Origin: an uncultured Acidobacteriia bacterium
GTDB lineage: Bacteria; Acidobacteriota; Terriglobia; Bryobacterales; Bryobacteraceae
Direction: 5' to 3'
Assembly (NCBI GenBank): GCA_903881085.1
Contig: CAIRSA010000102.1
Span: forward strand, 1-64,000
Length of the DNA: 64,000 bases
Shown here piece after piece: positions 1 to 64,000 of the stretch; positions within the stretch are counted from its first letter, which is position 1, and every line of letters begins with the position of its first letter. Both the position numbers and the translations under genes were made by a program. The notes beneath the pieces were generated by a model, which was not told the DNA's origin, ran no database searches, and saw nothing but the letters and a program-made list of their open reading frames with translations.

Positions 1-2
1 CA

Positions 3-286
3 CAATGCGAGTCACCCGGCAGGTGACGAGCACGTTGCATGCAACCGATTCCAAATGTTGGAGATACCACTTCCAGTTGCGTTCACCTGCTCTTTCCCGG
101 ATAATCCTACAAAAAGCGATTGCCCGTAAATCCTACGGAAATGCACGACTCTGCAAACCAGGGACTGCCTACATGTTTCCGGCGTCTTTTGCCGGAATCA
201 TGCGGGCTGTCCCCGGTTTGCCCCACGCGAGACTGCCCGCAATGCGAGTCACCCGGCAGGTGACGAGCACGTTGCATGCAACCGAT
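3..286. repeat. Pair of 47-bp direct repeats (3-49 and 240-286), each made of two palindromes
   Basis: The same 47 bases occur at 3-49 and 240-286. Each copy holds a hairpin GTCACC-CGGCA-GGTGAC (11-27 in the first copy) followed by the perfect palindrome GTTGCATGCAAC (34-45). The 190 bp between the copies contain another inverted repeat, TTCCGGC/GCCGGAA, near 179-200. No gene is visible in 1-330. The reading frames there include the repeat itself and have no coding character. The first copy lies at the window edge, so further copies upstream cannot be excluded. Confidence 0.8.
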
Positions 287-330
287 GCCAGCGGGGCTCC
301 GGTCAGGCTCGAAATTCCTTTGGAATGTGA

Positions 331-1602
331 CTATCGCGCGCCGCAGCGGTCGGCGGCGATCGTGCCAGTAACCGGAATGATACCCAGCGCTTTGATTTCG
401 AGGATCAGTTCGAAGCCGCTTAGTTTCTCCGCTGGAGCACCGCAAAGCCGCTGCACTTGTTCATGCCCTGCCCGCGACAGCGCGAATTGGGTGGCCGCCT
501 GGTTTGCTCCGCGGGAAAAGCCCCCCAGCAGAGCGATTTTCCCCGCGCCGAACGTATTTTTCAAAACAGCTACTCGCGTAAAGCCAACCCCAGTATTGTC
601 CAAACCGGGGTTCGCCTGGAACAGTGCCGGCTCTCCGGGGCGCGGCGACCGGTTTACGAATGTCCGCAGATCACGCACGGGGTCCACGCGCTGTTCGAAC
701 GCCAGTTTCGTCTGGATCTCGCCCACCCAGGGATTCCCACCCACGCCTCCAACGAAGACAAAGTTTCCATCTTTTAGCTTCTCCGCACTCAGCGTGCGGC
801 ATGATTCCATGGTTGTTTCCACCCCATGCGACCGGGCAACATCGGAAATCCGGGTCATGGCCTGAAGCGTGGAAAGTTGGACTAAGTATTTGTCCTCGAG
901 TTGCCCACGAAGAAAAGCCCCCGCCTCCCCTGCATAGTAGTTCTTGTCAAGGTACCGCCCGGCGACAAACTGGTTCAGCGGCATCACCCCGCCGACCTTT
1001 TGCCAGACGTACCCCAGAAGCGGATCGTCGAATACAATCGTGAGCGGGCGCGATTTGTCGGTGAGCAGCGGAGCCAGCAGATATGCCTCCTGCAGCTGCA
1101 CGCGCGGCGCACGCCAGCTGGTCCATGCGCCATAACCCCATCCGGCCGCCGCCAGAATTGCCAGCAGGGGGATCAGCCAGCGGTGCTTCTGAAGCGGCTG
1201 ATGCACGGTTTCCACCGCAGCCGGCAAGTTCGGCTGCAGGATGGGCAGGTAGCTGCCTTTGGGAATCTCCAGCCGCCACAATTCCGAACTGCCCTCGCCG
1301 GCATAATATTCAGCCAGCTTCACTCGCAGCAACCGGGCCGTCACGCGAACGATGTTGTCGTCTTTCGGATCGAAGTTCGGACTCCTTCCGAACACTCCGA
1401 CGCCCAGCGAGTACTCGTTAACTTCGTGCGGACGGTTTTCTACAGAGCACTTGACCACGAAGGAGAGGAAGTCCCGCAGACGCAACGACCGGCTAAACGT
1501 AATGCTTCCCAGCACACTCTGGGCGACCTCCAACATCCCCGGTGGGACTGTGTCTTCGTCGGCATCCCGGCTATCCTTCGTGGGCCTGGCCATGTGCAAC
1601 AT
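331..1602 (-). CDS. Membrane-anchored winged-helix domain protein of unknown function
   Basis: This is a 423-residue protein. Residues about 25-122 resemble the winged-helix module common in Acidobacteria (a 'LRDFLSFVV' helix, 'VNEYSLGVGVFGR', 'PKDDNIVRVTARLLRVKL' and a final 'PKGSYLP' wing). A transmembrane helix follows at about 141-160 (WLIPLLAILAAAGWGYGAW), then about 260 residues that would be extracytoplasmic. The layout recalls CadC/ToxR-like one-component regulators, which bind DNA on the inside and sense outside the membrane; that role is inferred. The start may be the ATG at 1602 or the one three codons later; a TATAAT-like string overlaps the first. The gene is divergent from the TonB-dependent receptor at 1815, and the 210 bp between them must hold both promoters. 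Confidence 0.7.
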   Translation of the reverse strand: MLHMARPTKDSRDADEDTVPPGMLEVAQSVLGSITFSRSLRLRDFLSFVVKCSVENRPHEVNEYSLGVGVFGRSPNFDPKDDNIVRVTARLLRVKLAEYYAGEGSSELWRLEIPKGSYLPILQPNLPAAVETVHQPLQKHRWLIPLLAILAAAGWGYGAWTSWRAPRVQLQEAYLLAPLLTDKSRPLTIVFDDPLLGYVWQKVGGVMPLNQFVAGRYLDKNYYAGEAGAFLRGQLEDKYLVQLSTLQAMTRISDVARSHGVETTMESCRTLSAEKLKDGNFVFVGGVGGNPWVGEIQTKLAFEQRVDPVRDLRTFVNRSPRPGEPALFQANPGLDNTGVGFTRVAVLKNTFGAGKIALLGGFSRGANQAATQFALSRAGHEQVQRLCGAPAEKLSGFELILEIKALGIIPVTGTIAADRCGAR

Positions 1603-1814
1603 TATACTCCGACCCGGAGGCGGGTGGATCTCCCGTCGCTAACTGTTTGAAAAGTAATAACTTTTACGGTAAAACTACCGGAAAACACGCCCCATGGCCG
1701 TGGGCTCGGTGTACGATTGACTCGATACGAACCGCTCTCATCACGCTGACCGGAGTATTTTAGGGCGACCAGAGTCAAGTGGATTCCCCACTACTCTGAC
1801 ACAGGAGTATTACC

Positions 1815-4800
1815 ATGTCGAACTCGCGTTATGCTCATATCCTGCGGAAGCTAGCCTTCGGGCTCAGCGTACTTTCGCCTTGCTTAATCCCTGCCTCCCT
1901 GTTGGCGCAGACCAACCTCGGAGAGATCACCGGCACCGTCTTCGACCAGACCCAAGCGGTCGTCGGGGGGGGCTCCGTCTCCGCGGCGAATGTCGCCACG
2001 AACGTGGCGCAGAACGCCACTACCAATAATAATGGCATCTATGCACTTCCGAGTCTTACGCCCGGGACCTACCGGCTGACGTTGGAAAAGGCCGGCTTCA
2101 ACAAGGTGGTCCGGGAACCGATCACGGTGGTAGCCGGTCGCGCCTCACAACTCGATTTCAATATGATTGTCGGCAGCACGGCGACGGAGGTCAGCATCAC
2201 CGCCGACGTGCCGATCGTCCAGACCGGGACTTCGACGGTCCAATACGGATTCGATCTGAAGCAGGTCGACGAACTTCCCGTGCCTGGCCAAAGCGCCCTC
2301 CAGATTTTGACGCTACTTCCCGGAGTGGAGGGCAACACGGGCGGGGAGCAGGCCGCCATCTCGACTGGGTTCACCACTCCCGGCGCAGGCTTGTCGGTGG
2401 CCGGCGGCGCCATGGGCACCACTCAGTTTCAGGCCGACGGGGTTTCGAACACCAGCCTTTACTATGGACGGATTTCCCTTCCATTGAGCACCGATGCGAT
2501 CAGCGAAATGCAGGTGATTCAGAACTCCTACAGCGCGGAATACCGCAACGGCGGCGGCGCGGTGGTCAGCATGATCACCAAGTCCGGCACCAACCAGATT
2601 CACGGCACCCTGTTTTCGTTCAGCCAGAACGACGCTTTGAATGCCGCTCCCTGGCTGAAATATAACAAGAAAGGCATGGTGCGCTACTGGCGCGGCGGCG
2701 TCGACGTTGGCGGCCCGGTTGTGATTCCAAAACTGTACAACGGCCGGAACAAAACGTTTTTCTTTGCCAACTTCGAGCCCTTACGCCAGTACACGCAAGC
2801 CCAGAATTTCAGCCGCGAGGCGACTGATTTGGAGCGGCAGGGCAACTTCTCGCAATCCATCGCGCAAAACACCGCCAGCCAGCCCACTGCTATCTTCCAG
2901 CATTTCCTGGCCGGCACCAATACGCCGATTGTGGCATCGGCCACCAATCCCTATCCGATGTTTCCCAATGCGACGATTCCGCCATCAATGATCTCGCCGA
3001 TCGGCCGGAAGGTTATCAACCAGCAGCCGCTTCCGAACATGCCGCTGAATGCCTCGGGCCAGAATTATTCCTTCTTCGGCAGCGTCCGGAACACCGACAA
3101 TCGCTGGCTGGCCAAAGTGGACCAGGTGATAACGAACAACCATCGGATGTCCGCCCGGCTCGCTCAGGTTCCCACGAAGGGTGTTCGGTATAACCAAGGC
3201 GGTTATTTCGAGAGCGTTCCGACTGACAGCAATACCGGGACCAACGCGGTGTTTAGCGACACCTACACCTGGGGCGGAAATAAAGTGAACGAATTCCGCT
3301 ACGGCTTCAACCGTTCGAATAACTCGCGCACCCAGACTCCTCTGCAACTATCGGTGAATGGGTATGAGATGTTCGGCTTCCCCTCGTACTTGACGAAGGG
3401 TGTGCCATGGCTCCAGTCCTTTGACAACAACGTCACGAACTACGGTCTCGCCGTCGGCACTTTTGAGACCGACAACTTCTTTCAAGCGTCCGATACCCTG
3501 AACTGGGTGAAGGGAAAACATAACTTGAAGATCGGCATCGACTGGAATGCGACACAGCAGAATCTCGTAAATAATCAAAACCTTGGAGGGATCTGGCAGT
3601 TCAACGCGTCCGGCACCAACATCGGAAATGGGAATACGCAAACGGTGTTGGGTATTCCCAACGCCACCACGGGTGCAGGCTTTGCGACCCTGCTGCTCGG
3701 ATATCCCACCTATATACAATTCGCCACGGCTGTCATTCCTTATCAATACCGTTGGAAATACTGGGCAGGCTTTTTCCAGGACGACTGGAAAGCGACTGCG
3801 AGGCTGACCTTGAACATCGGTCTGCGCTACCAAATCGAGGTTCCGCGCGTGGAGAAGCACAACATGCAGGGGAACTTCATCGACCAGCCCGTGACGCTCT
3901 CCACCGGCGCGACCCAGTTGGGCTACATCCAATTGGGCGGGTACAACGGCGCGCCCCGCACGCTCTGGCCCACGCGCTTTAACAATTGGGAGCCCCGCTT
4001 TGGCTTCGCCTACCGGATGCCCGCCATCATTCCGGGATTGAAGGTGATGCGCGGCGCGTACGCCATCAACCACGTCCCCACCAGCGGGCTGTTTCAATCA
4101 GCCTTTCCCGATCTCAGTCCCAGGCCGGTGGGCCCGGCCTCCAACGGAGCAGCCAACGGCGGCCAAGTGCAGATGGACTTTGCTCCGCTGCAGCTCCCAA
4201 CCGGGGGAATTGTTATCCCGGCCAACGGCCTGATCACCAACCTCAACAACGTGAGCGCGTTGGCCGAAATGAGCCAGAAGGTGGTAATTCCCTACGTCCA
4301 GCAGTGGAACTTCGGCTTCGGATTCCAGTGGGGACGCAGCACGGGCCTCGACATCCTATACGTCGGCAGCAAGAGCACCAATCTGTTCGGCCCCTCGAAG
4401 ATTTTCAATGCAATCGACCTCGACCGATATAAATCGGCTTTCGCGGCCGGCCTGGATATGAACGCCCAGGTCCCCAATCCTCAGGGCATCAAGAACGCCG
4501 CCGGCGTTGTCACAACCGTGACGCGCCAGAATTCGTTTCGTCCGCTGTCTACTGTCGGGGACATCACCAATCCGACCTCGCAAGGCTACGACGCGAACTA
4601 TAACGCGTTACATCTGAGCTTCACGAAACGACTCTCGATGGGCTTCCAGTTCAATGTCAGCTATGTCTGGATGAAGTCCATTGACGACAGCTCTTGCATG
4701 GGCCAGTACTGCAGCGGCGGGATACAGCCCTGGGGCAACTCTACGCCACAGCTTCTCGGGTCGATTCCGCCCGATTCGAATAAGCTCGAAAAGTCGATCT

Positions 4801-5456
4801 CGTCCTTCTCTATTCCGCAAGACTTCAAACTGAACTATAACTGGGACATCCCGATCGGCAGAGGCAAGCATTTCCTTAACGTCCAGAAGGGCTGGATCAA
4901 CCAGATCATCGGCAACTGGAAAACCAGCGGCAACTTTCAACTGCGCAGCGGATATCCCTTCTCGGTTTATTCGGGCACCAACGCGGGTTGGCCGGACGGT
5001 GTCGGTGCAATCCGTCCCAACATCAATTCGGGCGTAGATCCCATCCTCCCCGGCTGGAAGGCCGGTTGCGACAACATGGCGACTCATACTTGTCCGTATC
5101 TCAACTCGATGGCCCTCTTCTCCCCTCCCGGGTATCTGCAAATTGGCAACGCTCCTCGCATAACCAATATCCGGATGCCGCACGGCCAGATCTACAACAT
5201 GGCCTTCCTGAAAGAGGTCACGATCCACGAACAGGTCAAGGTGACGTTCCGCGCGGAGATGTACGGCGCGCTGAACCACGTCTTCATCGCCACCAATTCG
5301 AACAACTTCACGGTGTATACGGGCCTGAATTATCAGTCCGCGGTCGGCACCACGCCAACGGTATTGCCCAACAATATCAACCCGGCATTCGCGGACGTAA
5401 GCAAGAATATCGGCGGAAACCGGACTATCCAATTGGGGGCGAAGCTGTACTTTTGA
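1815..5456 (+). CDS. TonB-dependent receptor, Oar-like, with carboxypeptidase-regulatory-like domain (first copy)
   Basis: This is a 1,213-residue outer-membrane protein. It has a signal peptide (residues 1-31, cleavage after SLLAQ) and a CarboxypepD_reg-like domain at about 36-115 ('GEITGTVFDQTQAVVGG', 'LTPGTYRLTLEKAGFNK'). A plug domain follows at about 125-260 ('ELPVPGQSALQILTLLPGVEG', 'GGAVVSMITKSGTNQIHGT'), then a long beta-barrel ending in phenylalanine (QLGAKLYF), the usual last residue of outer-membrane barrels. An AGGAG site lies 7 bases before the ATG. Such receptors are abundant in Solibacter-like genomes and are thought to import polymers or siderophores with TonB; the substrate cannot be told. 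No SusD partner is adjacent. Confidence 0.93.
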   Translation: MSNSRYAHILRKLAFGLSVLSPCLIPASLLAQTNLGEITGTVFDQTQAVVGGGSVSAANVATNVAQNATTNNNGIYALPSLTPGTYRLTLEKAGFNKVVREPITVVAGRASQLDFNMIVGSTATEVSITADVPIVQTGTSTVQYGFDLKQVDELPVPGQSALQILTLLPGVEGNTGGEQAAISTGFTTPGAGLSVAGGAMGTTQFQADGVSNTSLYYGRISLPLSTDAISEMQVIQNSYSAEYRNGGGAVVSMITKSGTNQIHGTLFSFSQNDALNAAPWLKYNKKGMVRYWRGGVDVGGPVVIPKLYNGRNKTFFFANFEPLRQYTQAQNFSREATDLERQGNFSQSIAQNTASQPTAIFQHFLAGTNTPIVASATNPYPMFPNATIPPSMISPIGRKVINQQPLPNMPLNASGQNYSFFGSVRNTDNRWLAKVDQVITNNHRMSARLAQVPTKGVRYNQGGYFESVPTDSNTGTNAVFSDTYTWGGNKVNEFRYGFNRSNNSRTQTPLQLSVNGYEMFGFPSYLTKGVPWLQSFDNNVTNYGLAVGTFETDNFFQASDTLNWVKGKHNLKIGIDWNATQQNLVNNQNLGGIWQFNASGTNIGNGNTQTVLGIPNATTGAGFATLLLGYPTYIQFATAVIPYQYRWKYWAGFFQDDWKATARLTLNIGLRYQIEVPRVEKHNMQGNFIDQPVTLSTGATQLGYIQLGGYNGAPRTLWPTRFNNWEPRFGFAYRMPAIIPGLKVMRGAYAINHVPTSGLFQSAFPDLSPRPVGPASNGAANGGQVQMDFAPLQLPTGGIVIPANGLITNLNNVSALAEMSQKVVIPYVQQWNFGFGFQWGRSTGLDILYVGSKSTNLFGPSKIFNAIDLDRYKSAFAAGLDMNAQVPNPQGIKNAAGVVTTVTRQNSFRPLSTVGDITNPTSQGYDANYNALHLSFTKRLSMGFQFNVSYVWMKSIDDSSCMGQYCSGGIQPWGNSTPQLLGSIPPDSNKLEKSISSFSIPQDFKLNYNWDIPIGRGKHFLNVQKGWINQIIGNWKTSGNFQLRSGYPFSVYSGTNAGWPDGVGAIRPNINSGVDPILPGWKAGCDNMATHTCPYLNSMALFSPPGYLQIGNAPRITNIRMPHGQIYNMAFLKEVTIHEQVKVTFRAEMYGALNHVFIATNSNNFTVYTGLNYQSAVGTTPTVLPNNINPAFADVSKNIGGNRTIQLGAKLYF

Positions 5457-5739
5457 TAGGGGGCGACCCTGTCAAGCAGACAGTTGACCCCAAAAAACGC
5501 AGTTGCTCGTTGTTCTCGCCGGCTTACACGACGTCGCGCATTTGGGGTCAGACACCTTTTTTCGGCCGTTTTCGGCCGAAAATGGGATGTCTGACCCCAA
5601 TTGCCCTCCACCGCAATGCCTCAATGAACCGTTCACCCAATGGGTTACGCCTCCCTTCATCCGCAACCGAATGCAAATGGGGCAGATCGCTTCATCAACG
5701 CCACCTCAACTGCTCTTTCCCGGTTCAAGCTCTCCGCGA
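5457..5739. repeat. Intergenic palindromic element around GGGGTCAGACA
   Basis: A 13-bp perfect inverted repeat (TTGGGGTCAGACA at 5542-5554, complement at 5588-5600) encloses a second hairpin built from CGGCCG-TTTT-CGGCCG. A related imperfect copy (GTCaagcaGACagttgacccc) lies just upstream at about 5471-5495. Such GGGGTCAGACA palindromes resemble REP sequences linked to tyrosine transposases, but no transposase is here. Nothing in this stretch looks protein-coding. Confidence 0.6.
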
Positions 5740-5981
5740 CATCAAGACAGACCCCGGCCGCCCCGCTTCCATCGAAAGGCCGGAGATAATGATCAAAGGG
5801 GCTCGAACGTACCATATCGGTTTCAGCCGCGACCGCGCCAGGCCGGCGGTTGGCAACCCGCCAGTTCATCCTCTACTGCCGCAGTGAGGACAAAAACCTC
5901 AATGACATTGGCCGCATCTTTCGCGATGACCGTGATCTGGCTCGTCACCTTCCGGACGGCTACCCTCGAGAGAACTTGTGA
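5740..5981 (+). pseudogene. ParE-type toxin remnant, truncated and frameshifted
   Basis: The frame around 5740-5845 reads ALRDIKTDP, ERPEIMIKGARTYHIGFSR, closely matching the intact ParE-like protein at 22180-22557 (ERPDIMIQGARTYHLQFSR). After about 5850 the match continues in another frame (RQFILYCRSED, GRIFRDDRDLARHLPDGYP) and ends at the TGA at 5979-5981. The N-terminal third is missing and no antitoxin precedes it. It is therefore a dead copy of a ParE gene. 5982-6193 holds no gene. Confidence 0.65.
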
Positions 5982-6193
5982 TGACACAAGCCCTCATTGG
6001 GCTTGCGCATTGCGATTGTCTGTCGCGATTTACCACTTGGTTCAACGTGCAGTCAATCGGCTTCATGTTGAATATCGCTCCAAACGTAAGCACGATTCAA
6101 TCAGGCAGATAACGGTTGTTTTTTTGCAAGCGTCTGTAGCGCCGCTGGCAGAGTAAGGAACAGGCACCAAGAAACCGGGGAGTAGCCCGGATC

Positions 6194-6397
6194 TCATTCC
6201 GCAGCAAGCCAGTCTCTCAGCCGTCCCTGATCGCGGTCGTCTCTTGCTTCCTGAATCAGGAAATCGAGCTTGCCAGTAGATGCGTCCCGATCCAAATCCG
6301 CATCCCAACGCTCCTGCTCCAGCACGTGCACGCGCTGCACGATCCGGACAAAATCGTCGTGGCTTAATTCCTGTATGGCGCGTTCGAGTTCTTCCAC
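6194..6397 (-). CDS. Small antitoxin-like protein, 67 aa, without visible toxin
   Basis: It is a 67-residue acidic, helical protein starting with GTG (MEELERAIQELSHDDFVRI) and ending LRDWLAAE. The pattern of 'MEELERAIQxL...F', 'W...L..DASTGKLDFL', '...DD...GRLRDWL' resembles small antitoxins that usually precede a RelE-like toxin. Downstream on the same strand (below 6194) no toxin frame is visible, so it looks like an orphan. No clear Shine-Dalgarno site precedes the GTG. 6398-6617 holds no gene, only a degenerate copy of the GGCGGA repeat described near 7300 and 13318. Confidence 0.5.
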   Translation of the reverse strand: MEELERAIQELSHDDFVRIVQRVHVLEQERWDADLDRDASTGKLDFLIQEARDDRDQGRLRDWLAAE

Positions 6398-6617
6398 ACG
6401 ACTCAGATGGATCTATTGTAAAGACAGGGTTGCGCGGGATCAAAGCGACCCTGCCGGCTGCGCGCTAAGAAGGGGTTGGCGGAGCGGCAAGCTCCGCACT
6501 GCAAGCTTATTGTGTGGAATCTGCCAGGCTGGCGGAGTGGCATGATTCTAAGGCATCGGCCAGACAGAGTTGTCGCGGAGACTTGTTAAGCGGGAAACAC
6601 AGACTTCCCCCAAGACG

Positions 6618-7007
6618 TTATCTGAAAAAATGCAGGTCCGGAATGCCGGCCTTTTCCGCAACTTCCTTCAAATCATGGTCTGAAGTCCATCCGGCTCCGT
6701 CATTACAACTCGCCAGGAAGCACCTGTCGCCCAATGAGATGTCCTTACCAACGAACCTGACTGACGCAAGCCCCATTGCCGGCTCAAACGATATCACCGC
6801 CAGGTATAGCGCGTTGAATGCCGCCTGAGCCACGGCGTGAGGCATTCCGCGGTTCACCAGTTTCGCCAGCACTTCCGCTACGTTTACTGCGTTAACCGCA
6901 GCGCCGCTTTGCAACTGCTGCAATTGCTCCCAACCCGTCTCCCGATTCAGCAGCGCGAGCACAGCAGATGCATCCAATACCGGTTTACTCGCTTTGTTCA
7001 AGCTCAC
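6618..7007 (-). CDS. VapC-like PIN-domain toxin
   Basis: It is a PIN-domain ribonuclease of about 129 residues, starting at the GTG at 7007 (VSLNKASKPVLDASAVLALL). The first catalytic Asp lies in VLDASA, the conserved Glu in NVAEVLAKL, and the later acidic residues in SLGDRCFLA and TSDHDLKEV. The gene overlaps the end of the AbrB-like antitoxin at 6985 by 23 bases, the normal antitoxin-first order. An upstream ATG at 7034 would add nine Arg-rich residues that look non-native. VapC toxins usually cleave tRNA or rRNA; the target is unknown. Confidence 0.8.
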   Translation of the reverse strand: MSLNKASKPVLDASAVLALLNRETGWEQLQQLQSGAAVNAVNVAEVLAKLVNRGMPHAVAQAAFNALYLAVISFEPAMGLASVRFVGKDISLGDRCFLASCNDGAGWTSDHDLKEVAEKAGIPDLHFFR

Positions 7008-7251
7008 GCGCCGCCTCCGCCCGCCGTTCGGCAATCAACTCGTCCGAGAGGCTGACTCCCTCAGGAATATACTTGCGCACCAGCGCTTGCGCCCTGCGCA
7101 AACCTTGTTCGCGAGTTTCAATGACGATAGCGCCTTCCTCTGTTACAGCTATGCACAACTCGCTCGACGGACTGATTCCCTGTTTCTTTCTCCACCAGGA
7201 TGGAAGCATTACTCTTCCCTGATTGTCTACTTTTAAGGTGTCCTGATTCAT
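6985..7251 (-). CDS. AbrB/MazE-family antitoxin paired with VapC
   Basis: It is an 88-residue protein starting MNQDTLKVDNQGRVMLPSWW, the swapped-hairpin AbrB/SpoVT DNA-binding fold at residues about 4-50. The charged C-terminal tail (SDELIAERRAEAARELE) would wrap the toxin. The frame stays open upstream to 7344, but only from this ATG does the sequence match the fold. It overlaps the PIN toxin, so the pair is a type II toxin-antitoxin module, probably autoregulated. Confidence 0.8.
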   Translation of the reverse strand: MNQDTLKVDNQGRVMLPSWWRKKQGISPSSELCIAVTEEGAIVIETREQGLRRAQALVRKYIPEGVSLSDELIAERRAEAARELEQSE

Positions 7252-7299
7252 CTTCTCTATTATTGCATTGCAATTGGTGAAGATGCATCGCACGATGTC

Positions 7300-7343
7300 T
7301 GGCGGAACGTAACATTGCATCCGCCAGACAGAATTGACAGACA
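7300..7343. repeat. Short GTCTGGCGGA inverted repeat between the antitoxin and the propeller gene
   Basis: GTCTGGCGGAACG...GCATCCGCCAGAC is an inverted repeat lying a few bases past the stop codon of the PD40 gene. A diverged relative, with the same downstream AGANTTG.C...CCTAC text, lies at 13318-13388 past the stop of the paralogous propeller gene, and a weaker one at 6533-6585. The site may act as a terminator for the propeller genes, or be a short mobile repeat carried along with the duplication. Confidence 0.5.
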
Positions 7344-7348
7344 ATCGC

Positions 7349-9361
7349 CTACTTCGAGACAGGCAGGAAGTTCTCCATCGCCCAGATCTCCTGCTTGGTC
7401 AAGCTCCCGATGGAAAACGCAATACGCGTACCGTCGGGCGAGATGTTGAGATCGCGGATATCGGCCGCCTTCAACCCCATGCTTTCCTCCTGTCCGCCCG
7501 ATGCGGCGACGCGGAACAATTCATGTGGTGACTTCGCATCGGACCGCCTGAGAAAATAGACGTGGCGGCTATCGGCCGACCATGCCAAGCCTTTGACTAA
7601 CTGGAATTCAACCGGCCATTTCAGGCGAGCCAGTTCGCGGTCCGCGCCACCGGAGGCAGAAACGAGGCGCAACGAAATTCCATCCTTTTCGCGCTGGAAA
7701 AACGCCACCTGTTGGCCATCCGGTGAGATTTCGGGAATGTACACCCAGCTGTCTTCCCCGGATTTGTACACCTCGCGCTCTGATCCACTCTCCATGTCGC
7801 GGACGTTGACGGACTTCCCCCGGGGTAGCTGGAACGCCAACAGCTTTCCGTTCGCCGAACAACTAATGGCCGCGAATAGCGGTCCGTCGAACGCAGCCGA
7901 CACCGCCCCGGTTTCTCTGTTCACCCTGGTCACGAAGGGCTTATCCGGACCATTGGCCAGGATCGATCGCCCATCCGGCGCCCAGCACCATGCCGCGCCA
8001 CGCGCTTGCCGGTCCGCGGCAATGGCTTGCTGCTTGTTCTCATCGAAGGAATAGATCGAGTAATCCTTTGGCTTCCCGCCAACAATGAATTGACTCGATG
8101 TAATCAACAGCTTGCGTCCATCGGGCGACCATCGCGGAGCCAGGTTGTCGCCGCTGCTCGATAGCGGCACCAGCATTGGCGATGAGGTCACTCGCCCACT
8201 TGCCGCATCCATGGCAGCTGTGTAAACATCGCTCGACATTGCATTGATCTTGTAATAGAACGCGCCGGATCTTGTCATTCCCTTCTCACTTGCGCCATCG
8301 CCCAAATATGGCTGAAGCGACCGCGCCGCGCCCGAGGCCTTTCCATTGGTGACCGGAATCACCCACAAGCCCGGCCCGTTTCCGCGCATACTCATAAACA
8401 AAACCTGTTTCCCGTCAGGAGACCAGCCCACCGGCCATTCGCCTGAGGGATGCGAGGTGATGATCGTGTCTCCGCCCCCATCGCTCGCCATCAGGTGGAA
8501 CCCACCCTTGGTTTTCGTTCCATACGCAATATGCCGCCCATCTGGCGACACATATAACCCTGCTGGATTGGGAATTGAGGCTATCGTTTTGGTGGAGCCG
8601 TCGTCCAGATTCAGCCACTGAATCTCATATTTGTCTTTGTCTTTCGCCGAGTTCCTGACAACCAGAACCCGTTTGCCGTCCGGTGACCAATCGTAAGGCG
8701 ATACCCACTCATCGGACCCGAGTTTTAGCACCGTTCGCATGCCCGAGCCGTCGGGGTTGATCAGGCGGATTTCCTTATAGTTCGCCCAATCGTAGACCAG
8801 TTGCCTGCCGTCGCGAGACCACAGCGGATCGTCCGCGCCCGCCTTCTCCCCCGGCAGGTGACGCGTCAGCACCCGGACCACGCCCGTCGCAAGATCGCGC
8901 AGGGCGATCTCTTCGCCATTCTTCTCGTCCACGAAACTGAAGTACCTTCCATCGGGCGAAATCCGTATGCCATAATCAGCCTCAGGCCACCCCAGGACTT
9001 TGCGCACCGTCAGCCCGCCCGGCGCAATAACTCTTGATGCCGATAACCGCCCACGCGCCTGCTCTACAGCTTCTTTCTGATCCGCGAATTCCTTCACCAC
9101 CCGCTCATACGCCTTGCGCGCCTCCGTATCGCCCAACTTGTCATAGCACTGCCCCATCCGCACTAAGGCCTTCGCCGCCACACCGCGATCCTTGCCTTGC
9201 GCCAGCTTCTTATACTGCTCGATCGCCCCTTTGAGGTCGCCTTCCACCTCCTGCTTGTGGACGGCCGCTTTGAGTTGCACTTCGTCTGTGCGTGGAGCCT
9301 GCGCCAGAAGCAGGCCGGTTCCGGTCACCGCCGTGATAACGAGTCTGAAAATCTTTTGCAT
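7349..9361 (-). CDS. PD40/TolB-like beta-propeller protein with TPR-like N-terminal region (module 1)
   Basis: This is a 670-residue exported protein starting at ATG 9361 with an AAGGAGA site upstream. After a signal peptide (MQKIFRLVITAVTGTGLLLAQA) comes an alpha-helical TPR-like stretch at about 25-110 ('GDLKGAIEQYKKLAQGKD', 'GQCYDKLGDTEARKAYERV'). At least ten PD40 blades follow (SPDGRYFSFV, WSPDGKRVLVV, SPDGRHIAYG, WSPDGKQVLFM, SPDGQQVAFF, SPDGTRIAFS). Such propellers bind partners or sense periplasmic state; no enzyme motif is seen. It is the last gene of a kinase-regulator-propeller operon, 61 bp after the response regulator, and is paralogous to the broken copy at 13390-15408. Confidence 0.85.
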   Translation of the reverse strand: MQKIFRLVITAVTGTGLLLAQAPRTDEVQLKAAVHKQEVEGDLKGAIEQYKKLAQGKDRGVAAKALVRMGQCYDKLGDTEARKAYERVVKEFADQKEAVEQARGRLSASRVIAPGGLTVRKVLGWPEADYGIRISPDGRYFSFVDEKNGEEIALRDLATGVVRVLTRHLPGEKAGADDPLWSRDGRQLVYDWANYKEIRLINPDGSGMRTVLKLGSDEWVSPYDWSPDGKRVLVVRNSAKDKDKYEIQWLNLDDGSTKTIASIPNPAGLYVSPDGRHIAYGTKTKGGFHLMASDGGGDTIITSHPSGEWPVGWSPDGKQVLFMSMRGNGPGLWVIPVTNGKASGAARSLQPYLGDGASEKGMTRSGAFYYKINAMSSDVYTAAMDAASGRVTSSPMLVPLSSSGDNLAPRWSPDGRKLLITSSQFIVGGKPKDYSIYSFDENKQQAIAADRQARGAAWCWAPDGRSILANGPDKPFVTRVNRETGAVSAAFDGPLFAAISCSANGKLLAFQLPRGKSVNVRDMESGSEREVYKSGEDSWVYIPEISPDGQQVAFFQREKDGISLRLVSASGGADRELARLKWPVEFQLVKGLAWSADSRHVYFLRRSDAKSPHELFRVAASGGQEESMGLKAADIRDLNISPDGTRIAFSIGSLTKQEIWAMENFLPVSK

Positions 9362-9422
9362 GATCGAAATCTCCTTCACGGCAAGAATAAAAAACCAATG
9401 TCCGCGCGCATCCACGCCAAGG

Positions 9423-10115
9423 TCACCGCTCTGTCACGCCATCGCCATCGAACCGGTAGCCCAGACCGCGCAGCGATACCAGGTAGCGCGGCGACTCCAC
9501 ATCGGGCTCGATCTTCTTGCGCAAATTCGTCACCTGGTTATCCACCACGCGGTCAGTCACATTGGTCCCCGTGCCCCACACCATATCGAGCAATCGCGCG
9601 CGCGAAAGCACGCGGCCGGAGTTGCGCACAAAGGCGGCCAGCAGCTTGAACTCAAGCGCCGAAAGCTCCACTACTTTCGTCCCGCGGCGCAACTGGCAGC
9701 TTACGAAGTCGAGTTCGGCGTCGCCAAACCGGTACACCTCGGCGGCGGGAGCGTTGGAGCGCCGCAGATGGGCCTTGATCCGTGCGCGCAATTCCCGCGT
9801 GCTGTAAGGCTTGGTAATGTAGTCGTCCGCGCCCAATTCCAACCCCAACACCTTTTCGGCTTCCTGCGTCTTTGCCGTCAGCAACAGAATGCGCGTCTCA
9901 ATCCCGCTGCGGCGCACTTCGCGGCACACCTCGAGGCCATCCTTCCCCGGCAGCATCACATCCAGCAGAATCAGGTCGAATGCATTGGTCAGGGCCATTC
10001 GCACTGCCGTCACGCCGTCCGCCGCGGTTTCCGTCGCATAGCCCTCGCGCCGCAGGTCGTCTTCCAGCACCATGGCGATGCTCGGCTCGTCTTCCACAAT
10101 CAGGATTCTCTTCAT
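9423..10115 (-). CDS. OmpR/PhoB-family response regulator (module 1)
   Basis: It is a 230-residue regulator. The receiver domain (about 1-115) has acidic residues in VEDEP, phospho-acceptor Asp52 in LLDVMLPGKDG, and the conserved Thr and Lys in LLTAK and ITKPY. A winged-helix DNA-binding domain follows (about 130-225; LSALEFKLLAAF, NLRKKIE, RGLGYRF). The ATG at 10115 overlaps the stop of the histidine kinase in an ATGA, showing translational coupling. Its likely target is the promoter of this operon or of the propeller gene, which is inferred. It is paralogous to the regulator at 15488-16162. Confidence 0.93.
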   Translation of the reverse strand: MKRILIVEDEPSIAMVLEDDLRREGYATETAADGVTAVRMALTNAFDLILLDVMLPGKDGLEVCREVRRSGIETRILLLTAKTQEAEKVLGLELGADDYITKPYSTRELRARIKAHLRRSNAPAAEVYRFGDAELDFVSCQLRRGTKVVELSALEFKLLAAFVRNSGRVLSRARLLDMVWGTGTNVTDRVVDNQVTNLRKKIEPDVESPRYLVSLRGLGYRFDGDGVTER

Positions 10116-11986
10116 CTTTGTTCCGCCTGTGCGGGCAGCAGTATGGTGAACCGGCACCCGTGTCCCGGTACGCTCTGCAGTTCCAACATTCCGCCGTGCG
10201 CCTTTACGATCTGTTCCGCCATGGCCAGCCCGATGCCCGTGCCCTTCACGCCCATGCTCTTTGCCGCTGCTCCTCGAACGAACTTGTGGAACACATCCCG
10301 CTGTTCCGCCTTGGGTATTCCGGGCCCTTGGTCCTCCACTGAGATGCCTGTCAGATCGCCCCTACGTTCCACCGTCACCTGCACAGGTGACGTTTCTGGC
10401 GAATACTTGATGGCGTTGTCCAATAGATTCCTGACTGCCAGCGCGATAGCGTCCGCGTCGCCGTGGACTGGAAACTGCTCCGCGGGCGGACGCAATTCCA
10501 ACCGCTCCGCAACGGAAGACGAAATGCCGCGAAACTCATCCACCACGCGATGCACCAGCTCGGTGGCGCTCAGGCCTTCCATGCGATAAGTGCGGCGGCC
10601 CGCCTCCATGCGTCCGAAATCCAGCAGGCTCTCCACCATCCCCTGCAGCCGACGCGTCTCTCTTCCCAGCATGCGGTAATACTGGGGCAGGCGTTCCGCC
10701 ATCACGCCGCCCTCTTCCAGCATGTCCGTGGCGTGGCTCATCGCGGTAAGCGGAGTGCGAAACTCGTGCGAGACGGCGGCCACGAAGTCCGATTGCAATC
10801 GCGCTACGCTCAACTCACGGTGCACCGCGCGAAACACGAAAAATCCGGCCGCGGCAATCGCCAGTACCACCAATGCGAAGCCCGCGGAAAGCAGATTGCG
10901 CCGCGTCTCCCATAGTTGGCGCGCGCCGGATGGATCGGCCGGCCCCACGCCGATCGTCCACGGCAACCCTGTCTCGCGGTAGCTCTTCGTCAAAGCCGCG
11001 CCGCCTCCCCACAGAATGCCGCCCGAAGGGTCAAGCAGTGCGGCCCGTACTTGCAGGCTCTGGAGCATCGGCGCGGCCGGCGCCATCAGCTTGCCGATGC
11101 CGCTCACGATCGCTGCCGTGCCGCCGGGCGCGCGCCGCCATACCGTGGCGAATGCGCGGCCATCGCTCTGCCATGTCGAGCGCCCCGCAGCCTCATCGCT
11201 CCAGCGCGGCCAAAACTCCTGCACCGCTTCGGCCAGGCGCAACGCATCGGTGGCTTGCGTTTCCAGTGGCACTGCTTCGGAATAGAACGCGAAGGTCCCA
11301 CGATCGATGCGCAGCCGTCCTTCGCGGAGCACCGCGGCAAGCGATGCCGCTTCTCGCTTCGCTTGGTCTGCCTTGCCAAGTAGCTTCAGCATTTCCACCA
11401 TCTCGCGCCGCGCCATCAGTTCGGCGGGGGTTCCTGCTACCGTAGTCTCGCTCAATTGGCGCAGCTGCTCGTACACGGCAAGTGCTTGCTGAAAATTTCG
11501 CTGCTTGCGCAGGCAGCGCGCCAGTCGCATCAGGGCACCAGCCCGCTGCGGGCGGTTGGCAACTGTTCCGAGGCTCCGGTAAATCGCCATCGCTTCGCTG
11601 AATTGTTCTCGAAACTCTCTGGCTTCGCCCTCAGCGAAAAGCGCGGCTGGCGCTTCCGCTGCTGGCGATATCCGCGGATAATACGGAAGCCGCACGCCCT
11701 GCTGCTGATGGACTCCACGGTTATCGAAGACTAGCAGCACGCCGCCCTCCGGCGCAGCCGCCGGCAGGAGGGCCTCCCACTGCGCCAGCGCCCGTTCCGA
11801 TTCGCGTGCGAGCACGTTGGCCGCATTATCCAGTTGTTCCCTTTGGCGTTGATTGTCCAGGGATCGTTCCTGGTCGAGCAGGCGCCATCCCAGCCATCCC
11901 AATGCCCCGAGCGGAAGCCCCGCCAGAGCGAGGAAGAGTGCAAGCAGCTTGGCCGGCGAGTTTGGACTTGACGCCATGCTCTCCAT
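10112..11986 (-). CDS. Sensor histidine kinase with TPR-like periplasmic domain (module 1)
   Basis: This is a 624-residue membrane kinase. The first transmembrane helix is at about 14-35 (LLALFLALAGLPLGALGWLGW). A periplasmic region of about 330 residues includes TPR-like helices (RAGALMRLARCL, QQALAVYEQLRQL). The second helix is at about 372-392. HisKA follows, with phospho-acceptor His407 in VSHEFRTPLT, then HATPase_c (N box NLLDNAIKYS, DQGPGIP, KGTGIGLAM). It overlaps the regulator by 4 bp. The start may be this ATG or the next one three codons in. The intact copy serves as reference for the split second kinase at 16164-21647. Confidence 0.92.
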   Translation of the reverse strand: MESMASSPNSPAKLLALFLALAGLPLGALGWLGWRLLDQERSLDNQRQREQLDNAANVLARESERALAQWEALLPAAAPEGGVLLVFDNRGVHQQQGVRLPYYPRISPAAEAPAALFAEGEAREFREQFSEAMAIYRSLGTVANRPQRAGALMRLARCLRKQRNFQQALAVYEQLRQLSETTVAGTPAELMARREMVEMLKLLGKADQAKREAASLAAVLREGRLRIDRGTFAFYSEAVPLETQATDALRLAEAVQEFWPRWSDEAAGRSTWQSDGRAFATVWRRAPGGTAAIVSGIGKLMAPAAPMLQSLQVRAALLDPSGGILWGGGAALTKSYRETGLPWTIGVGPADPSGARQLWETRRNLLSAGFALVVLAIAAAGFFVFRAVHRELSVARLQSDFVAAVSHEFRTPLTAMSHATDMLEEGGVMAERLPQYYRMLGRETRRLQGMVESLLDFGRMEAGRRTYRMEGLSATELVHRVVDEFRGISSSVAERLELRPPAEQFPVHGDADAIALAVRNLLDNAIKYSPETSPVQVTVERRGDLTGISVEDQGPGIPKAEQRDVFHKFVRGAAAKSMGVKGTGIGLAMAEQIVKAHGGMLELQSVPGHGCRFTILLPAQAEQR

Positions 11987-12278
11987 TGTATGAGTGAAGA
12001 TCAGGCTGTCGTCACTGGATTGTCAGGCTTGTGTCATTCTGTCTTGGGAGGAATCGGAAACGACTGCTCTTTGAGTTATTACTCGTACATGCGAATCGCC
12101 TGCGACATCCGAGGACATCGAATATCTCAAAGGGTGTGGCGGGCGATTCGCCTGCCCGCTCGCTTGCGAGCGCTATGTTTTCAACCTTGGCTGAACATGC
12201 TCCCGCGAAAAACGAGTGGTAAGGGATTGTGGATCGGCTTACCGGCCTATCGGGAACATCGTTTGCCGGTCTCATAGA
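11987..12278. other. Intergenic region without a recognisable gene
   Basis: It lies between the kinase start and the PIN toxin. A hairpin-like run (GGCGGGCGATTCGCCTGCCC, then GCTCGCTTGCGAGC) is seen at about 12138-12174; it probably generates the open frames in this area. No coding sequence is supported. Confidence 0.5.
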
Positions 12279-12749
12279 TCATCCACCGCCCGAATCAAGC
12301 TGCAAATCGTTCCATGCATACGCAGGAGTGAACAGCGCTAGATGCCGGACATTCGTTGTGGCAATCACAGTTTTGCTGTCACTTCGCGACAACGCCCACG
12401 CCTGTGCCGACAAAATCATATCCGCATCAAGCGATAAGTCTGCAGCCGACTGGCGGCCAAGATTGCGGGCGGTTGCCCAATACTCGGCAGCTTTAAGCAT
12501 GACCGAAGTGGTTATGGGCGCATAATCGAGCAGATTCTTCAAGGCGTCAAGCCGGCCCAGACCCTGCTGCTTACCCGCACGAATTAATTCACGTCGAACT
12601 TCGTAGTCTGCAATTTCAGGAATCACAATTTGTGCACCTGATCGAGCAATCTTAGCCAGCCAATTCTTGCATGCTTCGTTTTCCGGTGAGCTTTTCGGGT
12701 TTGTGACCATGCACAGCGGCCCGGCATCAAGCAATACAATCAGGTTCAT
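12279..12749 (-). CDS. PIN-domain toxin
   Basis: It is a 156-residue PIN-like protein. It has an N-terminal Asp in VLLDAGPLCM, a conserved Glu in IPEIADYEVRREL, a mid-domain acidic cluster in DLSLDADMILSAQAWAL, and a C-terminal TTNVRHL strand. The arrangement fits type II VapC-like ribonucleases. Its ATG overlaps the stop of the 67-residue partner upstream (ATGA at 12746-12749), the typical coupling of antitoxin and toxin. Confidence 0.8.
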   Translation of the reverse strand: MNLIVLLDAGPLCMVTNPKSSPENEACKNWLAKIARSGAQIVIPEIADYEVRRELIRAGKQQGLGRLDALKNLLDYAPITTSVMLKAAEYWATARNLGRQSAADLSLDADMILSAQAWALSRSDSKTVIATTNVRHLALFTPAYAWNDLQLDSGGG

Positions 12750-12949
12750 GGGAAGAGTTTGTAGCCCTCAGGCCGATTCTCATCCAAGGACTTTCGAAGC
12801 GTGTTGAATGTTTCGCGCTGCTCCCGCTCATCACCCTCCATCCATTCATTAAGCAGCCCTGTCAAGTCGGATGGATCCAGCTTCCGCACCTGTATAGATT
12901 CACGCCGTGGCATTTGCATAGACTGTTCGTGGCTGATTGCGTCAGGCAT
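12746..12949 (-). CDS. Putative antitoxin partner of the PIN toxin
   Basis: It is a 67-residue acidic protein (RKLDPSDLTGLLNEWMEGD, ENRPEGYKLFP) directly upstream of and overlapping the PIN toxin by 4 bp. No DNA-binding fold is evident, so its role as antitoxin rests on position and size. It starts only 16 bp after the end of a UPF0175-family gene, so the three may form one transcript. The start may also be an internal ATG (MQMPRRES). Confidence 0.6.
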   Translation of the reverse strand: MPDAISHEQSMQMPRRESIQVRKLDPSDLTGLLNEWMEGDEREQRETFNTLRKSLDENRPEGYKLFP

Positions 12950-12965
12950 CCTTCTACCTCTGTTC

Positions 12966-13277
12966 CTATCTTAATACCTTAAACGCGCGGCGAGGAATCG
13001 GAAACAACTGGCACGCGTTGAGTTGTGACAGCGTCCGCCGGTGTTCTTCCAACTCATCCAGATCGTAGTTGAGCCGAGGTACTCCATGGGCCGCAGCGAA
13101 ATCCATGAACGCGGCTAGAGGCGACCCGCACAGCTCGGCAGCGCGGCCTGGCGAGACAACTCCTTCGCGAAAGAGTTCCAGCGCGATGATCTTTGCGACA
13201 CCCAAAGAGGCGTCGCCTTGTTCCAGCTTGGCAACGGAAACAAGTTCCGCGGGCAAGGCCACATTCACTGGAACCAT
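12966..13277 (-). CDS. UPF0175-family antitoxin-like protein
   Basis: It is a 103-residue protein with the UPF0175 pattern (ALELFREGVVSPGRAAELCG, FMDFAAAHGVP, YDLDELEEHRRTL), similar to the shorter protein at 24222-24485. The family normally precedes a DUF3368 PIN toxin. Here the next genes are instead a 67-residue protein and a different PIN protein, so either the partner was swapped or this is a three-gene module. Confidence 0.75.
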   Translation of the reverse strand: MVPVNVALPAELVSVAKLEQGDASLGVAKIIALELFREGVVSPGRAAELCGSPLAAFMDFAAAHGVPRLNYDLDELEEHRRTLSQLNACQLFPIPRRAFKVLR

Positions 13278-13317
13278 ACCTCTAATCTAGTTCAGGGCCG
13301 TGCTGTGGGAAAATGTG

Positions 13318-13388
13318 TGGCGGAACGGCAAACTTCGCAAGATGCGATCATTGCCCACCGTCCGCCAGACTGAGTTGCCGGGGACCGG
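13318..13388. repeat. GGCGGA...TCCGCCAGAC repeat past the second propeller gene
   Basis: GTGGCGGAACGGCAAACTTC...CCGTCCGCCAGACTGAGTTG is related in sequence and position to the repeat at 7300-7343. Both lie immediately beyond the stop codon of a PD40 propeller gene and share the trailing CCTAC that begins the stop-codon region. Duplication of the whole operon with its 3' flank would explain this. Confidence 0.45.
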
Positions 13389-13389
13389 C

Positions 13390-15408
13390 CTACTTGGCCT
13401 TCGGCAGCAAGTTTTCCAATGCCCAGATTTCAGACGTGCCGGTTCCGGCGGCATAAAAGATCCTCTTGCCATTCGGATGGACCATTATCTTGTCCAGAAA
13501 CTTTGCCTCAATGCCGGTTTCGCCCGGTTGACCTCCTGCCACGGCGATCCGCAGCAACTTCATCCTGCTGCCACGCTCCGCCTCGCTGATGAATATGAGA
13601 TGCTGTCCATCCGGCTCGAACGCTAAAGCCCCGATCATCGCAGGACCGCGGACGCGGTAAACCTCCCGCCCCGCTCCTCCCGCGGACGGCATGACTTCGA
13701 TCACATCGTCGTTCCCTTCCGTCCTAGCAAACGCCAATTGGCTCCCATCCAGCGAAAGGGATAGAGAGATATAGTCCCTTCGCCCCCCTTGTCCTTTCGC
13801 CAATTCGCGTTCATTGCCGGCCCCGATCTCCCACGCCATCACATGCCACAGCCGGTCACCGCCTTGCCACTGGCAGTAGTATAGGGTGCGCCCGTCTGGA
13901 GAAACGTTCATCTCGCCCGAAATCCCCTTGACATCTTTCAAAGGCGTGATTGCCCCGGTGTTCGTGTCAAATTTGAGAAATCCATACTTAGGATTTTGCC
14001 CCCAATCGCTAATTGCAAGCGATTTGCCATCGGGGAACATGGCCGAGTTTTGCGCAAACGGCAATTCCGTCGGGAAGGCCGTCTCTGCGCCAGTCTGAAG
14101 CGATTGAATCACTATGATAGATTTATCATCCGCGCTCCGGCGGAAAAAGGAAAGCCAGTTTCCATCGAGCGACATGGAAGGCTGCTTAGACATCCCGCCG
14201 GTCTGGAGCGAAACCGGCTCGGACTCGCCAACTACTTTCCCGGTGGCAGGATCGAACCCAACGGCCAGAGTCTGAGTCACCGACGATGTTTGTTTATAGT
14301 AATAGGCCCCTGCGGCGGTAAGTTTGCCTTTTAAGGCTTTGCCAAGATCACCCTTGATCAACTCAGGCCGGCCTTGGGCTTTTCCATTGGCGACGCGAAG
14401 CATCCAGAGATCGCGCATCACGCCGGGATACCGCTGGTCGCTTGTGAACAAAATCGCATTACCGTCGGGTGTCCATCGAGGGTCTTCGGCTGTCACGGGA
14501 TCCTTGAAAATCACCGTGTCGCTATGGTTCTCAACAGAGAGTAAATGCAGCTCATCCTTTGAAGGTTTAGAGCTTACGTCACGAGCTTAGACTACGAACT
14601 TGCCGTCTGGCGACAATTGAGGACTGACGAACTCCTCATCCTCTTTCAAGACAGTGGCAGCTCCGTCTGACAACGAGATCACCAGCAGTCGGTGCGGGTC
14701 CTTTTTGTTACACACCTGAACCAGCAACCGTTTTCCATCCGGAAACCAGCCTACGACCTCGTGCACAATGCGCCAATCTTCAGGCACGCGCCAGACCAGA
14801 CGCTCGTCTTTGCCATCCGCGCCAACTGTCCAGATTGCAGTTTCCTTGCCGGCATCGCGAACAAATGCGATGCTCTTGCCGTCGCTTGAAAACACTGGGC
14901 TATGCCCATCGCCTTTGGTTAGGATGCGAATCCCGCCGCTCCCCACCTCCCGCAGTTCCAGCCGCGATCTTTTGCGCTGCAGTAGAAAACGGCCATCGGG
15001 AGAGGGTCCGATTGCAGATTCTTCAGCGAAGCTGCCCATCGGAATCACACGTGCAGCTGGCCCAACCGCCGCCGCGTGTTTCGTCCCAAGATGCTTGCGT
15101 GCCTCGGCCACTGCGTCATGCTGATCCGCGAAGTCACTCACCACCCTCTCATACGCCTTGCGCGCCTCGGCATCGCCCACCATGTCGTAGCACTGCCCCA
15201 TCCGCACCAGCGCCTTCGCCGCCACTGCCCGATCCTTGCCTTGCGCGAGCTTCCGATAAGCCTCAATCGCCGCCTTTAAATTGCCGTCCACGCTCTCTTT
15301 GCGCATGGCCGCCTGCAAATCGATCTCCGCCCTCGGCCCTTGCTGAGCCGCCGCGCCGGCCGTGAAAAGCACGCCCGCGAAAAGGAAACCTGCTGTTAAT
15401 CGTTGCAT
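13390..15408 (-). pseudogene. PD40/TolB-like beta-propeller protein, interrupted by an in-frame TAA (module 2)
   Basis: This is the paralogue of the propeller at 7349-9361. It has the same layout: signal peptide (MQRLTAGFLFAGVLFTAGAAA), TPR-like head (GNLKAAIEAYRKLAQGKD, GQCYDMVGDAEARKAYERV), then PD40 blades (SPDGRFLLQR, SSDGKSIAFV, FPDGKRLLVQ, SPDGRTLYYC). After SPDGKFVV a TAA at 14589-14587 stops translation, yet the same frame continues at once with ARDVSSKPSKDELHLLSVEN through six more blades to ALENLLPKAK. In the family the stop position is normally tyrosine (FVVYARD), so a single-base TAY-to-TAA change is the simplest cause. A GTG restart at 14514 could give a 374-residue fragment without signal peptide. 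Confidence 0.85.
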
Positions 15409-15487
15409 GTGAATTGCCTCCATGAATGCAATCTACAGGTCGAAAGTGAGAGCTGATTGCGCGAACTGTGCCGTTTATGTGGCGTTT

Positions 15488-16162
15488 TCATTCCTCGCAC
15501 CGGTATCCAATCCCGCGCACGCTTACGATGTGACGCGGCTGTGCAGGGTCCGCCTCCATCTTCCGCCGCAACTTCACAACATGCGTATCCACCACCCGGT
15601 CCGTGACGAACACGCCGCTGCCCCACACTTCATCGATCACCTGCTTCCGCGTCACCACGCGCCCCGCGGTTTGCAGAAACACCTCCAGCATCTTCAGCTC
15701 TATCGCCGTCAAGTCAGTGCGCTCCCCGCCGCGCCTCAGCTCCGCCCGCGCAAAATCGATCTCGCAATCGCCGATCCGCCGCACCGCTTCCCCCTCTGGC
15801 GCGGCCCTTCGCAGCAGCGCCCGGATGCGCGCCCGCAGTTCGCGCGGACTGAATGGCTTGGTCACATAATCGTCCGCGCCCAGATCGAGCCCCATCACCT
15901 TCTCGGCATCCTGCGCCTTCGCCGTCAGCATCAGGATAGGCGTCCGCACCTTGGCTCGCCGCAAATCGCGGCACACTTCGAAGCCGTCCCGCCGCGGCAG
16001 CATCACGTCAAGCACAATCAGATCCCAAACCGCCTCGCGCCCGCGCCGGCTGGCTGTTTCGCCATCGCATACGGTCTCCACTTCGTAGCCTTCGTCGCGC
16101 AGGTCAAGTTGTAGTCCCAACGCGATGTCCGGTTCGTCTTCCACAATCAGAATCCGCTGCAT
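15488..16162 (-). CDS. OmpR/PhoB-family response regulator (module 2)
   Basis: It is a 224-residue regulator. The receiver domain has phospho-acceptor Asp52 in VLDVMLPRRDG plus VEDEP, LTAKAQ and VTKPF. A winged-helix DNA-binding domain follows (LTAIELKMLEVF, KLRRKME, RGIGYRC). The ATG at 16162 lies one base after the kinase stop codon. It is intact although its kinase and the downstream propeller gene are broken, so it may now be unphosphorylated by its own partner or be driven by the module 1 kinase. Paralogous to 9423-10115. Confidence 0.92.
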   Translation of the reverse strand: MQRILIVEDEPDIALGLQLDLRDEGYEVETVCDGETASRRGREAVWDLIVLDVMLPRRDGFEVCRDLRRAKVRTPILMLTAKAQDAEKVMGLDLGADDYVTKPFSPRELRARIRALLRRAAPEGEAVRRIGDCEIDFARAELRRGGERTDLTAIELKMLEVFLQTAGRVVTRKQVIDEVWGSGVFVTDRVVDTHVVKLRRKMEADPAQPRHIVSVRGIGYRCEE

Positions 16163-16163
16163 C

Positions 16164-17330
16164 TCACTCCTTCGCCGGCAGCACAATGGTAAACGTGCTG
16201 CCCCGGCCCGGTTCGCTTTCTACTTCTACCCGTCCGCCGTGCGCCTTGGCAATCTGGTCCACCATCGCCAGGCCCAGCCCGGTCCCCTTGATCCCCAGCC
16301 TGCGCGCATCGTCGCCCCGGCGAAAACGCGAAAAGATCGCGTCCTGCTCGTGCCGTGGAATGCCGATGCCGCCATCCCGCACCGCGATGCGCACGCTCCC
16401 CTCGCCGCGATCCACCCGCACTTCCACTCCGCCATGTTCCGGCGAGTATTTCACCGCGTTATCCAGCAGGTTCCAAATGGCCCGTGAAATCGCCTCGCTG
16501 TCCATCTCCGCCTCCGCCATGGTATCGCCGTGAACCGCAATGGCCGATCCGCCTGACGCTAGCTCTCCCTGAAAGTCGTCCACCGCGCGCCGCACCACCT
16601 CCGCGCAGTCGCAGCGTTCCAATCGGTTTTGCCGCGCCCCCGCCTCCATGCGTCCCGCTTCCAGCAGCGACTCCACCAGTCTCGTCAGCCGCTCCACCGC
16701 CCGTGCCTGTGCATCGTAGCAGATGCCGCGCCGTTCGGCGCTCAAATCCTCGCGCTCCCGCAACATGCCGGTGAACTGCCGTAGCGAGGTCAACGGTGTG
16801 CGAAATTCGTGCGACACTGCGGCCACGAAATCCGATTGCATCCGCGCCACTGCCAACTCTCGAGCCACCGCGCGGTAAATCAGGTAGCTGGCGATCAGCG
16901 CCATCGCTTCCAGCAGCGCCAGCCCCGCGATCAGCAGCCGCCTGCGCAGCGCAAACTCGCCATCCGGCTCTCTGGATTTGTCGCGCTTGCCGTCAGATTC
17001 CACGGCAGCCCCGTGTCCAGGGCGCTTCGCACCGCTCGTCGTAAGGACACGATACCGCCATCGCCCACGCTCAGCCGGACTCCGGGCTGTGCTGCCGCCG
17101 CCAGCCATTGCGATTCCACAAACCGCCCATCGGCTAGCAGGATGCGCAATGAACCTTCCTCCGCCCGCCACACCGCCGTCAGAGGCCTGGTGCCGCCTTG
17201 CACCGTCTCGCCGCCTGAGCCTTGCAACTGCCCCCGCTTGTCGTACAGCGTGGCTGCGGCTTCGGCGAAGCTCTCCGCCGAACTCTGCTTACCGTCGGTG
17301 CGTCCACTCCATTTGGCAGCGTCCTCGGCG
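16164..17330 (-). pseudogene. C-terminal half of split sensor histidine kinase (module 2)
   Basis: Reading from 17330 downward, the frame LYAEDAAKWSGRTDGKQSSA, then RPLTAVWRAEEGSLRILLAD and DTGLPWNLTASATNPES matches the periplasmic domain of the intact kinase at 10112-11986 (TGLPWTIGV). Near 16968-16978, in a CCAGAGAGCC run, the match jumps to another frame (REPDGEFALRRRLLIAGLAL) and continues through the second transmembrane helix, HisKA (VSHEFRTPLT) and HATPase_c (NLLDNAVKYS, GLGLAM) to the stop at 16164. Two defects are therefore visible: loss of the 5' half at about 17331 and a frameshift. The kinase core itself is uninterrupted over about 270 residues. Confidence 0.85.
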
Positions 17331-17563
17331 TACAGCTAGCTAAGTGGTTTGAAGTTGACACCAGACAACGCTTGCTAGCTGCTCCGAAGAATTATTTTAT
17401 GTTGCTAAGCAGAAAGAACTTAGCTTCGCCTTGCGGATTCAACGGCAGAACACTCGCAGATCAGCGGTGCTAATTATAGTCCTTCTTTACGATCCATTTT
17501 CAAATAGTCTCGCCAAAGAATCCGCCAAAGTATTTTTGTGGGGTAGGCACAAAATCTGGCACA
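17331..17563 (+). repeat. 233-bp direct repeat, copy 1
   Basis: It begins TACAGCTAGCTAAGTGGTTT and ends at about GGCACAAAATCTGGCACA. The second copy, at 22549-22781, has the same length and orientation; by eye most positions match and no net indel is needed. It contains an internal inverted repeat (GCTAAG...CTTAGC, about 17404-17425). Its left end coincides with the point where the kinase homology breaks off, so it probably marks an end of the inserted DNA. The minus strand of both copies ends in the same short peptide (VPDFVPTPQ, YFGGFFG), which I take as DNA identity, not proof of a gene. Confidence 0.8.
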
Positions 17564-17901
17564 CTGGAAAACGATCTCTTTAGACTCAACGATTGGGTGC
17601 ACCTTCCCGCCACCGACCCAGTGTCCGTTTTGCAGTGGTTTGGTTCCATATTTGGCTTGCGGTTGGTTTTTAACTCCTGTTTCGACTTTCTACCGGAGTT
17701 CAGCATGAACCTCCGATCAAATTGTTGAGACTCAACGTCGTGCGCGCGAGTGGAGGCTAAATAGGGCTGGTGGAGATCGAAAAGTTGAATTATGAAGAGT
17801 TGAAGCTTGCCGCAGGAATTGTCATTACGTTGCGCTCATTTGCTCAATATTCAGCCATAGTAAGCCTACCGTCCCGCAGCTAGCCGTGGTAAGATTCCAC
17901 C

Positions 17902-18402
17902 ATGGCACGTTTGCGAAAAGGTACCTCCCGAAGAATATCTCCAGATCAAGCGTCAACCCAATCTCAGAATGGTGATCCCATTTCAACTATTATTTTGGTT
18001 TGCGCGAATGTGTTGAATGAGGTAGACGGCGTCTTGAGTGCGATCCGGATTGTTGACGTCTTTGTAACAGAGCCGCAGCCAGAAATTCCAGTTGATAAGC
18101 AAGCAGTTTTAATGCGGGTACTCGTGATGTGTAAATTTATGCCCGAAGATAGTGGCGAACACGTCCTAGAGTTGCATCTCATCAGACCGGACGGCTCAGT
18201 CAGTCAGGTAGGCAGTCCCTTCAAGGGGAGTTGCGCGCCAAGTTCAAAATATGAAGCGACTCCAGGCGGTATCAACTTGGTTGCAGAAATAGGTGTTGTA
18301 CCCAAGCAGATGGGCACCCATTATTTCGCCGTCATGGTTGACGGTAAGGAAAGAGGTAGAGCCCCTGTTACGCTAGTTCGTAGTTCAGGCAAATCGAGAT
18401 AG
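17902..18402 (+). CDS. Hypothetical protein, DUF6941-like beta-rich fold (tentative)
   Basis: It is a 166-residue protein. The N-terminal 25 residues are basic and polar, then comes STIILVCANVLNEVDGVLSA, HVLELHLIRPDGSVSQVG, INLVAEIGVVPKQMG and THYFAVMVDGKERGRAPVTL. This pattern (early 'ILCANV..NGVL', central 'H.LEL.L..PDG', final 'VDG.E.ARVPL.V') recalls small beta-sandwich proteins of the DUF6941 type, whose role is unknown. It lies in the inserted segment and overlaps the 3' end of the convergent gene at 18368. No signal peptide is seen. Confidence 0.65.
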   Translation: MARLRKGTSRRISPDQASTQSQNGDPISTIILVCANVLNEVDGVLSAIRIVDVFVTEPQPEIPVDKQAVLMRVLVMCKFMPEDSGEHVLELHLIRPDGSVSQVGSPFKGSCAPSSKYEATPGGINLVAEIGVVPKQMGTHYFAVMVDGKERGRAPVTLVRSSGKSR

Positions 18403-18778
18403 CACTTGACGCGGCAGAGTAATTACTTTTTTTTGTTCCAGGGGATTTTCGTGTCTTCGGCAAAACAACTGTGCGAGCTTCAGACAGCACCGGAATGCCG
18501 TTTGGCATCACCCAGAGGATGTTGCAAACCAAGGGGGATGACGGGCGACCAGCGTCCACAACTGCGCGCAATTCTTCCCTCAGCTGTTTGGGTTCCAAGT
18601 AGCCGCCGGAATACTCTGATAGCCTCAGTTCAATTTCATCGACCAATTTCTCAACCGAAGCATCGGAATTGTGAATGTTCCAAGTTGCCGGGACGAACCA
18701 GTCTTCAAATTCAGAAAGCGAAATACGGCCTTCAAGCCAATCAGATAGACGAGCGCGAATTTGAGAAGCGTTAACCAT
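18368..18778 (-). CDS. Hypothetical protein, 136 aa
   Basis: From ATG 18778 it reads MVNASQIRARLSDWLEGRIS, LSEFEDWFVPATWN and VDEIELRLSEYSGGYLEPKQ. That first part resembles a family of short cytoplasmic proteins of unknown function found in many soil bacteria. The last 50 residues (from RPSSPLVCNIL on) are less regular and may be altered. Its ATG shares the CCATGG palindrome with the start of the divergent gene at 18777. It overlaps the convergent neighbour by 35 bp. Confidence 0.6.
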   Translation of the reverse strand: MVNASQIRARLSDWLEGRISLSEFEDWFVPATWNIHNSDASVEKLVDEIELRLSEYSGGYLEPKQLREELRAVVDAGRPSSPLVCNILWVMPNGIPVLSEARTVVLPKTRKSPGTKKSNYSAASSAISICLNYELA

Positions 18779-19115
18779 GGATCGAACTCCCAACATCAGT
18801 ATAACGCGCTTGGAGCCCCCCGAACTTTGCAGGCTATATAACGAGGGAGGATTCGAGGAGAGAATTAGGCGCGGTGAGCTTAGGCTTGTAGTCAAGCATA
18901 CGAGGATCACGAAGATGGATCACATTCGCAATTGGACGGAGGGAACAGAATCTCAAGAAGTTTATCTGATGGACAAGGACAACAACCCTGTCGTCAAAGG
19001 TCATCGATTCCTTAGACCTGATGGGCAATTGGCTGCGAGCGGAATGCTCGACCCCAAGAGAATCTGGATCAATGGAGTGATTTATGCGCTCAAGTCTCCA
19101 GAACCTAAAGACTGA
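18777..19115 (+). CDS. Hypothetical protein, up to 112 aa
   Basis: Residues 20-105 (LYNEGGFEERIRRGELRLVV, VYLMDKDNNPVVKGHRFLRP, DGQLAASGMLDPKRIWINGV) look like a compact conserved domain with the pattern 'DGxxxxSGxxDPKxxxxxGxxY'. I do not recognise a named family. The first ATG overlaps the start codon of the divergent gene at 18778, leaving no room for a promoter or ribosome site; an internal start a few codons later is possible. No function can be assigned. The 200 bp after it (19116-19314) are non-coding. Confidence 0.55.
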   Translation: MDRTPNISITRLEPPELCRLYNEGGFEERIRRGELRLVVKHTRITKMDHIRNWTEGTESQEVYLMDKDNNPVVKGHRFLRPDGQLAASGMLDPKRIWINGVIYALKSPEPKD

Positions 19116-19314
19116 CGATTGAGTGCAAAGCCGGAACTACTTTTCAGATCTGCAACGCCGATAGCTTGCGTTAGAATCAGCAACAGAGCCGGTCATTCCT
19201 CTAAACAATCCTTGGTAAAATTGTATTAGCCGCCTAGCTCGACGGGGCGAACGCAGGAACCTTGTCCTGCTGGCGGTTACTCCGCATCAAGGCGATTGCT
19301 ACAAGGAGCGATCT

Positions 19315-20883
19315 ATGGCCGTGCATCTCAGCCAGCAGTCTGAATATTCGGCTTTGCTTGAATTGGTTAAGTCCAAACACGTGTTGTGGCTTCAAGAAGA
19401 ATGGTTGCCTGACTGGGAACAGCAGATTAAGGATCTTCACAGGCAAAACCCGACAAGTGCAGGGCGCGCGGCGCAACGAATACGAATCTGCGACGAATTG
19501 CTGTGGACATTGGTTCGGCATGAAATTCAGTGTTATGCGGATATCGCTAAGATGTGGCCAGATGCAGGCATGTTTTCGGAAATACGCTTGAAAGAATTTC
19601 GAGAACTTGTGATGACCTCTGTCCGCAACTTCTTATCGAGCGTGGAGGACCGCAATGAGCAAGACCGCATGGCCGCTGGCGATTTGCCGAAGCAGGCACT
19701 TCCGCAAGATGCCCGTTATTTTCAAGTGGAAACGAGACTCTCCAGTTTGGTTACCGCTCAACTTCGCGTGTTGGAATCGGAAGGAAAGCTCCTCGCTTTT
19801 CGAACTGCAGAATCTTACAACTACGAGTTTGATGCAGCGTTGAAGGCCGGACAAGAAGCGCTTGACCGAAGCCGAAAGGTCCGAGGCTCCGCTCCTGCGC
19901 CCAGCGGAGAATTCAATCTATTGGGCAAAACCGAAGAGGCCTGCCCAAAACCTAGGCCGGAAGACCCTCAACAATCCGATCATTCCAGGGACGTTTCCAC
20001 CGCTTTGGGAACCGCAATGGGGGCGGTGACACAATCTGCTTCCGCCCTTTCCAGCGAAGAAGGCGAACGCGTTTCAGGGGATAATACGATTGAGGTAGCC
20101 GTCAAGCTCTTTGAGGAAAATCCGAATTTCCCATTCGTTCAAGTGCGAATGCGTGAGCGGATGGAAAGCGTCAAACAAGAATCACGTAAAGATGCACTTT
20201 CGCGAGGTGGCAAGGCGTGGCTCGAATACATTCTCTCCTTGCTCGACATCAGGGCGGAGTCTTTCCTTGAACTCGTTTTCGACATCACAACGCAAAACGC
20301 TTTCATAGTGATGCTTGGCGAATTCGCGCGGGTGGCGTGGCAGGAATACACAGGCTGGCCCATTGAGATTTGCCAACCTGCTAGCTCTGACGCGGAGGGC
20401 GACCTGAGGGCAATACACGAAAGAGTGCGGAAGTGGACCACGGATGGCTATAGGCGGCTTACGCTGAACGAGACGGCAACTACCGGCGCCGAAGCCGTGT
20501 TGACGGGGAATGGGCCGGGCGGCAACGGGGAGAAGCGGCGCGCGGCACGCTGGCAGGAAATCGAAATCACATTTGTCAGTGAAGAGCGGATCAGGATCAC
20601 GATAGGTTCGCAGGTTGACACGCGAAACTATAGTGAATTCGGCTTCGACTTCAAACCCTTTGCGCTTGCGACGCTTGCGGACGCCTTCGGCAGTGGCAAG
20701 GACCTCAACGCGCGTTCGTTCCAACAGATCTATTACGGCGGTGGAGTTCACCGGCTCGAATGCCTTCAGTTTCTCGATAGCGGTAATAGCAACGCGAAGC
20801 GCACCGCGCGTCATGTCCAGTTCATCAAGCAGGATCGAAACGGCGTCATTCTGTCGGGCCATACTGTTAACGTGGTAGTTTGA
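19315..20883 (+). CDS. Hypothetical protein, 522 aa, with a doubtful C-terminus
   Basis: An AAGGAG site precedes the ATG by about 6 bases. The protein is helical and charged in its first half (LLELVKSKHVLWLQEEWLPD, DELLWTLVRHEIQCYADIA), has a Ser/Pro/Asp-rich linker at about 195-255, then a second helical region (WLEYILSLLDIRAESFLELV). A short conserved-looking block follows (RWQEIEITFVSEERIRITIG, TRNYSEFGF). After residue about 440 the sequence loses character, while the opposite strand over 20650-20862 reads as a plausible helical protein (MARQNDAVSILLDELDMTRG). The true C-terminus may have been replaced. No family or function recognised. Confidence 0.6.
   Translation: MAVHLSQQSEYSALLELVKSKHVLWLQEEWLPDWEQQIKDLHRQNPTSAGRAAQRIRICDELLWTLVRHEIQCYADIAKMWPDAGMFSEIRLKEFRELVMTSVRNFLSSVEDRNEQDRMAAGDLPKQALPQDARYFQVETRLSSLVTAQLRVLESEGKLLAFRTAESYNYEFDAALKAGQEALDRSRKVRGSAPAPSGEFNLLGKTEEACPKPRPEDPQQSDHSRDVSTALGTAMGAVTQSASALSSEEGERVSGDNTIEVAVKLFEENPNFPFVQVRMRERMESVKQESRKDALSRGGKAWLEYILSLLDIRAESFLELVFDITTQNAFIVMLGEFARVAWQEYTGWPIEICQPASSDAEGDLRAIHERVRKWTTDGYRRLTLNETATTGAEAVLTGNGPGGNGEKRRAARWQEIEITFVSEERIRITIGSQVDTRNYSEFGFDFKPFALATLADAFGSGKDLNARSFQQIYYGGGVHRLECLQFLDSGNSNAKRTARHVQFIKQDRNGVILSGHTVNVVV
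20650..20862 (-). other. Possible antisense gene fragment within the 3' end of the 522-residue ORF
   Basis: On the minus strand ATG 20862 opens MARQNDAVSILLDELDMTRG, GALRVAITAIEKLKAFEPVN and LLERTRVEVLATAEGVRKRR, a regular amphipathic pattern. The plus-strand reading of the same bases (DFKPFALATLADAFGSGKDL) looks less natural. It cannot be settled by eye which strand codes. If the minus strand does, this is a fragment brought in next to the other gene. Confidence 0.3.
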
Positions 20884-21032
20884 AGGGAAAATTCTCAAAC
20901 GAAATTGGTTCAGCAGGTTGGCAGCATGTGGATGTATGGCTCAAGTCATTGCAAGAATAAGGTTTATAGGGGAAACGCAAGTTGGGAGATGTCCAAGTCT
21001 GAAATTGATTTCGCTAAATCTGGAGGTGCAGT

Positions 21033-21256
21033 ATGGGCGGATATGGCAGTACGCGGTGGGGCTATCACCAAACCGCAACGGTAACCGCTGATTGCCTATC
21101 AATCAGCGTCTTTTTCCTCAAGCGTCGAGGCCTATTAGGGGATCGGGCCGCCGGATCGTTAAATTGGAGTCGCGATGGCAAGGTAACCAGCACCATAAGC
21201 TATCAATCGGAGGCGGATGGGCTCAAGCTGAACTACAACCTTAGCCGCTCCACGGT
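21033..21256 (+). pseudogene. 5' part of a 'MGGYGSxRWG' hypothetical protein, truncated at the insertion boundary
   Basis: A GGAGGT site precedes ATG 21033. The product starts MGGYGSTRWGYHQTATVTAD and continues with a 'RRGLL...WSRDGKVTSTISYQSEADGLKLNY' core in short segments. This resembles a family of roughly 180-residue proteins often found near mobile elements and carrying a C-terminal zinc-binding-like part. Homology ends at about 21250, where antisense kinase sequence begins, so the zinc part is lost. The open frame runs on to 21467 only through the opposite strand of the kinase gene. Confidence 0.6.
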
Positions 21257-21647
21257 CATGCAGCCGGAATTCAAATTCCTCCCCGCGCGCGAATGCCGAG
21301 GGTGCGGCTTCCATCAGCGGATGGACGACTGGAACAAAGGCGACGCGCGACGCCGGATGTGCTTCCACGCGACCACCTTGGATCACGATGGTCGCCGATC
21401 CATCAGGCCAGTCGAGGTTGCCATCGGCGAGGCGCTGGCCCGTCGCCGCGATCGCCCGCTGCCGTGAGGCCGCCGCCAGGTCCGCCGCACGCTCCAGCCG
21501 ATCCTGTATTCGTTGCCCTTCCAGCAACCGGTCCTGATCCAGCAGCCGCCATCCCAGCCACAGCAGTGTCAGCAGCGGCACCGCGGCAATTCCACCGGTC
21601 AAAATGGCCAGGCTCCGTGGCGGTAGCGACTTCCCTTTGGAAAACAT
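21257..21647 (-). pseudogene. N-terminal part of split sensor histidine kinase (module 2)
   Basis: From ATG 21647 the frame reads a transmembrane helix (LAILTGGIAAVPLLTLLWLG), then GWRLLDQDRLLEGQRIQDRL, WPDGSATIVIQGGRVEAHPA and SAFARGEEFEFRLHDR. These align with the start of the kinase at 10112-11986 (GWRLLDQERSLDNQRQREQL; AALFAEGEAREFREQF). Homology stops at about 21257, at the junction with foreign DNA. It is the 5' end of the gene whose 3' half lies at 16164-17330. A fragment of about 130 residues with one membrane helix could still be made. Confidence 0.85.
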
Positions 21648-21884
21648 ACTTTCTCGACTCTCCAGTGTACACAGGCGATGTGAGCGCTTTGTGGTGGCTT
21701 TGTGCCGTTTCTGTGACGAGGGTTGGTGGGGCGGCGACTGCCACCGGCGCTGAGCAATAATTGAACTCCGGGACAGTGAAGAAGTTCAACAATGGAGATT
21801 GGTTTCGTACGCAGTCCTTCAAGTAGGTCAGTTGGTTGGCAATAATTGCCAGTTCTGTTAGTGTGAATGAAGGAGGCTCGCCAC

Positions 21885-22187
21885 ATGCCAACACGCAACG
21901 TAAACCTGACAGAACATTTTGACCGGTTCATCGAGACCGGCATTACGTCCGGCCGCTTCAGCAACGCCAGCGAGGTAGTGCGCGAAGGCCTCCGGCTCCT
22001 GGAGCAGCGCGAGCAGGAAGACAGGGCCAAGATCGAGTGGCTACGCGCAGCCGCTAAGGAAGGCTTCGATCAACTCGACCGAGGTGAAGGCATCGAGTTT
22101 GAATCCATGGATGAGTTCGATGCCTTCATTGATCAGATTGGACAGCAAGTCTCTGCCGAGATAGCCTCCGAGCGGAAACTTGACTAA
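21885..22187 (+). CDS. parD: ParD-family antitoxin
   Basis: It is a 100-residue protein starting MPTRNVNLTEHFDRFIETGI, with an AAGGAGG site 8 bases upstream. The ribbon-helix-helix motif (VNLTEHFDRFIETGITSGRF, SNASEVVREGLRLLEQRE) and the acidic tail (FDQLDRGEGIEFESMDEF) are typical of the CC2985/ParD family. It binds its operator and neutralises ParE. The downstream toxin overlaps by 8 bp. An earlier in-frame ATG at 21867 lies over the ribosome site and is not favoured. Confidence 0.88.
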   Translation: MPTRNVNLTEHFDRFIETGITSGRFSNASEVVREGLRLLEQREQEDRAKIEWLRAAAKEGFDQLDRGEGIEFESMDEFDAFIDQIGQQVSAEIASERKLD

Positions 22188-22557
22188 TAAGCGGACTTCT
22201 TCGGGGGTCAGCCTTGCCCCCTCCGCTCGGCACGATGTTCGTGAGGTTTTGCGATGGGGTCAGCAGAAATTCGGCGAAACCGCAGCGGCGCGCTATAAAG
22301 CGCTTATCAAGCAGGCCGTCCGCGATGTCGGCGATGACCCCAATCGGCCAGGCTCGAAAGAACGGCCTGATATTATGATCCAAGGCGCGCGGACATATCA
22401 CCTGCAATTCAGCCGGAACCGGGTAAGCGGCCCAGGCGTTAGAGACCCGCGTCATTTTCTTCTCTATCGCCGCCGCGAAGACGGTTCAGTTGAAGTTGCC
22501 CGCATCCTCCGCGATGACCGTGAGTTGGCTCCTCACCTTCCTGAGGCCTACAGCTAG
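22180..22557 (+). CDS. parE: ParE/RelE-superfamily toxin
   Basis: It is a 125-residue protein. The helical N-terminus (APSARHDVREVLRWGQQKFG) is followed by the ParE core (RYKALIKQAVRDVGDDPNRP), ARTYHLQFSR, HFLLYRR and VARILRDDRELAPHLPEAYS. A TTG at 22180 is the only start that fits, overlapping the end of ParD. ParE toxins usually poison DNA gyrase. Its stop codon lies within the first bases of the 233-bp repeat copy 2. A dead relative is at 5740-5981. Confidence 0.85.
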   Translation: MTNKRTSSGVSLAPSARHDVREVLRWGQQKFGETAAARYKALIKQAVRDVGDDPNRPGSKERPDIMIQGARTYHLQFSRNRVSGPGVRDPRHFLLYRRREDGSVEVARILRDDRELAPHLPEAYS

Positions 22558-22781
22558 TTAAGTGGTTTAAAGTTGACACCAGAAAACGCTTGCTAGCTGC
22601 TCCGAAGGAGTGTTCTATGTTGCTAAGCAGAAATAACTTAGCTTCGCCTCGGGGATTCAACAGCAAAACAGTTGCAGATCAGTGGTGCTAATTATAGCGT
22701 CCCTTTACGATCTATTTTTAAATAGCCGCGCCAAAGAATCCGCCAAAGTATTCTTGTGGGGTAGGCACAAAATCTGGCACA
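22549..22781 (+). repeat. 233-bp direct repeat, copy 2
   Basis: It is the same-length, same-orientation relative of 17331-17563, starting with the last codons of parE (TACAGCTAG) and ending at about AAATCTGGCACA. The two copies flank 5 kb containing the foreign cargo, the 5' end of the split kinase and the ParDE module. 22782-23113 contains nothing recognisable. Confidence 0.8.
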
Positions 22782-23113
22782 GTGAATTGGCAAGGAAAGA
22801 CCGAAACACTAGCGGGCAGTGAGGCATCGTGATCGGTGGTGGGCGCGGCCCTCCCCCCAATGCCAAATATTTTCGGGATTGGGATCCCATGTCCATTTAT
22901 GCCAGTTTTCAGACGCGCTTTTTCTCGGCTCCTCATAGAACACCCCGAACAACAAACTTCCAGACGCATTTGACGGAGGAAGAACGGACAGGGCCGGGCA
23001 ACTTTCTGTTATTGGGTCCACGTATAATTTTGCAACACGTCGAACGACGTGAATGCTGCGCCGTTGAATCGCAAGCCTAAAGCGCCTAGACCAAATCCAT
23101 TGGTGACAAACGT

Positions 23114-23284
23114 AGTCTCATGCCGAGTTTGGCGGCGCTGTTTCATCTGGCGGATTCGGCGGCGCGCGGCGGGGGCGAGACCACCGTTTCCCTTCGTCAC
23201 GCGCAACAGGCGGCGGCATGGTGCGAATACCTGGAATCCCATGCGTGCCGGGTTGGCGGTCGAGCCGTCGTCTGGTGGATGTGA
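23114..23284 (+). pseudogene. Remnant of a DUF3987 (primase/helicase-like) protein, C-terminal piece
   Basis: The frame reads SLMPSLAALFHLADSAA and VSLRHAQQAAAWCEYLESHA, then degenerates to a TGA at 23282. The 'AAxWCEYLExHA' and 'SLxxxFHLxD' motifs resemble the C-terminal part of DUF3987 proteins, which are often encoded on integrated elements and prophages. Nothing upstream continues the match. 23285-23745 shows no gene. Confidence 0.4.
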
Positions 23285-23745
23285 ATGACGCGGGTCGTTG
23301 TGCCGTGTCTGTTAACTATATACGCCGCACGGGTTCAAAGTGTCCGACCTGAGGCCGGACATATTTGGTCAACCGTTAACCAATTCCTGGTTTCCGCCCA
23401 GAGACGGGGAGAAACGCCCTCCGGTGACCGCCACGGATGCGTAAACTTGGCCCACCAAGGCGAACGCGGAGACAAACGGAGAGACGGGTAACGCGCGAAA
23501 CGTCGGCCAGTTGGGGACTTGCGGAAATGGCTATGCTGCCAACAAAAGGCCTGGGATATGTTGCGGGGAAAGTGTTTGGCTCACCGAGCGCGACATTGCA
23601 AGAAATAGAATTTCGTCTTTTCGGACGCGCCTTTGTAATACATTGATTCATAAGATACTTCGGCAAACTGCTAGCGGAGCGGTACCGAAATGATTACCTG
23701 CTCCTCATAATCTCTTGAAAAGCGCGATTCAATCGTCGGCCCTTT

Positions 23746-24222
23746 TTATGGTATCGACAAGAGCCGCCGCACTGTGGCGAGGAGATGCGGAGACAAATAG
23801 AAACTCGTATTGGATAGCTGCGCAACGGCCGCGTCGAAATCCAACAAACCGCTTCGATGAGCAGCGGCCAGCACACCCAGAGTGCCAGTCACGCGAAGAC
23901 TTCGGCGTTCAGCCTCGGCACGTCCATCGAAGTCATCGATCAGCAGACGGCTAGCTTGAATTGACACAGCCAGCGCGATAGCGGCACGCTCGCCGGGGTC
24001 AAGGGTGGTCAGAGTCCCATCAACCGGGGGATCCGGCATAATTTCCAGCCACGCGGGTGGCTGTGCGATCCATGCACGCGCAACAGGCGGCGTTCGACTG
24101 GCGCGAAGTTCAGCGACAACCGTCTGTGGAACGACGACGCGGGTATAAAGAGGCGCGAGGACGTCAACCGCTCCAATCAGTATGAGGTAATTCAGCGGAC
24201 TCGTGTCGGCGACAACGATCAT
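23746..24222 (-). CDS. DUF3368 PIN-domain toxin
   Basis: It is a 158-residue protein: MIVVADTSPLNYLILIGAVD (first catalytic Asp), VVVPQTVVAELRAS (Glu), LDPGERAAIALAV, and LIDDFDGRAEAERRSLRVTG, TLGVLAAAHRSGLL. These are the hallmarks of DUF3368, the PIN toxins paired with UPF0175. The ATG overlaps the antitoxin stop as TAATG at 24220-24224. The predicted role is RNA cleavage when released from its antitoxin. Confidence 0.88.
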   Translation of the reverse strand: MIVVADTSPLNYLILIGAVDVLAPLYTRVVVPQTVVAELRASRTPPVARAWIAQPPAWLEIMPDPPVDGTLTTLDPGERAAIALAVSIQASRLLIDDFDGRAEAERRSLRVTGTLGVLAAAHRSGLLDFDAAVAQLSNTSFYLSPHLLATVRRLLSIP

Positions 24223-24485
24223 TAGGGCGTTGCAGGAATATCCAGACCAGCCAGGTCATGTTCAAAATCTTCGGCCGTGTAAGTCTCGATCGCATGATCT
24301 TTGAGGAGCGCGTCGAGTTCAAATCGCGAAGGAATGTTCAGAAGTGTGCGAAGTTGGAAGGCGGTAATTCGCCGCTCTCGGAAAGCTTCGAGCGCCATGG
24401 CCTGCAATGCCGAGCCTGCAGGATCGTGGTCCGTCAGCTTAAGCGCAACGGCCAGATCATCGGGAACCGTAACGGTGACCTGCAT
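24222..24485 (-). CDS. UPF0175-family antitoxin
   Basis: It is an 87-residue protein (MQVTVTVPDDLAVALKLTDH, MALEAFRERRITAFQLRTLL, FELDALLKDHAIETYTAEDF). The central helix-turn-helix-like region and the final acidic tail follow the UPF0175 pattern. It is the standard partner of the DUF3368 gene with which it overlaps, so this pair forms a complete module, unlike the UPF0175 gene at 12966. Confidence 0.85.
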   Translation of the reverse strand: MQVTVTVPDDLAVALKLTDHDPAGSALQAMALEAFRERRITAFQLRTLLNIPSRFELDALLKDHAIETYTAEDFEHDLAGLDIPATP

Positions 24486-24813
24486 GCTTTGAGTATAACC
24501 GAATTGGATTTGCTATACGAATTTCACCGAGACAGCTCAAGCGGGTATTGGCTCCCCATCTTGGACGCGTTTCGAACTTCTCCCTTCCAAATGCGAGGCT
24601 TAGCGGCCCGATAGTCAAAGGTCGCTAATGGAACAATGATTCTCGACCCGCGCTTGGACGGGTATTTTGAGAGAATCTCATTAAGCAGGCCGCCATGGTA
24701 TTTTGGACTTCGGCATCGACCAGGTTCGAAGGTTAGCCGCTGCGCGTTCGTTCCCATGGAGAAACGCGCCTAGCCGGAGGCCAGTTTCCAGACTGTCGGG
24801 GGAGGGAATACAG

Positions 24814-25410
24814 GTGGTGGACGAAAACGAGGCGTTTGCGAACAGTGGCGTCACCCATTGGCTTAAGCAATGGAAAGAGGGCGACGAACGTGCGCTTGAA
24901 GAAGTGATGGTGCAGACCTATGAAGAACTGCGGCGAGTCGCCTCACGCTACCTCCAGCAGGAGCGGCGGGAGCACACGCTGCAGCCGACCGCGCTCGTTC
25001 ATGAAGTGTACCTTGAGCTCGCAAGCACGCAGATTGGCACGTGGGAAACGCGGGCGCAGTTTGTCGCGGCGACGACTCACATCATGCGGCATCTTCTCAT
25101 CGATCACGCGCGACGCCGTCTGGCTAAGAAGCGCGGCGGCGGACAGGTCCTCTCGCTCGAACTGAGCGACGACATCAGCGCGGTGGAAGATCGCGAAGTC
25201 CTCCAGGTGGATGAGGCGCTGGAGCAGTTGAAGATCGAGTATCCACGTGTGGCTCAGGTTGTGGAGTTACGCTTTTTTGGCGGCCTCAGTCTAGCGGAGT
25301 GCGCGCATCTCATCGGTGCGAATGGCACGGAAATCTCGCTGCGCACCGCTGAGCGCGACTGGAAATTCGCCAAAGCATGGCTGCGGAACTATATTGACCG
25401 CTGCGGATGA
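24814..25410 (+). CDS. ECF sigma factor, TIGR02999-like
   Basis: This 198-residue sigma-70 family protein starts at one of two tandem GTG codons (24814 or 24817), preceded by GGGGGAGGG. Region 2 is seen as THWLKQWKEGDERALEEVMV, QTYEELRRVASRYLQQERR and TLQPTALVHEVYLELAS. Region 4 is seen as LEQLKIEYPRVAQVVELRFF, GGLSLAECAHLIG and TAERDWKFAKAWL. This subclass is frequent in Acidobacteria and Planctomycetes and is often encoded beside Ser/Thr kinases with TPR tails, as here (26403-29039). No anti-sigma gene is adjacent, so regulation may go through the kinase (inferred). Confidence 0.88.
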   Translation: MVDENEAFANSGVTHWLKQWKEGDERALEEVMVQTYEELRRVASRYLQQERREHTLQPTALVHEVYLELASTQIGTWETRAQFVAATTHIMRHLLIDHARRRLAKKRGGGQVLSLELSDDISAVEDREVLQVDEALEQLKIEYPRVAQVVELRFFGGLSLAECAHLIGANGTEISLRTAERDWKFAKAWLRNYIDRCG

Positions 25411-25477
25411 CAGTAGGCGATCGAGATTACCTTGAGGAGAGTGGCGGGTTTGAGAGAGTGGAATCCGCCTCTCAGGT

Positions 25478-26266
25478 ATGAACTCTTTCACCACTCCCAA
25501 TACAATCCGCGTAAGGAACGGGGCGCTGATGTCCGCCCTCGGCTTTTCCATGTTCCTTATCGCAAGTTCCACCTATGCCGGCACCGTCACGTGCACAGGC
25601 GCACTCGCCCCGCCGACCTATAACATCAACGGGATTCTCAGCACGGGCCCGGTTAGTGACGGGCCTGTTACCGGCTCGATCAGCGCCTGTCCGGCGCTGG
25701 TGGTGACCGCATCGGGTAGCCAAGGCGGAGACGGTTCTCACGGCGTGTTGGCCTCGGCGGTCTACTATTTTGCGGTAAGCGGCACGTCCGGCACTACCGT
25801 TACGGTTCTTGTAGATGGGTATCTCGCCACGGCCGCGTCGGCTGCGAATCTGGGATTCGGATTCCAGGAGGCCCAAGCGGATGCAACCCTGGATGTCCAA
25901 AGTAGATTAGGACACTTTATCGCCACGAGCGAATCCGTCGCGTCTCCAGGTCAGACGAAGTCCAATTCCTGGAGTGGCACACTCCGCGTCCCCGTCCTCG
26001 TTGACGATATCAACTCCGTTACCTTGGACGCATCCTTATACCTGCTGTCCGTCAGCGGTGGGTCTGCCTACGCGGATCCGCATATTTACATTGATCCCGC
26101 TACTCCGAATGCGTCCGCTTTCAGCCTTCTGATGAGCCCGGGAGTCGGCAACGCTTTGGCGAGTACGGCGGCTCCGGAACCCTCCACCTGGAGCTTGACT
26201 CTTTCTTGTGTTGCAGCTGGACTTGTGGCTGGGCGGCGCATGAGAAGGAGCCGTGCGTCACAATAG
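25478..26266 (+). CDS. PEP-CTERM sorting-domain protein
   Basis: It is a 262-residue secreted protein. The signal peptide is at about 15-36 (GALMSALGFSMFLIASSTYA). A Gly/Ser/Thr-rich beta domain with no recognised fold follows. The C-terminus is a PEP-CTERM signal: PEPST, a hydrophobic helix (WSLTLSCVAAGLVAG) and the basic end RRMRRSRASQ. Such proteins are processed by an exosortase and exported to the surface or matrix. It lies 67 bp after the sigma factor gene on the same strand, so it may be in its regulon or operon. The start site has a weak ribosome site. Confidence 0.85.
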   Translation: MNSFTTPNTIRVRNGALMSALGFSMFLIASSTYAGTVTCTGALAPPTYNINGILSTGPVSDGPVTGSISACPALVVTASGSQGGDGSHGVLASAVYYFAVSGTSGTTVTVLVDGYLATAASAANLGFGFQEAQADATLDVQSRLGHFIATSESVASPGQTKSNSWSGTLRVPVLVDDINSVTLDASLYLLSVSGGSAYADPHIYIDPATPNASAFSLLMSPGVGNALASTAAPEPSTWSLTLSCVAAGLVAGRRMRRSRASQ

Positions 26267-26402
26267 TCCACGCTAGTGAACCGCGCCGCATGCTGCGTGG
26301 ATTTCGATGAGGCAGGCAGCCGGCCGATTCCCACGACCCCGAGAGCCCGGCGCGTTCCAGAGCTGCCGGGTTCTCTACAGATCATTGCCGCACCCTGAAT
26401 AC

Positions 26403-29039
26403 CTATTGCCCGGTTGCCTCAGCCTGGATGCGTCGAGCCTGAGGGTTGTTGGGATGAGCATCGAGGACGGGTTTGATGGCGGCGGCCGCACGTGCGTTGT
26501 GCTCATGCGTCTGGTCCGGTTGATGCTGCGCGGCGAAGCACCGCGCCAAGCCGTGTTCCGCGCGCGACAGATAGATGCGGGAGAAAGCATCGCGCGGATG
26601 GGCGGTGGAGGCAGCCTGGGCGCGGGTGGAACATTCGTTGAAGTACGAGATGGCTTCGCGAATTCGTCCGCAGGACAAGGCCGCATCGCCGGCGAAGAAG
26701 AGCCCGTAAAAAACCGAGCCCGCACGGAACGCATCGGCGGGGTCGAGTTTCGAGAGTTCGCGAAGCTCCTGCAACCCGTGGTCAATTGAGGAAAATGCGC
26801 CGGCGGCTTTTCCCGTCAGGACCTCGCCGCGGGCCAGAAACAGCTCGGCGAACGCGTCGTTGAGGCGGAGGTTCTGGTTCAGCGGCTCCTGGAGGGCGGC
26901 TCTGTGAGTCCCCGCACGGCCTTCGCGCAAGTGGGTGAGAGCCGCCTCGCGCTGGCCTCGATCGAGCAGGAACATCCCAAAGTCAACTTTGAGGCTGAAC
27001 AATTTTTCGCGGATCTGCGCATTATCGAGATTCATACCCGGAGAGTGCAGCAGGTCGAACGCGCGCTGGAAATGTTCGTGAGCCTTCTCGGGCTCCTGAA
27101 GGCCGAACCAGTACAACCGCGCCAGGTCATTTTCGTTCAGTGCCAGATTTGAATATCGATACACATTGAATTGTTGTTGGGTGGGCAACTTGGCGCGTAC
27201 TTCTCCCTCGCGTTGAGTCAGACCTCTGGAGCGGACCATCACTGGCAGGGCGGCAACCGGATCGCCGAGATGCGGCAGTGCCCCGGAACCGGCGAGGTTA
27301 CGGGCAAGGTTTAAAGCGGCCCCGCCGGCGACGAAGAGCTGCCGCCCAGTCGGGTTGGGAGTCATTGCGAGTACCCAATCGGCTTGCTCGAGCGCCTGCT
27401 TGTTGGCTGCCGCCGCGGCTTCGACATCACCCGAGTCGAGAAGGAGCGTTCCTTGGTTTTGCAGTGTGTAGGCGAACATCAGATGATCCTCAACCTCGTT
27501 CGGGTTGGCATCGAGAACCGCACGGCGAAGAGCAACGGCTTTCCCTATGCTGTCGCGGGCGCCCTTGCGATCGCCGAGATTCGCGTAGCCCGGCATCCCT
27601 TGGACCGTAGCGAGCTTCAGGTACCCATTCGCCGTATCGCGCTGCAGCTTGGCGTCACCGGCCGATTCTGCCATCAGCCGGTCGAGATATTGAATGGATC
27701 GCTTCGCCATCGTGGAGCGAGGTTTGATGGTGCCAGGGATTCCGGCCAGTTCGGAGTCGAGTTCGTAGATATAGGAGTTCGCCAGGTCGTGTAGGTCGGC
27801 GAAGCGGCGCTCGGCAATTGCACGCTGTTGGCTGGCGATTTGCGCAGAGCGGGCAATGGCCGCCACGCTTCCCGCGATGATGAGGGCGACAAGCGCGGCT
27901 GCCGCGGCCCAGATGCGGTTGCGACGAACATATTTTCCGACGCGATAGCGGAAGGCGTTGCCGCGGGCGTGCACGGGAAATCCGACGAGGTAGCGCTCGA
28001 TGTCCGCGGCAAACGCGTCCACCGATGGATACCGCTGCGCCGGGTCTTTGCGAAGTGCGTACGAGATGATCGTGTCGAGGTCGCCGCGAAGCTCGGCGCG
28101 CCGTTCGGCGGAGTGGGTAACCGCACTTGGAGGACGTGGGTCCATCTCCTGCAACATGCGCGCGGCTTCCAGGGGCGTTGCTTTGTCGACGGGAATCGGG
28201 AGCTCGCCACTCAGCAACTGGTAGAGCAGCACGCCGAGAGAATAGACATCCGTACTGACGCCGATGGCCTTGCCTTCAGCCTGTTCCGGGCTAGCGTAGC
28301 TGGGGGTGAAGAGCAGCGCGGTGCGGGCGCTACCCTCCGGCCCGGTCTCGCCTGCGTAGAGGGTTTTGGCGATGCCGAAGTCGAGCAGCTTGGGCTGGCC
28401 GGCCGAAGTCACCAAAATGTTGGCGGGCTTGATATCGCGGTGGACGATCAGCTTGCGATGCGCTTCCTGCACTGCGGCGCAGACCTGAAGAAATAGGCGG
28501 AGGCGGTCGCGAACGCCGAGGTTGCGTTCGTTCGAGTAGCGATCGATCGGGACGCCTTCGACGTATTCGAGAACCAGGTAGGGCTGGTGTTCGGTCGTGA
28601 TTCCGGCGTCGAGCAGGCGCGCGATCGCGGGATGATCGAGTCCCGCGAGCATCTGCCGTTCGCGCAAAAAACGGGCGCGCAGCTCGGAGCTGAACATCCC
28701 GGCGCTAATGAGCTTGAGCGCCACCTGCTGATCGTCCTGCCCGTCGGCCCGTCGCGCCAGATAAACCGAGCCCATTCCGCCCCGGCCGAGAAGATCGGAG
28801 ATGCGATAGGGTCCAATGATGCTGCCCGGAGCCAAACCGCTTGGTCGCGGTTCCAGCCAGGTGCTGCTGTTGGCGCGGTCGGCGGCCAGCAGCGTCGCTA
28901 CCGCCTCGCGCAGCGCGATGTCCTCGCCGCACTCGCTGATCAGGAATGCCTGTTGACTGTCGGGAGGAAGTTCGACCGCGTCAAGGTAGACCTGGTATAG
29001 GCGCGTGCTGTCGTGTGGCGGCATGGCGTTGAGTTCCAC
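26403..29039 (-). CDS. Serine/threonine protein kinase with TPR-rich C-terminal region
   Basis: It is an 878-residue protein. The kinase domain is at about 75-350, with the glycine loop (LLGRGGMGSVYLA), VALKL lysine, catalytic loop VHRDIKPANIL, LLDFGIAKT and SYASPEQAEGK. A single transmembrane helix lies at about 378-398 (IWAAAAALVALIIAGSVAAI). The extracytoplasmic 480 residues are helical and TPR-like (RKGARDSIGKAVALRRAVLD, EKAHEHFQRAFDLL). The start is GTG 29039 or ATG 29024; neither has a strong ribosome site. It converges on the PEP-CTERM gene and is likely linked in function to the ECF sigma factor nearby. Confidence 0.92.
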   Translation of the reverse strand: MELNAMPPHDSTRLYQVYLDAVELPPDSQQAFLISECGEDIALREAVATLLAADRANSSTWLEPRPSGLAPGSIIGPYRISDLLGRGGMGSVYLARRADGQDDQQVALKLISAGMFSSELRARFLRERQMLAGLDHPAIARLLDAGITTEHQPYLVLEYVEGVPIDRYSNERNLGVRDRLRLFLQVCAAVQEAHRKLIVHRDIKPANILVTSAGQPKLLDFGIAKTLYAGETGPEGSARTALLFTPSYASPEQAEGKAIGVSTDVYSLGVLLYQLLSGELPIPVDKATPLEAARMLQEMDPRPPSAVTHSAERRAELRGDLDTIISYALRKDPAQRYPSVDAFAADIERYLVGFPVHARGNAFRYRVGKYVRRNRIWAAAAALVALIIAGSVAAIARSAQIASQQRAIAERRFADLHDLANSYIYELDSELAGIPGTIKPRSTMAKRSIQYLDRLMAESAGDAKLQRDTANGYLKLATVQGMPGYANLGDRKGARDSIGKAVALRRAVLDANPNEVEDHLMFAYTLQNQGTLLLDSGDVEAAAAANKQALEQADWVLAMTPNPTGRQLFVAGGAALNLARNLAGSGALPHLGDPVAALPVMVRSRGLTQREGEVRAKLPTQQQFNVYRYSNLALNENDLARLYWFGLQEPEKAHEHFQRAFDLLHSPGMNLDNAQIREKLFSLKVDFGMFLLDRGQREAALTHLREGRAGTHRAALQEPLNQNLRLNDAFAELFLARGEVLTGKAAGAFSSIDHGLQELRELSKLDPADAFRAGSVFYGLFFAGDAALSCGRIREAISYFNECSTRAQAASTAHPRDAFSRIYLSRAEHGLARCFAAQHQPDQTHEHNARAAAAIKPVLDAHPNNPQARRIQAEATGQ

Positions 29040-29604
29040 GTTGTAGGAAATTCTCTGCTATTAAAACATGAATCACCCAACCGGTAAAGTCCTCCTTACT
29101 GTCGTTCCTCTGTCGAGTGGAGTGTGCAAGTGGAACGCTGCTGTAATGTGCGACAACCAATCTTGGGCATTCTCCGGCGGCGGGGAGATGTCTCCCAGGA
29201 AGCGGAGAAAACGGAACCGCCCGGCTGAGGCGTCGGATTCCTCGAGGCGCGAAACGGAGAACGCGATTGTCCTGAAATGGTGGGCTATGTTGGGGATAAG
29301 ATGCGAGTCGGGCCTTGGCGTAAGAAGGGTTTTTGCGTTGACGATTGGGGAGGAGAATTTCGGAGAAAGAAAGTTTGGCTCCCCAAGAGGTACGCTGAAA
29401 CGAAATGTCGAATGGAGAAATCGGGGAGAGAGGTTTTCTCCGAGTTGTTAACCGACAGGGGGAGTTTCGTATTAGCGTCGGGAAAACACCGAATGGCGAT
29501 TGCCACATAAGGCTGACCAGCACTTCCCAAACATCGCCCAATCTGCATTTGCAGAATCCACTTTGTCCTGCGGTTTCAATAGGATCGAGTTTTCGGATAT
29601 TACG
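29040..29604. other. Intergenic region without a gene
   Basis: The open frames here have no recognisable protein pattern. The stretch holds the divergent promoter region of the kinase gene and leads into the transposase remnant. Confidence 0.4.
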
Positions 29605-29893
29605 AGATGATCTTCTTCGGTGATGGCTCGCTACGAATATCCATTCAGGACTTCGTTGCTCACCATCACGCCGAACGCAATCATCAGGGCCTGGCCAACC
29701 AACTGATCAGCCCAGAGCCCGGCCATCTCGGCAACGCGGGTGAGGTCCAACGCCGAGGGCGCGCCTGGGCGGCATGCTGAACTACTACTACCCCGCTGCC
29801 GCCTGGCGAGGCGAAATCATCATCACAGTTTGGCCTGGACCCACCGATGTCGACTGGCCGCAGCGGACGTATGCACGGAGTCCGTTACTCTGA
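29605..29893 (+). pseudogene. Integrase-core transposase remnant (C-terminus)
   Basis: The plus strand reads MIFFGDGSLRISIQDFVAHH, HAERNHQGLANQLI and GEVQRRGR. Then, after a one- or two-base shift at about 29756, it reads RLGGMLNYYYPAAA. These are the typical last 70 residues of integrase-core transposases common in Acidobacteria (HAERNHQGL...RLGGMLNYYY). Everything upstream, including the DDE catalytic residues, is gone. No terminal inverted repeats were recognised. Confidence 0.65.
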
Positions 29894-30038
29894 CCTTTCC
29901 GTCGCAAACTTCGGTATTGACGGTGCGCTCGAAGACTTCGATTTGGGCTTATGATGAGTTCGCATCACGCCGGTTAGTCTTCAACAATATGCTGATCGAG
30001 ATATCGGGCCATAGGACGGACAACAGGGATCATCTTGA

Positions 30039-33000
30039 TCAAAACTCGAAACGAATGGCGAGCTGCAGCACTCGCGGATCGCGCGCAGCTGTGTATTGCC
30101 CGAATTGCGCGTTCGCCTGGCTCCCGTTGGCGGCAAACCGCGCCGTACTGTCGAAGGCGCTGAATTGCGTGTGGTTGAAGAGATTGTAGAACTCAACGCG
30201 AAGCTGGGCCCGCGCGCGCTCCTTGTAGAGCGGGATATTCTTGAAGAGCGAAACATCGAAGTTATTGATGCCGGGACCGGTAAGCAAGGTCTTTGACATG
30301 GTGCCAAGCGTGCCCAGCGCCGGCATTTGAAACGCGCTCGTCCGGAAGGCCTGGCTGAACGTTTGCTCGCTGCCCGACAGGACCGGATTGCCGGTCACAA
30401 GGATGCGCGGAGAAACGCTGGGCGTCCCGCTCAAGTCCGCGGCCGACACGAGTGTGTAGCCCACGCCCAGCGGAGCGCCCGTGGAAAATGAGGCGATACC
30501 GGAAATCTGCCAGTTGTTTATGATCGCGCGCACGGGCCCAATCGCCGATTTCCAGGCGGGCGGGGCGTAGACCCATGTGAGCTTCAAGATGTGCGTGCGG
30601 TCGAATCCCGCGCGGCCGTAGTTCCAGGCGCGGAATGGCGCGACGGTATTCACGCCGCCGAATTCGCCGTCGTTGAAGTCGAGCACCTTGGAGTACGTCC
30701 AGGCCGCGCCGAACGACAGGCCGCGGGAAAGGCGCCGGTTCGCGGTCACCTGCAAGGAATGGTAGTTTGACGTTCCCGCCGCTTCGTTGTAATTGATGCT
30801 GGTGTAGCCCACGGTGGGCCGCAGGAAGACATCCGCCAGGGGCACGGAGAGGCTGGTGGGGTCCGCGTTCTCCTTAAGGAATCGCGTGCCTAAAGGAATG
30901 GAATTAATGTCGCGCTGCCAGGTCATATGGCGGCCCAGCGATCCGAGATACCCGACGTCCACAACCGTGCCGAACCCGATATCCCGCTGAATGCTGAAGC
31001 TGATGTTCATAACTGAGGCAGCCTTGATGTCGCGTTCCCACGCTACCACCGCCGGCGCCGAGACGAGTCCTTGCGCCGATTGCAGGGACGAGATCCGGTT
31101 GTAGTCGATGCGCGGGCTCTGAACGATCGGGTACGAATACACGGAGTCCGTATTGGCTCCGCCGGTGATGCGATTGTAAAAGATGCCGACCCCGCCGCGT
31201 ATCGCGGTCTTGCCGTTGCCGAACGGATCGTAGGCAAAGCCGAACCGCGGCGCGAGAAGCGGGCCCTGGTTATTGATCAGCCCGCTCGGATAGCTGGGCG
31301 TATCGGTGGTGACGACCATCCCGTTGGTGGGACTGCCAGTGCCGGGCGCAATGAAGCCGATCAACACCGAGGGGTATGTCTGGTTGGTGGCCGGATTGAT
31401 ACCCACCTTGGTTCCATTGACTACGGCAGGACTGATGAGCTTTACCTTCTTGCTGGGCTCGTATAGGCCGGGAACGAAGGTGGCCATTTTGTTGTCCCAG
31501 TTGGTGAACGGAGTCCACCATGTAAAGCGCAAGCCGTAATCCAGGGTCAACCGCCGGGAAACTTTCCAGTTGTCCTGCGCATACCAGTCAACGCCCAGGG
31601 AATGGCGCAAGGCGAGCGGCCGGTACGTTGCTTCGGTGTAATTGTTGAAAACCCCAAGCATGGCGTTGGAATACGGGTTGTTGGTGTCGAGCGGATTGTT
31701 GACGTTGCGGCCAAAGTCAAACGTGCCGTTAAAGTTGGTTGCCCAACCGCCGTCGTGTTGGCGCATCCGTTCAATGAACACGCCGGCCTTCAGCGAATGC
31801 GCTCCCAAAGTGGCGCTCAACGAGTCGCTGTAGTCGGTGGTATAGCGCGTAAGGAAGTAGGGGAAGCGTCCGTCATAACTGACGCTCGCCGCACCTGTGA
31901 CGCCGCCGAAGGACATCCCGGGCAAAAAATTCAGGGGATTGCTCGCAGGATTCAACTGCTTGGCCGTGTAGTTGTAGGTGTTGGTCTGGATTCCTTTTAA
32001 TACGCTCTCGTCGAGGCCGGTAGCCGTGGGCCCGATCAGTTGGGCATAGCCGAACACCGCTTCATTCACCATGGTGGGTGAGAGGATGTGCGTCCAACGC
32101 ACGGTTCCCATTTGGCCAGCATTGTGGACCACATCGCGCAACATGGCGAACGGCGTTGTCAGGCCGCCCCCATTTGGGATTGAGTTATCGTCGGAATTTC
32201 GCGTCAGCGTGACGGAGAAAATGTCCTTCGACGTGACGTTGTAATCGAGCTTCAGCGTGTACATCCGCAGAGGGTCGGAGCCGGTGAATTGGGTGACGTA
32301 ATTGTAGGCGCCCTTGGTGATTGAGCGGTCCGTGAAATTCGGCGTCGGGAAGACGTTCAACAGGGCCTGGCCGTTGGGGTCGATGCGGGTAAGCGGAATT
32401 CTGTTGCCCTGGAACGGAATGTTGTTTGTTGGATCCTTGATGACAATGAGCGCGTTGTTCTGGTCGAGGGATTGTGAAAAATCCCCAGCCTTTTCGAGCG
32501 CGGTCGGCATGGTGGAGTTCTGGAGCGCCCCAGTGATTTTCGCCGGCTGGTATTCGTGGCTCCAATAGAAAAACAATTTCTGCTTCTGTTTGCTGAGCAG
32601 TACCGGTATGTACACGGGACCGCCGAGGGTGTATGTGATCGCGTTGTAACGATTGCGAGGACGGATCTGGCCCAGGCGGTTGTTGAAGAAATTGTTGGCG
32701 TTCAAGGCTTCATTGCGCCCATAGTACATGGCGGCGCCGTGATAATCCTTGGTGCCGGATTTGGTCACGATCTGCACATTGCCTCCCGCCATGCGGCCGA
32801 ATTCGGCCTGGTAGTTGCTGACCATGACCTTGACTTCGGAGACGGACTCCATCGAAACGCCGAAGGACGCATTGGCTGCGCCGCCGACGGCATTCAGCGT
32901 GACGCCGTCGAGAGTGAATCCATTGTTGGCGCCGCGACTTCCGGCGATATTAAAATTGACGCCGCCTCCGCCACCGCCGCCCAGTGCACGGCTGTTGGCG

Positions 33001-33524
33001 CCGACAGTGTCGACGACTCCCGGAGATATGGCGACGAGCGACGTGAACGTGCGGCCATAAATTGTAAGGTTGGCGACCTGGGATGCCGTGATCGAGGTCG
33101 AGCGCTCGGCGCTGGCCGTTTGTACGGGCGTGGCGGCCGCCGACACCAGCACCTGTTCTGTCATCGTGCCCAACTCGAGGTTGAGGTTCCCCACCGATAA
33201 GCGCTCCGAGGAGGTGAGTTCGATGCCGTCGCGCACCAGCTTCTTGAATCCTCGTGCTTCAACGGTCAGCGAGTACCGGCCCGGACTCAGCGCGCTGATA
33301 GCGAATTCGCCGCGTGCATCAGTTTGCGCTTCACGCTCCGTGCCGGTAGTGGTGTGAACGAGACGCAATTGAACTCCCGGCACGGCGGCGCCGGTGCTAT
33401 CACTGACCGAGCCGAACATGGAGCCGGTGAAGGTTTGGGCGGCGATAGTTGCGCAACTCAGCGCCAGCACAAGCACCAAGCCGAAGAGAGCAGCGAAAAG
33501 ATTGATTGGTTTCACGGCGGTCAT
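30039..33524 (-). CDS. TonB-dependent receptor, Oar-like (second copy)
   Basis: It is a 1,161-residue protein from ATG 33524 (MTAVKPINLFAALFGLVLVL), with the signal peptide ending near ATIAAQ. The carboxypeptidase-regulatory-like domain is at about 30-110 (GSVSDSTGAAVPGVQLRLVH, LSPGRYSLTVEARGFKK). The plug reads TIYGRTFTSLVAISPGVVDT, FTLDGVTLN and GGNVQIVTKSGTKDYHGA. The long barrel ends in QLAIRFEF with terminal Phe. A Gly run (GGGGGGG) and a signature GSRGANNGFTLDG lie before the plug core. Substrate unknown. An upstream in-frame ATG at 33584 is less likely because the signal peptide begins at the internal Met. Confidence 0.92.
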   Translation of the reverse strand: MTAVKPINLFAALFGLVLVLALSCATIAAQTFTGSMFGSVSDSTGAAVPGVQLRLVHTTTGTEREAQTDARGEFAISALSPGRYSLTVEARGFKKLVRDGIELTSSERLSVGNLNLELGTMTEQVLVSAAATPVQTASAERSTSITASQVANLTIYGRTFTSLVAISPGVVDTVGANSRALGGGGGGGVNFNIAGSRGANNGFTLDGVTLNAVGGAANASFGVSMESVSEVKVMVSNYQAEFGRMAGGNVQIVTKSGTKDYHGAAMYYGRNEALNANNFFNNRLGQIRPRNRYNAITYTLGGPVYIPVLLSKQKQKLFFYWSHEYQPAKITGALQNSTMPTALEKAGDFSQSLDQNNALIVIKDPTNNIPFQGNRIPLTRIDPNGQALLNVFPTPNFTDRSITKGAYNYVTQFTGSDPLRMYTLKLDYNVTSKDIFSVTLTRNSDDNSIPNGGGLTTPFAMLRDVVHNAGQMGTVRWTHILSPTMVNEAVFGYAQLIGPTATGLDESVLKGIQTNTYNYTAKQLNPASNPLNFLPGMSFGGVTGAASVSYDGRFPYFLTRYTTDYSDSLSATLGAHSLKAGVFIERMRQHDGGWATNFNGTFDFGRNVNNPLDTNNPYSNAMLGVFNNYTEATYRPLALRHSLGVDWYAQDNWKVSRRLTLDYGLRFTWWTPFTNWDNKMATFVPGLYEPSKKVKLISPAVVNGTKVGINPATNQTYPSVLIGFIAPGTGSPTNGMVVTTDTPSYPSGLINNQGPLLAPRFGFAYDPFGNGKTAIRGGVGIFYNRITGGANTDSVYSYPIVQSPRIDYNRISSLQSAQGLVSAPAVVAWERDIKAASVMNISFSIQRDIGFGTVVDVGYLGSLGRHMTWQRDINSIPLGTRFLKENADPTSLSVPLADVFLRPTVGYTSINYNEAAGTSNYHSLQVTANRRLSRGLSFGAAWTYSKVLDFNDGEFGGVNTVAPFRAWNYGRAGFDRTHILKLTWVYAPPAWKSAIGPVRAIINNWQISGIASFSTGAPLGVGYTLVSAADLSGTPSVSPRILVTGNPVLSGSEQTFSQAFRTSAFQMPALGTLGTMSKTLLTGPGINNFDVSLFKNIPLYKERARAQLRVEFYNLFNHTQFSAFDSTARFAANGSQANAQFGQYTAARDPRVLQLAIRFEF

Positions 33525-33715
33525 TATATCAGCATTCCATGAGGGGCAAAATGCTTCGAGAGTGCTTCGAGAGTGAATACTCACACCTCCTCATCTCCGT
33601 GGCGAATTCTAAAAATCATGGAGCGATTGCAGTCTGATGCAACCCTCGCCAGTTCCTCGCAGTCAGTATGCGTCGAAGCCAATTGGTGAGGCAGCCCCGT
33701 AGGCGCTGCCTCAGG

Positions 33716-36700
33716 CTAGAAAACAAATTTCAAACCCAATTGAATCTGACGGTTCGCCCGGGCCGTGCCTCCAATTACACCGAATGTGGGGTTGCCGAGC
33801 GTAACCCCGGGCTGGCCGAGTTGCGGAGTGTTGAACAGGTTGAACGCTTCCGCGCGGAATTCCAGGCGCGACGACTCCAAGGATGGAATGCGAAAGCTAC
33901 GCTGAAGCGAAATATCCGTTGAGACCGTCCCGGGGCCCGTGATGATATTCCGACCTGCGTTTCCCAGGACGTACTGCGCGGGAAAGGTGAATGCCGACGT
34001 ATCAAACCAGCGGCCGACCGTCGGGTTATCAAGTATTCCACTGGCAATTCGGTTCGGCCAGTTTACGGTTCCAGTATTGGCGTTATCGAAATTCAGGTTG
34101 AGAGTGGAGGGGATGCCGCTCGAAATCGTGGTGATTCCGCTCAATCCCCATCCTCCTGCCAGAAGCGCGGGCACACCGGTTGAGAGCATGCGCCGTCCCT
34201 TGCCAAACGGAAGTTCCAGGAAGCCGCTGAGCACGAACCTGTGGGCCATGTGGGAATCGGAGAGTCCGTAGTTTAGGCGGCGATTTCGCGCGTCAGCAAC
34301 CGCGCCGCTTCCGCTTGAATTCGTGCAGCCGTCGCAGATATCGATGGTTGTCTGCATGTCGAGCGCACGGCCAAAGGTGTAGACTCCAAGGAAACTCAAC
34401 CCGCCAGAGAAGCGACGCTCGATGCGCGTGGTGATCCCGTGATAACTGCTATTTACCCAGGGCTCGACGCGCAGGATGCTTGCGGCGGAGAGAGATTGCA
34501 ATGGCCGCCGTGTGGCGACGGCCCCAGGACCGGGGAGCGGCTGGTTGCCTTCATACGCTCCATATAACTTCACGCCGTGATTGCCCACGTAGGCAACCTC
34601 CCAAAGGAGGTTCTTGGCAATTTCCTTTTGTATGCTGAGATTCCACTGTTCCACATAAGGGATGGTGTAGCGAAGGGGCCAACTGCGAATCTGGGTCGTC
34701 GCCTTAGGATCGAATTGATAGGTTGTGGGGTCGGGCGCCGCCGGGCGCGACGGCAGTTTACCGCTTAATGGAATAGTTGAAGAGATGTTCAACTGGTCGC
34801 TAACGATTGCGTAGCCGCCGAAACCCACATAAGGCGGATTGTTGGTCATACGTTGGCTTACCCCAAAACCCTCGTCCTGCGCAAAAAAGATTCCGGCGCC
34901 GCCGCGGACGACAGTGGCCTTGGGGCCTTTCCAGGCAATGCCGAGGCGCGGAGCAACATTGTTGTGGTCCGTGCTTTGGATGGCACGCGGTACGCGCGGA
35001 TCGCCGGCGACGACATACTTTCCATAGAGTGGGCTGCCGCTATCGATGACCAGGTCGGCGAGCCGATTGTTATCGTCCCAATATGGGGCAGTGATCTCAT
35101 AACGCATGCCCGCATTGAGCGTCAGGCGAGAAGTGATATTCCAGTCGTTCTGCATGTAGAAGTAATAGTTGCGCGCACGTTCATTGGCGTCTGACGGCGT
35201 GCCGACGGTGATGGTGTTGGGGATTCCGAGCAGAATATCTGCGATGGAACTTCCGCTGCCGGGGCGGCGCTGCGGATTCTGAGTAAAGACGCCAGTGAAT
35301 CCGAACGATCCGCGCCCATCGAGCGTGGCGAAGGTTGGGGCATAGATCTCCTGAAAATCGAAGCCTATTTTCGTGGTCAGCTTTCCATGAACAACTGAGA
35401 AGTTGTCGGAGAAGTTGTACACGTAGGAGTTCTTAGTGACCGGCACGTTGTCATAGCCGTTGGGACGCGCGCCTATGCCCGCGTAGCCATTGACATTGAT
35501 GGTGGGCAAGCCGGATTTCGTGGTGGGGGCGAGTGCGCCGGCAATGATGTCTTCGAGCGGCTGTGTGGCGTCCTGCGTGAGGCCTACTTTGTTGTAAGCG
35601 AAGCGCGCCTCATTGACTATCTTGTTAGAAAGGATACGCGTATAGCCGAGGCCGACGCTACGGGCCGGAACGTCGCGCTTGACGCCGGTTTGCGCACCGA
35701 CAGGAAGCGTCGGAAGTGCGTTGAATGCGGATTGATCGAGTGACCAGCGAGCGAACAGCGTATCGTGGTCGGTGAGGCGTACATCGCCGCGAGCAGTAGC
35801 GTTGTGTGTTCGCGTGGAGATCAGCGGGCTGTTGAAGTAGTTGATAGCGCCCGCAGTGTTCGCGTCGGGGTAGCGATCCACAAGGCTTTTGCCGAGTTTG
35901 TCGAAGCGTGCAACTGGGATTGTGTTATTTGGGAACGGATCGCGGATAGAGCCCGCCCCCGCAGGATTGGCGCGCGTTGTGAGGGGATCAAAAATTTGTG
36001 TTGTAAAAACACCGCCCCGTTCGGCCGCGAGAGGGACGACCGTGCTCGACGTTGATCCCTGACTAATGTGAGACCGTTGATATGCGCCGTGCCACCATGC
36101 GCGATTACGAATGATTCGCCCACCGGCAGCGCCACCGAACTGGTGCTCCACAAAGAGTGGCTTGGGCGAGGTGGCGGGCTGAAAGTAGTCGCGCGCATCG
36201 AAAGCGCTATTGCGAAGGAATTCGAATGCCGAGCCGTGCAGTTCGTTAGTCCCGGACTTGGTGACCACTGTGACTACCGCACCGGCGGAAGCGCCGTATT
36301 CGGCGGAATAGTTGCTGGTTTGCACCTTGAATTCGGAGACGGCCTCGAGTGAGGGGCGCATGGCGTCGCGGGCGCGGTTATCGAGTCCGCGGAGATAGTT
36401 CTGATTTCGCGCGCCGTCAAGCAAGAAGGCGTTCTGAAGGCCGCGGTTACCGTAGGCGGAGAAGGTGAGATCGCGTGTACGCGAGTTGGGGACTGTACCG
36501 GCGGAGAGGTTCCCAAGTTGGAGGTAGTTGCGCCCGTTCAGCGGAAGTTGCTGCATGGTGCGTTCGTCGATGGTTTGACCGACCGTGTTGGTGGTTTCTT
36601 CTAGAAGGTCGGCGCTGGCAGAGACGTTGACCGATTCGGTTGCGGCGCCCACTTCAAGTGTGAGGCGTAGATTGAGGACGTCGTCGACGCGCAGGACGAT

Positions 36701-36967
36701 ACCGGAGCGGAGCAGTTTCTTAAAACCGGGAGCGGATGCCTCTACCGTGTAGGTGGTAGGCCGGAGTAGCGGAGCGGCGAATGTCCCATCAGAACCGGTG
36801 GTGACATCTCGAACGACTTCCCCCGTTTCGGTTCCCAATAGGCGAACCTTGGCACCCGATATGACCGCGCCCGACGAGTCATGGACGACTCCTTCGATTG
36901 TTCCTGAGGAAGATTGCGCGTGAAGCGATGCGGCGAGAAGGAGAAGTGAGTATCCCAGGTGTGTCAT
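33716..36967 (-). CDS. TonB-dependent receptor, Oar-like (third copy)
   Basis: It is a 1,083-residue protein. The signal peptide MTHLGYSLLLLAASLHAQSS is followed by the regulatory-like domain (GTIEGVVHDSSGAVISGAKV, LRPTTYTVEASAPGFKKLL). The plug reads MQQLPLNGRNYLQLGNLSAG, FLLDGARNQNYLRG and GAVVTVVTKSGTNELHGS. The barrel ends RQIQLGLKFVF. It lies 190 bp upstream of and in the same direction as the second receptor, so the two may be co-expressed. It is clearly related to, but not a recent duplicate of, its neighbour. Confidence 0.92.
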   Translation of the reverse strand: MTHLGYSLLLLAASLHAQSSSGTIEGVVHDSSGAVISGAKVRLLGTETGEVVRDVTTGSDGTFAAPLLRPTTYTVEASAPGFKKLLRSGIVLRVDDVLNLRLTLEVGAATESVNVSASADLLEETTNTVGQTIDERTMQQLPLNGRNYLQLGNLSAGTVPNSRTRDLTFSAYGNRGLQNAFLLDGARNQNYLRGLDNRARDAMRPSLEAVSEFKVQTSNYSAEYGASAGAVVTVVTKSGTNELHGSAFEFLRNSAFDARDYFQPATSPKPLFVEHQFGGAAGGRIIRNRAWWHGAYQRSHISQGSTSSTVVPLAAERGGVFTTQIFDPLTTRANPAGAGSIRDPFPNNTIPVARFDKLGKSLVDRYPDANTAGAINYFNSPLISTRTHNATARGDVRLTDHDTLFARWSLDQSAFNALPTLPVGAQTGVKRDVPARSVGLGYTRILSNKIVNEARFAYNKVGLTQDATQPLEDIIAGALAPTTKSGLPTINVNGYAGIGARPNGYDNVPVTKNSYVYNFSDNFSVVHGKLTTKIGFDFQEIYAPTFATLDGRGSFGFTGVFTQNPQRRPGSGSSIADILLGIPNTITVGTPSDANERARNYYFYMQNDWNITSRLTLNAGMRYEITAPYWDDNNRLADLVIDSGSPLYGKYVVAGDPRVPRAIQSTDHNNVAPRLGIAWKGPKATVVRGGAGIFFAQDEGFGVSQRMTNNPPYVGFGGYAIVSDQLNISSTIPLSGKLPSRPAAPDPTTYQFDPKATTQIRSWPLRYTIPYVEQWNLSIQKEIAKNLLWEVAYVGNHGVKLYGAYEGNQPLPGPGAVATRRPLQSLSAASILRVEPWVNSSYHGITTRIERRFSGGLSFLGVYTFGRALDMQTTIDICDGCTNSSGSGAVADARNRRLNYGLSDSHMAHRFVLSGFLELPFGKGRRMLSTGVPALLAGGWGLSGITTISSGIPSTLNLNFDNANTGTVNWPNRIASGILDNPTVGRWFDTSAFTFPAQYVLGNAGRNIITGPGTVSTDISLQRSFRIPSLESSRLEFRAEAFNLFNTPQLGQPGVTLGNPTFGVIGGTARANRQIQLGLKFVF

Positions 36968-37281
36968 GCAGGGGATTATATCAGACCAATGAATCGGTTA
37001 TTTGTTCGCAACACTGTTCGCAATAGCGTTTGGACAGACAAAAACGGAAGGTTCCTGGCCGTAGCGAGGGTTACTCTCGAGAATGGGAACACCTGGCGGT
37101 AGCAAGCGCGCGGCGCGAATCAAACGATCAAGAACAATTGCTCCCGGACTGTGATGTCTATCTCGTTTGGCGTGGGGACAGGCACCGAACCTGCCGAGAC
37201 AATCGTGTTTCCGAAGTCCCAAAACATTACGAGGGTATACTGACCCGGAATTGACTACACCCAGGCCTGGTTAATATAGCC
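36968..37281. other. Intergenic region without a gene
   Basis: It contains a GGGGACAGGCACC string (about 37172-37185) of the kind found in dispersed repeats, but no coding frame of any character. It must hold the promoter of the third receptor on the minus strand. Confidence 0.4.
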
Positions 37282-37701
37282 TTATTCCAGGGCGAGAATA
37301 ATGGCTCCGGCCACAATCAGAAGTCCGCCAGCACCTCGAACCAAAGTTAGCCTTTCGCCAAGAAAGAGCGCAGCAAACAAAATAACGAAGGCAACGCTCA
37401 ACTTGTCGATTGGTGCGACGCGCGAGGCTTCGCCAAGTTGAAGAGCTCGAAAGTAGCAGAGCCATGACAAACCAGTAGCCAGTCCAGACAAGACCAGAAA
37501 AACCCATGTCCGAGGTGAAAGGTTGCGAATGGCGCCAGGTTGTGCAGTCGCATATGCGATAACCCAACTGAAGACCAGTATCACAGTAGTCCGTATAGCC
37601 GTTGCCAGATTTGAATTAACCCCGGCAACGCCCACCTTGGCGAGGACCGCCGTCGCTCCCGCGAACAGCGCTGAAAGTAGCGACCAGTAGATCCAGTTCA
37701 T
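37282..37701 (-). CDS. EamA-family small transporter
   Basis: It is a 139-residue membrane protein with a single EamA unit of about five transmembrane helices (IYWSLLSALFAGATAVLAKV, WVFLVLSGLATGLSWLCYFR, VAFVILFAALFLGERLTLVR, GGLLIVAGAIILAL). The motif FRALQLGEASRVAPIDKLSV is characteristic of the 140-residue EamA group, half the size of usual drug/metabolite transporters, so it probably dimerises. Substrate unknown. It stands alone. Confidence 0.85.
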   Translation of the reverse strand: MNWIYWSLLSALFAGATAVLAKVGVAGVNSNLATAIRTTVILVFSWVIAYATAQPGAIRNLSPRTWVFLVLSGLATGLSWLCYFRALQLGEASRVAPIDKLSVAFVILFAALFLGERLTLVRGAGGLLIVAGAIILALE

Positions 37702-37924
37702 TGAGTAGCTTGTACCTCCCGGTCAATTGTCCGCCTGAAAAACAGCTTCCAACCCACACTACGATTCTACCCGTTAGAATTCATTTCCGCCGATGCAGAA
37801 TTTATTAGGCAAGCCCGATTGTCGGCTATCAGGCAGATCCTCAAAATTGCGAATCATTCGGAAGCGTGCAACGACCCATTGTTGCGGTTGTCACGAGAGA
37901 AAACAAACCCGCGTCTTAAATTGG

Positions 37925-38306
37925 TGCCGTTTGAAGCCCATTCACAATCCCCGCTCGCTGAAATCGACGGCGTGCTTCTGGTGCTTCTGCTAAAGGGAAC
38001 GACGATCAACGTGCAGTCATTCATGGGGCAATAATGTCGATCGGGATCGCCGTGGTGACTGCAGCCGCGATGATCGCCGGAATGGCTCCTATCGCATTTG
38101 GATTTGGCGAGGGATCCGAACAGACAGCGCCACTGGGCAGGGCGGTAATTGGAGGACTCTTAGCAGCGACAACAGCAACGTTACTCCTGCTACCGGCCGT
38201 ATACGCTCTGCTGCAAAGGCGGGCAAGTCCCCACTCGGCGTCTTTGAATCCTCACGACCCGCAAAGCCGGTATTACGTGCAGCCTGTCCATGGCTCGCCC
38301 GCGTGA
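37925..38306 (+). pseudogene. RND efflux permease remnant
   Basis: The frame ending at 38034 reads VLLVLLLKGTTINVQSFMG, a classic RND permease segment. At 38028-38035 a one-base loss (GGGGCAATAATG) shifts the frame, which continues MSIGIAVV and then, with about 40 expected residues missing, TAAAMIAGMAPIAFGFGEGS, LGRAVIGGLLAATTATLLLL and PAVYALLQRR. The rest of the roughly 1,050-residue protein is absent. It is a dead, internally deleted C-terminus of an AcrB-like protein. The 37702-37924 stretch shows nothing else. Confidence 0.7.
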
Positions 38307-38320
38307 TAGGCGTCTCGCCA

Positions 38321-39064
38321 TCAGACGAAAGCCGCAAACGCGTCAATTCGCAGCGGCACAAACATGATATTCCGGCCGCTCTGGTATTCCGGGCGACATG
38401 CCAAGCGGCACATCGTTACGATCTGCCCAGGGTTCCCTTGAGCTGCTGACAGCACTTTGGCACGGAACTCGTCCAAATCACACGACTGCAGCCCATACAT
38501 GTTTGATGCTGCCTCGAACAGGCCCAGCGCCTCCGTCCGGGTTAACGGCTTAAGCGCAATCTCCTCGCGCGGGTCCCAAAGCAGTTTGTGCAAGTGACCC
38601 AAGCAGCCGCGCGATTTCGAAGTAACGATCAAGCAGACCCCTGGGACGTAATAGAGTTGCTGCAGGAATCGATACATCCTCGGATCCGTGTCGGTTACGT
38701 TTTCCAGAATCACGCATTGGGGCGCTTTGCGAAGCGCCTCCACAACTGAATAGTTGAGAGAGATGCTCGTCGCCTCGCGTAGGCTCCCAATGCGCCCCGT
38801 GGGGCACGACAGACGCTCTGCCAGTTTCACCAGAAGTCTATGAAGCACTTGGGGACTTTCGACAGTGACAAAGGGCTGCTGCGATATCGAGAGCGACTCA
38901 TCAATGAGTCTCGTTTTGCCGATGCCCTTTGGTCCGACTACAAGGCAGGACTTCCGGCCTCGGAGCGCAGTCGTGAGCGCCGCTATCTCGTTCCGCCGTC
39001 CGAACAATAGGGCGGACTGGTTTTGGAATTGTGCGTTGTTAAGCACTCTGCTCTTCGATCGCAA
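38321..39064 (-). CDS. AAA-type ATPase at the end of the fluoride operon
   Basis: It is a 247-residue protein. A 'LFGRRNEIAALTTAL' Orc/STAND-like opening is followed by Walker A GPKGIGKT (residues 44-51) and a Walker B-like VILEN. Later motifs VPGVCLIVTSKSRG (sensor 1-like) and LKPLTRTEALGLFEAASNMY resemble AAA_16/ORC-type ATPases. There is no transmembrane segment. The start overlaps the preceding DUF190 gene by 26 bp, so it belongs to the riboswitch-controlled operon. A role in fluoride response is not described for such ATPases to my knowledge. Confidence 0.8.
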   Translation of the reverse strand: MRSKSRVLNNAQFQNQSALLFGRRNEIAALTTALRGRKSCLVVGPKGIGKTRLIDESLSISQQPFVTVESPQVLHRLLVKLAERLSCPTGRIGSLREATSISLNYSVVEALRKAPQCVILENVTDTDPRMYRFLQQLYYVPGVCLIVTSKSRGCLGHLHKLLWDPREEIALKPLTRTEALGLFEAASNMYGLQSCDLDEFRAKVLSAAQGNPGQIVTMCRLACRPEYQSGRNIMFVPLRIDAFAAFV

Positions 39065-39389
39065 CTTTTTTCTGCACCCGGACGACCCGCACTTCGGACA
39101 CGGCCATAAGTCCGGTGTCCATCATTTCTTCGACAACCGCGACTAATCCGGCCAAATTCTCCGCCGAATCGACGATTGAGATTATGATCGGTTGGTCATG
39201 TCGCGCCAGGTGCGACTTATGCATCTCCGCGCTTTCCCCATATCCTTCGAGGCCACGGAAGACGGTCGCGCCGGAAATCTTCATCTCACGGCACTTGGTG
39301 ACGATCGCTTCGTAGAGCGGCTTGCCTTGGAACCGATCCCCTTCCGAAATGTGAATACGTAGCAGTTTAGCTGGATAGCTTTGTTGCAT
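39039..39389 (-). CDS. DUF190 protein
   Basis: It is a 116-residue protein with one DUF190 domain: AKLLRIHISEGDRFQGKPLY, EAIVTKCREMKISGATVFRG, LEGYG and QPIIISIVDSAENLAGLV. The fold is PII-like, and family members are commonly encoded beside or fused to CrcB. It may bind small ligands or the channel; the function is not settled. It overlaps the two-domain DUF190 gene upstream by 23 bp and the AAA gene downstream by 26 bp. Confidence 0.88.
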   Translation of the reverse strand: MQQSYPAKLLRIHISEGDRFQGKPLYEAIVTKCREMKISGATVFRGLEGYGESAEMHKSHLARHDQPIIISIVDSAENLAGLVAVVEEMMDTGLMAVSEVRVVRVQKKVAIEEQSA

Positions 39390-40101
39390 CGCTCACCTTC
39401 GTTGCCTTGGAACTACGAACCAACCGGACAATTTCGGCGTCAGAGGTTACAATCAAGCCATCTTCCAGCATGCCTTCGATTACCTCTGCCGCAGCCGAGA
39501 TCTTTTCGACGGTATCGATCACTGAAATCATGATTGGGAGATCCCGCGTCGGATGGAAAAACGTCGCTTTGTGTGGATGGCCCTTAGCCCCGTATCCCAA
39601 AATGCCCCGATAAACCGTCGCGCCTGCGATTTCCATCATGAGCAGTTTTTTTACGATAGCATCGTAAAGAGGCTCGTCGTGCCACTTGTCAGACTCCCCC
39701 ATAAATACTCGGAGAAGCTTCGCCGGGCCTTGCCTTCTTTCATGAGGGAAGGCGGGTTCAGGTTTGACCGATTTCCGCGCGAACTTGACTACCGTGGTGT
39801 CCTGTACCTCGATCAAACCGTCGGAAACCATCTCGTATAGAGTTGGCAGAACTTCATCGACTTTTTCCGAAGTGTCCACAAACTCGATTCGCATCGGTAA
39901 ATGCTCAGCTAGCAATTCTATTTTCGGAGTATGCAGCAACTGGTGAGACCCGAAGCCCGAGTAGGCGCGGGTGACTGTAGCGCCGGAAACACCTTTGTGC
40001 AAGAGGAACATCATGATGGAATCGTGCAGTGCGGTCATGTGGTGTTGCGTATCTTCATTGATAAAAATCGTAACCTTTTTTGCGGGTCCTTTCTTCAGCA
40101 T
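39367..40101 (-). CDS. Tandem DUF190 protein
   Basis: It is a 244-residue protein from ATG 40101 (MLKKGPAKKVTIFINEDTQH). It has two DUF190 domains. The first, at about 8-105, has ALHDSIMMFLLHKGVSGATV, TRAYSGFG and MRIEFVDTSEKVDEVLP. The second, at about 125-225, has AKLLRVFMGESDKWHDEPLY, GATVYRGILGYG and LPIMISVIDTVEKISAA. The first domain has diverged more. It starts 16 bp after crcB. An upstream in-frame ATG (40146) overlaps crcB and is not favoured. Confidence 0.88.
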   Translation of the reverse strand: MLKKGPAKKVTIFINEDTQHHMTALHDSIMMFLLHKGVSGATVTRAYSGFGSHQLLHTPKIELLAEHLPMRIEFVDTSEKVDEVLPTLYEMVSDGLIEVQDTTVVKFARKSVKPEPAFPHERRQGPAKLLRVFMGESDKWHDEPLYDAIVKKLLMMEIAGATVYRGILGYGAKGHPHKATFFHPTRDLPIMISVIDTVEKISAAAEVIEGMLEDGLIVTSDAEIVRLVRSSKATKVSDATKLSS

Positions 40102-40117
40102 TGAGCCTCCATGTTCA

Positions 40118-40492
40118 TTAACGGCGCGAGGCCAGAGTCGCGCCAACCCAAACGGTCAAGTAGCCGAGCAGCACACTGCCGGCTACGTAGACTAGGCCCA
40201 TCCAACGCTCGCCATCGCGAACCGTTTGCAAAGTCTCGTACTCGAAGCTTGAAAACGTCGTATAACCTCCGAGTACTCCCACCACGAGAAAGAGCCGCCA
40301 ATTCGGGTGCGGCTGCAGACGCTCGGTGAGCAGAGTCATGAAGAGGCCAACGAGGAATGCGCCGCTGATGTTGATCAGGAAAGTACCCAAGGGAAATCTC
40401 CCTCCGTACTTTGCCATGATCCACGATCCCAGCACAAATCGGGCCAGTCCCCCTAAGCCTGCGCCGGCGAGCACAACCAGGTATTTGTCCAA
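40118..40492 (-). CDS. crcB: Fluoride channel CrcB/Fluc
   Basis: It is a 124-residue protein with four transmembrane helices. It has the family signatures GGLARFVLGSW at the N-terminus, Asn41 in FLINISGAFLVG, and GGYTTFSSFEYET (residues 75-87), whose phenylalanines line the fluoride path. Fluc proteins form antiparallel dimers that let fluoride leave the cytoplasm. This one is the second gene of the operon behind riboswitch 1. It has the length of a homodimeric type and no frameshift. Confidence 0.95.
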   Translation of the reverse strand: MDKYLVVLAGAGLGGLARFVLGSWIMAKYGGRFPLGTFLINISGAFLVGLFMTLLTERLQPHPNWRLFLVVGVLGGYTTFSSFEYETLQTVRDGERWMGLVYVAGSVLLGYLTVWVGATLASRR

Positions 40493-40513
40493 TCGTCCAA
40501 GTCTCCTTGCGCA

Positions 40514-41722
40514 TCATGTATCCAGATCCCCCACTGGTTCGCCGTATGCGGACTCCTTTAATTCGCGCTCCTGCTCCGGCAATAAATGCCGTGGCATGAA
40601 CCAGGTATTGGCAATGGCGGTCGGAATTACGGCACTGCCGATCACCGTGGCCACCAGATGGGAGTATTGGGTTTGATCGATGATTCCATGATTGACCCCA
40701 AACAGGGCCGAAATGGTCCCAAATGTCAATCCAGTCGACATCATCAGTGAGTAATAAATTCCATCGTGTCCGTCATATCCGAAGGCGCGCACCGTGGGTA
40801 ACAGGCCGAACATTTTCGAGAGCATCTTGGCGAAGAACAGCGCGACGAAAGATAGAGGGGCGGCCACCAGTGCAGGCACTGAAACAAAGCTGCCTGCCCG
40901 GATAAAATAGAACGGTGTTAACAACCCAAAGGTCAAGGTCCGCAAGCGGCGGATGAGAAAGTGGTCTTTGCCCACTGTTCCCGCGAGAACCATCCCGATG
41001 AGATAGGCAGGCAGAACTGCCTCGCTGCCGGACCATACCGCCAGCCCTCCCATCCCGAACAACAGGAACAGGATGTATTTGGTCTCCAGTTCGGACACGC
41101 GGCCACCGTACCTGGCGAAGAACCAGGGCGTGACAAATGGCAGGCTTAGGAACAGAACGAGGCTGGCACCTAAGAAAATGAGCGTCTTGATCGTGAACGG
41201 CGAGAAGATTAGTCCCAACGCGATGACCGTGCCCAGATCATTGATGAAACAGGCAGCCAGGATCGCTTTGCCGTATTTGGTCTGGTTGAATCCAAGCTCC
41301 AGCATCACGGCATAAACCACCGCCACCGAGGTCGTCGAGAGCGCTACTCCAGCCAGCCATGATGCACGCCATCCCCAAGCAAGGACATAATGGGCAACGA
41401 CCGAAGCGCCAAGGAAGGGTGCGATAAATCCGACGAGTCCCACGGCCAATGATTCCTTCCATTTCGCACGGAAAACGTCCGGATCCAATTCGGCGCCTGC
41501 CAGGAAGGTGAGCACGATGGCGCCAGTGCCCGCAAGAAAAGTGATCCATTCCGCTTTGGCTCCCAATGCGCTGCTTCCGGCAAGAGCGCCGATGACCAGT
41601 TGGGCGACGGTTCCGACGACGATCTCAGAAAGCGCCGTAGAAATCCTGAGCCAGTTGGCCACGAGAACAGCGGCCAGCGCCAGTAGAAGCCAGAGAGCCG
41701 CGACAAACCAAATCCGATCCAT
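40514..41722 (-). CDS. CPA2-family cation:proton antiporter
   Basis: It is a 402-residue protein with about 12 transmembrane helices (FVAALWLLLALAAVLVANWL, FLAGTGAIVLTFLAGAELDP, SLAVGLVGFIAPFLGASVVA, MVLAGTVGKDHF). The AGAELDPDVF and LAACFINDLGT motifs, with an acidic ND pair, fit the Na+/H+ or K+/H+ exchanger fold (KefB/NapA type). It lacks a C-terminal TrkA-N domain. It is the first gene after riboswitch 1 and is preceded by a GAGGAG site. It may restore ion balance during fluoride efflux, which is inferred. Confidence 0.88.
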   Translation of the reverse strand: MDRIWFVAALWLLLALAAVLVANWLRISTALSEIVVGTVAQLVIGALAGSSALGAKAEWITFLAGTGAIVLTFLAGAELDPDVFRAKWKESLAVGLVGFIAPFLGASVVAHYVLAWGWRASWLAGVALSTTSVAVVYAVMLELGFNQTKYGKAILAACFINDLGTVIALGLIFSPFTIKTLIFLGASLVLFLSLPFVTPWFFARYGGRVSELETKYILFLLFGMGGLAVWSGSEAVLPAYLIGMVLAGTVGKDHFLIRRLRTLTFGLLTPFYFIRAGSFVSVPALVAAPLSFVALFFAKMLSKMFGLLPTVRAFGYDGHDGIYYSLMMSTGLTFGTISALFGVNHGIIDQTQYSHLVATVIGSAVIPTAIANTWFMPRHLLPEQERELKESAYGEPVGDLDT

Positions 41723-41775
41723 AAGAGGATCTCCTCATCACAAGTAGTATGGTTTGCTGGAGGGAGGCTGCCAAC

Positions 41776-41803
41776 ACTCCCACAGCAAAATCACTGTAGG
41801 AGT
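41776..41803 (-). terminator. Hairpin of the riboswitch 1 expression platform
   Basis: On the minus strand, ACTCCTACAG pairs with CTGTGGGAGT around the loop TGATTTTG. The 5' arm overlaps the last eight bases of the aptamer (ACTCCTAC), so hairpin formation and the folded aptamer exclude each other. There is no clear U-tract after it, so control may not be simple termination. Confidence 0.6.
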
Positions 41804-41843
41804 CATTGGCCGTTGGAGACGGCGTTAAGCGAACTCCACCGCT
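41796..41843 (-). ncRNA. Fluoride riboswitch 1 (crcB motif) in front of the antiporter-crcB-DUF190 operon
   Basis: The minus strand reads AGCGGTGGAGTTCGCTTAAC, then GCCGTCTCCAACGGC and CAATGACTCCTAC. The pairing AGCG/CGCT forms the first stem and GCCGT/ACGGC the second. The conserved 'UAAC' and the final AAUGACUCCUAC follow the fluoride aptamer, including the same ending as the well-known Thermotoga example. The aptamer lies about 73 bases before the antiporter start. Confidence 0.92.
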
Positions 41844-41855
41844 ACTTCAGTTTTC

Positions 41856-41884
41856 AATATACTCCGACCGCCTGAGACAATCAA
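41856..41884 (-). promoter_or_regulatory. Promoter of the riboswitch 1 operon
   Basis: On the minus strand TTGATT (41884-41879) and TATATT (41861-41856) are 17 bp apart, a good sigma-70-type match. It ends a dozen bases before the first base of the fluoride aptamer, the right place for a leader transcript. Confidence 0.65.
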
Positions 41885-41896
41885 GATGCCAGAAAT

Positions 41897-42910
41897 TCAT
41901 TTTCCAGGCGCGAACACCAGTATGGTGAAGGATCCCGGAACCATCTTGGCCCGGGCGCGCGGTTGACCGGGAGTGGCCGGAGGTGCGGGTTCATACTCGG
42001 CGGCGGCCAGAAAAATTTTGTGGGTCTTGGGATCGAGAGCCATCGTGCGCGCGCTTGTCTGCGTCTTTACGTTCTCCACCACGCGGTAGGTGTCTACCGA
42101 CTCTTGCTTCGTGACGGTCAGCGTGCCGTCGCCATTCGAATTGAACGCCAGATGGAGTTGAGGGTCGAACGTTGTGGCGTCCACGCTTTTCCCTATGGGC
42201 AGAGTATCCACTACCTTGCCGTTCGTCGCGTTCACCACCGACATCACTCCACTCCGGCAGCCAATGAAAAGACGCTTGCCTGCACGGTCCATGGCAATGC
42301 TCGTTGGTTGCTCGCAGGGAGCCAGCGGCCATGTGGCGAGCACCTTCAGATTTTGCGCATCGAGCTTCACTACCGTGTTCCGGTCCTGCATATTCATGAA
42401 CACATGACCTTCGCCATCTGCGACCGCGTACTCTACTTTACCGCCCATATTTTCAATGGTTCCGATCACCTTGCCTGATTTCGGATCGATGGCAGACACG
42501 CGCTGGCTTCCCCGATCCGCGGTAAAGATCCGCTTCGTCTTCGGCTCGAAAAGCACGCAGTTCGGATTCTCGCCAACTTTCACTTCGTCAAGAGTCTTCA
42601 ACGTCTTTAGGTCAAAGATAGTGACTGTTCCAGGCTGTCCGTTAGTAATGAAGCCGCGCCCGAATTCGGGCGCAATGGCGATGCCGTGAACGCCCCGGCC
42701 ATTTGGAATCGTGCCCACTATCGAGCTCGAATCAGTATCGACAACAACCACCTCTTTGTCGTGCGAGACGTAGAGCCGGCGTGCGGCACTATCGACCGCA
42801 AGGTAATCCCACCCATAGTCTCCGGGAATCGGGATACGTTTGATCAGTGAATAGTTGTCGGCCGCCAAGGCGGCGATTGTAGAGAGAAGTCCAAACAGTA
42901 TAGTTTTCAT
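41897..42910 (-). CDS. YncE-like beta-propeller protein
   Basis: It is a 337-residue exported protein. The signal peptide MKTILFGLLSTIAALAA is followed by 40-residue beta-propeller repeats (DYLAVDSAARRLYVSHDKEV, VNATNGKVVDTLPIGKSVDA, AIDPKSGKVIGTIENMGGKV). These resemble YncE and surface-layer-type propellers, which bind DNA or act in quinohemoprotein-like pathways; no cofactor motif is visible. The ATG overlaps the sulfatase stop (ATGA at 42907-42910), so the two form an operon. Confidence 0.85.
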   Translation of the reverse strand: MKTILFGLLSTIAALAADNYSLIKRIPIPGDYGWDYLAVDSAARRLYVSHDKEVVVVDTDSSSIVGTIPNGRGVHGIAIAPEFGRGFITNGQPGTVTIFDLKTLKTLDEVKVGENPNCVLFEPKTKRIFTADRGSQRVSAIDPKSGKVIGTIENMGGKVEYAVADGEGHVFMNMQDRNTVVKLDAQNLKVLATWPLAPCEQPTSIAMDRAGKRLFIGCRSGVMSVVNATNGKVVDTLPIGKSVDATTFDPQLHLAFNSNGDGTLTVTKQESVDTYRVVENVKTQTSARTMALDPKTHKIFLAAAEYEPAPPATPGQPRARAKMVPGSFTILVFAPGK

Positions 42911-44301
42911 TTTTTACTCGCGTTCTTCTTAGAATTACCACCAACTCTTTCGCGCACCTGAAACTCCGCGGAATCGGTCCGTGCGGTCTCCATGATCTGG
43001 CGAATCCGCGCCACGATTTCCGGATTGCCGTCCGCAACATTTTTGCGCTCGCTCAAATCCGCGTGAACATCGTACAACTCGATCACGCCCTGCCTGCCGG
43101 ATCGAACTCCCTTCCAATTGCCCAGTCGGACGGCCTGATCGAATCCCCTCTCGTGGAACTCCCAGTAAAGATATTCATGCTGCTTCTGCGGCTTTCCGAG
43201 AAGTGCCGGCGCCATCGAGATTCCATCGATTCCGTCCGGCGCTGCAATTCCCGCTATCTCTGCCACGGTAGGCAGAAAATCCCAGAAGGCCCAGACTTGA
43301 TCGCTCACGCGACCGGGCTGGATTTTGCCAGGCCACTTCATGATGGATGGAACACGAACGCCACCTTCGTACAGATCGCGCTTGATGCCCCGCAGAGGAC
43401 CGCCGCTTTCGAAATGTCCCGGCTTATGGCCGCCTTCCTGGTGCGGTCCGTTATCGCTGGTGAATAGGACCAGCGTATTCCCAGCCTCGCCGGTCTGCTC
43501 GAGTTTCGCCAGCAGCTTTCCAATGTCCGCATCCATGCGCGTAATCATTGCGGCGAAATTCTTTTCGATCTGCGGCCAGGGCTTCTGTGAATACGGCTCG
43601 TCGCTTGGAACCTCCATCCCATTGCCGGTGTCCCGCCCCATTTCATTGTTGGCGTGGGGAGTCGTATAGCAGACGTGGAGGAAAAACGGTTGCTCGGTTT
43701 TGCGGTCCAGGAACTGAAGCGCGCGTTCGGTAAAAACGTCAGGCGCGTACTCCTTGCGCTGTGTGCCCATGTTCCCCTTCAGCAGGTATGAATGGTCGTT
43801 TTCAAGCAGGTGCTCTGGGTAATAGTTATGGGCGTGGACCTGGCTAAAGTAACCGAACCACTCATCCCAACCTTTTCTCGGTGGATAGCCCGTCGAGCCT
43901 AATTGCCCCAGCGACCACTTGCCAATCAGACCGGTCCGATAGCCCGCTTGCTTTAACAATTCGGCCACAGTCAGATCTTGTGGACGAAGCGGCAGATCAG
44001 GAGACTGATTGCCGCGAGTGCGCGCGTGGCCTGTGTGGAGACCGGTCATCAATGAGCATCGTGATGGAGCGCAGACCGTACTGCCTGCGTAGGCCTGAGT
44101 GAAGCGGACGCCTTCGGCTGCGAGACGGTCGATGTTCGGCGTCTTAATCAACTGCTGTCCATAGCAACCGAGGTCCCCGAAGCCAAGATCATCCGCGAGG
44201 ATAAAAAGGATATTGGGCTTCTTCGCCTGGCCCTGAGCAAGCGACGCGGTCGCGCCGACAATCCCCAAGTCTATCGTTTTCAAAAACGTTCGCCGTTTCA
44301 T
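42907..44301 (-). CDS. Sulfatase (arylsulfatase family)
   Basis: It is a 464-residue enzyme starting MKRRTFLKTIDLGIVGATAS, a Tat-type signal (RRTFLK). The metal-binding NILFILADDLGFGDLGCYG is followed by the formylglycine motif CAPSRCSLMTG (Cys to be modified), TGLIGKWSLG, LFTSDNGPHQEGG and LYEGGVRVPSIMKWPG. It hydrolyses sulfate esters in the periplasm, with polysaccharide or aryl sulfate as substrate. No modifying enzyme is adjacent. The frame upstream to 44412 overlaps the divergent eno promoter region and is not coding. Confidence 0.92.
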   Translation of the reverse strand: MKRRTFLKTIDLGIVGATASLAQGQAKKPNILFILADDLGFGDLGCYGQQLIKTPNIDRLAAEGVRFTQAYAGSTVCAPSRCSLMTGLHTGHARTRGNQSPDLPLRPQDLTVAELLKQAGYRTGLIGKWSLGQLGSTGYPPRKGWDEWFGYFSQVHAHNYYPEHLLENDHSYLLKGNMGTQRKEYAPDVFTERALQFLDRKTEQPFFLHVCYTTPHANNEMGRDTGNGMEVPSDEPYSQKPWPQIEKNFAAMITRMDADIGKLLAKLEQTGEAGNTLVLFTSDNGPHQEGGHKPGHFESGGPLRGIKRDLYEGGVRVPSIMKWPGKIQPGRVSDQVWAFWDFLPTVAEIAGIAAPDGIDGISMAPALLGKPQKQHEYLYWEFHERGFDQAVRLGNWKGVRSGRQGVIELYDVHADLSERKNVADGNPEIVARIRQIMETARTDSAEFQVRERVGGNSKKNASKK

Positions 44302-44363
44302 CACTGTTCTCGAATTGCCTAGTCTCCCACACTCCGCGCTTCGATGCCAAGACTGCGGAAAGT

Positions 44364-44391
44364 TTGCGCTCACAGGTAGCGAAGGTATACA
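44364..44391 (+). promoter_or_regulatory. Possible promoter of the enolase transcript
   Basis: TTGCGC (44364-44369) and TATACA (44386-44391) are 16 bp apart and lie just before the fluoride aptamer. The -35 is weak. Confidence 0.4.
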
Positions 44392-44412
44392 TTGAAATTT
44401 CGATGGAACCAC

Positions 44413-44463
44413 GGTGATGGAGTCTCACCGTTAACCGTCCCCGTTTCCCGGGGAATGATAGCT

Positions 44464-44469
<6 letters not shown>
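44413..44469 (+). ncRNA. Fluoride riboswitch 2 (crcB motif) in front of enolase
   Basis: The sequence reads GGTGATGGAGTCTCACCGTT, AACCGTCCCCGTTTCCCGGG and GAATGATAGCTCCTACC. GGTG pairs with CACC around ATGGAGTCT; the conserved 'UAACCG' follows; CCCCG pairs with CGGGG; and the 3' end UGAURGCUCCUACC matches the family. The sequence is very similar to riboswitch 3 but differs in the loops. Confidence 0.92.
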
Positions 44470-45801
<1,332 letters not shown>

Positions 45802-46254
45802 CTTCGGCTGCGATTGGTGAAGTCTCGAAAGGTCCTGGTTCAGACTATTGCCGATCAGGTAATGGCCGAAGGCGGCCGCGCAACCTGGAAGCGGTCACAA
45901 CTTTGTCATCGAGTATATAACGCCGGAGGGGCAGGATGCTGACCGTTTGCACTGCTCGGGAAATAGCGGCTGTACTAATATCGGCTCCCCGCGCAACCTG
46001 CGCAACGTACATCTCACTGACTTTGAACTAGACCAACGCCTGCTGGAATGCGCCTCTGAAGAATAGCCATCTGATTGGGCAGCGCAAATCCCGTCAGCGA
46101 AACAAACTCGGTGTTCACTCTTGCCGTCAAGAGCCGTTTAATGTCGAACTAGACTGCGGCAGCGAGAACACCGAAAGCCTGCGTCAAAGTCTCCTGGTGA
46201 TATCGGTTCTGTTTTTTGACTTTCAGTGAGTGGTACTAGAAGAATGGAAGAAAG
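45802..46254. other. Intergenic region, no intact gene
   Basis: It lies between convergent eno and the metal pump. A minus-strand frame of about 50 codons (LLTARVNTEFVSLTGFALPN) interrupted by stops is the only thing resembling coding sequence, and I cannot identify it. Confidence 0.4.
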
Positions 46255-49200
46255 TCAATCGTCGGTTTTGATCTCAAACCTGCCGTATCGTACACACAGA
46301 GTCGGGAGGACCAGTAGATTGAGAATCGTAGAGGTAACCAGTCCGCCGAGGATGATGATCGCCATCGGTCCCTCAATCTCCTTTCCGGTTTGACCACTGC
46401 CGAGGGCCAACGGCAGCAATCCGAGTGCGGTTACAGTGGCCGTCATAAGTACTGGGGTCAGCCGTTCGGATGCTCCGCGTATGGCTGCGTTCAGGCCCCA
46501 ACTCTCCCCTTCGAACTGCACCAGATGTTCGAAGTGGGAAACCATCATGATGGAATTCCGGGTTGTGATGCCGAACAGAGTCACGAATCCGACTAACGAG
46601 CCGATGGACAAGTTCCCGCCCGTCAGAATCGCGGCAAAGATGCCACCAACAAGAGCGAACGGAAGATTGACGAGTACCAGGAGCGTGTTTCGCGTGTTGC
46701 GGAACACGATTGCGACTAGCAGCACGATTCCAACTCCGGCAACCAACGAGTACGTGAGGATTTCACGTTGGGCCATTTTGCGTGCTTCCGATACGCCGCC
46801 GAATACTGGATAAGTCCCCTCTGGAAACTTAACCTTTGCGCGAACTGCGCGCTGAGCCTCCTCCACGAAGGACGATAAGTCCCGTCCGCGGACATTGCAA
46901 TACACGGCTTGGCGTCGCCGCGTACCTTCGTGCGCTATGCTGTACCGGGCAGTCCTCTGGTGAACTTCGGCGACTTCCGCCAATCGAATCCGCGCACCAT
47001 CCGGGTTGCTCAACAGCAGCGAGCCCACATCTTCAGGGATGTTTCGCAACCGAGGGTCGAGGATCACAGAGACATTGAATACGCGATTGGCCTCAAACAC
47101 CTGACCCACGGTAGTTCCCTGGTATGCCGCCTCGACTGCGTCGAGGACGGCCGCGGGTTGGAGGCCGAACTGTACCAACCGCTCGGGACGCAAATCTACA
47201 ACCACTCCAGGCGTTCCGGGGGGTGATTCGATTTGGACGTCCGCGGCTCCGTGCACGCTTGACAGCACGTCCAGGATTTCGTGCGCCTTTTCGTCGATGG
47301 CGTCGAGATTTTCCCCGAACACTTGAACGACCACCTGGGCTCGAGTACCCGAGAGAACTTCCTCCATCCGCTCGGTGAGGAACGTCTTGGGGCTCATTGA
47401 GACGCCGGGAAATTTCTCCAGACGATCACGAAGGCGATCTTCGGCGGTTTCGGACGCCTCTCCATCGAGCGGTTTCAGATCGACATGGATTTCGCTGTAG
47501 TGGACTCCAGACGTGTCATCGCCGCTCTCAGCCCGTCCGATCTGTTGTGCAACGACGCGTACGTTCTCGTCCTTCAGCAACTCGGCCGTGACAAGTTTCC
47601 CCAGCCGGACAGACTCATTGAGGGAGGTGCCGGGTACGGCCACCATGTGAACAATGAAGTGGCCTTCGCGCAAGGGCGGCAGGAACTCTCCGCCGAGGAA
47701 CGGAATTGCAATCGCAGCGCCGGCGACCAGAATAAGCGCGCCCGCTTCAATCAACCGAGGTGCCCGGCTCATTCCTCGTAACAGGCGTGCGTACTGCTCT
47801 TTCAGAACAAGAACTAACCGAGGTTCAGAACCAGATCCAATCGCATGCGGGAGGAGGAAGTACGACAATGCCGGGGTAACAGTCAGCGCGACGAGCAGCG
47901 AGGCCACTATGGCGAGAATGTACGCCCAGGCAAGCGGCGCGAACAGCCTGCCCTGCACTCCAGACATGGTCAACACCGGCAGGAAGACGAGCGTGACGAT
48001 GAACGTCGCGTACACGACCGCACTTCGAACCTCAACCGAGGCGTCATGGACGATCTGAAAAACCTGCTTAGCCGTAAGCCCTCGGCCGGCTTGGCGCAGT
48101 CGCCGGAAGATATTCTCGGCATCAATGATTGCGTCATCCACAACTTCACCAATCGCGATCGCAAAACCGCCAAGAGTTAGCGTGTTCAGGCTCACGCCGG
48201 CTCGGGTAAGCACGATGACTGCAACCAACAATGAAAGTGGAATTGCGGTGAGCGAGATCCAGGCCACTCGCAGGTTGAAAAGGAATAATAAAAGAACGAT
48301 GGCCACCAGGACTGCGCCGATGAAGAGCGCCAGGCCCATGCTGCGCAGGGAAGCACCGACGAAGTCCGCGGGCCGGAACAAATCCGGATATAACGTAATA
48401 CCGGCTGATGCAATTCCAGGCTTAAGATCGTCGAGAGCCTTTTCAACGTTGCGCGTGACTTCCAGCGTATTGGAACCGAATTGCGAACTGATTAGAAGCA
48501 TAACCCCCGGGCGGCCCATAACCGTCGCATTTCCGATTTTCGGTTCGATTCCTTCCTGAACCGAGGCGACATCGCCCAATCGGATGCTACGGCCGCCTGA
48601 AGCCTGCAGCACAACATTGCTTAACTGCGCGGCAGTTAAGGATTGGCCTTGTGTCTCAATGACAATCCGTTGCGCCGGAGTCTCGACGAACCCGGCGCCT
48701 CGCACTCCTGTGGCGGACCGGGCGGCGGCTGTGACGTCATTTATAGACAGGTTGTATGCGGCCAAGCGCTCTGGAACGATCTGGATTTGGAGTTGCCTGA
48801 CGCCACCTCCATACAGCGATACTCGCGCGACACCGGGAACTCCGAGTAGCCGTGGCTTCATCGTCCACTCGGCAAAGGTCCTCATTTCAGTTTCCGAGTG
48901 TTTCTCCGAGGTTATGCCTATCACCAGGACCAGCCCGGTTGTTCCCGTGAGCGGGGCCATTGCCGGCGGCCGGACGCCTTGTGGGAGTTGAGTCGCGGCT
49001 TCAGCCAGCCGTTCATTCGCAATCTGCCGCGCGCGGTACACATCCGTGCTGTCTTCAAAGACGGCCGTTACTACCGATAGTCCCTGGATGGATTGGGACC
49101 GTATGGTCTCCACATGCGGCGCTCCGTTCAGCGCGTTTTCGACAACCCGGGTTACAAGTTGCTCAACGTTCTCCGGCGAGAGTCCGGGAGCTTCGGTCTG

Positions 49201-49347
49201 AATGACAACCTGAGGTGGCGCGAATTCGGGATAGACGTCGAACCGCGCGTGCCACGCCGAGTAAATCCCGTAGCCTATAATCAGACACGCAATTGCAACT
49301 ACGGCGCCGCGAAATCGGATGGAGATGGCGACTAACTTCGAGAGCAA
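46255..49347 (-). CDS. Heavy-metal efflux RND permease (CusA/CzcA-like)
   Basis: It is a 1,030-residue inner-membrane permease with 12 transmembrane helices and two large periplasmic loops. The HME-subfamily signature GFAIAIGEVVDDAIIDAENI (acidic pair in transmembrane helix 4) is present, with N-terminal RFDVYPEFAPPQV and the C-terminal LVGFVTLFGITTRNSIMMVS and LPTLCVRYG. It takes monovalent or divalent metal out of the periplasm using the proton gradient. Metal specificity cannot be read. It is the last gene of a CusCBA-type operon and follows the adaptor by 5 bp. Confidence 0.93.
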   Translation of the reverse strand: MLSKLVAISIRFRGAVVAIACLIIGYGIYSAWHARFDVYPEFAPPQVVIQTEAPGLSPENVEQLVTRVVENALNGAPHVETIRSQSIQGLSVVTAVFEDSTDVYRARQIANERLAEAATQLPQGVRPPAMAPLTGTTGLVLVIGITSEKHSETEMRTFAEWTMKPRLLGVPGVARVSLYGGGVRQLQIQIVPERLAAYNLSINDVTAAARSATGVRGAGFVETPAQRIVIETQGQSLTAAQLSNVVLQASGGRSIRLGDVASVQEGIEPKIGNATVMGRPGVMLLISSQFGSNTLEVTRNVEKALDDLKPGIASAGITLYPDLFRPADFVGASLRSMGLALFIGAVLVAIVLLLFLFNLRVAWISLTAIPLSLLVAVIVLTRAGVSLNTLTLGGFAIAIGEVVDDAIIDAENIFRRLRQAGRGLTAKQVFQIVHDASVEVRSAVVYATFIVTLVFLPVLTMSGVQGRLFAPLAWAYILAIVASLLVALTVTPALSYFLLPHAIGSGSEPRLVLVLKEQYARLLRGMSRAPRLIEAGALILVAGAAIAIPFLGGEFLPPLREGHFIVHMVAVPGTSLNESVRLGKLVTAELLKDENVRVVAQQIGRAESGDDTSGVHYSEIHVDLKPLDGEASETAEDRLRDRLEKFPGVSMSPKTFLTERMEEVLSGTRAQVVVQVFGENLDAIDEKAHEILDVLSSVHGAADVQIESPPGTPGVVVDLRPERLVQFGLQPAAVLDAVEAAYQGTTVGQVFEANRVFNVSVILDPRLRNIPEDVGSLLLSNPDGARIRLAEVAEVHQRTARYSIAHEGTRRRQAVYCNVRGRDLSSFVEEAQRAVRAKVKFPEGTYPVFGGVSEARKMAQREILTYSLVAGVGIVLLVAIVFRNTRNTLLVLVNLPFALVGGIFAAILTGGNLSIGSLVGFVTLFGITTRNSIMMVSHFEHLVQFEGESWGLNAAIRGASERLTPVLMTATVTALGLLPLALGSGQTGKEIEGPMAIIILGGLVTSTILNLLVLPTLCVRYGRFEIKTDD

Positions 49348-49352
49348 CTGGG

Positions 49353-50579
49353 CTACTCCTCCTTCACGCTTTCGGGCTTGAATTCCTCAGAGAGGAGCGT
49401 CTGAGCGCCGGTGATGACAATGCGGTCCCCCACGGCCAGTCGCCCCGTAACGAAGTAACCCGTAGCAACCGCGCTTTGAATCTTTACATCTCTTCGAACG
49501 AAAAGGTCGGCTGCGGTCCGCACATAAACGTAGGCGCTGCCCGATAACCGGACCACCGCCGCAGTGGAAATTGTGAAGCCCTTCCGGCTGGCTCCTGGCA
49601 GAGGGAGGTACGCTGTCACAGCGAGCCCAGGCCTGAGACCGAACCGTCCCTCTCGCAACTGGAACAGAAACGATTCGCCGGGGGATTTGGGATCTAAGAC
49701 CGAAGAGGCTGCGATCCGGTCGGCCAATATTACCTCGCTCTCATGCCCGGCGGGAACGACGTGCGCCAACATTGCGGTTGATGGCAGATTCTGACCTACC
49801 GGGAGATCCACTCGCGCCACGAGCCTTTCCAGGCGGGAGATTCTCAGGAGCGGCAGGCCCGCTTCCACGGACTCCCCGGGTCGCGCCATCATCTCCATGA
49901 CGGTTCCGCCCGTCTCAGCGGTCAACCGGGAGGCGGCTGGACCTGAGGTCCGGAGAGAGTTCTCGAGGTTTCGGACGGTAGTACGCGCGGAATCGAGACG
50001 CGCACGTTCTGCCCCAAGCCGCGCTCTCGCTTCTTCGAGGACACGATCCGAGACATTCTTGCCGTCGGCGTTCAGGATGCGAGCGCGCTCGAAAGCCGCC
50101 ACCGCCGCTTCCACGGCTGCTGCCGCTGAATCGCCTTCAGACTGGGCACCGGTCAATTGCGTGGTCAGCGCGATCCGCTCAGCGGGCGCTATACGTGGTG
50201 CAATGAGGCCAACCTCCTGTCCGGGGGCTAGTGTCTGACCGACGGAAGGCCAAGTGCCGCCAGCGGGAATTTGCATAGTACCGGCTACAGGCGCACGCAC
50301 GATGAAGGATCGCGATGGATCTTCTTCGAGATGGCCGTAAGCGATAAGCTGCGGCTGGAAGGACGAGGGCGTGACAGACGCAAGCTCGATCCCGATAAGG
50401 CTCTGTGCAGCTTGCCCCATTCGAATCAGCGGATCTCCCTCCGGTGTGCGAGTAACCACCGCCGGATCCTTCGGTTTCTTCCTCTCTGACTCCTCCCGTT
50501 CAGTGCCGGGTTTGCATCCGATTGAAGTGCAAATGGCAAGGAGGAGCACCAGCCATGCCAGACCGCCATGTTGTCTCAA
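49353..50579 (-). CDS. Periplasmic adaptor (membrane-fusion) lipoprotein of the metal efflux pump
   Basis: It is a 408-residue protein. The lipoprotein signal has LLLAICTSIGC with the modified Cys. A lipoyl/barrel-sandwich part (FIVRAPVAGTMQIPAGGTWP, ETGGTVMEMMARPGESVEAG) flanks a coiled-coil hairpin (AAVEAAVAAFERARILNADG, ARARLGAERARLDSARTTVR). A beta-barrel and a membrane-proximal domain follow. No metal-binding Met cluster is obvious. It overlaps the TolC-like gene stop by 4 bp. Confidence 0.9.
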   Translation of the reverse strand: MRQHGGLAWLVLLLAICTSIGCKPGTEREESERKKPKDPAVVTRTPEGDPLIRMGQAAQSLIGIELASVTPSSFQPQLIAYGHLEEDPSRSFIVRAPVAGTMQIPAGGTWPSVGQTLAPGQEVGLIAPRIAPAERIALTTQLTGAQSEGDSAAAAVEAAVAAFERARILNADGKNVSDRVLEEARARLGAERARLDSARTTVRNLENSLRTSGPAASRLTAETGGTVMEMMARPGESVEAGLPLLRISRLERLVARVDLPVGQNLPSTAMLAHVVPAGHESEVILADRIAASSVLDPKSPGESFLFQLREGRFGLRPGLAVTAYLPLPGASRKGFTISTAAVVRLSGSAYVYVRTAADLFVRRDVKIQSAVATGYFVTGRLAVGDRIVITGAQTLLSEEFKPESVKEE

Positions 50580-51985
50580 TGGTTCCTCCGCGAGGGCGCA
50601 GTTGCAGGAGCATCGCCAATCCGCAGCGCGGCCGTTAGCGGCTGCTGCATCGAATCCTCAACGGCCGCGAGCGCTGCCGACAGTCGTGTGAGGGCGTCGA
50701 GTTGCGCACGGGCGGCGGTAGTGGACTCGAGCCGGACAACCGCGAGGCCAAGCCTATCGCCTTCGCCGGCCTCCAAGGCGCGGCGCGCGGCGGTTTCTCG
50801 TTCAGTTTGAATCTCGACCAGGCGGGCGCCGGCGGTTTGCCATGCTGCGTATGCCGCCCTGTACTGCTCCACCGCTCGAGTCATCTCACCAATCGCCGAC
50901 GCCTGCAATGCTTCGAATTGCGCCGCCACATGTTCGCGCTCCGCCTCGGCCAGGTCGATCAGGACTCTGCTTCGACGCCTGCCGGGCAGGGGTTGCAGAA
51001 CGGTGCTGAGCACAAACCTGGCAAATCCTTCCTCAAAGTTGTAGCCTGGGGTCAGTTGAAGATCTGGGTACTGTTTGGCGACCTCAAGACGCAATACTGC
51101 GTCTGCCGCGCCATAATCCGCCAGCGCACGCCGGACGTCGGCGCGGTGCAGGACGCCCGCTTTCTGCACGACGCGTACCGGCAAGGCATCGGGAAGAATT
51201 GGCGCATCGAGTTCCGGTGCGTGGATTTCAAGACCAGTCAGGGCCTCACCCGGTAGGCCCACGGCGCTCGCCAACGTCATGCGAGTTTGGACCGTCTCGC
51301 CCAGTGCGGTGTTCAGAGCCCATTGCGCATTTAAGAGAGCCACTCTGTAGATGCCGAGTTCCGGGCGAGACGTCTCGCCAACGGCAACGCGCTTATCGAA
51401 GATGCCGGCGATCTCACTTCGAACTGCTACTTCCGTTTCGAGCAGAGCTTTGCGGCGCTCCGCGGTCACGTGGTTGAACAGCGCAGTCCGGACTCGGCTC
51501 CGGACCAACCATCCGCCCTCAGAGAAACCGGCGCGCGCACTCTCGGCCACCTTCTGCGCTTGGAGGATGCGTAGCCCGCGTTTCCCGGCGGTTTCGATCG
51601 TAAAAGACGGCAGGAAACTGTAGAGGGTATGTGATTCCGGGTTGCTGTTGTACCCGGCATCGATCCCGAAGGTCGCGGTAGGCCTCGCGCCCGCTACTGC
51701 GATCCCCGCTTCGGCTGCAGCCAGTCGTGAGCGGGCTACCGCGAGGTCGGGGCTGTAAAAGTAGCCGACAAGCGCCAGCGGGCGTAAATCGAGGACTGTT
51801 GGCGGCCACGCTGCCTGCTGCTCGCCGTTCTGGCTCAGGAAGTCAATCAAGGCCGGTGATGTTAGCGAGCGGGCGCGGTATTCAGTCTCAAGCGCAGGCG
51901 GATTGAGTACTCCCGTCCGATAGCGCACGCACCCGGTAAGAGCCAAGATGCTCAGCCCGAAAAATAGAGAGTATTGTCCGCGCAT
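50576..51985 (-). CDS. TolC-family outer-membrane channel of the metal efflux pump
   Basis: It is a 469-residue protein with a lipoprotein-type start (MRGQYSLFFGLSILALTGC). It has two TolC/OEP repeats of helices (YSPDLAVARSRLAAAEAGIA, AERRKALLETEVAVRSEIAG, and EAEREHVAAQFEALQASAIG, AAYAAWQTAGARLVEIQTER). It completes the tripartite pump. It is the first gene of the operon and is divergent from the response regulator 112 bp away, where both promoters must lie. Confidence 0.88.
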   Translation of the reverse strand: MRGQYSLFFGLSILALTGCVRYRTGVLNPPALETEYRARSLTSPALIDFLSQNGEQQAAWPPTVLDLRPLALVGYFYSPDLAVARSRLAAAEAGIAVAGARPTATFGIDAGYNSNPESHTLYSFLPSFTIETAGKRGLRILQAQKVAESARAGFSEGGWLVRSRVRTALFNHVTAERRKALLETEVAVRSEIAGIFDKRVAVGETSRPELGIYRVALLNAQWALNTALGETVQTRMTLASAVGLPGEALTGLEIHAPELDAPILPDALPVRVVQKAGVLHRADVRRALADYGAADAVLRLEVAKQYPDLQLTPGYNFEEGFARFVLSTVLQPLPGRRRSRVLIDLAEAEREHVAAQFEALQASAIGEMTRAVEQYRAAYAAWQTAGARLVEIQTERETAARRALEAGEGDRLGLAVVRLESTTAARAQLDALTRLSAALAAVEDSMQQPLTAALRIGDAPATAPSRRNH

Positions 51986-52097
51986 CTGTCATTTGAGTGT
52001 TGCAATCGCACCTGAACACGGACATGACGACAAGATTACGATTTCGTCATGTGCGCGAATTCCTTCAGCATCTGGCGCAAACTGGCAGAATAGAGTG

Positions 52098-52772
52098 GTG
52101 CGGCTACTGATTGTCGAAGACGAACCAAAGACGGCGGCCTACCTGAAAAAGGGACTGACCGAGAACGGCTTTGTCGCCGATCTTGTGCATGACGGTGACC
52201 AGGCGGTCGCGTTCGCAACGGCGGGCAAGTACGAGTTGATACTTCTCGACATCATGCTTCCGCATCGCGACGGTTGGTCAGTGCTGGCACACCTGCGGTC
52301 GCGAGGCGATCACACGCCGGTCATTTGCCTGACGGCGCGCGATGCCGTGGATGACCGGGTCAAAGGTCTGCGAGCCGGGGCTGACGACTACCTGACCAAA
52401 CCATTCGCATTTTCAGAATTGCTGGCCCGGATTCATACGGTGTTGCGACGGTCTCCGCAGCGGGCGCCTGATTCTATTCGTGCTGGCGATCTTGAAATTG
52501 ACATGGCCCGGCAACGTGCTACTCGCGGGGGCCGTCGCCTGGACCTGACGCCCAAGGAATTCCTGCTGCTTTCCCTGCTGGCTAGAAATGCCGGGAACGT
52601 GCTGTCACGTACGGTCATTGCAGAGCAGGTGTGGGACATGAACTTCGATTGCGACACGAACGTGGTGGACGTACACGTGCGGCGGTTGCGATCGAAGGTG
52701 GACGACCCCTTTTCCCAGAAGTTGATCCGAACGATTCGGGGTGTCGGCTACGCACTCGATGACGAGGAGTAA
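52098..52772 (+). CDS. CusR/CopR-like response regulator
   Basis: It is a 224-residue regulator, starting at GTG 52098 (or the preceding GTG 52095) with VRLLIVEDEPKTAAYLKKGL. Phospho-acceptor Asp51 lies in LLDIMLPHRDG, with LTARDA and LTKPF. The OmpR-type winged helix shows LTPKEFLLLSLLARN and RTIRGVGYALD. The N-terminal 'EPKTAAYLKKGLTENGF' is typical of heavy-metal regulators of the CusR/IrlR group. It is divergent from the metal pump operon and the likely activator of it. The kinase follows 2 bp later. Confidence 0.92.
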   Translation: MRLLIVEDEPKTAAYLKKGLTENGFVADLVHDGDQAVAFATAGKYELILLDIMLPHRDGWSVLAHLRSRGDHTPVICLTARDAVDDRVKGLRAGADDYLTKPFAFSELLARIHTVLRRSPQRAPDSIRAGDLEIDMARQRATRGGRRLDLTPKEFLLLSLLARNAGNVLSRTVIAEQVWDMNFDCDTNVVDVHVRRLRSKVDDPFSQKLIRTIRGVGYALDDEE

Positions 52773-52774
52773 GC

Positions 52775-54241
52775 ATGGGGAATGGCAAACAGAGTAGCAT
52801 CGCATGGCAGCTTTCGGTTTGGTATGCCGGCTCCGCGTTTCTCCTTCTGGCAGTGGGAACCGGATTCCTCTATTTCGTTCTGGCCCACAGTTTCGATCGG
52901 GAAAACACGGATTACCTCATCGAGAAGACTCGCACGCTTGAAACGCTATTGCGTGAGAGTCCCGTGGAAGAGGCGACTGTGCGATGGGAAGTCGAAGGTG
53001 AATCGATTGCGAATCCGTCGATCCGCGTCCAATCCCGCGTGCTCGCTCCGGATGGTTCAGTCCTCGTCCAGACGGACGGGATGGCCTCAGATCTGCCGCC
53101 AGCGCTGTTCCCGTCGCCGATAAACCTTGGCTCCGAAGCCGTCCGTACCACGGATGTCCACACGCATGCGGGCAAAACGTACCTGTTGATGGCATCGAAT
53201 GTCGATAGCCCCAATCCGGGCCGCCCCGGCACCGGAAGAGGGCCGTACACGCTTCAGGTGGCAATCGATCTGACGTTCGAGAAGGATCTGCTCGCAGGAT
53301 ATCGCCGGCAGCTCTGGATAGTGCTCAGCGTGGGGCTGGTTGCGTCGATTTGGATCGGCCGGCGGATAGCTGTCCGCGGGCTCCGGCCGCTCAGCCACAT
53401 ATCGCATACCGTGCGGCAGACTCGCTCCACCAACATGGAGTCACGCGTGCATGTAGATCGCCTGCCGTCCGAAGTTCAGGAACTTGCTTCGACGTTTAAT
53501 GAAATGCTCGATCGTCTGAGCGATTCGTTCGATCGACTGTCGCGATTCTCGTCGGACATCGCCCACGAGTTGCGGACGCCCGTCAATAACCTCCGCGGTG
53601 AAATTGACCTCGCGCTATCCAAGCGGCGCACGCCTGACGAGTACGTAGATCTTCTCGGTTCTCTATCCGAGGAATGCGAACAACTGACGCGATTGATAGA
53701 CAGGCTGCTGTTTCTTGCGCGGGCTGAACAGCCTGCAATGCAGGTTCACCGGGAGGACTTGGACGTTCGCCGCGAGCTCGATTTGGTCTGTGAGTTTTAT
53801 GAACCCGCCGCGGCGGAGGAGGGTGTGCGGCTCAGCGTCAACGCGCCCAACCGGCTCACCTTTCCGCTTGATCGAACGCTCTTCCAACGCGCCGTCGGTA
53901 ACCTTGTGCAGAACGCAGTGGCACATACTCCGCGCGATGGAGAAGTTCGAGTCGAAGCGCGTGATAGCGATGGTCAACTCGTGGTTTCAGTAATGGACAC
54001 GGGCGCGGGCATTCCCGCGGAGCATTTGCCGCGGTTGTTCGACAGGTTCTATCGAGCTGACCCCGCCCGCACTCGCAATAAGGGCGGAACGGGCTTAGGA
54101 CTCGCCATCGTGCAGAGTATTGCTCGACTGCATGGTGGTATGGTTGCGATTTCGAGCCAGGTCGGGCGCGGTACCATCGTCACGCTGACTTTTACCTCCG
54201 CAGCCGCTGTGGAGAAATTAGGAACAACGGAAGCCCTCTGA
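52775..54241 (+). CDS. CusS-like heavy-metal sensor histidine kinase
   Basis: It is a 488-residue protein. Transmembrane helices are at about 12-36 (VWYAGSAFLLLAVGTGFLYF) and 181-200 (LWIVLSVGLVASIWIGRR), bounding a 145-residue periplasmic sensor. HAMP follows, then HisKA with His in DIAHELRTPVNNL, and HATPase_c (NLVQNAVAHT, MDTGAGIPAEHL, GGTGLGLAIVQS). The 'DIAHELRTPxNNLRGEIDLAL' form is typical of heavy-metal kinases (TIGR01386-like). It is translationally close to the regulator (GAGGAG over the regulator stop). Confidence 0.92.
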   Translation: MGNGKQSSIAWQLSVWYAGSAFLLLAVGTGFLYFVLAHSFDRENTDYLIEKTRTLETLLRESPVEEATVRWEVEGESIANPSIRVQSRVLAPDGSVLVQTDGMASDLPPALFPSPINLGSEAVRTTDVHTHAGKTYLLMASNVDSPNPGRPGTGRGPYTLQVAIDLTFEKDLLAGYRRQLWIVLSVGLVASIWIGRRIAVRGLRPLSHISHTVRQTRSTNMESRVHVDRLPSEVQELASTFNEMLDRLSDSFDRLSRFSSDIAHELRTPVNNLRGEIDLALSKRRTPDEYVDLLGSLSEECEQLTRLIDRLLFLARAEQPAMQVHREDLDVRRELDLVCEFYEPAAAEEGVRLSVNAPNRLTFPLDRTLFQRAVGNLVQNAVAHTPRDGEVRVEARDSDGQLVVSVMDTGAGIPAEHLPRLFDRFYRADPARTRNKGGTGLGLAIVQSIARLHGGMVAISSQVGRGTIVTLTFTSAAAVEKLGTTEAL

Positions 54242-54243
54242 AC

Positions 54244-54645
54244 ATGATCGAGCGACTCAAGGGTTGGGCAAAGGAGATGAAAACCGAGGCACTGACCGTT
54301 TGGTACATCTCCAGAAATCCTGAGACACCATGGTACGTCCGCATCGTCGCACTCCTGCTCGTTGCTTACGCATTCAGTCCGGTGGATCTAATCCCCGACT
54401 TCATTCCCGTGATTGGGTACCTGGATGACCTAGTCGTTCTGTCGCTGGGCGTCTATTTGCTGCTGCAAATAACGCCGGAACTTGTGCTGTCCACTTCCCG
54501 CCGGCGTGCCGCCGATCATGTCGCCAATGGGGACTCCAAGCCGATCTCCCCGGTGGGAATCCTGCTCATCATATCGGTCTGGTTGGGCGCGATGGCGTTA
54601 GCGATAGTGTTAATTCGGTACGCGCAGTCCGCCATTCACCGGTGA
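54244..54645 (+). CDS. DUF1232 (YkvA-like) membrane protein
   Basis: It is a 133-residue protein with the DUF1232 signature YAFSPVDLIPDFIPVIGYLD, DLVVLSLGVYLLL, and a C-terminal transmembrane helix (VGILLIISVWLGAMALAIVL). The family is of unknown function, with an amphipathic stretch at the membrane. It begins 2 bp after the sensor kinase, so it is in the same operon; a link to metal response is positional only. Confidence 0.85.
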   Translation: MIERLKGWAKEMKTEALTVWYISRNPETPWYVRIVALLLVAYAFSPVDLIPDFIPVIGYLDDLVVLSLGVYLLLQITPELVLSTSRRRAADHVANGDSKPISPVGILLIISVWLGAMALAIVLIRYAQSAIHR

Positions 54646-54889
54646 TCCGGCACCACCATCCACATCCAAATCAATGGGAGGTCTTGGGAACGGCCGTCTG
54701 CCTGATCGGAGCGGCTTTCATCCTGGACGTTCCTCGAGGTGGTTGATACCAGATGCAATTTCCGTTGAAAGCCGCATAGCTGAGATTCCGGCGCGGCGCC
54801 TTGCGCCTGTCGGGGTATTCGATCGCGAATGCGAAGAGGCCTCCGAGGCCATGTTGCCGCGGCAGTACGATAGTGGCATGACGATTTAG

Positions 54890-55135
54890 CTCATGGCGAT
54901 GGTGACGCCGCCCGGCCCAAAAGCATTACGAGGCCGCCGATGTCGAAGGCCAAAACAACTGGCACGGGTCTGAACCAATGCGCCCTGATAAATTGCCCAA
55001 GAGCAGGCCCAGTACATCTGAGGGTACGCGGTGGGCACCATCTCCGTCACGTCTTCGACGACTCCCATGATGAAAGCCTTGAGAATAAGAATCGGATCAA
55101 CATCGAGTTGTTCGACCAAAGACTTCTCCGTTAGC
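54890..55135 (-). pseudogene. Possible undecaprenyl-diphosphatase (UppP) remnant
   Basis: The minus strand reads ILILKAFIMGVVEDVTEMVP and then WAIYQGALVQTRASCFGLRH. This is like the UppP start 'LKAxILGVVEGxTEFLP' and the later 'FEIxIQLGAILAV' in degraded form, with the catalytic SSTGH motif lost. The match is weak. 54646-54889 has nothing identifiable. Confidence 0.3.
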
Positions 55136-55172
55136 TCGCGTGTCAGGCAAGCGGCGTGGTGCCGCTGTTGGC

Positions 55173-56450
55173 CTATCTCTCTCGCAGGCGGGCAAGCGCA
55201 ACAGTACCTGCCGCCATCAACGCAGCGGCCAACCCGAAGCTGAACTCCGGCGAAATAGCCGTCCACAGCACACCAACGGCGGTGCTGGAAATAAACTTGG
55301 CCGTCCCGTTGACTGTCCCGAGCGCGCCATAGCTGATGGCCAGCGTATCCGCGCTGACCATATCGGCGGTGACTGTTGATTCCAAAGCTTCCTGCACTGC
55401 GATATAGATGCCGCCGACGAGGAAAATAAGCCCGAGGAACACGATACTGTCAAGCCTGAACCAGAAGGCCAGCGCGGTCAGGATGGCTGAGAGCGCTCCG
55501 AGCGCATAGCCGGCGACCAGCACAGGCAAGGATCTGAAACGGTCGGCAAGCACGCCGACTGGGTAGGAGACGACGGCCTGCACAATATTGCGTCCGACGT
55601 AGAGCAGGCCCGCAACCTGGGCGGCATGGACCACTCCCATCGAGGCGGTGAGCAACTGCGTCGCGGCCAGGATCAGCAGGCTATGGGAGAAGTCGCCGAT
55701 ACCGAAGAGACCGACGGCTCCGAGGTAGCGTTTGAACCGCGCTGGCAATCCGCGCAGCACGTTGAAGAACTTCAAGGCCGGGTTCGGCGTTTGTTCAGGA
55801 TCTTTCACCAGGAGCAGGAAGCTCAGCACAGCCAGCACGCCCGGGATGACGCTCAGCCACAAGACGAGACGGAACGGCTCCGCAGCGTTCCCGGGATACC
55901 AGGCCTGTGCCCAGCCGAGCAGCGCCACGCCGAGCAATGGACCAAGAACCGCGCCTACGGTATCCATCGCCCGGTGAAAACCGAACGCGCGCCCCCGCGT
56001 CTCGGAGCTGATGGACTGGACCACGATGGCGTCCCGCAAAGGTCCGCGGAGTCCCTTGCCGAACCACGAGACTACACGGCCGCTCAACAGCAGCGGCCAT
56101 CCGGCCGACATGGCGATGAGAACCTGCCCGAGCGGGGTGAGACCGTAGCCGACGAGAACCAGGAACTTGCGATGACCGAGCTTGGCTGCGATATATCCCG
56201 ACGCCATCGCAGTAAAACTGGCGACGGCGTCAGCGATACCCTCGATCGTGCCCAGAACCGCCGCGGGAATGCCGAGGACAGCAAGAAACCCCGGCAGGAT
56301 GACGGTGGTGGTCTCATAGCAGAAATCACCTAGCGCACTGGTGAGGCCAGCCCCGGCAACAGTGCTGTTGAGCCAGCCCTTCGGCGGCGGTGGTGTATCC
56401 GGCGGCCCTAGGATCGGCTGTGTCCCGGTGGATTTAGAAGAATCGCTCAT
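55173..56450 (-). CDS. MFS transporter
   Basis: It is a 425-residue protein with 12 transmembrane helices. The N-terminal tail is proline-rich (GPPDTPPPPKGW). Then come TSALGDFCYETTTVILPGFL, the A-like motif GYIAAKLGHRKFLV, SWFGKGLRGPLRDAIVVQSI and AFGFHRAMDTVGAVLGPLLG. The GKGLRGPLRDAI motif defines a group of unassigned transporters in soil bacteria. Substrate unknown. It is divergent from the fluoride-regulated operon, with about 160 bp between, but on the other strand from the riboswitch. Confidence 0.87.
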   Translation of the reverse strand: MSDSSKSTGTQPILGPPDTPPPPKGWLNSTVAGAGLTSALGDFCYETTTVILPGFLAVLGIPAAVLGTIEGIADAVASFTAMASGYIAAKLGHRKFLVLVGYGLTPLGQVLIAMSAGWPLLLSGRVVSWFGKGLRGPLRDAIVVQSISSETRGRAFGFHRAMDTVGAVLGPLLGVALLGWAQAWYPGNAAEPFRLVLWLSVIPGVLAVLSFLLLVKDPEQTPNPALKFFNVLRGLPARFKRYLGAVGLFGIGDFSHSLLILAATQLLTASMGVVHAAQVAGLLYVGRNIVQAVVSYPVGVLADRFRSLPVLVAGYALGALSAILTALAFWFRLDSIVFLGLIFLVGGIYIAVQEALESTVTADMVSADTLAISYGALGTVNGTAKFISSTAVGVLWTAISPEFSFGLAAALMAAGTVALARLRER

Positions 56451-56562
56451 TGCAGAACCTCAAAAAATTGTATGAACATTATTGCCTGAAGCATGTATGA
56501 TACCGTCATGGTCGGCGATTCCGGACTGGGTGAGACTATTTACGTGGACAAGGCACGTGGAG

Positions 56563-56592
56563 TTGACATGTCACTTGCGCTCGCGATATAGT
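56563..56592 (+). promoter_or_regulatory. Promoter of the riboswitch 3 operon
   Basis: TTGACA (56563-56568) and TATAGT (56587-56592) are 18 bp apart. The expected start of transcription falls about ten bases before the aptamer. Confidence 0.65.
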
Positions 56593-56612
56593 GCATTTTG
56601 AAGTTGAATTGC

Positions 56613-56668
56613 GGTGATGGATCTCACCGGTAACCGTCCCCGCAACGCGGGGAATAATAGCTCCTACC
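56613..56668 (+). ncRNA. Fluoride riboswitch 3 (crcB motif) in front of the RND-DUF1080-TolC-MFP-RND operon
   Basis: The sequence reads GGTGATGGATCTCACCGGTA, ACCGTCCCCGCAACGCGGGG and AATAATAGCTCCTACC. Stem GGTG/CACC, then UAACCG, then CCCCGC/GCGGGG, and the 3' UAAUAGCUCCUACC are those of the fluoride aptamer. It is the same class and subtype as riboswitch 2, which sits 12 kb away in front of enolase. Nearby frames that start inside it (ATG 56614) are not coding. Confidence 0.92.
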
Positions 56669-56693
56669 AAAAGGTAGGGGCTATTGTTGTTTT
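56663..56693 (+). terminator. Intrinsic terminator of riboswitch 3
   Basis: CCTACC-AAAA-GGTAGG is followed by GGCTATTGTTGTTTT. The 5' arm overlaps the aptamer's last bases. The ATG of the RND gene begins at 56701, right after the terminator. Confidence 0.85.
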
Positions 56694-56700
56694 GGACCAC

Positions 56701-59700
56701 ATGAATTCGAACTCACCGGCTGCTCATAACATAACAACGCCCTCCAAGCTCGCCGGTTTCGTGGATGCACACGGACGCGCACTCGTGCTGATATTTCTGA
56801 GTTTGGCGCTGGCCGGATTCGTCTTTTCATTGAGGCTTCCAATTGCCATTTTTCCGCAGACGGATTTCCCGCGGATCATCATCATGGTCAATAACGGCAT
56901 CGCACCGGTCGACGTACAGATGCTTACGGTGACGCGGCCGATCGAGGAATCCATCCGAATCGTGCCGGGCATCACCAATGTCCGTTCGGTCACCAGCAGG
57001 GGAGGTTCGGAGATTAGCGTGTACTTTCGATGGGACGTCGACATTCTGCACGCCCTCCATCTTGTCCAAGGCCGAATTGCCCAATTAATGCCCAACATGC
57101 CGCCAGAGGCCAGGTTTTATGTCAACCGATTGACTTTCTCGGTCTTCCCGATGATCGGCTTCAGCATTACATCTCCGAACCGGAATACGTCGGAGTTGTG
57201 GGATCTCGCCTACTACAATCTCTCTCCCCGCCTTTACCGGTTGCCTGGGGTAGCGGAGACGCGGATCGTCGGCGGCCGCGCGCCCGAATACCATGTGCTG
57301 GTCAATCCGGAAAAGCTCAACGGATATGGGCTTCCATTGACGCGAATCGTGGACGCGATTCGCAATGCGAACCTTATCGGAGCAGCTGGCATGGTGCAGG
57401 AGAACTATCACCTTTACCTCACAACGGTCAACGGCTTGTTGAGAAGTCCCGCCGAAATTGAGAACACGGTGGTAGACGTCGTGAAGGGGACGCCCGTCCT
57501 GGTGAAAAACCTTGCAACCGTGGTTCCGGGAGAGCGTCCCGTCTACACCATTGTCACCGCCGACGGACTGCCGGCCGTTCTCGTAAATGTGATGCAACAG
57601 CCTGATGGGAACGCGTTAACCATCGCCGACGCGGTCCATCGCGAGCTTGAGGAGATGCAAAAATCGCTCCCGCCGGATGTTCGCCTAAGCGTCTTTTATG
57701 ACCAGTCGGTGCTCGTTCGTGATTCCATTAACAGCGTCGCCGAGAGCATCCTAATCGGCCTTGGCTTGTCGGTGGCGGTGCTCGTCGCCTTCCTGAAGAA
57801 CTGGCGAACCACCGTGGTTACCGCCGTAGTGATTCCGATCGCGGTGCTGATCGCGATCGTGTTCATGAAGCTCTTCAACATGAGTTTTAATCTGATGACG
57901 CTGGGAGGCATCGCCGCCTGTATCGGCGTGGTGATTGACGATGCCATCGTGATGGTGGAGAACATCACCGTGCACTTGTCGCTAGGCCAGAACCCCCGCC
58001 AGGCGGCGATGAGCGCGATTCAGGAACTGACGCCGGCGCTGATTGGCTCAACCCTGACGCCAATCGTTGTCTTCGCGCCGTTGGTGTTTCTAGGCGGGAT
58101 CACAGCAGTGTTCTTCCGTGCTCTTGCCCTCACGATGGTGACAGCTCTGCTGGCGTCGTTGTTTCTCGCGATTCTGTTCACGCCGGTCCTGGCCCGGATG
58201 TTCCTCCAAGCTCCGCGCGGCCCGGTCGAAACCGATCTGGAAAAGGCGGAGCAGGCCGGCGAAGGGCGCGTCCTGCGATGGTTGACCGCGCGCTACGAAA
58301 CCGCCCTGCACTGGTCGCTGGTCCACACCCGGCTTGTACTCCTGGCTTCGCTAGGCGTGCTGGCAGGATCCGTTGTACTGTACCTTCAGCTTGGCAGCGG
58401 CTTCCTCCCGGCGATGGACGAGGGTGCCTTTGTCGGAGACTACCTGATGCCGCCGGGAACCTCATTAGAGGAAACAAACCGGGTGCTTCGCAATATTGAG
58501 CGGATCGTGAAGGAAACGCCGGAGGTGGAGAGCTACTCCCGCCGCACGGGCGCGCGTCTCGCGCTCGCCACCGCCGAGCCGAACTTCGGAGACTTCCTGA
58601 TAAAGTTGAAGCGGAAGCGAAAACGGTCCGCCGATGAGGTGATCCAGTCGCTTCGCCAACGTATAAGGAGTACGGAACCCGCCATCGAAATCGAGTTCGC
58701 TCATATTCTTGAAGACCTGATCACAGACCTGGTGGCATCACCCCAACCAATCGAGATTCGCGTCTTCCACGACGATGAGAAAACATTCAAGCTGGTGGCC
58801 GCCAAAATCGCGGAATGGCTTCCTTCCGTAAAAGGCGTGGTCGACGTCGTCAATCGAACGACTGTGATCGGCCCAACCAATCATTTTCGGGTCGATCAGC
58901 AAAAGGCTGCATTGGCGGGTTTCAGTGTCAGGGATGTTCTGGATCTGCAATCCGCGGTGCTCGACGGCACGGTAACTTCCAATATGATTCGGGGCGACAG
59001 GATGCTCGGCATTCGCGTGCGCTACCCACCCGAATATCGTTCCACTACGGAGAAGTTGCAAGGCCTCCTGCTAACCTCGCCGAAGGGCAAGACCGTTCCG
59101 CTGGCCAGCATCGCTGACCGCCAGTTAGAAGAAGGACAGACTGAGATTCGCCGCTTCGATCTGCGAAACATGTCGGCCGTGACTGCCAGGCTTGAGGGCC
59201 GCGACCTTGGAACCGCAATGGAGGAGGTGCAGCGCAGGCTTTCTCATGAGGTCTCGCTTCCTCCTGCCACGGAGGTGCAATTCGGAGGTTTGTGGGAGAT
59301 TCAGCAGGAATCGTTCCGCGGCTTGACACAAGTGCTGCTGATGTCAATCCTGTTGATTTTCATCATTCTCGTTTTTGAGTTCCGCTCGTTCTCCCACCCC
59401 ATCGCGATTTTGGTTGCCACGATTCTGTGCGGCTCCGGCGCGCTGCTGGCTCTTTACCTCACTGGGACGACACTCAATATTTCATCGTTTATGGGCGGCA
59501 TTATGGTGGTCGGCATCGTACACAAGAATGGGATCCTAATGCTTGACTCGGAACAATATTTCTCGAAGCGGGGTTATGACCTGCGAGAGGCGATTTTTCA
59601 TGCCGGCAGAAGACGCCTGCGGCCGATTCTGATGACCGCCCTGGCGACGATCTTCGGGATGATGCCGTTGGCATTTGGTGTCGGTTCGGGTGCGCAGATG

Positions 59701-59808
59701 TTGCAGCCGCTCGCGATTGCAGTGATAGGTGGCGTCGCAGTTTCCATGGTGCTTTCACTCTTGGTGACGCCGGTTCTGTTTTACAAACTCCGGCAACGGG
59801 GAATTTAA
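56701..59808 (+). CDS. RND efflux permease 1 of the fluoride-regulated operon
   Basis: It is a 1,035-residue inner-membrane permease with 12 transmembrane helices: RALVLIFLSLALAGFVFSLR (TM1), IFPQTDFPRIIIMVNNG, the TM4 region TLGGIAACIGVVIDDAIVMV, and MGGIMVVGIVHKNGILMLDS near the C-terminus. The Asp-Asp proton-relay pair (VVIDDAIVM) is present. The subfamily is hydrophobe/multidrug-like and not clearly metal. The start at ATG 56701 lies immediately after the riboswitch terminator and lacks a strong ribosome site, so an initiation a little later cannot be excluded. It resembles the second permease at 63103 over its whole visible length. Confidence 0.93.
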   Translation: MNSNSPAAHNITTPSKLAGFVDAHGRALVLIFLSLALAGFVFSLRLPIAIFPQTDFPRIIIMVNNGIAPVDVQMLTVTRPIEESIRIVPGITNVRSVTSRGGSEISVYFRWDVDILHALHLVQGRIAQLMPNMPPEARFYVNRLTFSVFPMIGFSITSPNRNTSELWDLAYYNLSPRLYRLPGVAETRIVGGRAPEYHVLVNPEKLNGYGLPLTRIVDAIRNANLIGAAGMVQENYHLYLTTVNGLLRSPAEIENTVVDVVKGTPVLVKNLATVVPGERPVYTIVTADGLPAVLVNVMQQPDGNALTIADAVHRELEEMQKSLPPDVRLSVFYDQSVLVRDSINSVAESILIGLGLSVAVLVAFLKNWRTTVVTAVVIPIAVLIAIVFMKLFNMSFNLMTLGGIAACIGVVIDDAIVMVENITVHLSLGQNPRQAAMSAIQELTPALIGSTLTPIVVFAPLVFLGGITAVFFRALALTMVTALLASLFLAILFTPVLARMFLQAPRGPVETDLEKAEQAGEGRVLRWLTARYETALHWSLVHTRLVLLASLGVLAGSVVLYLQLGSGFLPAMDEGAFVGDYLMPPGTSLEETNRVLRNIERIVKETPEVESYSRRTGARLALATAEPNFGDFLIKLKRKRKRSADEVIQSLRQRIRSTEPAIEIEFAHILEDLITDLVASPQPIEIRVFHDDEKTFKLVAAKIAEWLPSVKGVVDVVNRTTVIGPTNHFRVDQQKAALAGFSVRDVLDLQSAVLDGTVTSNMIRGDRMLGIRVRYPPEYRSTTEKLQGLLLTSPKGKTVPLASIADRQLEEGQTEIRRFDLRNMSAVTARLEGRDLGTAMEEVQRRLSHEVSLPPATEVQFGGLWEIQQESFRGLTQVLLMSILLIFIILVFEFRSFSHPIAILVATILCGSGALLALYLTGTTLNISSFMGGIMVVGIVHKNGILMLDSEQYFSKRGYDLREAIFHAGRRRLRPILMTALATIFGMMPLAFGVGSGAQMLQPLAIAVIGGVAVSMVLSLLVTPVLFYKLRQRGI

Positions 59809-59825
59809 GAAAAGGGGAAAACGAA

Positions 59826-60419
59826 ATGAAACAATTGTTATTCGCTCTCTTGACAAGCGGAGTCATCCTGATGGCTCAGACCGGAACGAAAGGCGGAGTC
59901 GCCTTGTTCGACGGCAAGACCCTGGCGGGATGGCATCCCGAAGGACAGGCCAAATGGCGCGTTGCGGGTGGAGCCATCGTCGCTGACGTAAGCGGAGATG
60001 GCTGGTTGCGATCCGATAAAGTGTATACGAATTTTGTCTTGAACTTCGAGTACCGGGATTCTCCGAAAGGCAACAGCGGCGTCTTTCTTCGCGCTACGAA
60101 GGAGACCAATCCCAAAGAGCAGTGCAACCCCGTGGATGGTTACGAATTCCAGATCAACAACGAAGACGCTAAATACGCGACCGGTAGCATTGAGGACGTC
60201 ATCCAACGTCTTGCGACCATCAATCCCGCGCCCAACCAATGGCACAAGGTCGAAGTCACGGTCCGCGGCAACCACATCGTAGCTACTCTTGACGGGCAGA
60301 AAACGGTGGATGGGTCGGATTCAAAACTCAAGTCGGGCTACATTGGTCTTCAGCATCACAAGGACATGAAGATCGAGTTCCGCGGCATCCGGATCGCTGA
60401 CCTTGGCGCTGGTAATTGA
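59826..60419 (+). CDS. DUF1080 (3-keto-disaccharide hydrolase-like) protein
   Basis: It is a 197-residue exported protein. The signal peptide MKQLLFALLTSGVILMAQ is followed by one DUF1080 domain: VALFDGKTLAGWHPEGQAKW, SDKVYTNFVLNFEYRDSPKG, NSGVFLRATKET, GYEFQINNEDAKYATGSIED, ATINPAPNQWHKVEVTVRGN and GYIGLQHHKDMKIEFRGIRI. The domain is a concanavalin-like beta-sandwich found in enzymes that cleave 3-keto sugars. It is short (one domain only) and lies 17 bp after the RND gene with an AGGGGA site, so it is in the operon. Why a sugar-acting enzyme sits in an efflux operon is unclear. Confidence 0.85.
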   Translation: MKQLLFALLTSGVILMAQTGTKGGVALFDGKTLAGWHPEGQAKWRVAGGAIVADVSGDGWLRSDKVYTNFVLNFEYRDSPKGNSGVFLRATKETNPKEQCNPVDGYEFQINNEDAKYATGSIEDVIQRLATINPAPNQWHKVEVTVRGNHIVATLDGQKTVDGSDSKLKSGYIGLQHHKDMKIEFRGIRIADLGAGN

Positions 60420-60590
60420 AGTAAGCGACCCTTTTGATGAGAGCTGGAAATCTGGGATAGCATAGTTGTTTATTTTTAATGATGATTGGGTCTAACTCGA
60501 AACCGTCGGATCCTCGCGGAAACGACAGTTCCAGCAGAATGAACAGAGCCCCTGTAGTTGTGGACCCAATCACTAGGAGGAACTCGATAC
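60420..60590 (+). other. 171-bp leader between the DUF1080 and TolC genes with an inverted repeat
   Basis: TGATTGGGTC (about 60483-60492) recurs inverted as GACCCAATCA (about 60564-60573), so about 90 bases could form a long-range stem. It ends in AGGAGG, the TolC ribosome site. This may be an RNA control point or a processing site. Confidence 0.3.
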
Positions 60591-61871
60591 GTGCGAAATT
60601 TTGTCTTCAACGCCGCAACGGCGCTAACCGTAGCTGCCATTTCATTACAAGCGCAGCAGACGCAGCCGCTTACGTTGCAGGAATGCATACGGCTGGCGGA
60701 ATCAGTCCCGTCGTCAGTGAGTCTCGCCCGCCAGGAACGCGACATTGCGGCGCGAGAATTAACGCAAGCGCGCGCCGGGTTCCTGCCGCAGTCCCGATTT
60801 GTGAACGGCTTTACTTACAACAGTCCCCTGCCCAATAGCCGGGAAGCCTTCAGCTTTGTTACAGCCAACGGAATCCGCGAGTATTCGTCTCTCCTCAGCG
60901 TCAATCAGGAATTCGACACCACCGGCCGCTTACGAGCCGACATGGCACGTGCGCGGGTGGCGCAGGATATCACGGCCGCCGGCCTGGCCCTCACGCAACG
61001 CGATCTCAGGCGCGCTGTAACCCTGGCGTACTATCGAGCCTTGCTCACACGCCGCATCGTCCGCGTCTTAGAGGACGGGCTCACCGAGAGCCAGAGTTTT
61101 GAAAAACGTTCGAAATTGCTTCTTGAAGGCGGAGAAGCCGCACAGGCCGATGTCGTCAAAGCCTCCGCTCAGGTGGCCTTCCTGCAACAGGCGCGCAACG
61201 CCGCTGAAATGGAGGCGAATCTTGCCAACCAGGAGTTGGCCTCATTCTGGACTCGCGACGTAGCTGACACGCTGCCACTGGCCGATCTTTTCGAAGACAC
61301 CCCGCAGCCGCCGGAGTCAGAGACCATTAAAGCCACACCGTTCCTGAAGCGGTTGGAATTCAATCTACTCGAGGCCCAAAAGCGCGGATTTCAGGCCGAC
61401 GCACGGCGCGCGCGTTCCGCACTGATGCCACAATTAGGAGTCGCCTTCCAATACGGAATCGATTCCACGGCGGTTCGGATTCGCGATCGAGGCTATGCCG
61501 CATCCGTCAACCTGAACATTCCGATTTTCGACTGGCACAAAGCCCGCGCGGCAACCGAGCAGGCACGTCTCAAAGCGCAGCAGGTTGACACATCTCGCGC
61601 CATTTCCGAACGTACGTTTTCGAAGGAGTATCACAGCGCGCTGACGCGCGTGAAGCAGCTTTACGAGCAAATTGCATTGACGCGCAGGCAGGCCGGGCTT
61701 GCCGAAGACGATCTGCGGCTGAGCCGGATCCGCTACGAAGGCGGGGAGGGAATAGCGCTCGACGTTGTAACCGCGCAAAATCAACTCGCGCAGGCACGGA
61801 GTAACTACTACACAACCATGGCCAACTACTTAAATGCTAAAGCCGATCTGGAGGTTGCAACAGGACGATGA
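60591..61871 (+). CDS. TolC-family outer-membrane protein of the fluoride-regulated operon
   Basis: It is a 426-residue protein starting at GTG 60591 behind AGGAGG. The signal peptide VRNFVFNAATALTVAAISLQ is followed by two OEP repeats (ECIRLAESVPSSVSLARQER, ALTQRDLRRAVTLAYYRALL, and ARAATEQARLKAQQVDTSRA, LRLSRIRYEGGEGIALDVVT). It ends NYLNAKADLEVATGR. It forms the outer channel of the pump with the adaptor that follows by 4-bp overlap. Confidence 0.9.
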   Translation: MRNFVFNAATALTVAAISLQAQQTQPLTLQECIRLAESVPSSVSLARQERDIAARELTQARAGFLPQSRFVNGFTYNSPLPNSREAFSFVTANGIREYSSLLSVNQEFDTTGRLRADMARARVAQDITAAGLALTQRDLRRAVTLAYYRALLTRRIVRVLEDGLTESQSFEKRSKLLLEGGEAAQADVVKASAQVAFLQQARNAAEMEANLANQELASFWTRDVADTLPLADLFEDTPQPPESETIKATPFLKRLEFNLLEAQKRGFQADARRARSALMPQLGVAFQYGIDSTAVRIRDRGYAASVNLNIPIFDWHKARAATEQARLKAQQVDTSRAISERTFSKEYHSALTRVKQLYEQIALTRRQAGLAEDDLRLSRIRYEGGEGIALDVVTAQNQLAQARSNYYTTMANYLNAKADLEVATGR

Positions 61872-63106
61872 AACGACTTAACTTGCTATTACTGCCCGCT
61901 CTCATTCTGGCGGGATGCGCTTCGCACCAGGAGGAGGCGCCTCCGAAACCAATCGTGCAGGTGAAGGTCGCCAAAGCCGAATTGGCTGAAATGAAAATAA
62001 CGGTGCACGCGCCGGCGTTCCTCTTTGCTCGCGAACAGGCAAACATAGGCGCGCGCATCACGGCCCCGATTCGGAAATTGCTTGTGCGCAAGGGCGATCG
62101 CGTTGCAGCCGGCCAGCTATTGGCACAACTGGACAACCGCGACATTATTGCACAGCGCGATGAGGCCAACGCCGCTGTGTCCGATGCTCAAGCCAACCTG
62201 CAACGAGTGACATCCGGAACCGTACCTACCGAAATCGAGCGTTCGCGAGGGCAGGTTGTTACTACGGAAGCCGCGTTGAACCAGGCGCAAAAATTTTACG
62301 ACCGCCGCAAGCAGCTCTTCGACCAGGGTGCGATTCCGCAGCGCGAAGTCCAACTCAGCGAAACCGAGTTGGCGCAGGCCAAATCAAACCACGACGTGGC
62401 GAAGAAGTCTCTCGACCTGCTGATGAATCAGTCCCGCGGCCAGGACATCCTGATGGCGAAGAGCAAGGTGGAGCAAGCCCAGGCACGGCTCTCGCTGCTC
62501 AAGACGCAATTGGAGTTCGCTGAAATCCGTAGCTCCTCTGCAGGCACGATCACCGAACAGTTCATGTTTCCAGGCGACATGGCAAAACCCGACGCGCCGA
62601 TCTTTACTGTGATGGACCTCAGTGTCGCCGTCGCTCGCGCGCAACTGCCTGAGAGCGAAATCGCTGGAGTACGCGTCGGATCTGGGTGTACATTCACTCC
62701 TGCCGACGGCGGAGGAAAATCCTACAACGGCCGCATTTCCGTGGTCAACCAAGCTGTCGACACGATGAAACGCACCGTGGAGGCATGGTGCGAGATCCCC
62801 AATCCAAATCTGACTCTACGCAGCGGCGCTTTCGGAGAGGCGCTCATCACTACCGGCACGGCAGCCAATAGCGTGACGGTGCCCTTAGCCGCCGTACAGT
62901 TCGCCGAAGGGTCAAAGAAAGGCATCGTCATGGTGGATGGCGGCAAGGGGACCGCCTCGAAGAAGGAAGTCGAAACCGGACAGGTTTTCGAGGGCAAGGT
63001 TCAGATCAAGAGCGGAATCAACGCCGGAGATTCCGTCATCGTTGAGGGTGGATACGGATTGCCCGACGGCGCTCAAATCAAAATGGCGGAGGCAAAGAAA
63101 CAGTGA
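61868..63106 (+). CDS. Membrane-fusion (adaptor) lipoprotein of the fluoride-regulated operon
   Basis: It is a 412-residue protein. The lipobox LILAGC is in MKRLNLLLLPALILAGCASH. The biotinyl-lipoyl part (IRKLLVRKGDRVAAGQLLAQ) is split around a coiled-coil (AVSDAQANLQRVTSGTVPTE, TTEAALNQAQKFYDRRKQLF, KSKVEQAQARLSLLKTQLEF). The beta-barrel (AGTITEQFMFPGDMAKPDAP) and distal domain end VIVEGGYGLPDGAQIKMAEA. The stop overlaps the next start as GTGA at 63103-63106. Confidence 0.92.
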   Translation: MKRLNLLLLPALILAGCASHQEEAPPKPIVQVKVAKAELAEMKITVHAPAFLFAREQANIGARITAPIRKLLVRKGDRVAAGQLLAQLDNRDIIAQRDEANAAVSDAQANLQRVTSGTVPTEIERSRGQVVTTEAALNQAQKFYDRRKQLFDQGAIPQREVQLSETELAQAKSNHDVAKKSLDLLMNQSRGQDILMAKSKVEQAQARLSLLKTQLEFAEIRSSSAGTITEQFMFPGDMAKPDAPIFTVMDLSVAVARAQLPESEIAGVRVGSGCTFTPADGGGKSYNGRISVVNQAVDTMKRTVEAWCEIPNPNLTLRSGAFGEALITTGTAANSVTVPLAAVQFAEGSKKGIVMVDGGKGTASKKEVETGQVFEGKVQIKSGINAGDSVIVEGGYGLPDGAQIKMAEAKKQ

Positions 63107-64000
63107 CTGATCGCCTCGCTCATTTTGTTCAGGCGCACGCCCGCGCCATGGTCGTAATCGTTCTCAGTTTTGCACTCGCCGGACTAGCCTTCATATTTCG
63201 TCTGCCTGTTGCAATATTCCCGCAAACGGATTTCCCACGCATCGTAGTGCTGGTGGATAATGGCATCACGCCGGTGGATATCCAGATGCTGCGCGTCACC
63301 CGGCCAATCGAGGAGACCATTCGCATTGTCCCAGGCGTTACAACTATTCGTTCGGTCACGGCGCGGGGTGCGACCGAAATCAGCATTTTCTTCAGGTGGG
63401 ATGTGGACATTCTGAATGCCCTACATTTGGTGCAGGGACGTATTTCGCAGATCACTCCTTCGCTGCCGCCGACTTGCCGGTTCTACATTAACCGGCTGAC
63501 CTTTTCGGTCTTTCCCATGGTCGGATTCAGTATCACTTCTCCCACCCGCTCACAATCGGACCTTTGGGAGTTGGCATATTACAACTTCGCGCCGCGCCTC
63601 TATAGACTACCCGGCGTCGCGGAAGCGCGCATCGTTGGAGGGCGCCCTCCCGAGTACCACGTTTTGGTGGATCCCCAGAAATTAAACAGTTACGGGATGC
63701 CTCTCACCAAGGTAACCGAGGCGCTACGTAACAACAATATTATTTCGCCATCCGGCATGGTGCAGGAGAACTACCACCTCTATCTGACCACCGTGACCGG
63801 CTTGTTGCGCACTCGCGAGCAGATTGAGGACACCGTGATCGATGTCGTGCGCGGCACTCCAGTGGCAGTGAAGAATCTAGCCACCGTGGTTGCAGGCGAG
63901 CGGCCGATCTATAACGTCGTTACCGCTAACGGACGGTCTGCGGTGTTGGTCAACGTCCTACAGCAACCGGACGGCAATGCGGTGAAGATCGCCGACTCGG
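63103..64000 (+). CDS. RND efflux permease 2 of the fluoride-regulated operon (cut by the window end)
   Basis: The frame opens at GTG 63103 (TDRLAHFVQAHARAMVVIVL) and stays open to the window end, giving about 299 residues. It follows permease 1 closely: SFALAGLAFIFRLPVAIFPQ, TRPIEETIRIVPGVTTIRSV, FSVFPMVGFSITSPT, RLYRLPGVAEARIVGGRPPE, SGMVQENYHLYLTTVTGLL. So the operon encodes two related permeases for one adaptor and one outer channel; they may work as a heteromultimer like MdtBC (inferred). The TM4 proton-relay region lies outside the window. Confidence 0.9.
   Translation, partial: MTDRLAHFVQAHARAMVVIVLSFALAGLAFIFRLPVAIFPQTDFPRIVVLVDNGITPVDIQMLRVTRPIEETIRIVPGVTTIRSVTARGATEISIFFRWDVDILNALHLVQGRISQITPSLPPTCRFYINRLTFSVFPMVGFSITSPTRSQSDLWELAYYNFAPRLYRLPGVAEARIVGGRPPEYHVLVDPQKLNSYGMPLTKVTEALRNNNIISPSGMVQENYHLYLTTVTGLLRTREQIEDTVIDVVRGTPVAVKNLATVVAGERPIYNVVTANGRSAVLVNVLQQPDGNAVKIADS

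Follow-up and report, generated by a model that had tools for sequence, protein, structure and literature searches.

Fluoride riboswitches and the genes they control

Bacteria are known to defend themselves against fluoride by pumping the ion out through the inner membrane and by replacing the enzymes that it poisons. The gene classes named under fluoride riboswitches comprise fluoride exporters, antiporters, enolase, pyrophosphatase, and haloacid dehalogenases, as well as formate hydrogen lyase, mutS, and K+/Cl- transport (PMC2864571; PMC11139923). RND genes have been met in such a setting in GI3 of Enterobacter cloacae FRM, where they lie outside the switched operon and are not induced (0.9- and 1.4-fold) (PMC5533749). 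The acidobacterial locus described here resembles GI3 in being a multi-gene fluoride island with fluoride switch and adjoining RND genes, but its RND operon itself begins with a switch (PMC5533749). With the RF01734 (crcB) regulon it shares the aptamer, the overlapping terminator, the expected ON logic, and, elsewhere in the island, the classical partners CrcB, Na+/H+ antiporter, and enolase; a tripartite RND operon, however, is not among the named classes (PMC2864571; PMC11139923). We found no published case of a fluoride riboswitch controlling an RND operon; the supplement of Baker et al. 2012 may mention one.

A fluoride switch ahead of a tripartite RND operon

The window, i.e. the whole 64,000-nucleotide stretch of DNA that was analysed, comes from the MAG of a soil-type acidobacterium, with an estimated contamination of 5.4%. 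The regulatory elements ahead of its RND operon are:

56563..56592 (+), predicted sigma-70-type promoter TTGACA-18-TATAGT, by consensus match alone (11/12 bases)
56604..56673 (+), fluoride riboswitch aptamer (RF01734), 37.9 bits, GA 34
56654..56695 (+), terminator hairpin, then a U-rich tract, fold -22.5 kcal/mol, z -5.4

An earlier note on this DNA had described a clear fluoride aptamer, an intrinsic terminator overlapping it, and a TTGACA/TATAGT promoter, and all three withstood closer analysis. The covariance search that it proposed places the aptamer above the RF01734 cut-off (E 9.7e-8 for 10 kb), and model R1, rebuilt from 25 acidobacterial aptamers with this one among them, scores it at 55.4 bits. 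P1 and P2 are paired, the pseudoknot has one U-C mismatch in five pairs, and the 3' core carries an A at a normally-G position, a feature common to locus L111. Across 10 RND-linked aptamers, P1, P2, and the pseudoknot are paired in 95.2% of cells, as against 46–64% when slid. The terminator stem, a 15-bp hairpin at 56654-56687, shares the aptamer's 3' pseudoknot strand; none of 200 shuffles was equally stable, and the hairpin design is identical in the enolase switch described below and in the leaders of L096, L142, and L144. Gs interrupt the U-tract (UUGUUUU), which is why a simple terminator scan missed it.

These features support a bona fide fluoride aptamer and termination platform ahead of the operon, which very probably stands under fluoride control. 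That the switch is instead decayed or an accidental neighbour, with the RND operon transcribed independently, might be argued from the slightly sub-optimal aptamer and U-tract and from another switch in this operon that has already decayed; set against the hairpin's z-score, a near-consensus promoter immediately upstream, only 27 nt between aptamer end and RND1 start codon, and recurrence in other genomes, it is very improbable. The elements behind the switch are:

56701..59808 (+), RND1, intact RND permease, 1035 aa (ACR_tran, E 1e-238)
59826..60419 (+), DUF1080 / 3-keto-disaccharide hydrolase-like exported protein (PF06439, E 1e-40)
60453..60595 (+), fossil of the ancestral fluoride switch, with terminator and first TolC codons
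60575..60580 (+), new AGGAGG Shine-Dalgarno for TolC, where the ATG start codons of relatives fall
60591..61871 (+), TolC-type outer-membrane factor (OEP, E 8e-42), start codon revised to GTG 60591
61868..63106 (+), periplasmic adaptor (MFP) with lipoprotein-like signal (TIGR01730, 177 against a cut-off of 94.9 bits)
63103..64000 (+), RND2, the ancestral permease of the operon, running on to contig base 66174

Profile matches bear out the order RND-DUF1080-TolC-adaptor-RND that the earlier note had read directly behind the aptamer, and an ACR_tran permease, an adaptor, and TolC thus stand in one operon, the combination by which a tripartite RND system is recognised. TolC most likely starts at the GTG behind AGGAGG. 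RND1, the sister of L131/L114/L133/L115 in the tree, has an intact IDDA motif (the TM4 proton-relay Asp pair) and the TM10 Lys in VHKNG, and is likely to form a working pump with the adaptor and TolC.

Of the two permeases in that reading, both genes are present, but the second is doubtful. RND2 has an in-frame TGA at 64285-64287, just beyond the window, and at 64306-64308 IDDA has become IDVA with loss of a proton-relay Asp; on these two grounds the gene is probably non-functional as assembled. It remains 90% identical to the intact L096 orthologue with a dN/dS of 0.04, so that decay, if real, would be recent, and a long-dead pseudogene was rejected on the same ratio. An assembly error is a possible source of the TGA. 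A selenocysteine or other code is not favoured, since orthologues have Cys or Ser, the codon is the single one of its kind, and the next conserved Asp is lost too; nor is an MdtB/MdtC-like hetero-pump of RND1 and RND2, given that every other operon encodes a single permease and that the RND2 reading frame is broken.

A riboswitch fossil and the history of the operon

The stretch between DUF1080 and TolC records how this arrangement arose. It is identical to the live L096 leader at 95/146 positions, with an alignment score of 77 against a shuffle maximum of 39; the covariance search detects no aptamer in it (0.7 bits at most), and its hairpin is lost (z -0.16). Comparable fossil-switch-like matches (z about 6), again without covariance score, lie upstream of TolC in L097 and L103. 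The ancestral order is switch-TolC-adaptor-RND, and the window holds a rearranged copy in which RND1-DUF1080, with its own switch, now stands upstream of TolC and the dead switch has been left between DUF1080 and TolC. The window keeps a rare intermediate, a riboswitch fossil within an operon whose control has passed to another copy of that switch lying upstream.

The DUF1080 protein, which the earlier note had taken as part of the system, does not keep that place: no other switch-linked operon contains it. Unconserved and found in the window's operon only, it was rejected as a functional partner, and it is a passenger that arrived together with the extra RND1.

Recurrence of the switch-pump arrangement in Acidobacteriota

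In about ten to a dozen other Acidobacteriota genomes, a fluoride switch lies directly ahead of a TolC-adaptor-RND set that belongs to the same clade (65% identity or more; the next paralogue is at 47%). The synteny suggested for other Acidobacteria therefore recurs for the switch and TolC-adaptor-RND, though not for DUF1080. The loci are L036/L100, L050/L144, L055/L111, L060/L096, L161, L104, L120, L132, and L142, and weakly L098; in Acidicapsa dinghuensis 4GSKX, a named strain, the switch stands with the unrearranged TolC-adaptor-RND, and another genome has an RND1-like permease behind a switch. Direct switch-pump cases number 6 against 0.008 expected (27 orthologues, 150 family genomes), and no fewer than 5 changes along the tree are required to account for the switch-linked state. 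Among the best 30 switches of a phylum-wide search, adjacent proteins match neither RND, TolC, nor adaptor. These genomic comparisons indicate a switch-pump association that extends across genera and beyond chance.

Most orthologous pumps nevertheless live outside this association. No switch is found at the operon in 34 of 46 loci, which suggests that the pump has other jobs, and fluoride genes lie nearby in one of those 34 (L107); the remaining 33 of 46, with neither fluoride switch nor gene nearby, argue that the fluoride response has co-opted the pump. The genes beside orthologues without a switch did not point consistently to any substrate. Some of these orthologues lie beside two-component systems (L107, L115, L127, L130) or unrelated genes. 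In the family, the gene that comes first after a fluoride switch is most often a dynamin-like GTPase, a kind of protein that acts in membrane remodelling; this suggests that fluoride stress reaches the membrane. Both observations would suit a pump of the general envelope- or acid-stress response, for which fluoride is one trigger and no dedicated fluoride-related substrate exists. That the pump has come to lie immediately behind fluoride switches repeatedly and, it appears, independently, within islands holding CrcB, enolase, pyrophosphatase, and MutS-like genes, implies instead a fluoride-specific benefit, and leaves the general-stress account doubtful, if still a serious possibility.

A probable fluoride-resistance island

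The RND switch has two companions in the genome, lying 12–15 kb upstream of it, so that all three fluoride switches fall inside 15 kb:

44404..44474 (+), second fluoride switch, ahead of enolase, 45 bits
44521-45801, enolase (Pfam match)
41790..41852 (-), third fluoride switch, 32.4 bits with RF01734 and 55.8 bits with model R1
40514..41722 (-), Na+/H+ antiporter behind the third switch (PF00999)
40118..40492 (-), CrcB/Fluc fluoride channel (PF02537)
39039..40146 (-), two DUF190 proteins (PF02641)

Because these other switches control antiporter-CrcB-DUF190 and enolase, the RND operon appears to be a member of a fluoride-resistance island. The companion switches, absent from the earlier note, make this reading much stronger. 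A genuine CzcA-type operon without a fluoride switch also adjoins the RND operon.

Pump class, substrate, and proposed mechanism

The pump is about 25% identical to solved HAE-1/MdtBC-like members and scores below every curated RND subfamily cut-off tried, including those for HAE-1 (NF033617, 639.7 vs 1250; TIGR00915, 464 vs 940) and HME metal pumps (TIGR00914, 525.9 vs 701.45). With AcrB and MdtB it shares the ACR_tran fold, adaptor and TolC partners, IDDA, and the TM10 Lys; it differs in its riboswitch regulation and, in alignment with AcrB, in that the deep-pocket Phe residues are unrecognisable. Acid soils abound in Al-F complexes, and fluoride might alter metal speciation (Al, Zn, Mg) leaving the pump to rid the periplasm of metal ions or complexes. 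ZneA is indeed the closest solved sequence (383 bits, ahead of MdtB at 352), and CusA is a joint best fold match (TM 0.87, level with AcrB/AcrD at 0.83–0.88); as a means of deciding between metal and drug pumps, the fold search was set aside as uninformative for that very equality. A metal substrate is nonetheless improbable, given that the pump fails the CusA/CzcA subfamily cut-off while scoring higher with the multidrug model, that its TM4 has the IDDA pair of AcrB-type pumps and not the HME motif DFGxxxDGA, and that the neighbouring CzcA-type operon has no switch.

The earlier note had proposed export of a fluorinated organic compound, or of a metabolite that builds up when fluoride blocks metabolism; in the first case, fluoride from defluorination would signal that the compound is present. 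An RND/TolC pump fits organic amphiphiles, and the switch does report fluoride. Export of fluorinated organics is quite improbable, as no defluorinating or organofluorine gene was recognised in the island or in the annotated switch-RND loci, the rest of the island looks like inorganic-fluoride defence, and most pump orthologues occur outside any fluoride context, which also argues for a non-fluorinated substrate. A dedicated acidobacterial branch of the fluoride response, in which a fluoride-inducible tripartite exporter removes across both membranes a specific molecule produced by fluoride poisoning (a fluorinated or fluoride-induced metabolite), unlike the ion export of Fluc and CLC-F, is unlikely. 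The substrate is probably something other than free fluoride; an amphiphilic metabolite or a toxicant of the envelope is likelier, and confidence in any specific substrate is low.

The reading we prefer, at a probability of roughly 0.6 for the explanation as a whole, is that a proton-driven tripartite pump is induced when fluoride lifts the termination. Transcription would begin at the TTGACA/TATAGT promoter; when no fluoride is present, the aptamer's 3' strand would pair into the terminator hairpin and RNA polymerase would halt ahead of RND1, whereas in the fluoride-bound aptamer the pseudoknot would retain that strand and block the terminator. Read-through would then cover RND1 and DUF1080 and pass into TolC and the adaptor, since the older switch ahead of TolC has decayed and its terminator no longer forms. 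RND1, adaptor, and TolC would assemble into a proton-driven pump that clears from the envelope a compound turning harmful in fluoride stress. The sequence analysis shows the aptamer and the hairpin overlapping it, the order of the genes, the recurrence elsewhere, the switch fossil, and the TGA of RND2; we infer the ON direction, the read-through into TolC, the pump assembly, and the substrate class.

Implications for fluoride tolerance

The survival of these acidobacteria under fluoride seems to include a component not described before, export through both membranes. If this is true, a further exportable toxicant would arise from fluoride poisoning or accompany it, and a testable gene set would be added to fluoride tolerance. 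With the unrearranged form present in the named strain A. dinghuensis 4GSKX, genetics may be possible.

A fluoride-switched tripartite RND operon

The fluoride-switched tripartite RND operon is genuine and recurrent, although rearranged in the window, a conclusion that confirms and strengthens the observation of an earlier note. The fluoride aptamer claimed there matches RF01734 at 37.9 bits against a cut-off of 34, and scores 55.4 bits with a local covariance model rebuilt from 25 acidobacterial aptamers, itself included. The TTGACA/TATAGT promoter was likewise found, and the proposed terminator overlapping the aptamer corresponds to a 15-bp hairpin (-22.5 kcal/mol, z -5.4) that uses the aptamer 3' strand and is followed by an interrupted U-rich tract. 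This layout, together with the known behaviour of the fluoride switch class (PMC2864571), points to an ON switch acting by relief of termination.

Features of the window operon
56563-56592, +, promoter TTGACA-18-TATAGT, consensus match
56604-56673, +, fluoride aptamer
56654-56687, terminator hairpin
56701-59808, +, RND1, RND permease
59826-60419, +, DUF1080 / 3-keto-disaccharide hydrolase-like protein
60591-61871, +, TolC, GTG start at 60591
61868-63106, +, adaptor
from 63103, +, RND2, second permease

Divergent from this switch lies an MFS transporter (55173-56450, -), homologues of which (27-50% identical) occur near fluoride switches in several relatives.

The fluoride island

In the whole 11.9-Mb genome three fluoride switches rise above E 1e-4, all of them on the window contig within 15 kb.

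The two other fluoride switches
44404-44474, 45 bits, leads into enolase
41790-41852, -, 32.4 bits with RF01734 and 55.8 bits with the local model, leads into Na+/H+ antiporter, CrcB, two DUF190 proteins and an AAA protein

As classical fluoride-regulon genes include enolase, antiporter and CrcB (PMC11139923), the RND operon is part of a fluoride island. Mobile-element sequence flanks the island on both sides, since an int-alpA RNA (RF02996, 50 bits, 19227-19292) lies upstream and phage-structural-looking genes lie downstream (contig 68.4-79 kb). Two groups of genes within the island have no fluoride switch of their own: a sulfatase and beta-propeller protein between the enolase and antiporter switches (41897-44412, -), and a CzcA-like RND permease-adaptor-TolC operon (-) with a divergent two-component system (46255-54241).

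Recurrence in other genomes

RF01734 was searched in 150 genomes of the same family, and the genes flanking each match were mapped. The switch is present in 57 of these genomes; TolC-adaptor-RND stands immediately behind it at five loci (L036, L050, L055, L060 and L161), and at L093 a dynamin-like gene intervenes. A second search, with the permease alignment against 84,980 species genomes and the local model applied to the matches, added L104, L120, L132 (Acidicapsa dinghuensis 4GSKX) and L142, as well as a weak switch (21.8 bits with the local model) at the RND operon of L098. The switch-RND pairing thus recurs, with a switch directly 5' of the operon in about ten other genomes overall; DUF1080 is a passenger in the window operon. 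The 150 family genomes hold 27 orthologous operons, 6 of which lie directly behind a switch; with 114 switches spread over an assumed ~2,500 transcription units in each genome, chance would give about 0.008. Across ten RND-linked aptamers, pairing in P1, P2 and the pseudoknot holds in 95.2% of cells, compared with 46-64% when partners are slid, which argues that the aptamers are maintained in the RND context. In a phylum-wide search, none of the 30 top-ranking switches has a neighbour matching RND, TolC or the adaptor.

Several neighbourhoods merit description in their own right. Locus L036 (G018:C300; also L100) carries six fluoride switches in 20 kb, over TolC-RND, MutS-like, AAA, pyrophosphatase and DUF190 genes and a NuoH-like protein near enolase; in the switch-RND operon of the closest relative, an enolase fragment (~101 aa aligned) lies directly 3' of RND (L096:11100-11633). 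Gene pairs with MutS_V domains also follow switches, in both genes at L100:11201-14352 and in at least the first at L120:1307-4548. A 307-321 aa protein recurs behind switches (L039:9983-10945; L050:9352-10272, -; L144:354-1274), with an MFS transporter directly 3' at L050/L144; Pfam gave no match for its L039 and L144 members. The gene that most often comes first behind the family's switches appears to encode a dynamin-family GTPase (PF00350, mostly 570-720 aa): a single-linkage cluster, several members of which are Pfam-confirmed, accounts for about 46 of some 115 (e.g. L051:693-2432; L079:10468-12546, -; L089:11798-13555, -; L093:715-2784; about 40 others). Inhibition of GTPases by AlF/BeF is a possible reason for this association.

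Weinberg et al. 2010 named mutS, K+/Cl- transport and formate hydrogen lyase for the switch class (PMC2864571), and a 2024 review adds exporters, antiporters, pyrophosphatase, haloacid dehalogenases and enolase, with RND unmentioned (PMC11139923). In the literature searched, no report links the fluoride riboswitch to RND or to dynamin. In Enterobacter cloacae FRM, RND genes beside a fluoride island are uninduced (0.9- and 1.4-fold) (PMC5533749).

Rearrangement of the window operon

All other switch-linked operons have the order switch-TolC-adaptor-RND; in the window, an RND1-DUF1080 insertion precedes TolC. RND1 shares 74% identity with RND2, yet is closer to the lineage of L131, L133, L114 and L115. 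RND1 may have brought its own switch along, because a member of this lineage (L131, genome G016) also lies behind a fluoride switch. Between DUF1080 and TolC, 60453-60595 is a fossil fluoride switch: it aligns with the live L096 leader, identical at 95 of 146 positions (score 77, against at most 39 for shuffles), spanning the -10 region, aptamer, terminator and first TolC codons. Scanned with the aptamer model, this stretch reaches at most 0.7 bits, with P1 broken, and its terminator hairpin is gone (fold z -0.16); the relatives' ATGATG start has become ACTAGG, creating AGGAGG ahead of the GTG start. RND2 carries an in-frame TGA (contig 64285-64287) at a position occupied by Cys or Ser in its orthologues, and reads IDVA at the otherwise invariant IDDA. 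Its dN/dS to L096 of 0.04 indicates that any decay would be recent, and assembly error at both sites is a possible alternative. We read this arrangement as an older switch-TolC-adaptor-RND2 operon taken under a new upstream switch-RND1-DUF1080 unit, on whose arrival the inner switch and RND2 would have become dispensable.

Recruitment, proposed mechanism and possible substrate

The switch-linked permeases form one clade, in which every orthologue shares at least 65% identity with the L060 protein; the next paralogue in the window genome stands at 47% and the remainder at 30% or less. On a tree of 59 permeases, in which the L131 case does not carry the label, a position behind a fluoride switch must have changed 7 times, and supported branches force no fewer than 5 of these changes. 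Switch linkage was found at 12 of 46 acidobacterial loci (9 direct, 1 via the dynamin gene, 2 with an adjoining divergent switch), and fluoride genes lie near only 1 of the 34 others; the pump has therefore been recruited into the fluoride response and was not always part of it.

Fluoride would stabilise the aptamer so that the terminator does not form, and transcription would run on past RND1 and DUF1080 to reach TolC and the adaptor, in front of which no terminator is left. RND1, which retains the IDDA pair and the Lys in TM10, would assemble with adaptor and TolC into a proton-driven tripartite pump. By sequence RND1 is intermediate between metal and drug pumps: its best solved match is ZneA, its best NCBIfam match is a multidrug model, every curated subfamily cut-off is missed, and in fold comparison the predicted RND1 structure (mean pLDDT 76.8) resembles CusA and AcrB/AcrD to the same degree. 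Metals and organofluorines are both less likely substrates. We consider free fluoride unlikely, because CrcB is already in the island, so small an ion would pass porins, and most pump orthologues have no fluoride gene nearby. We favour, as the substrate class, a metabolite or envelope toxicant that would accumulate under fluoride stress.
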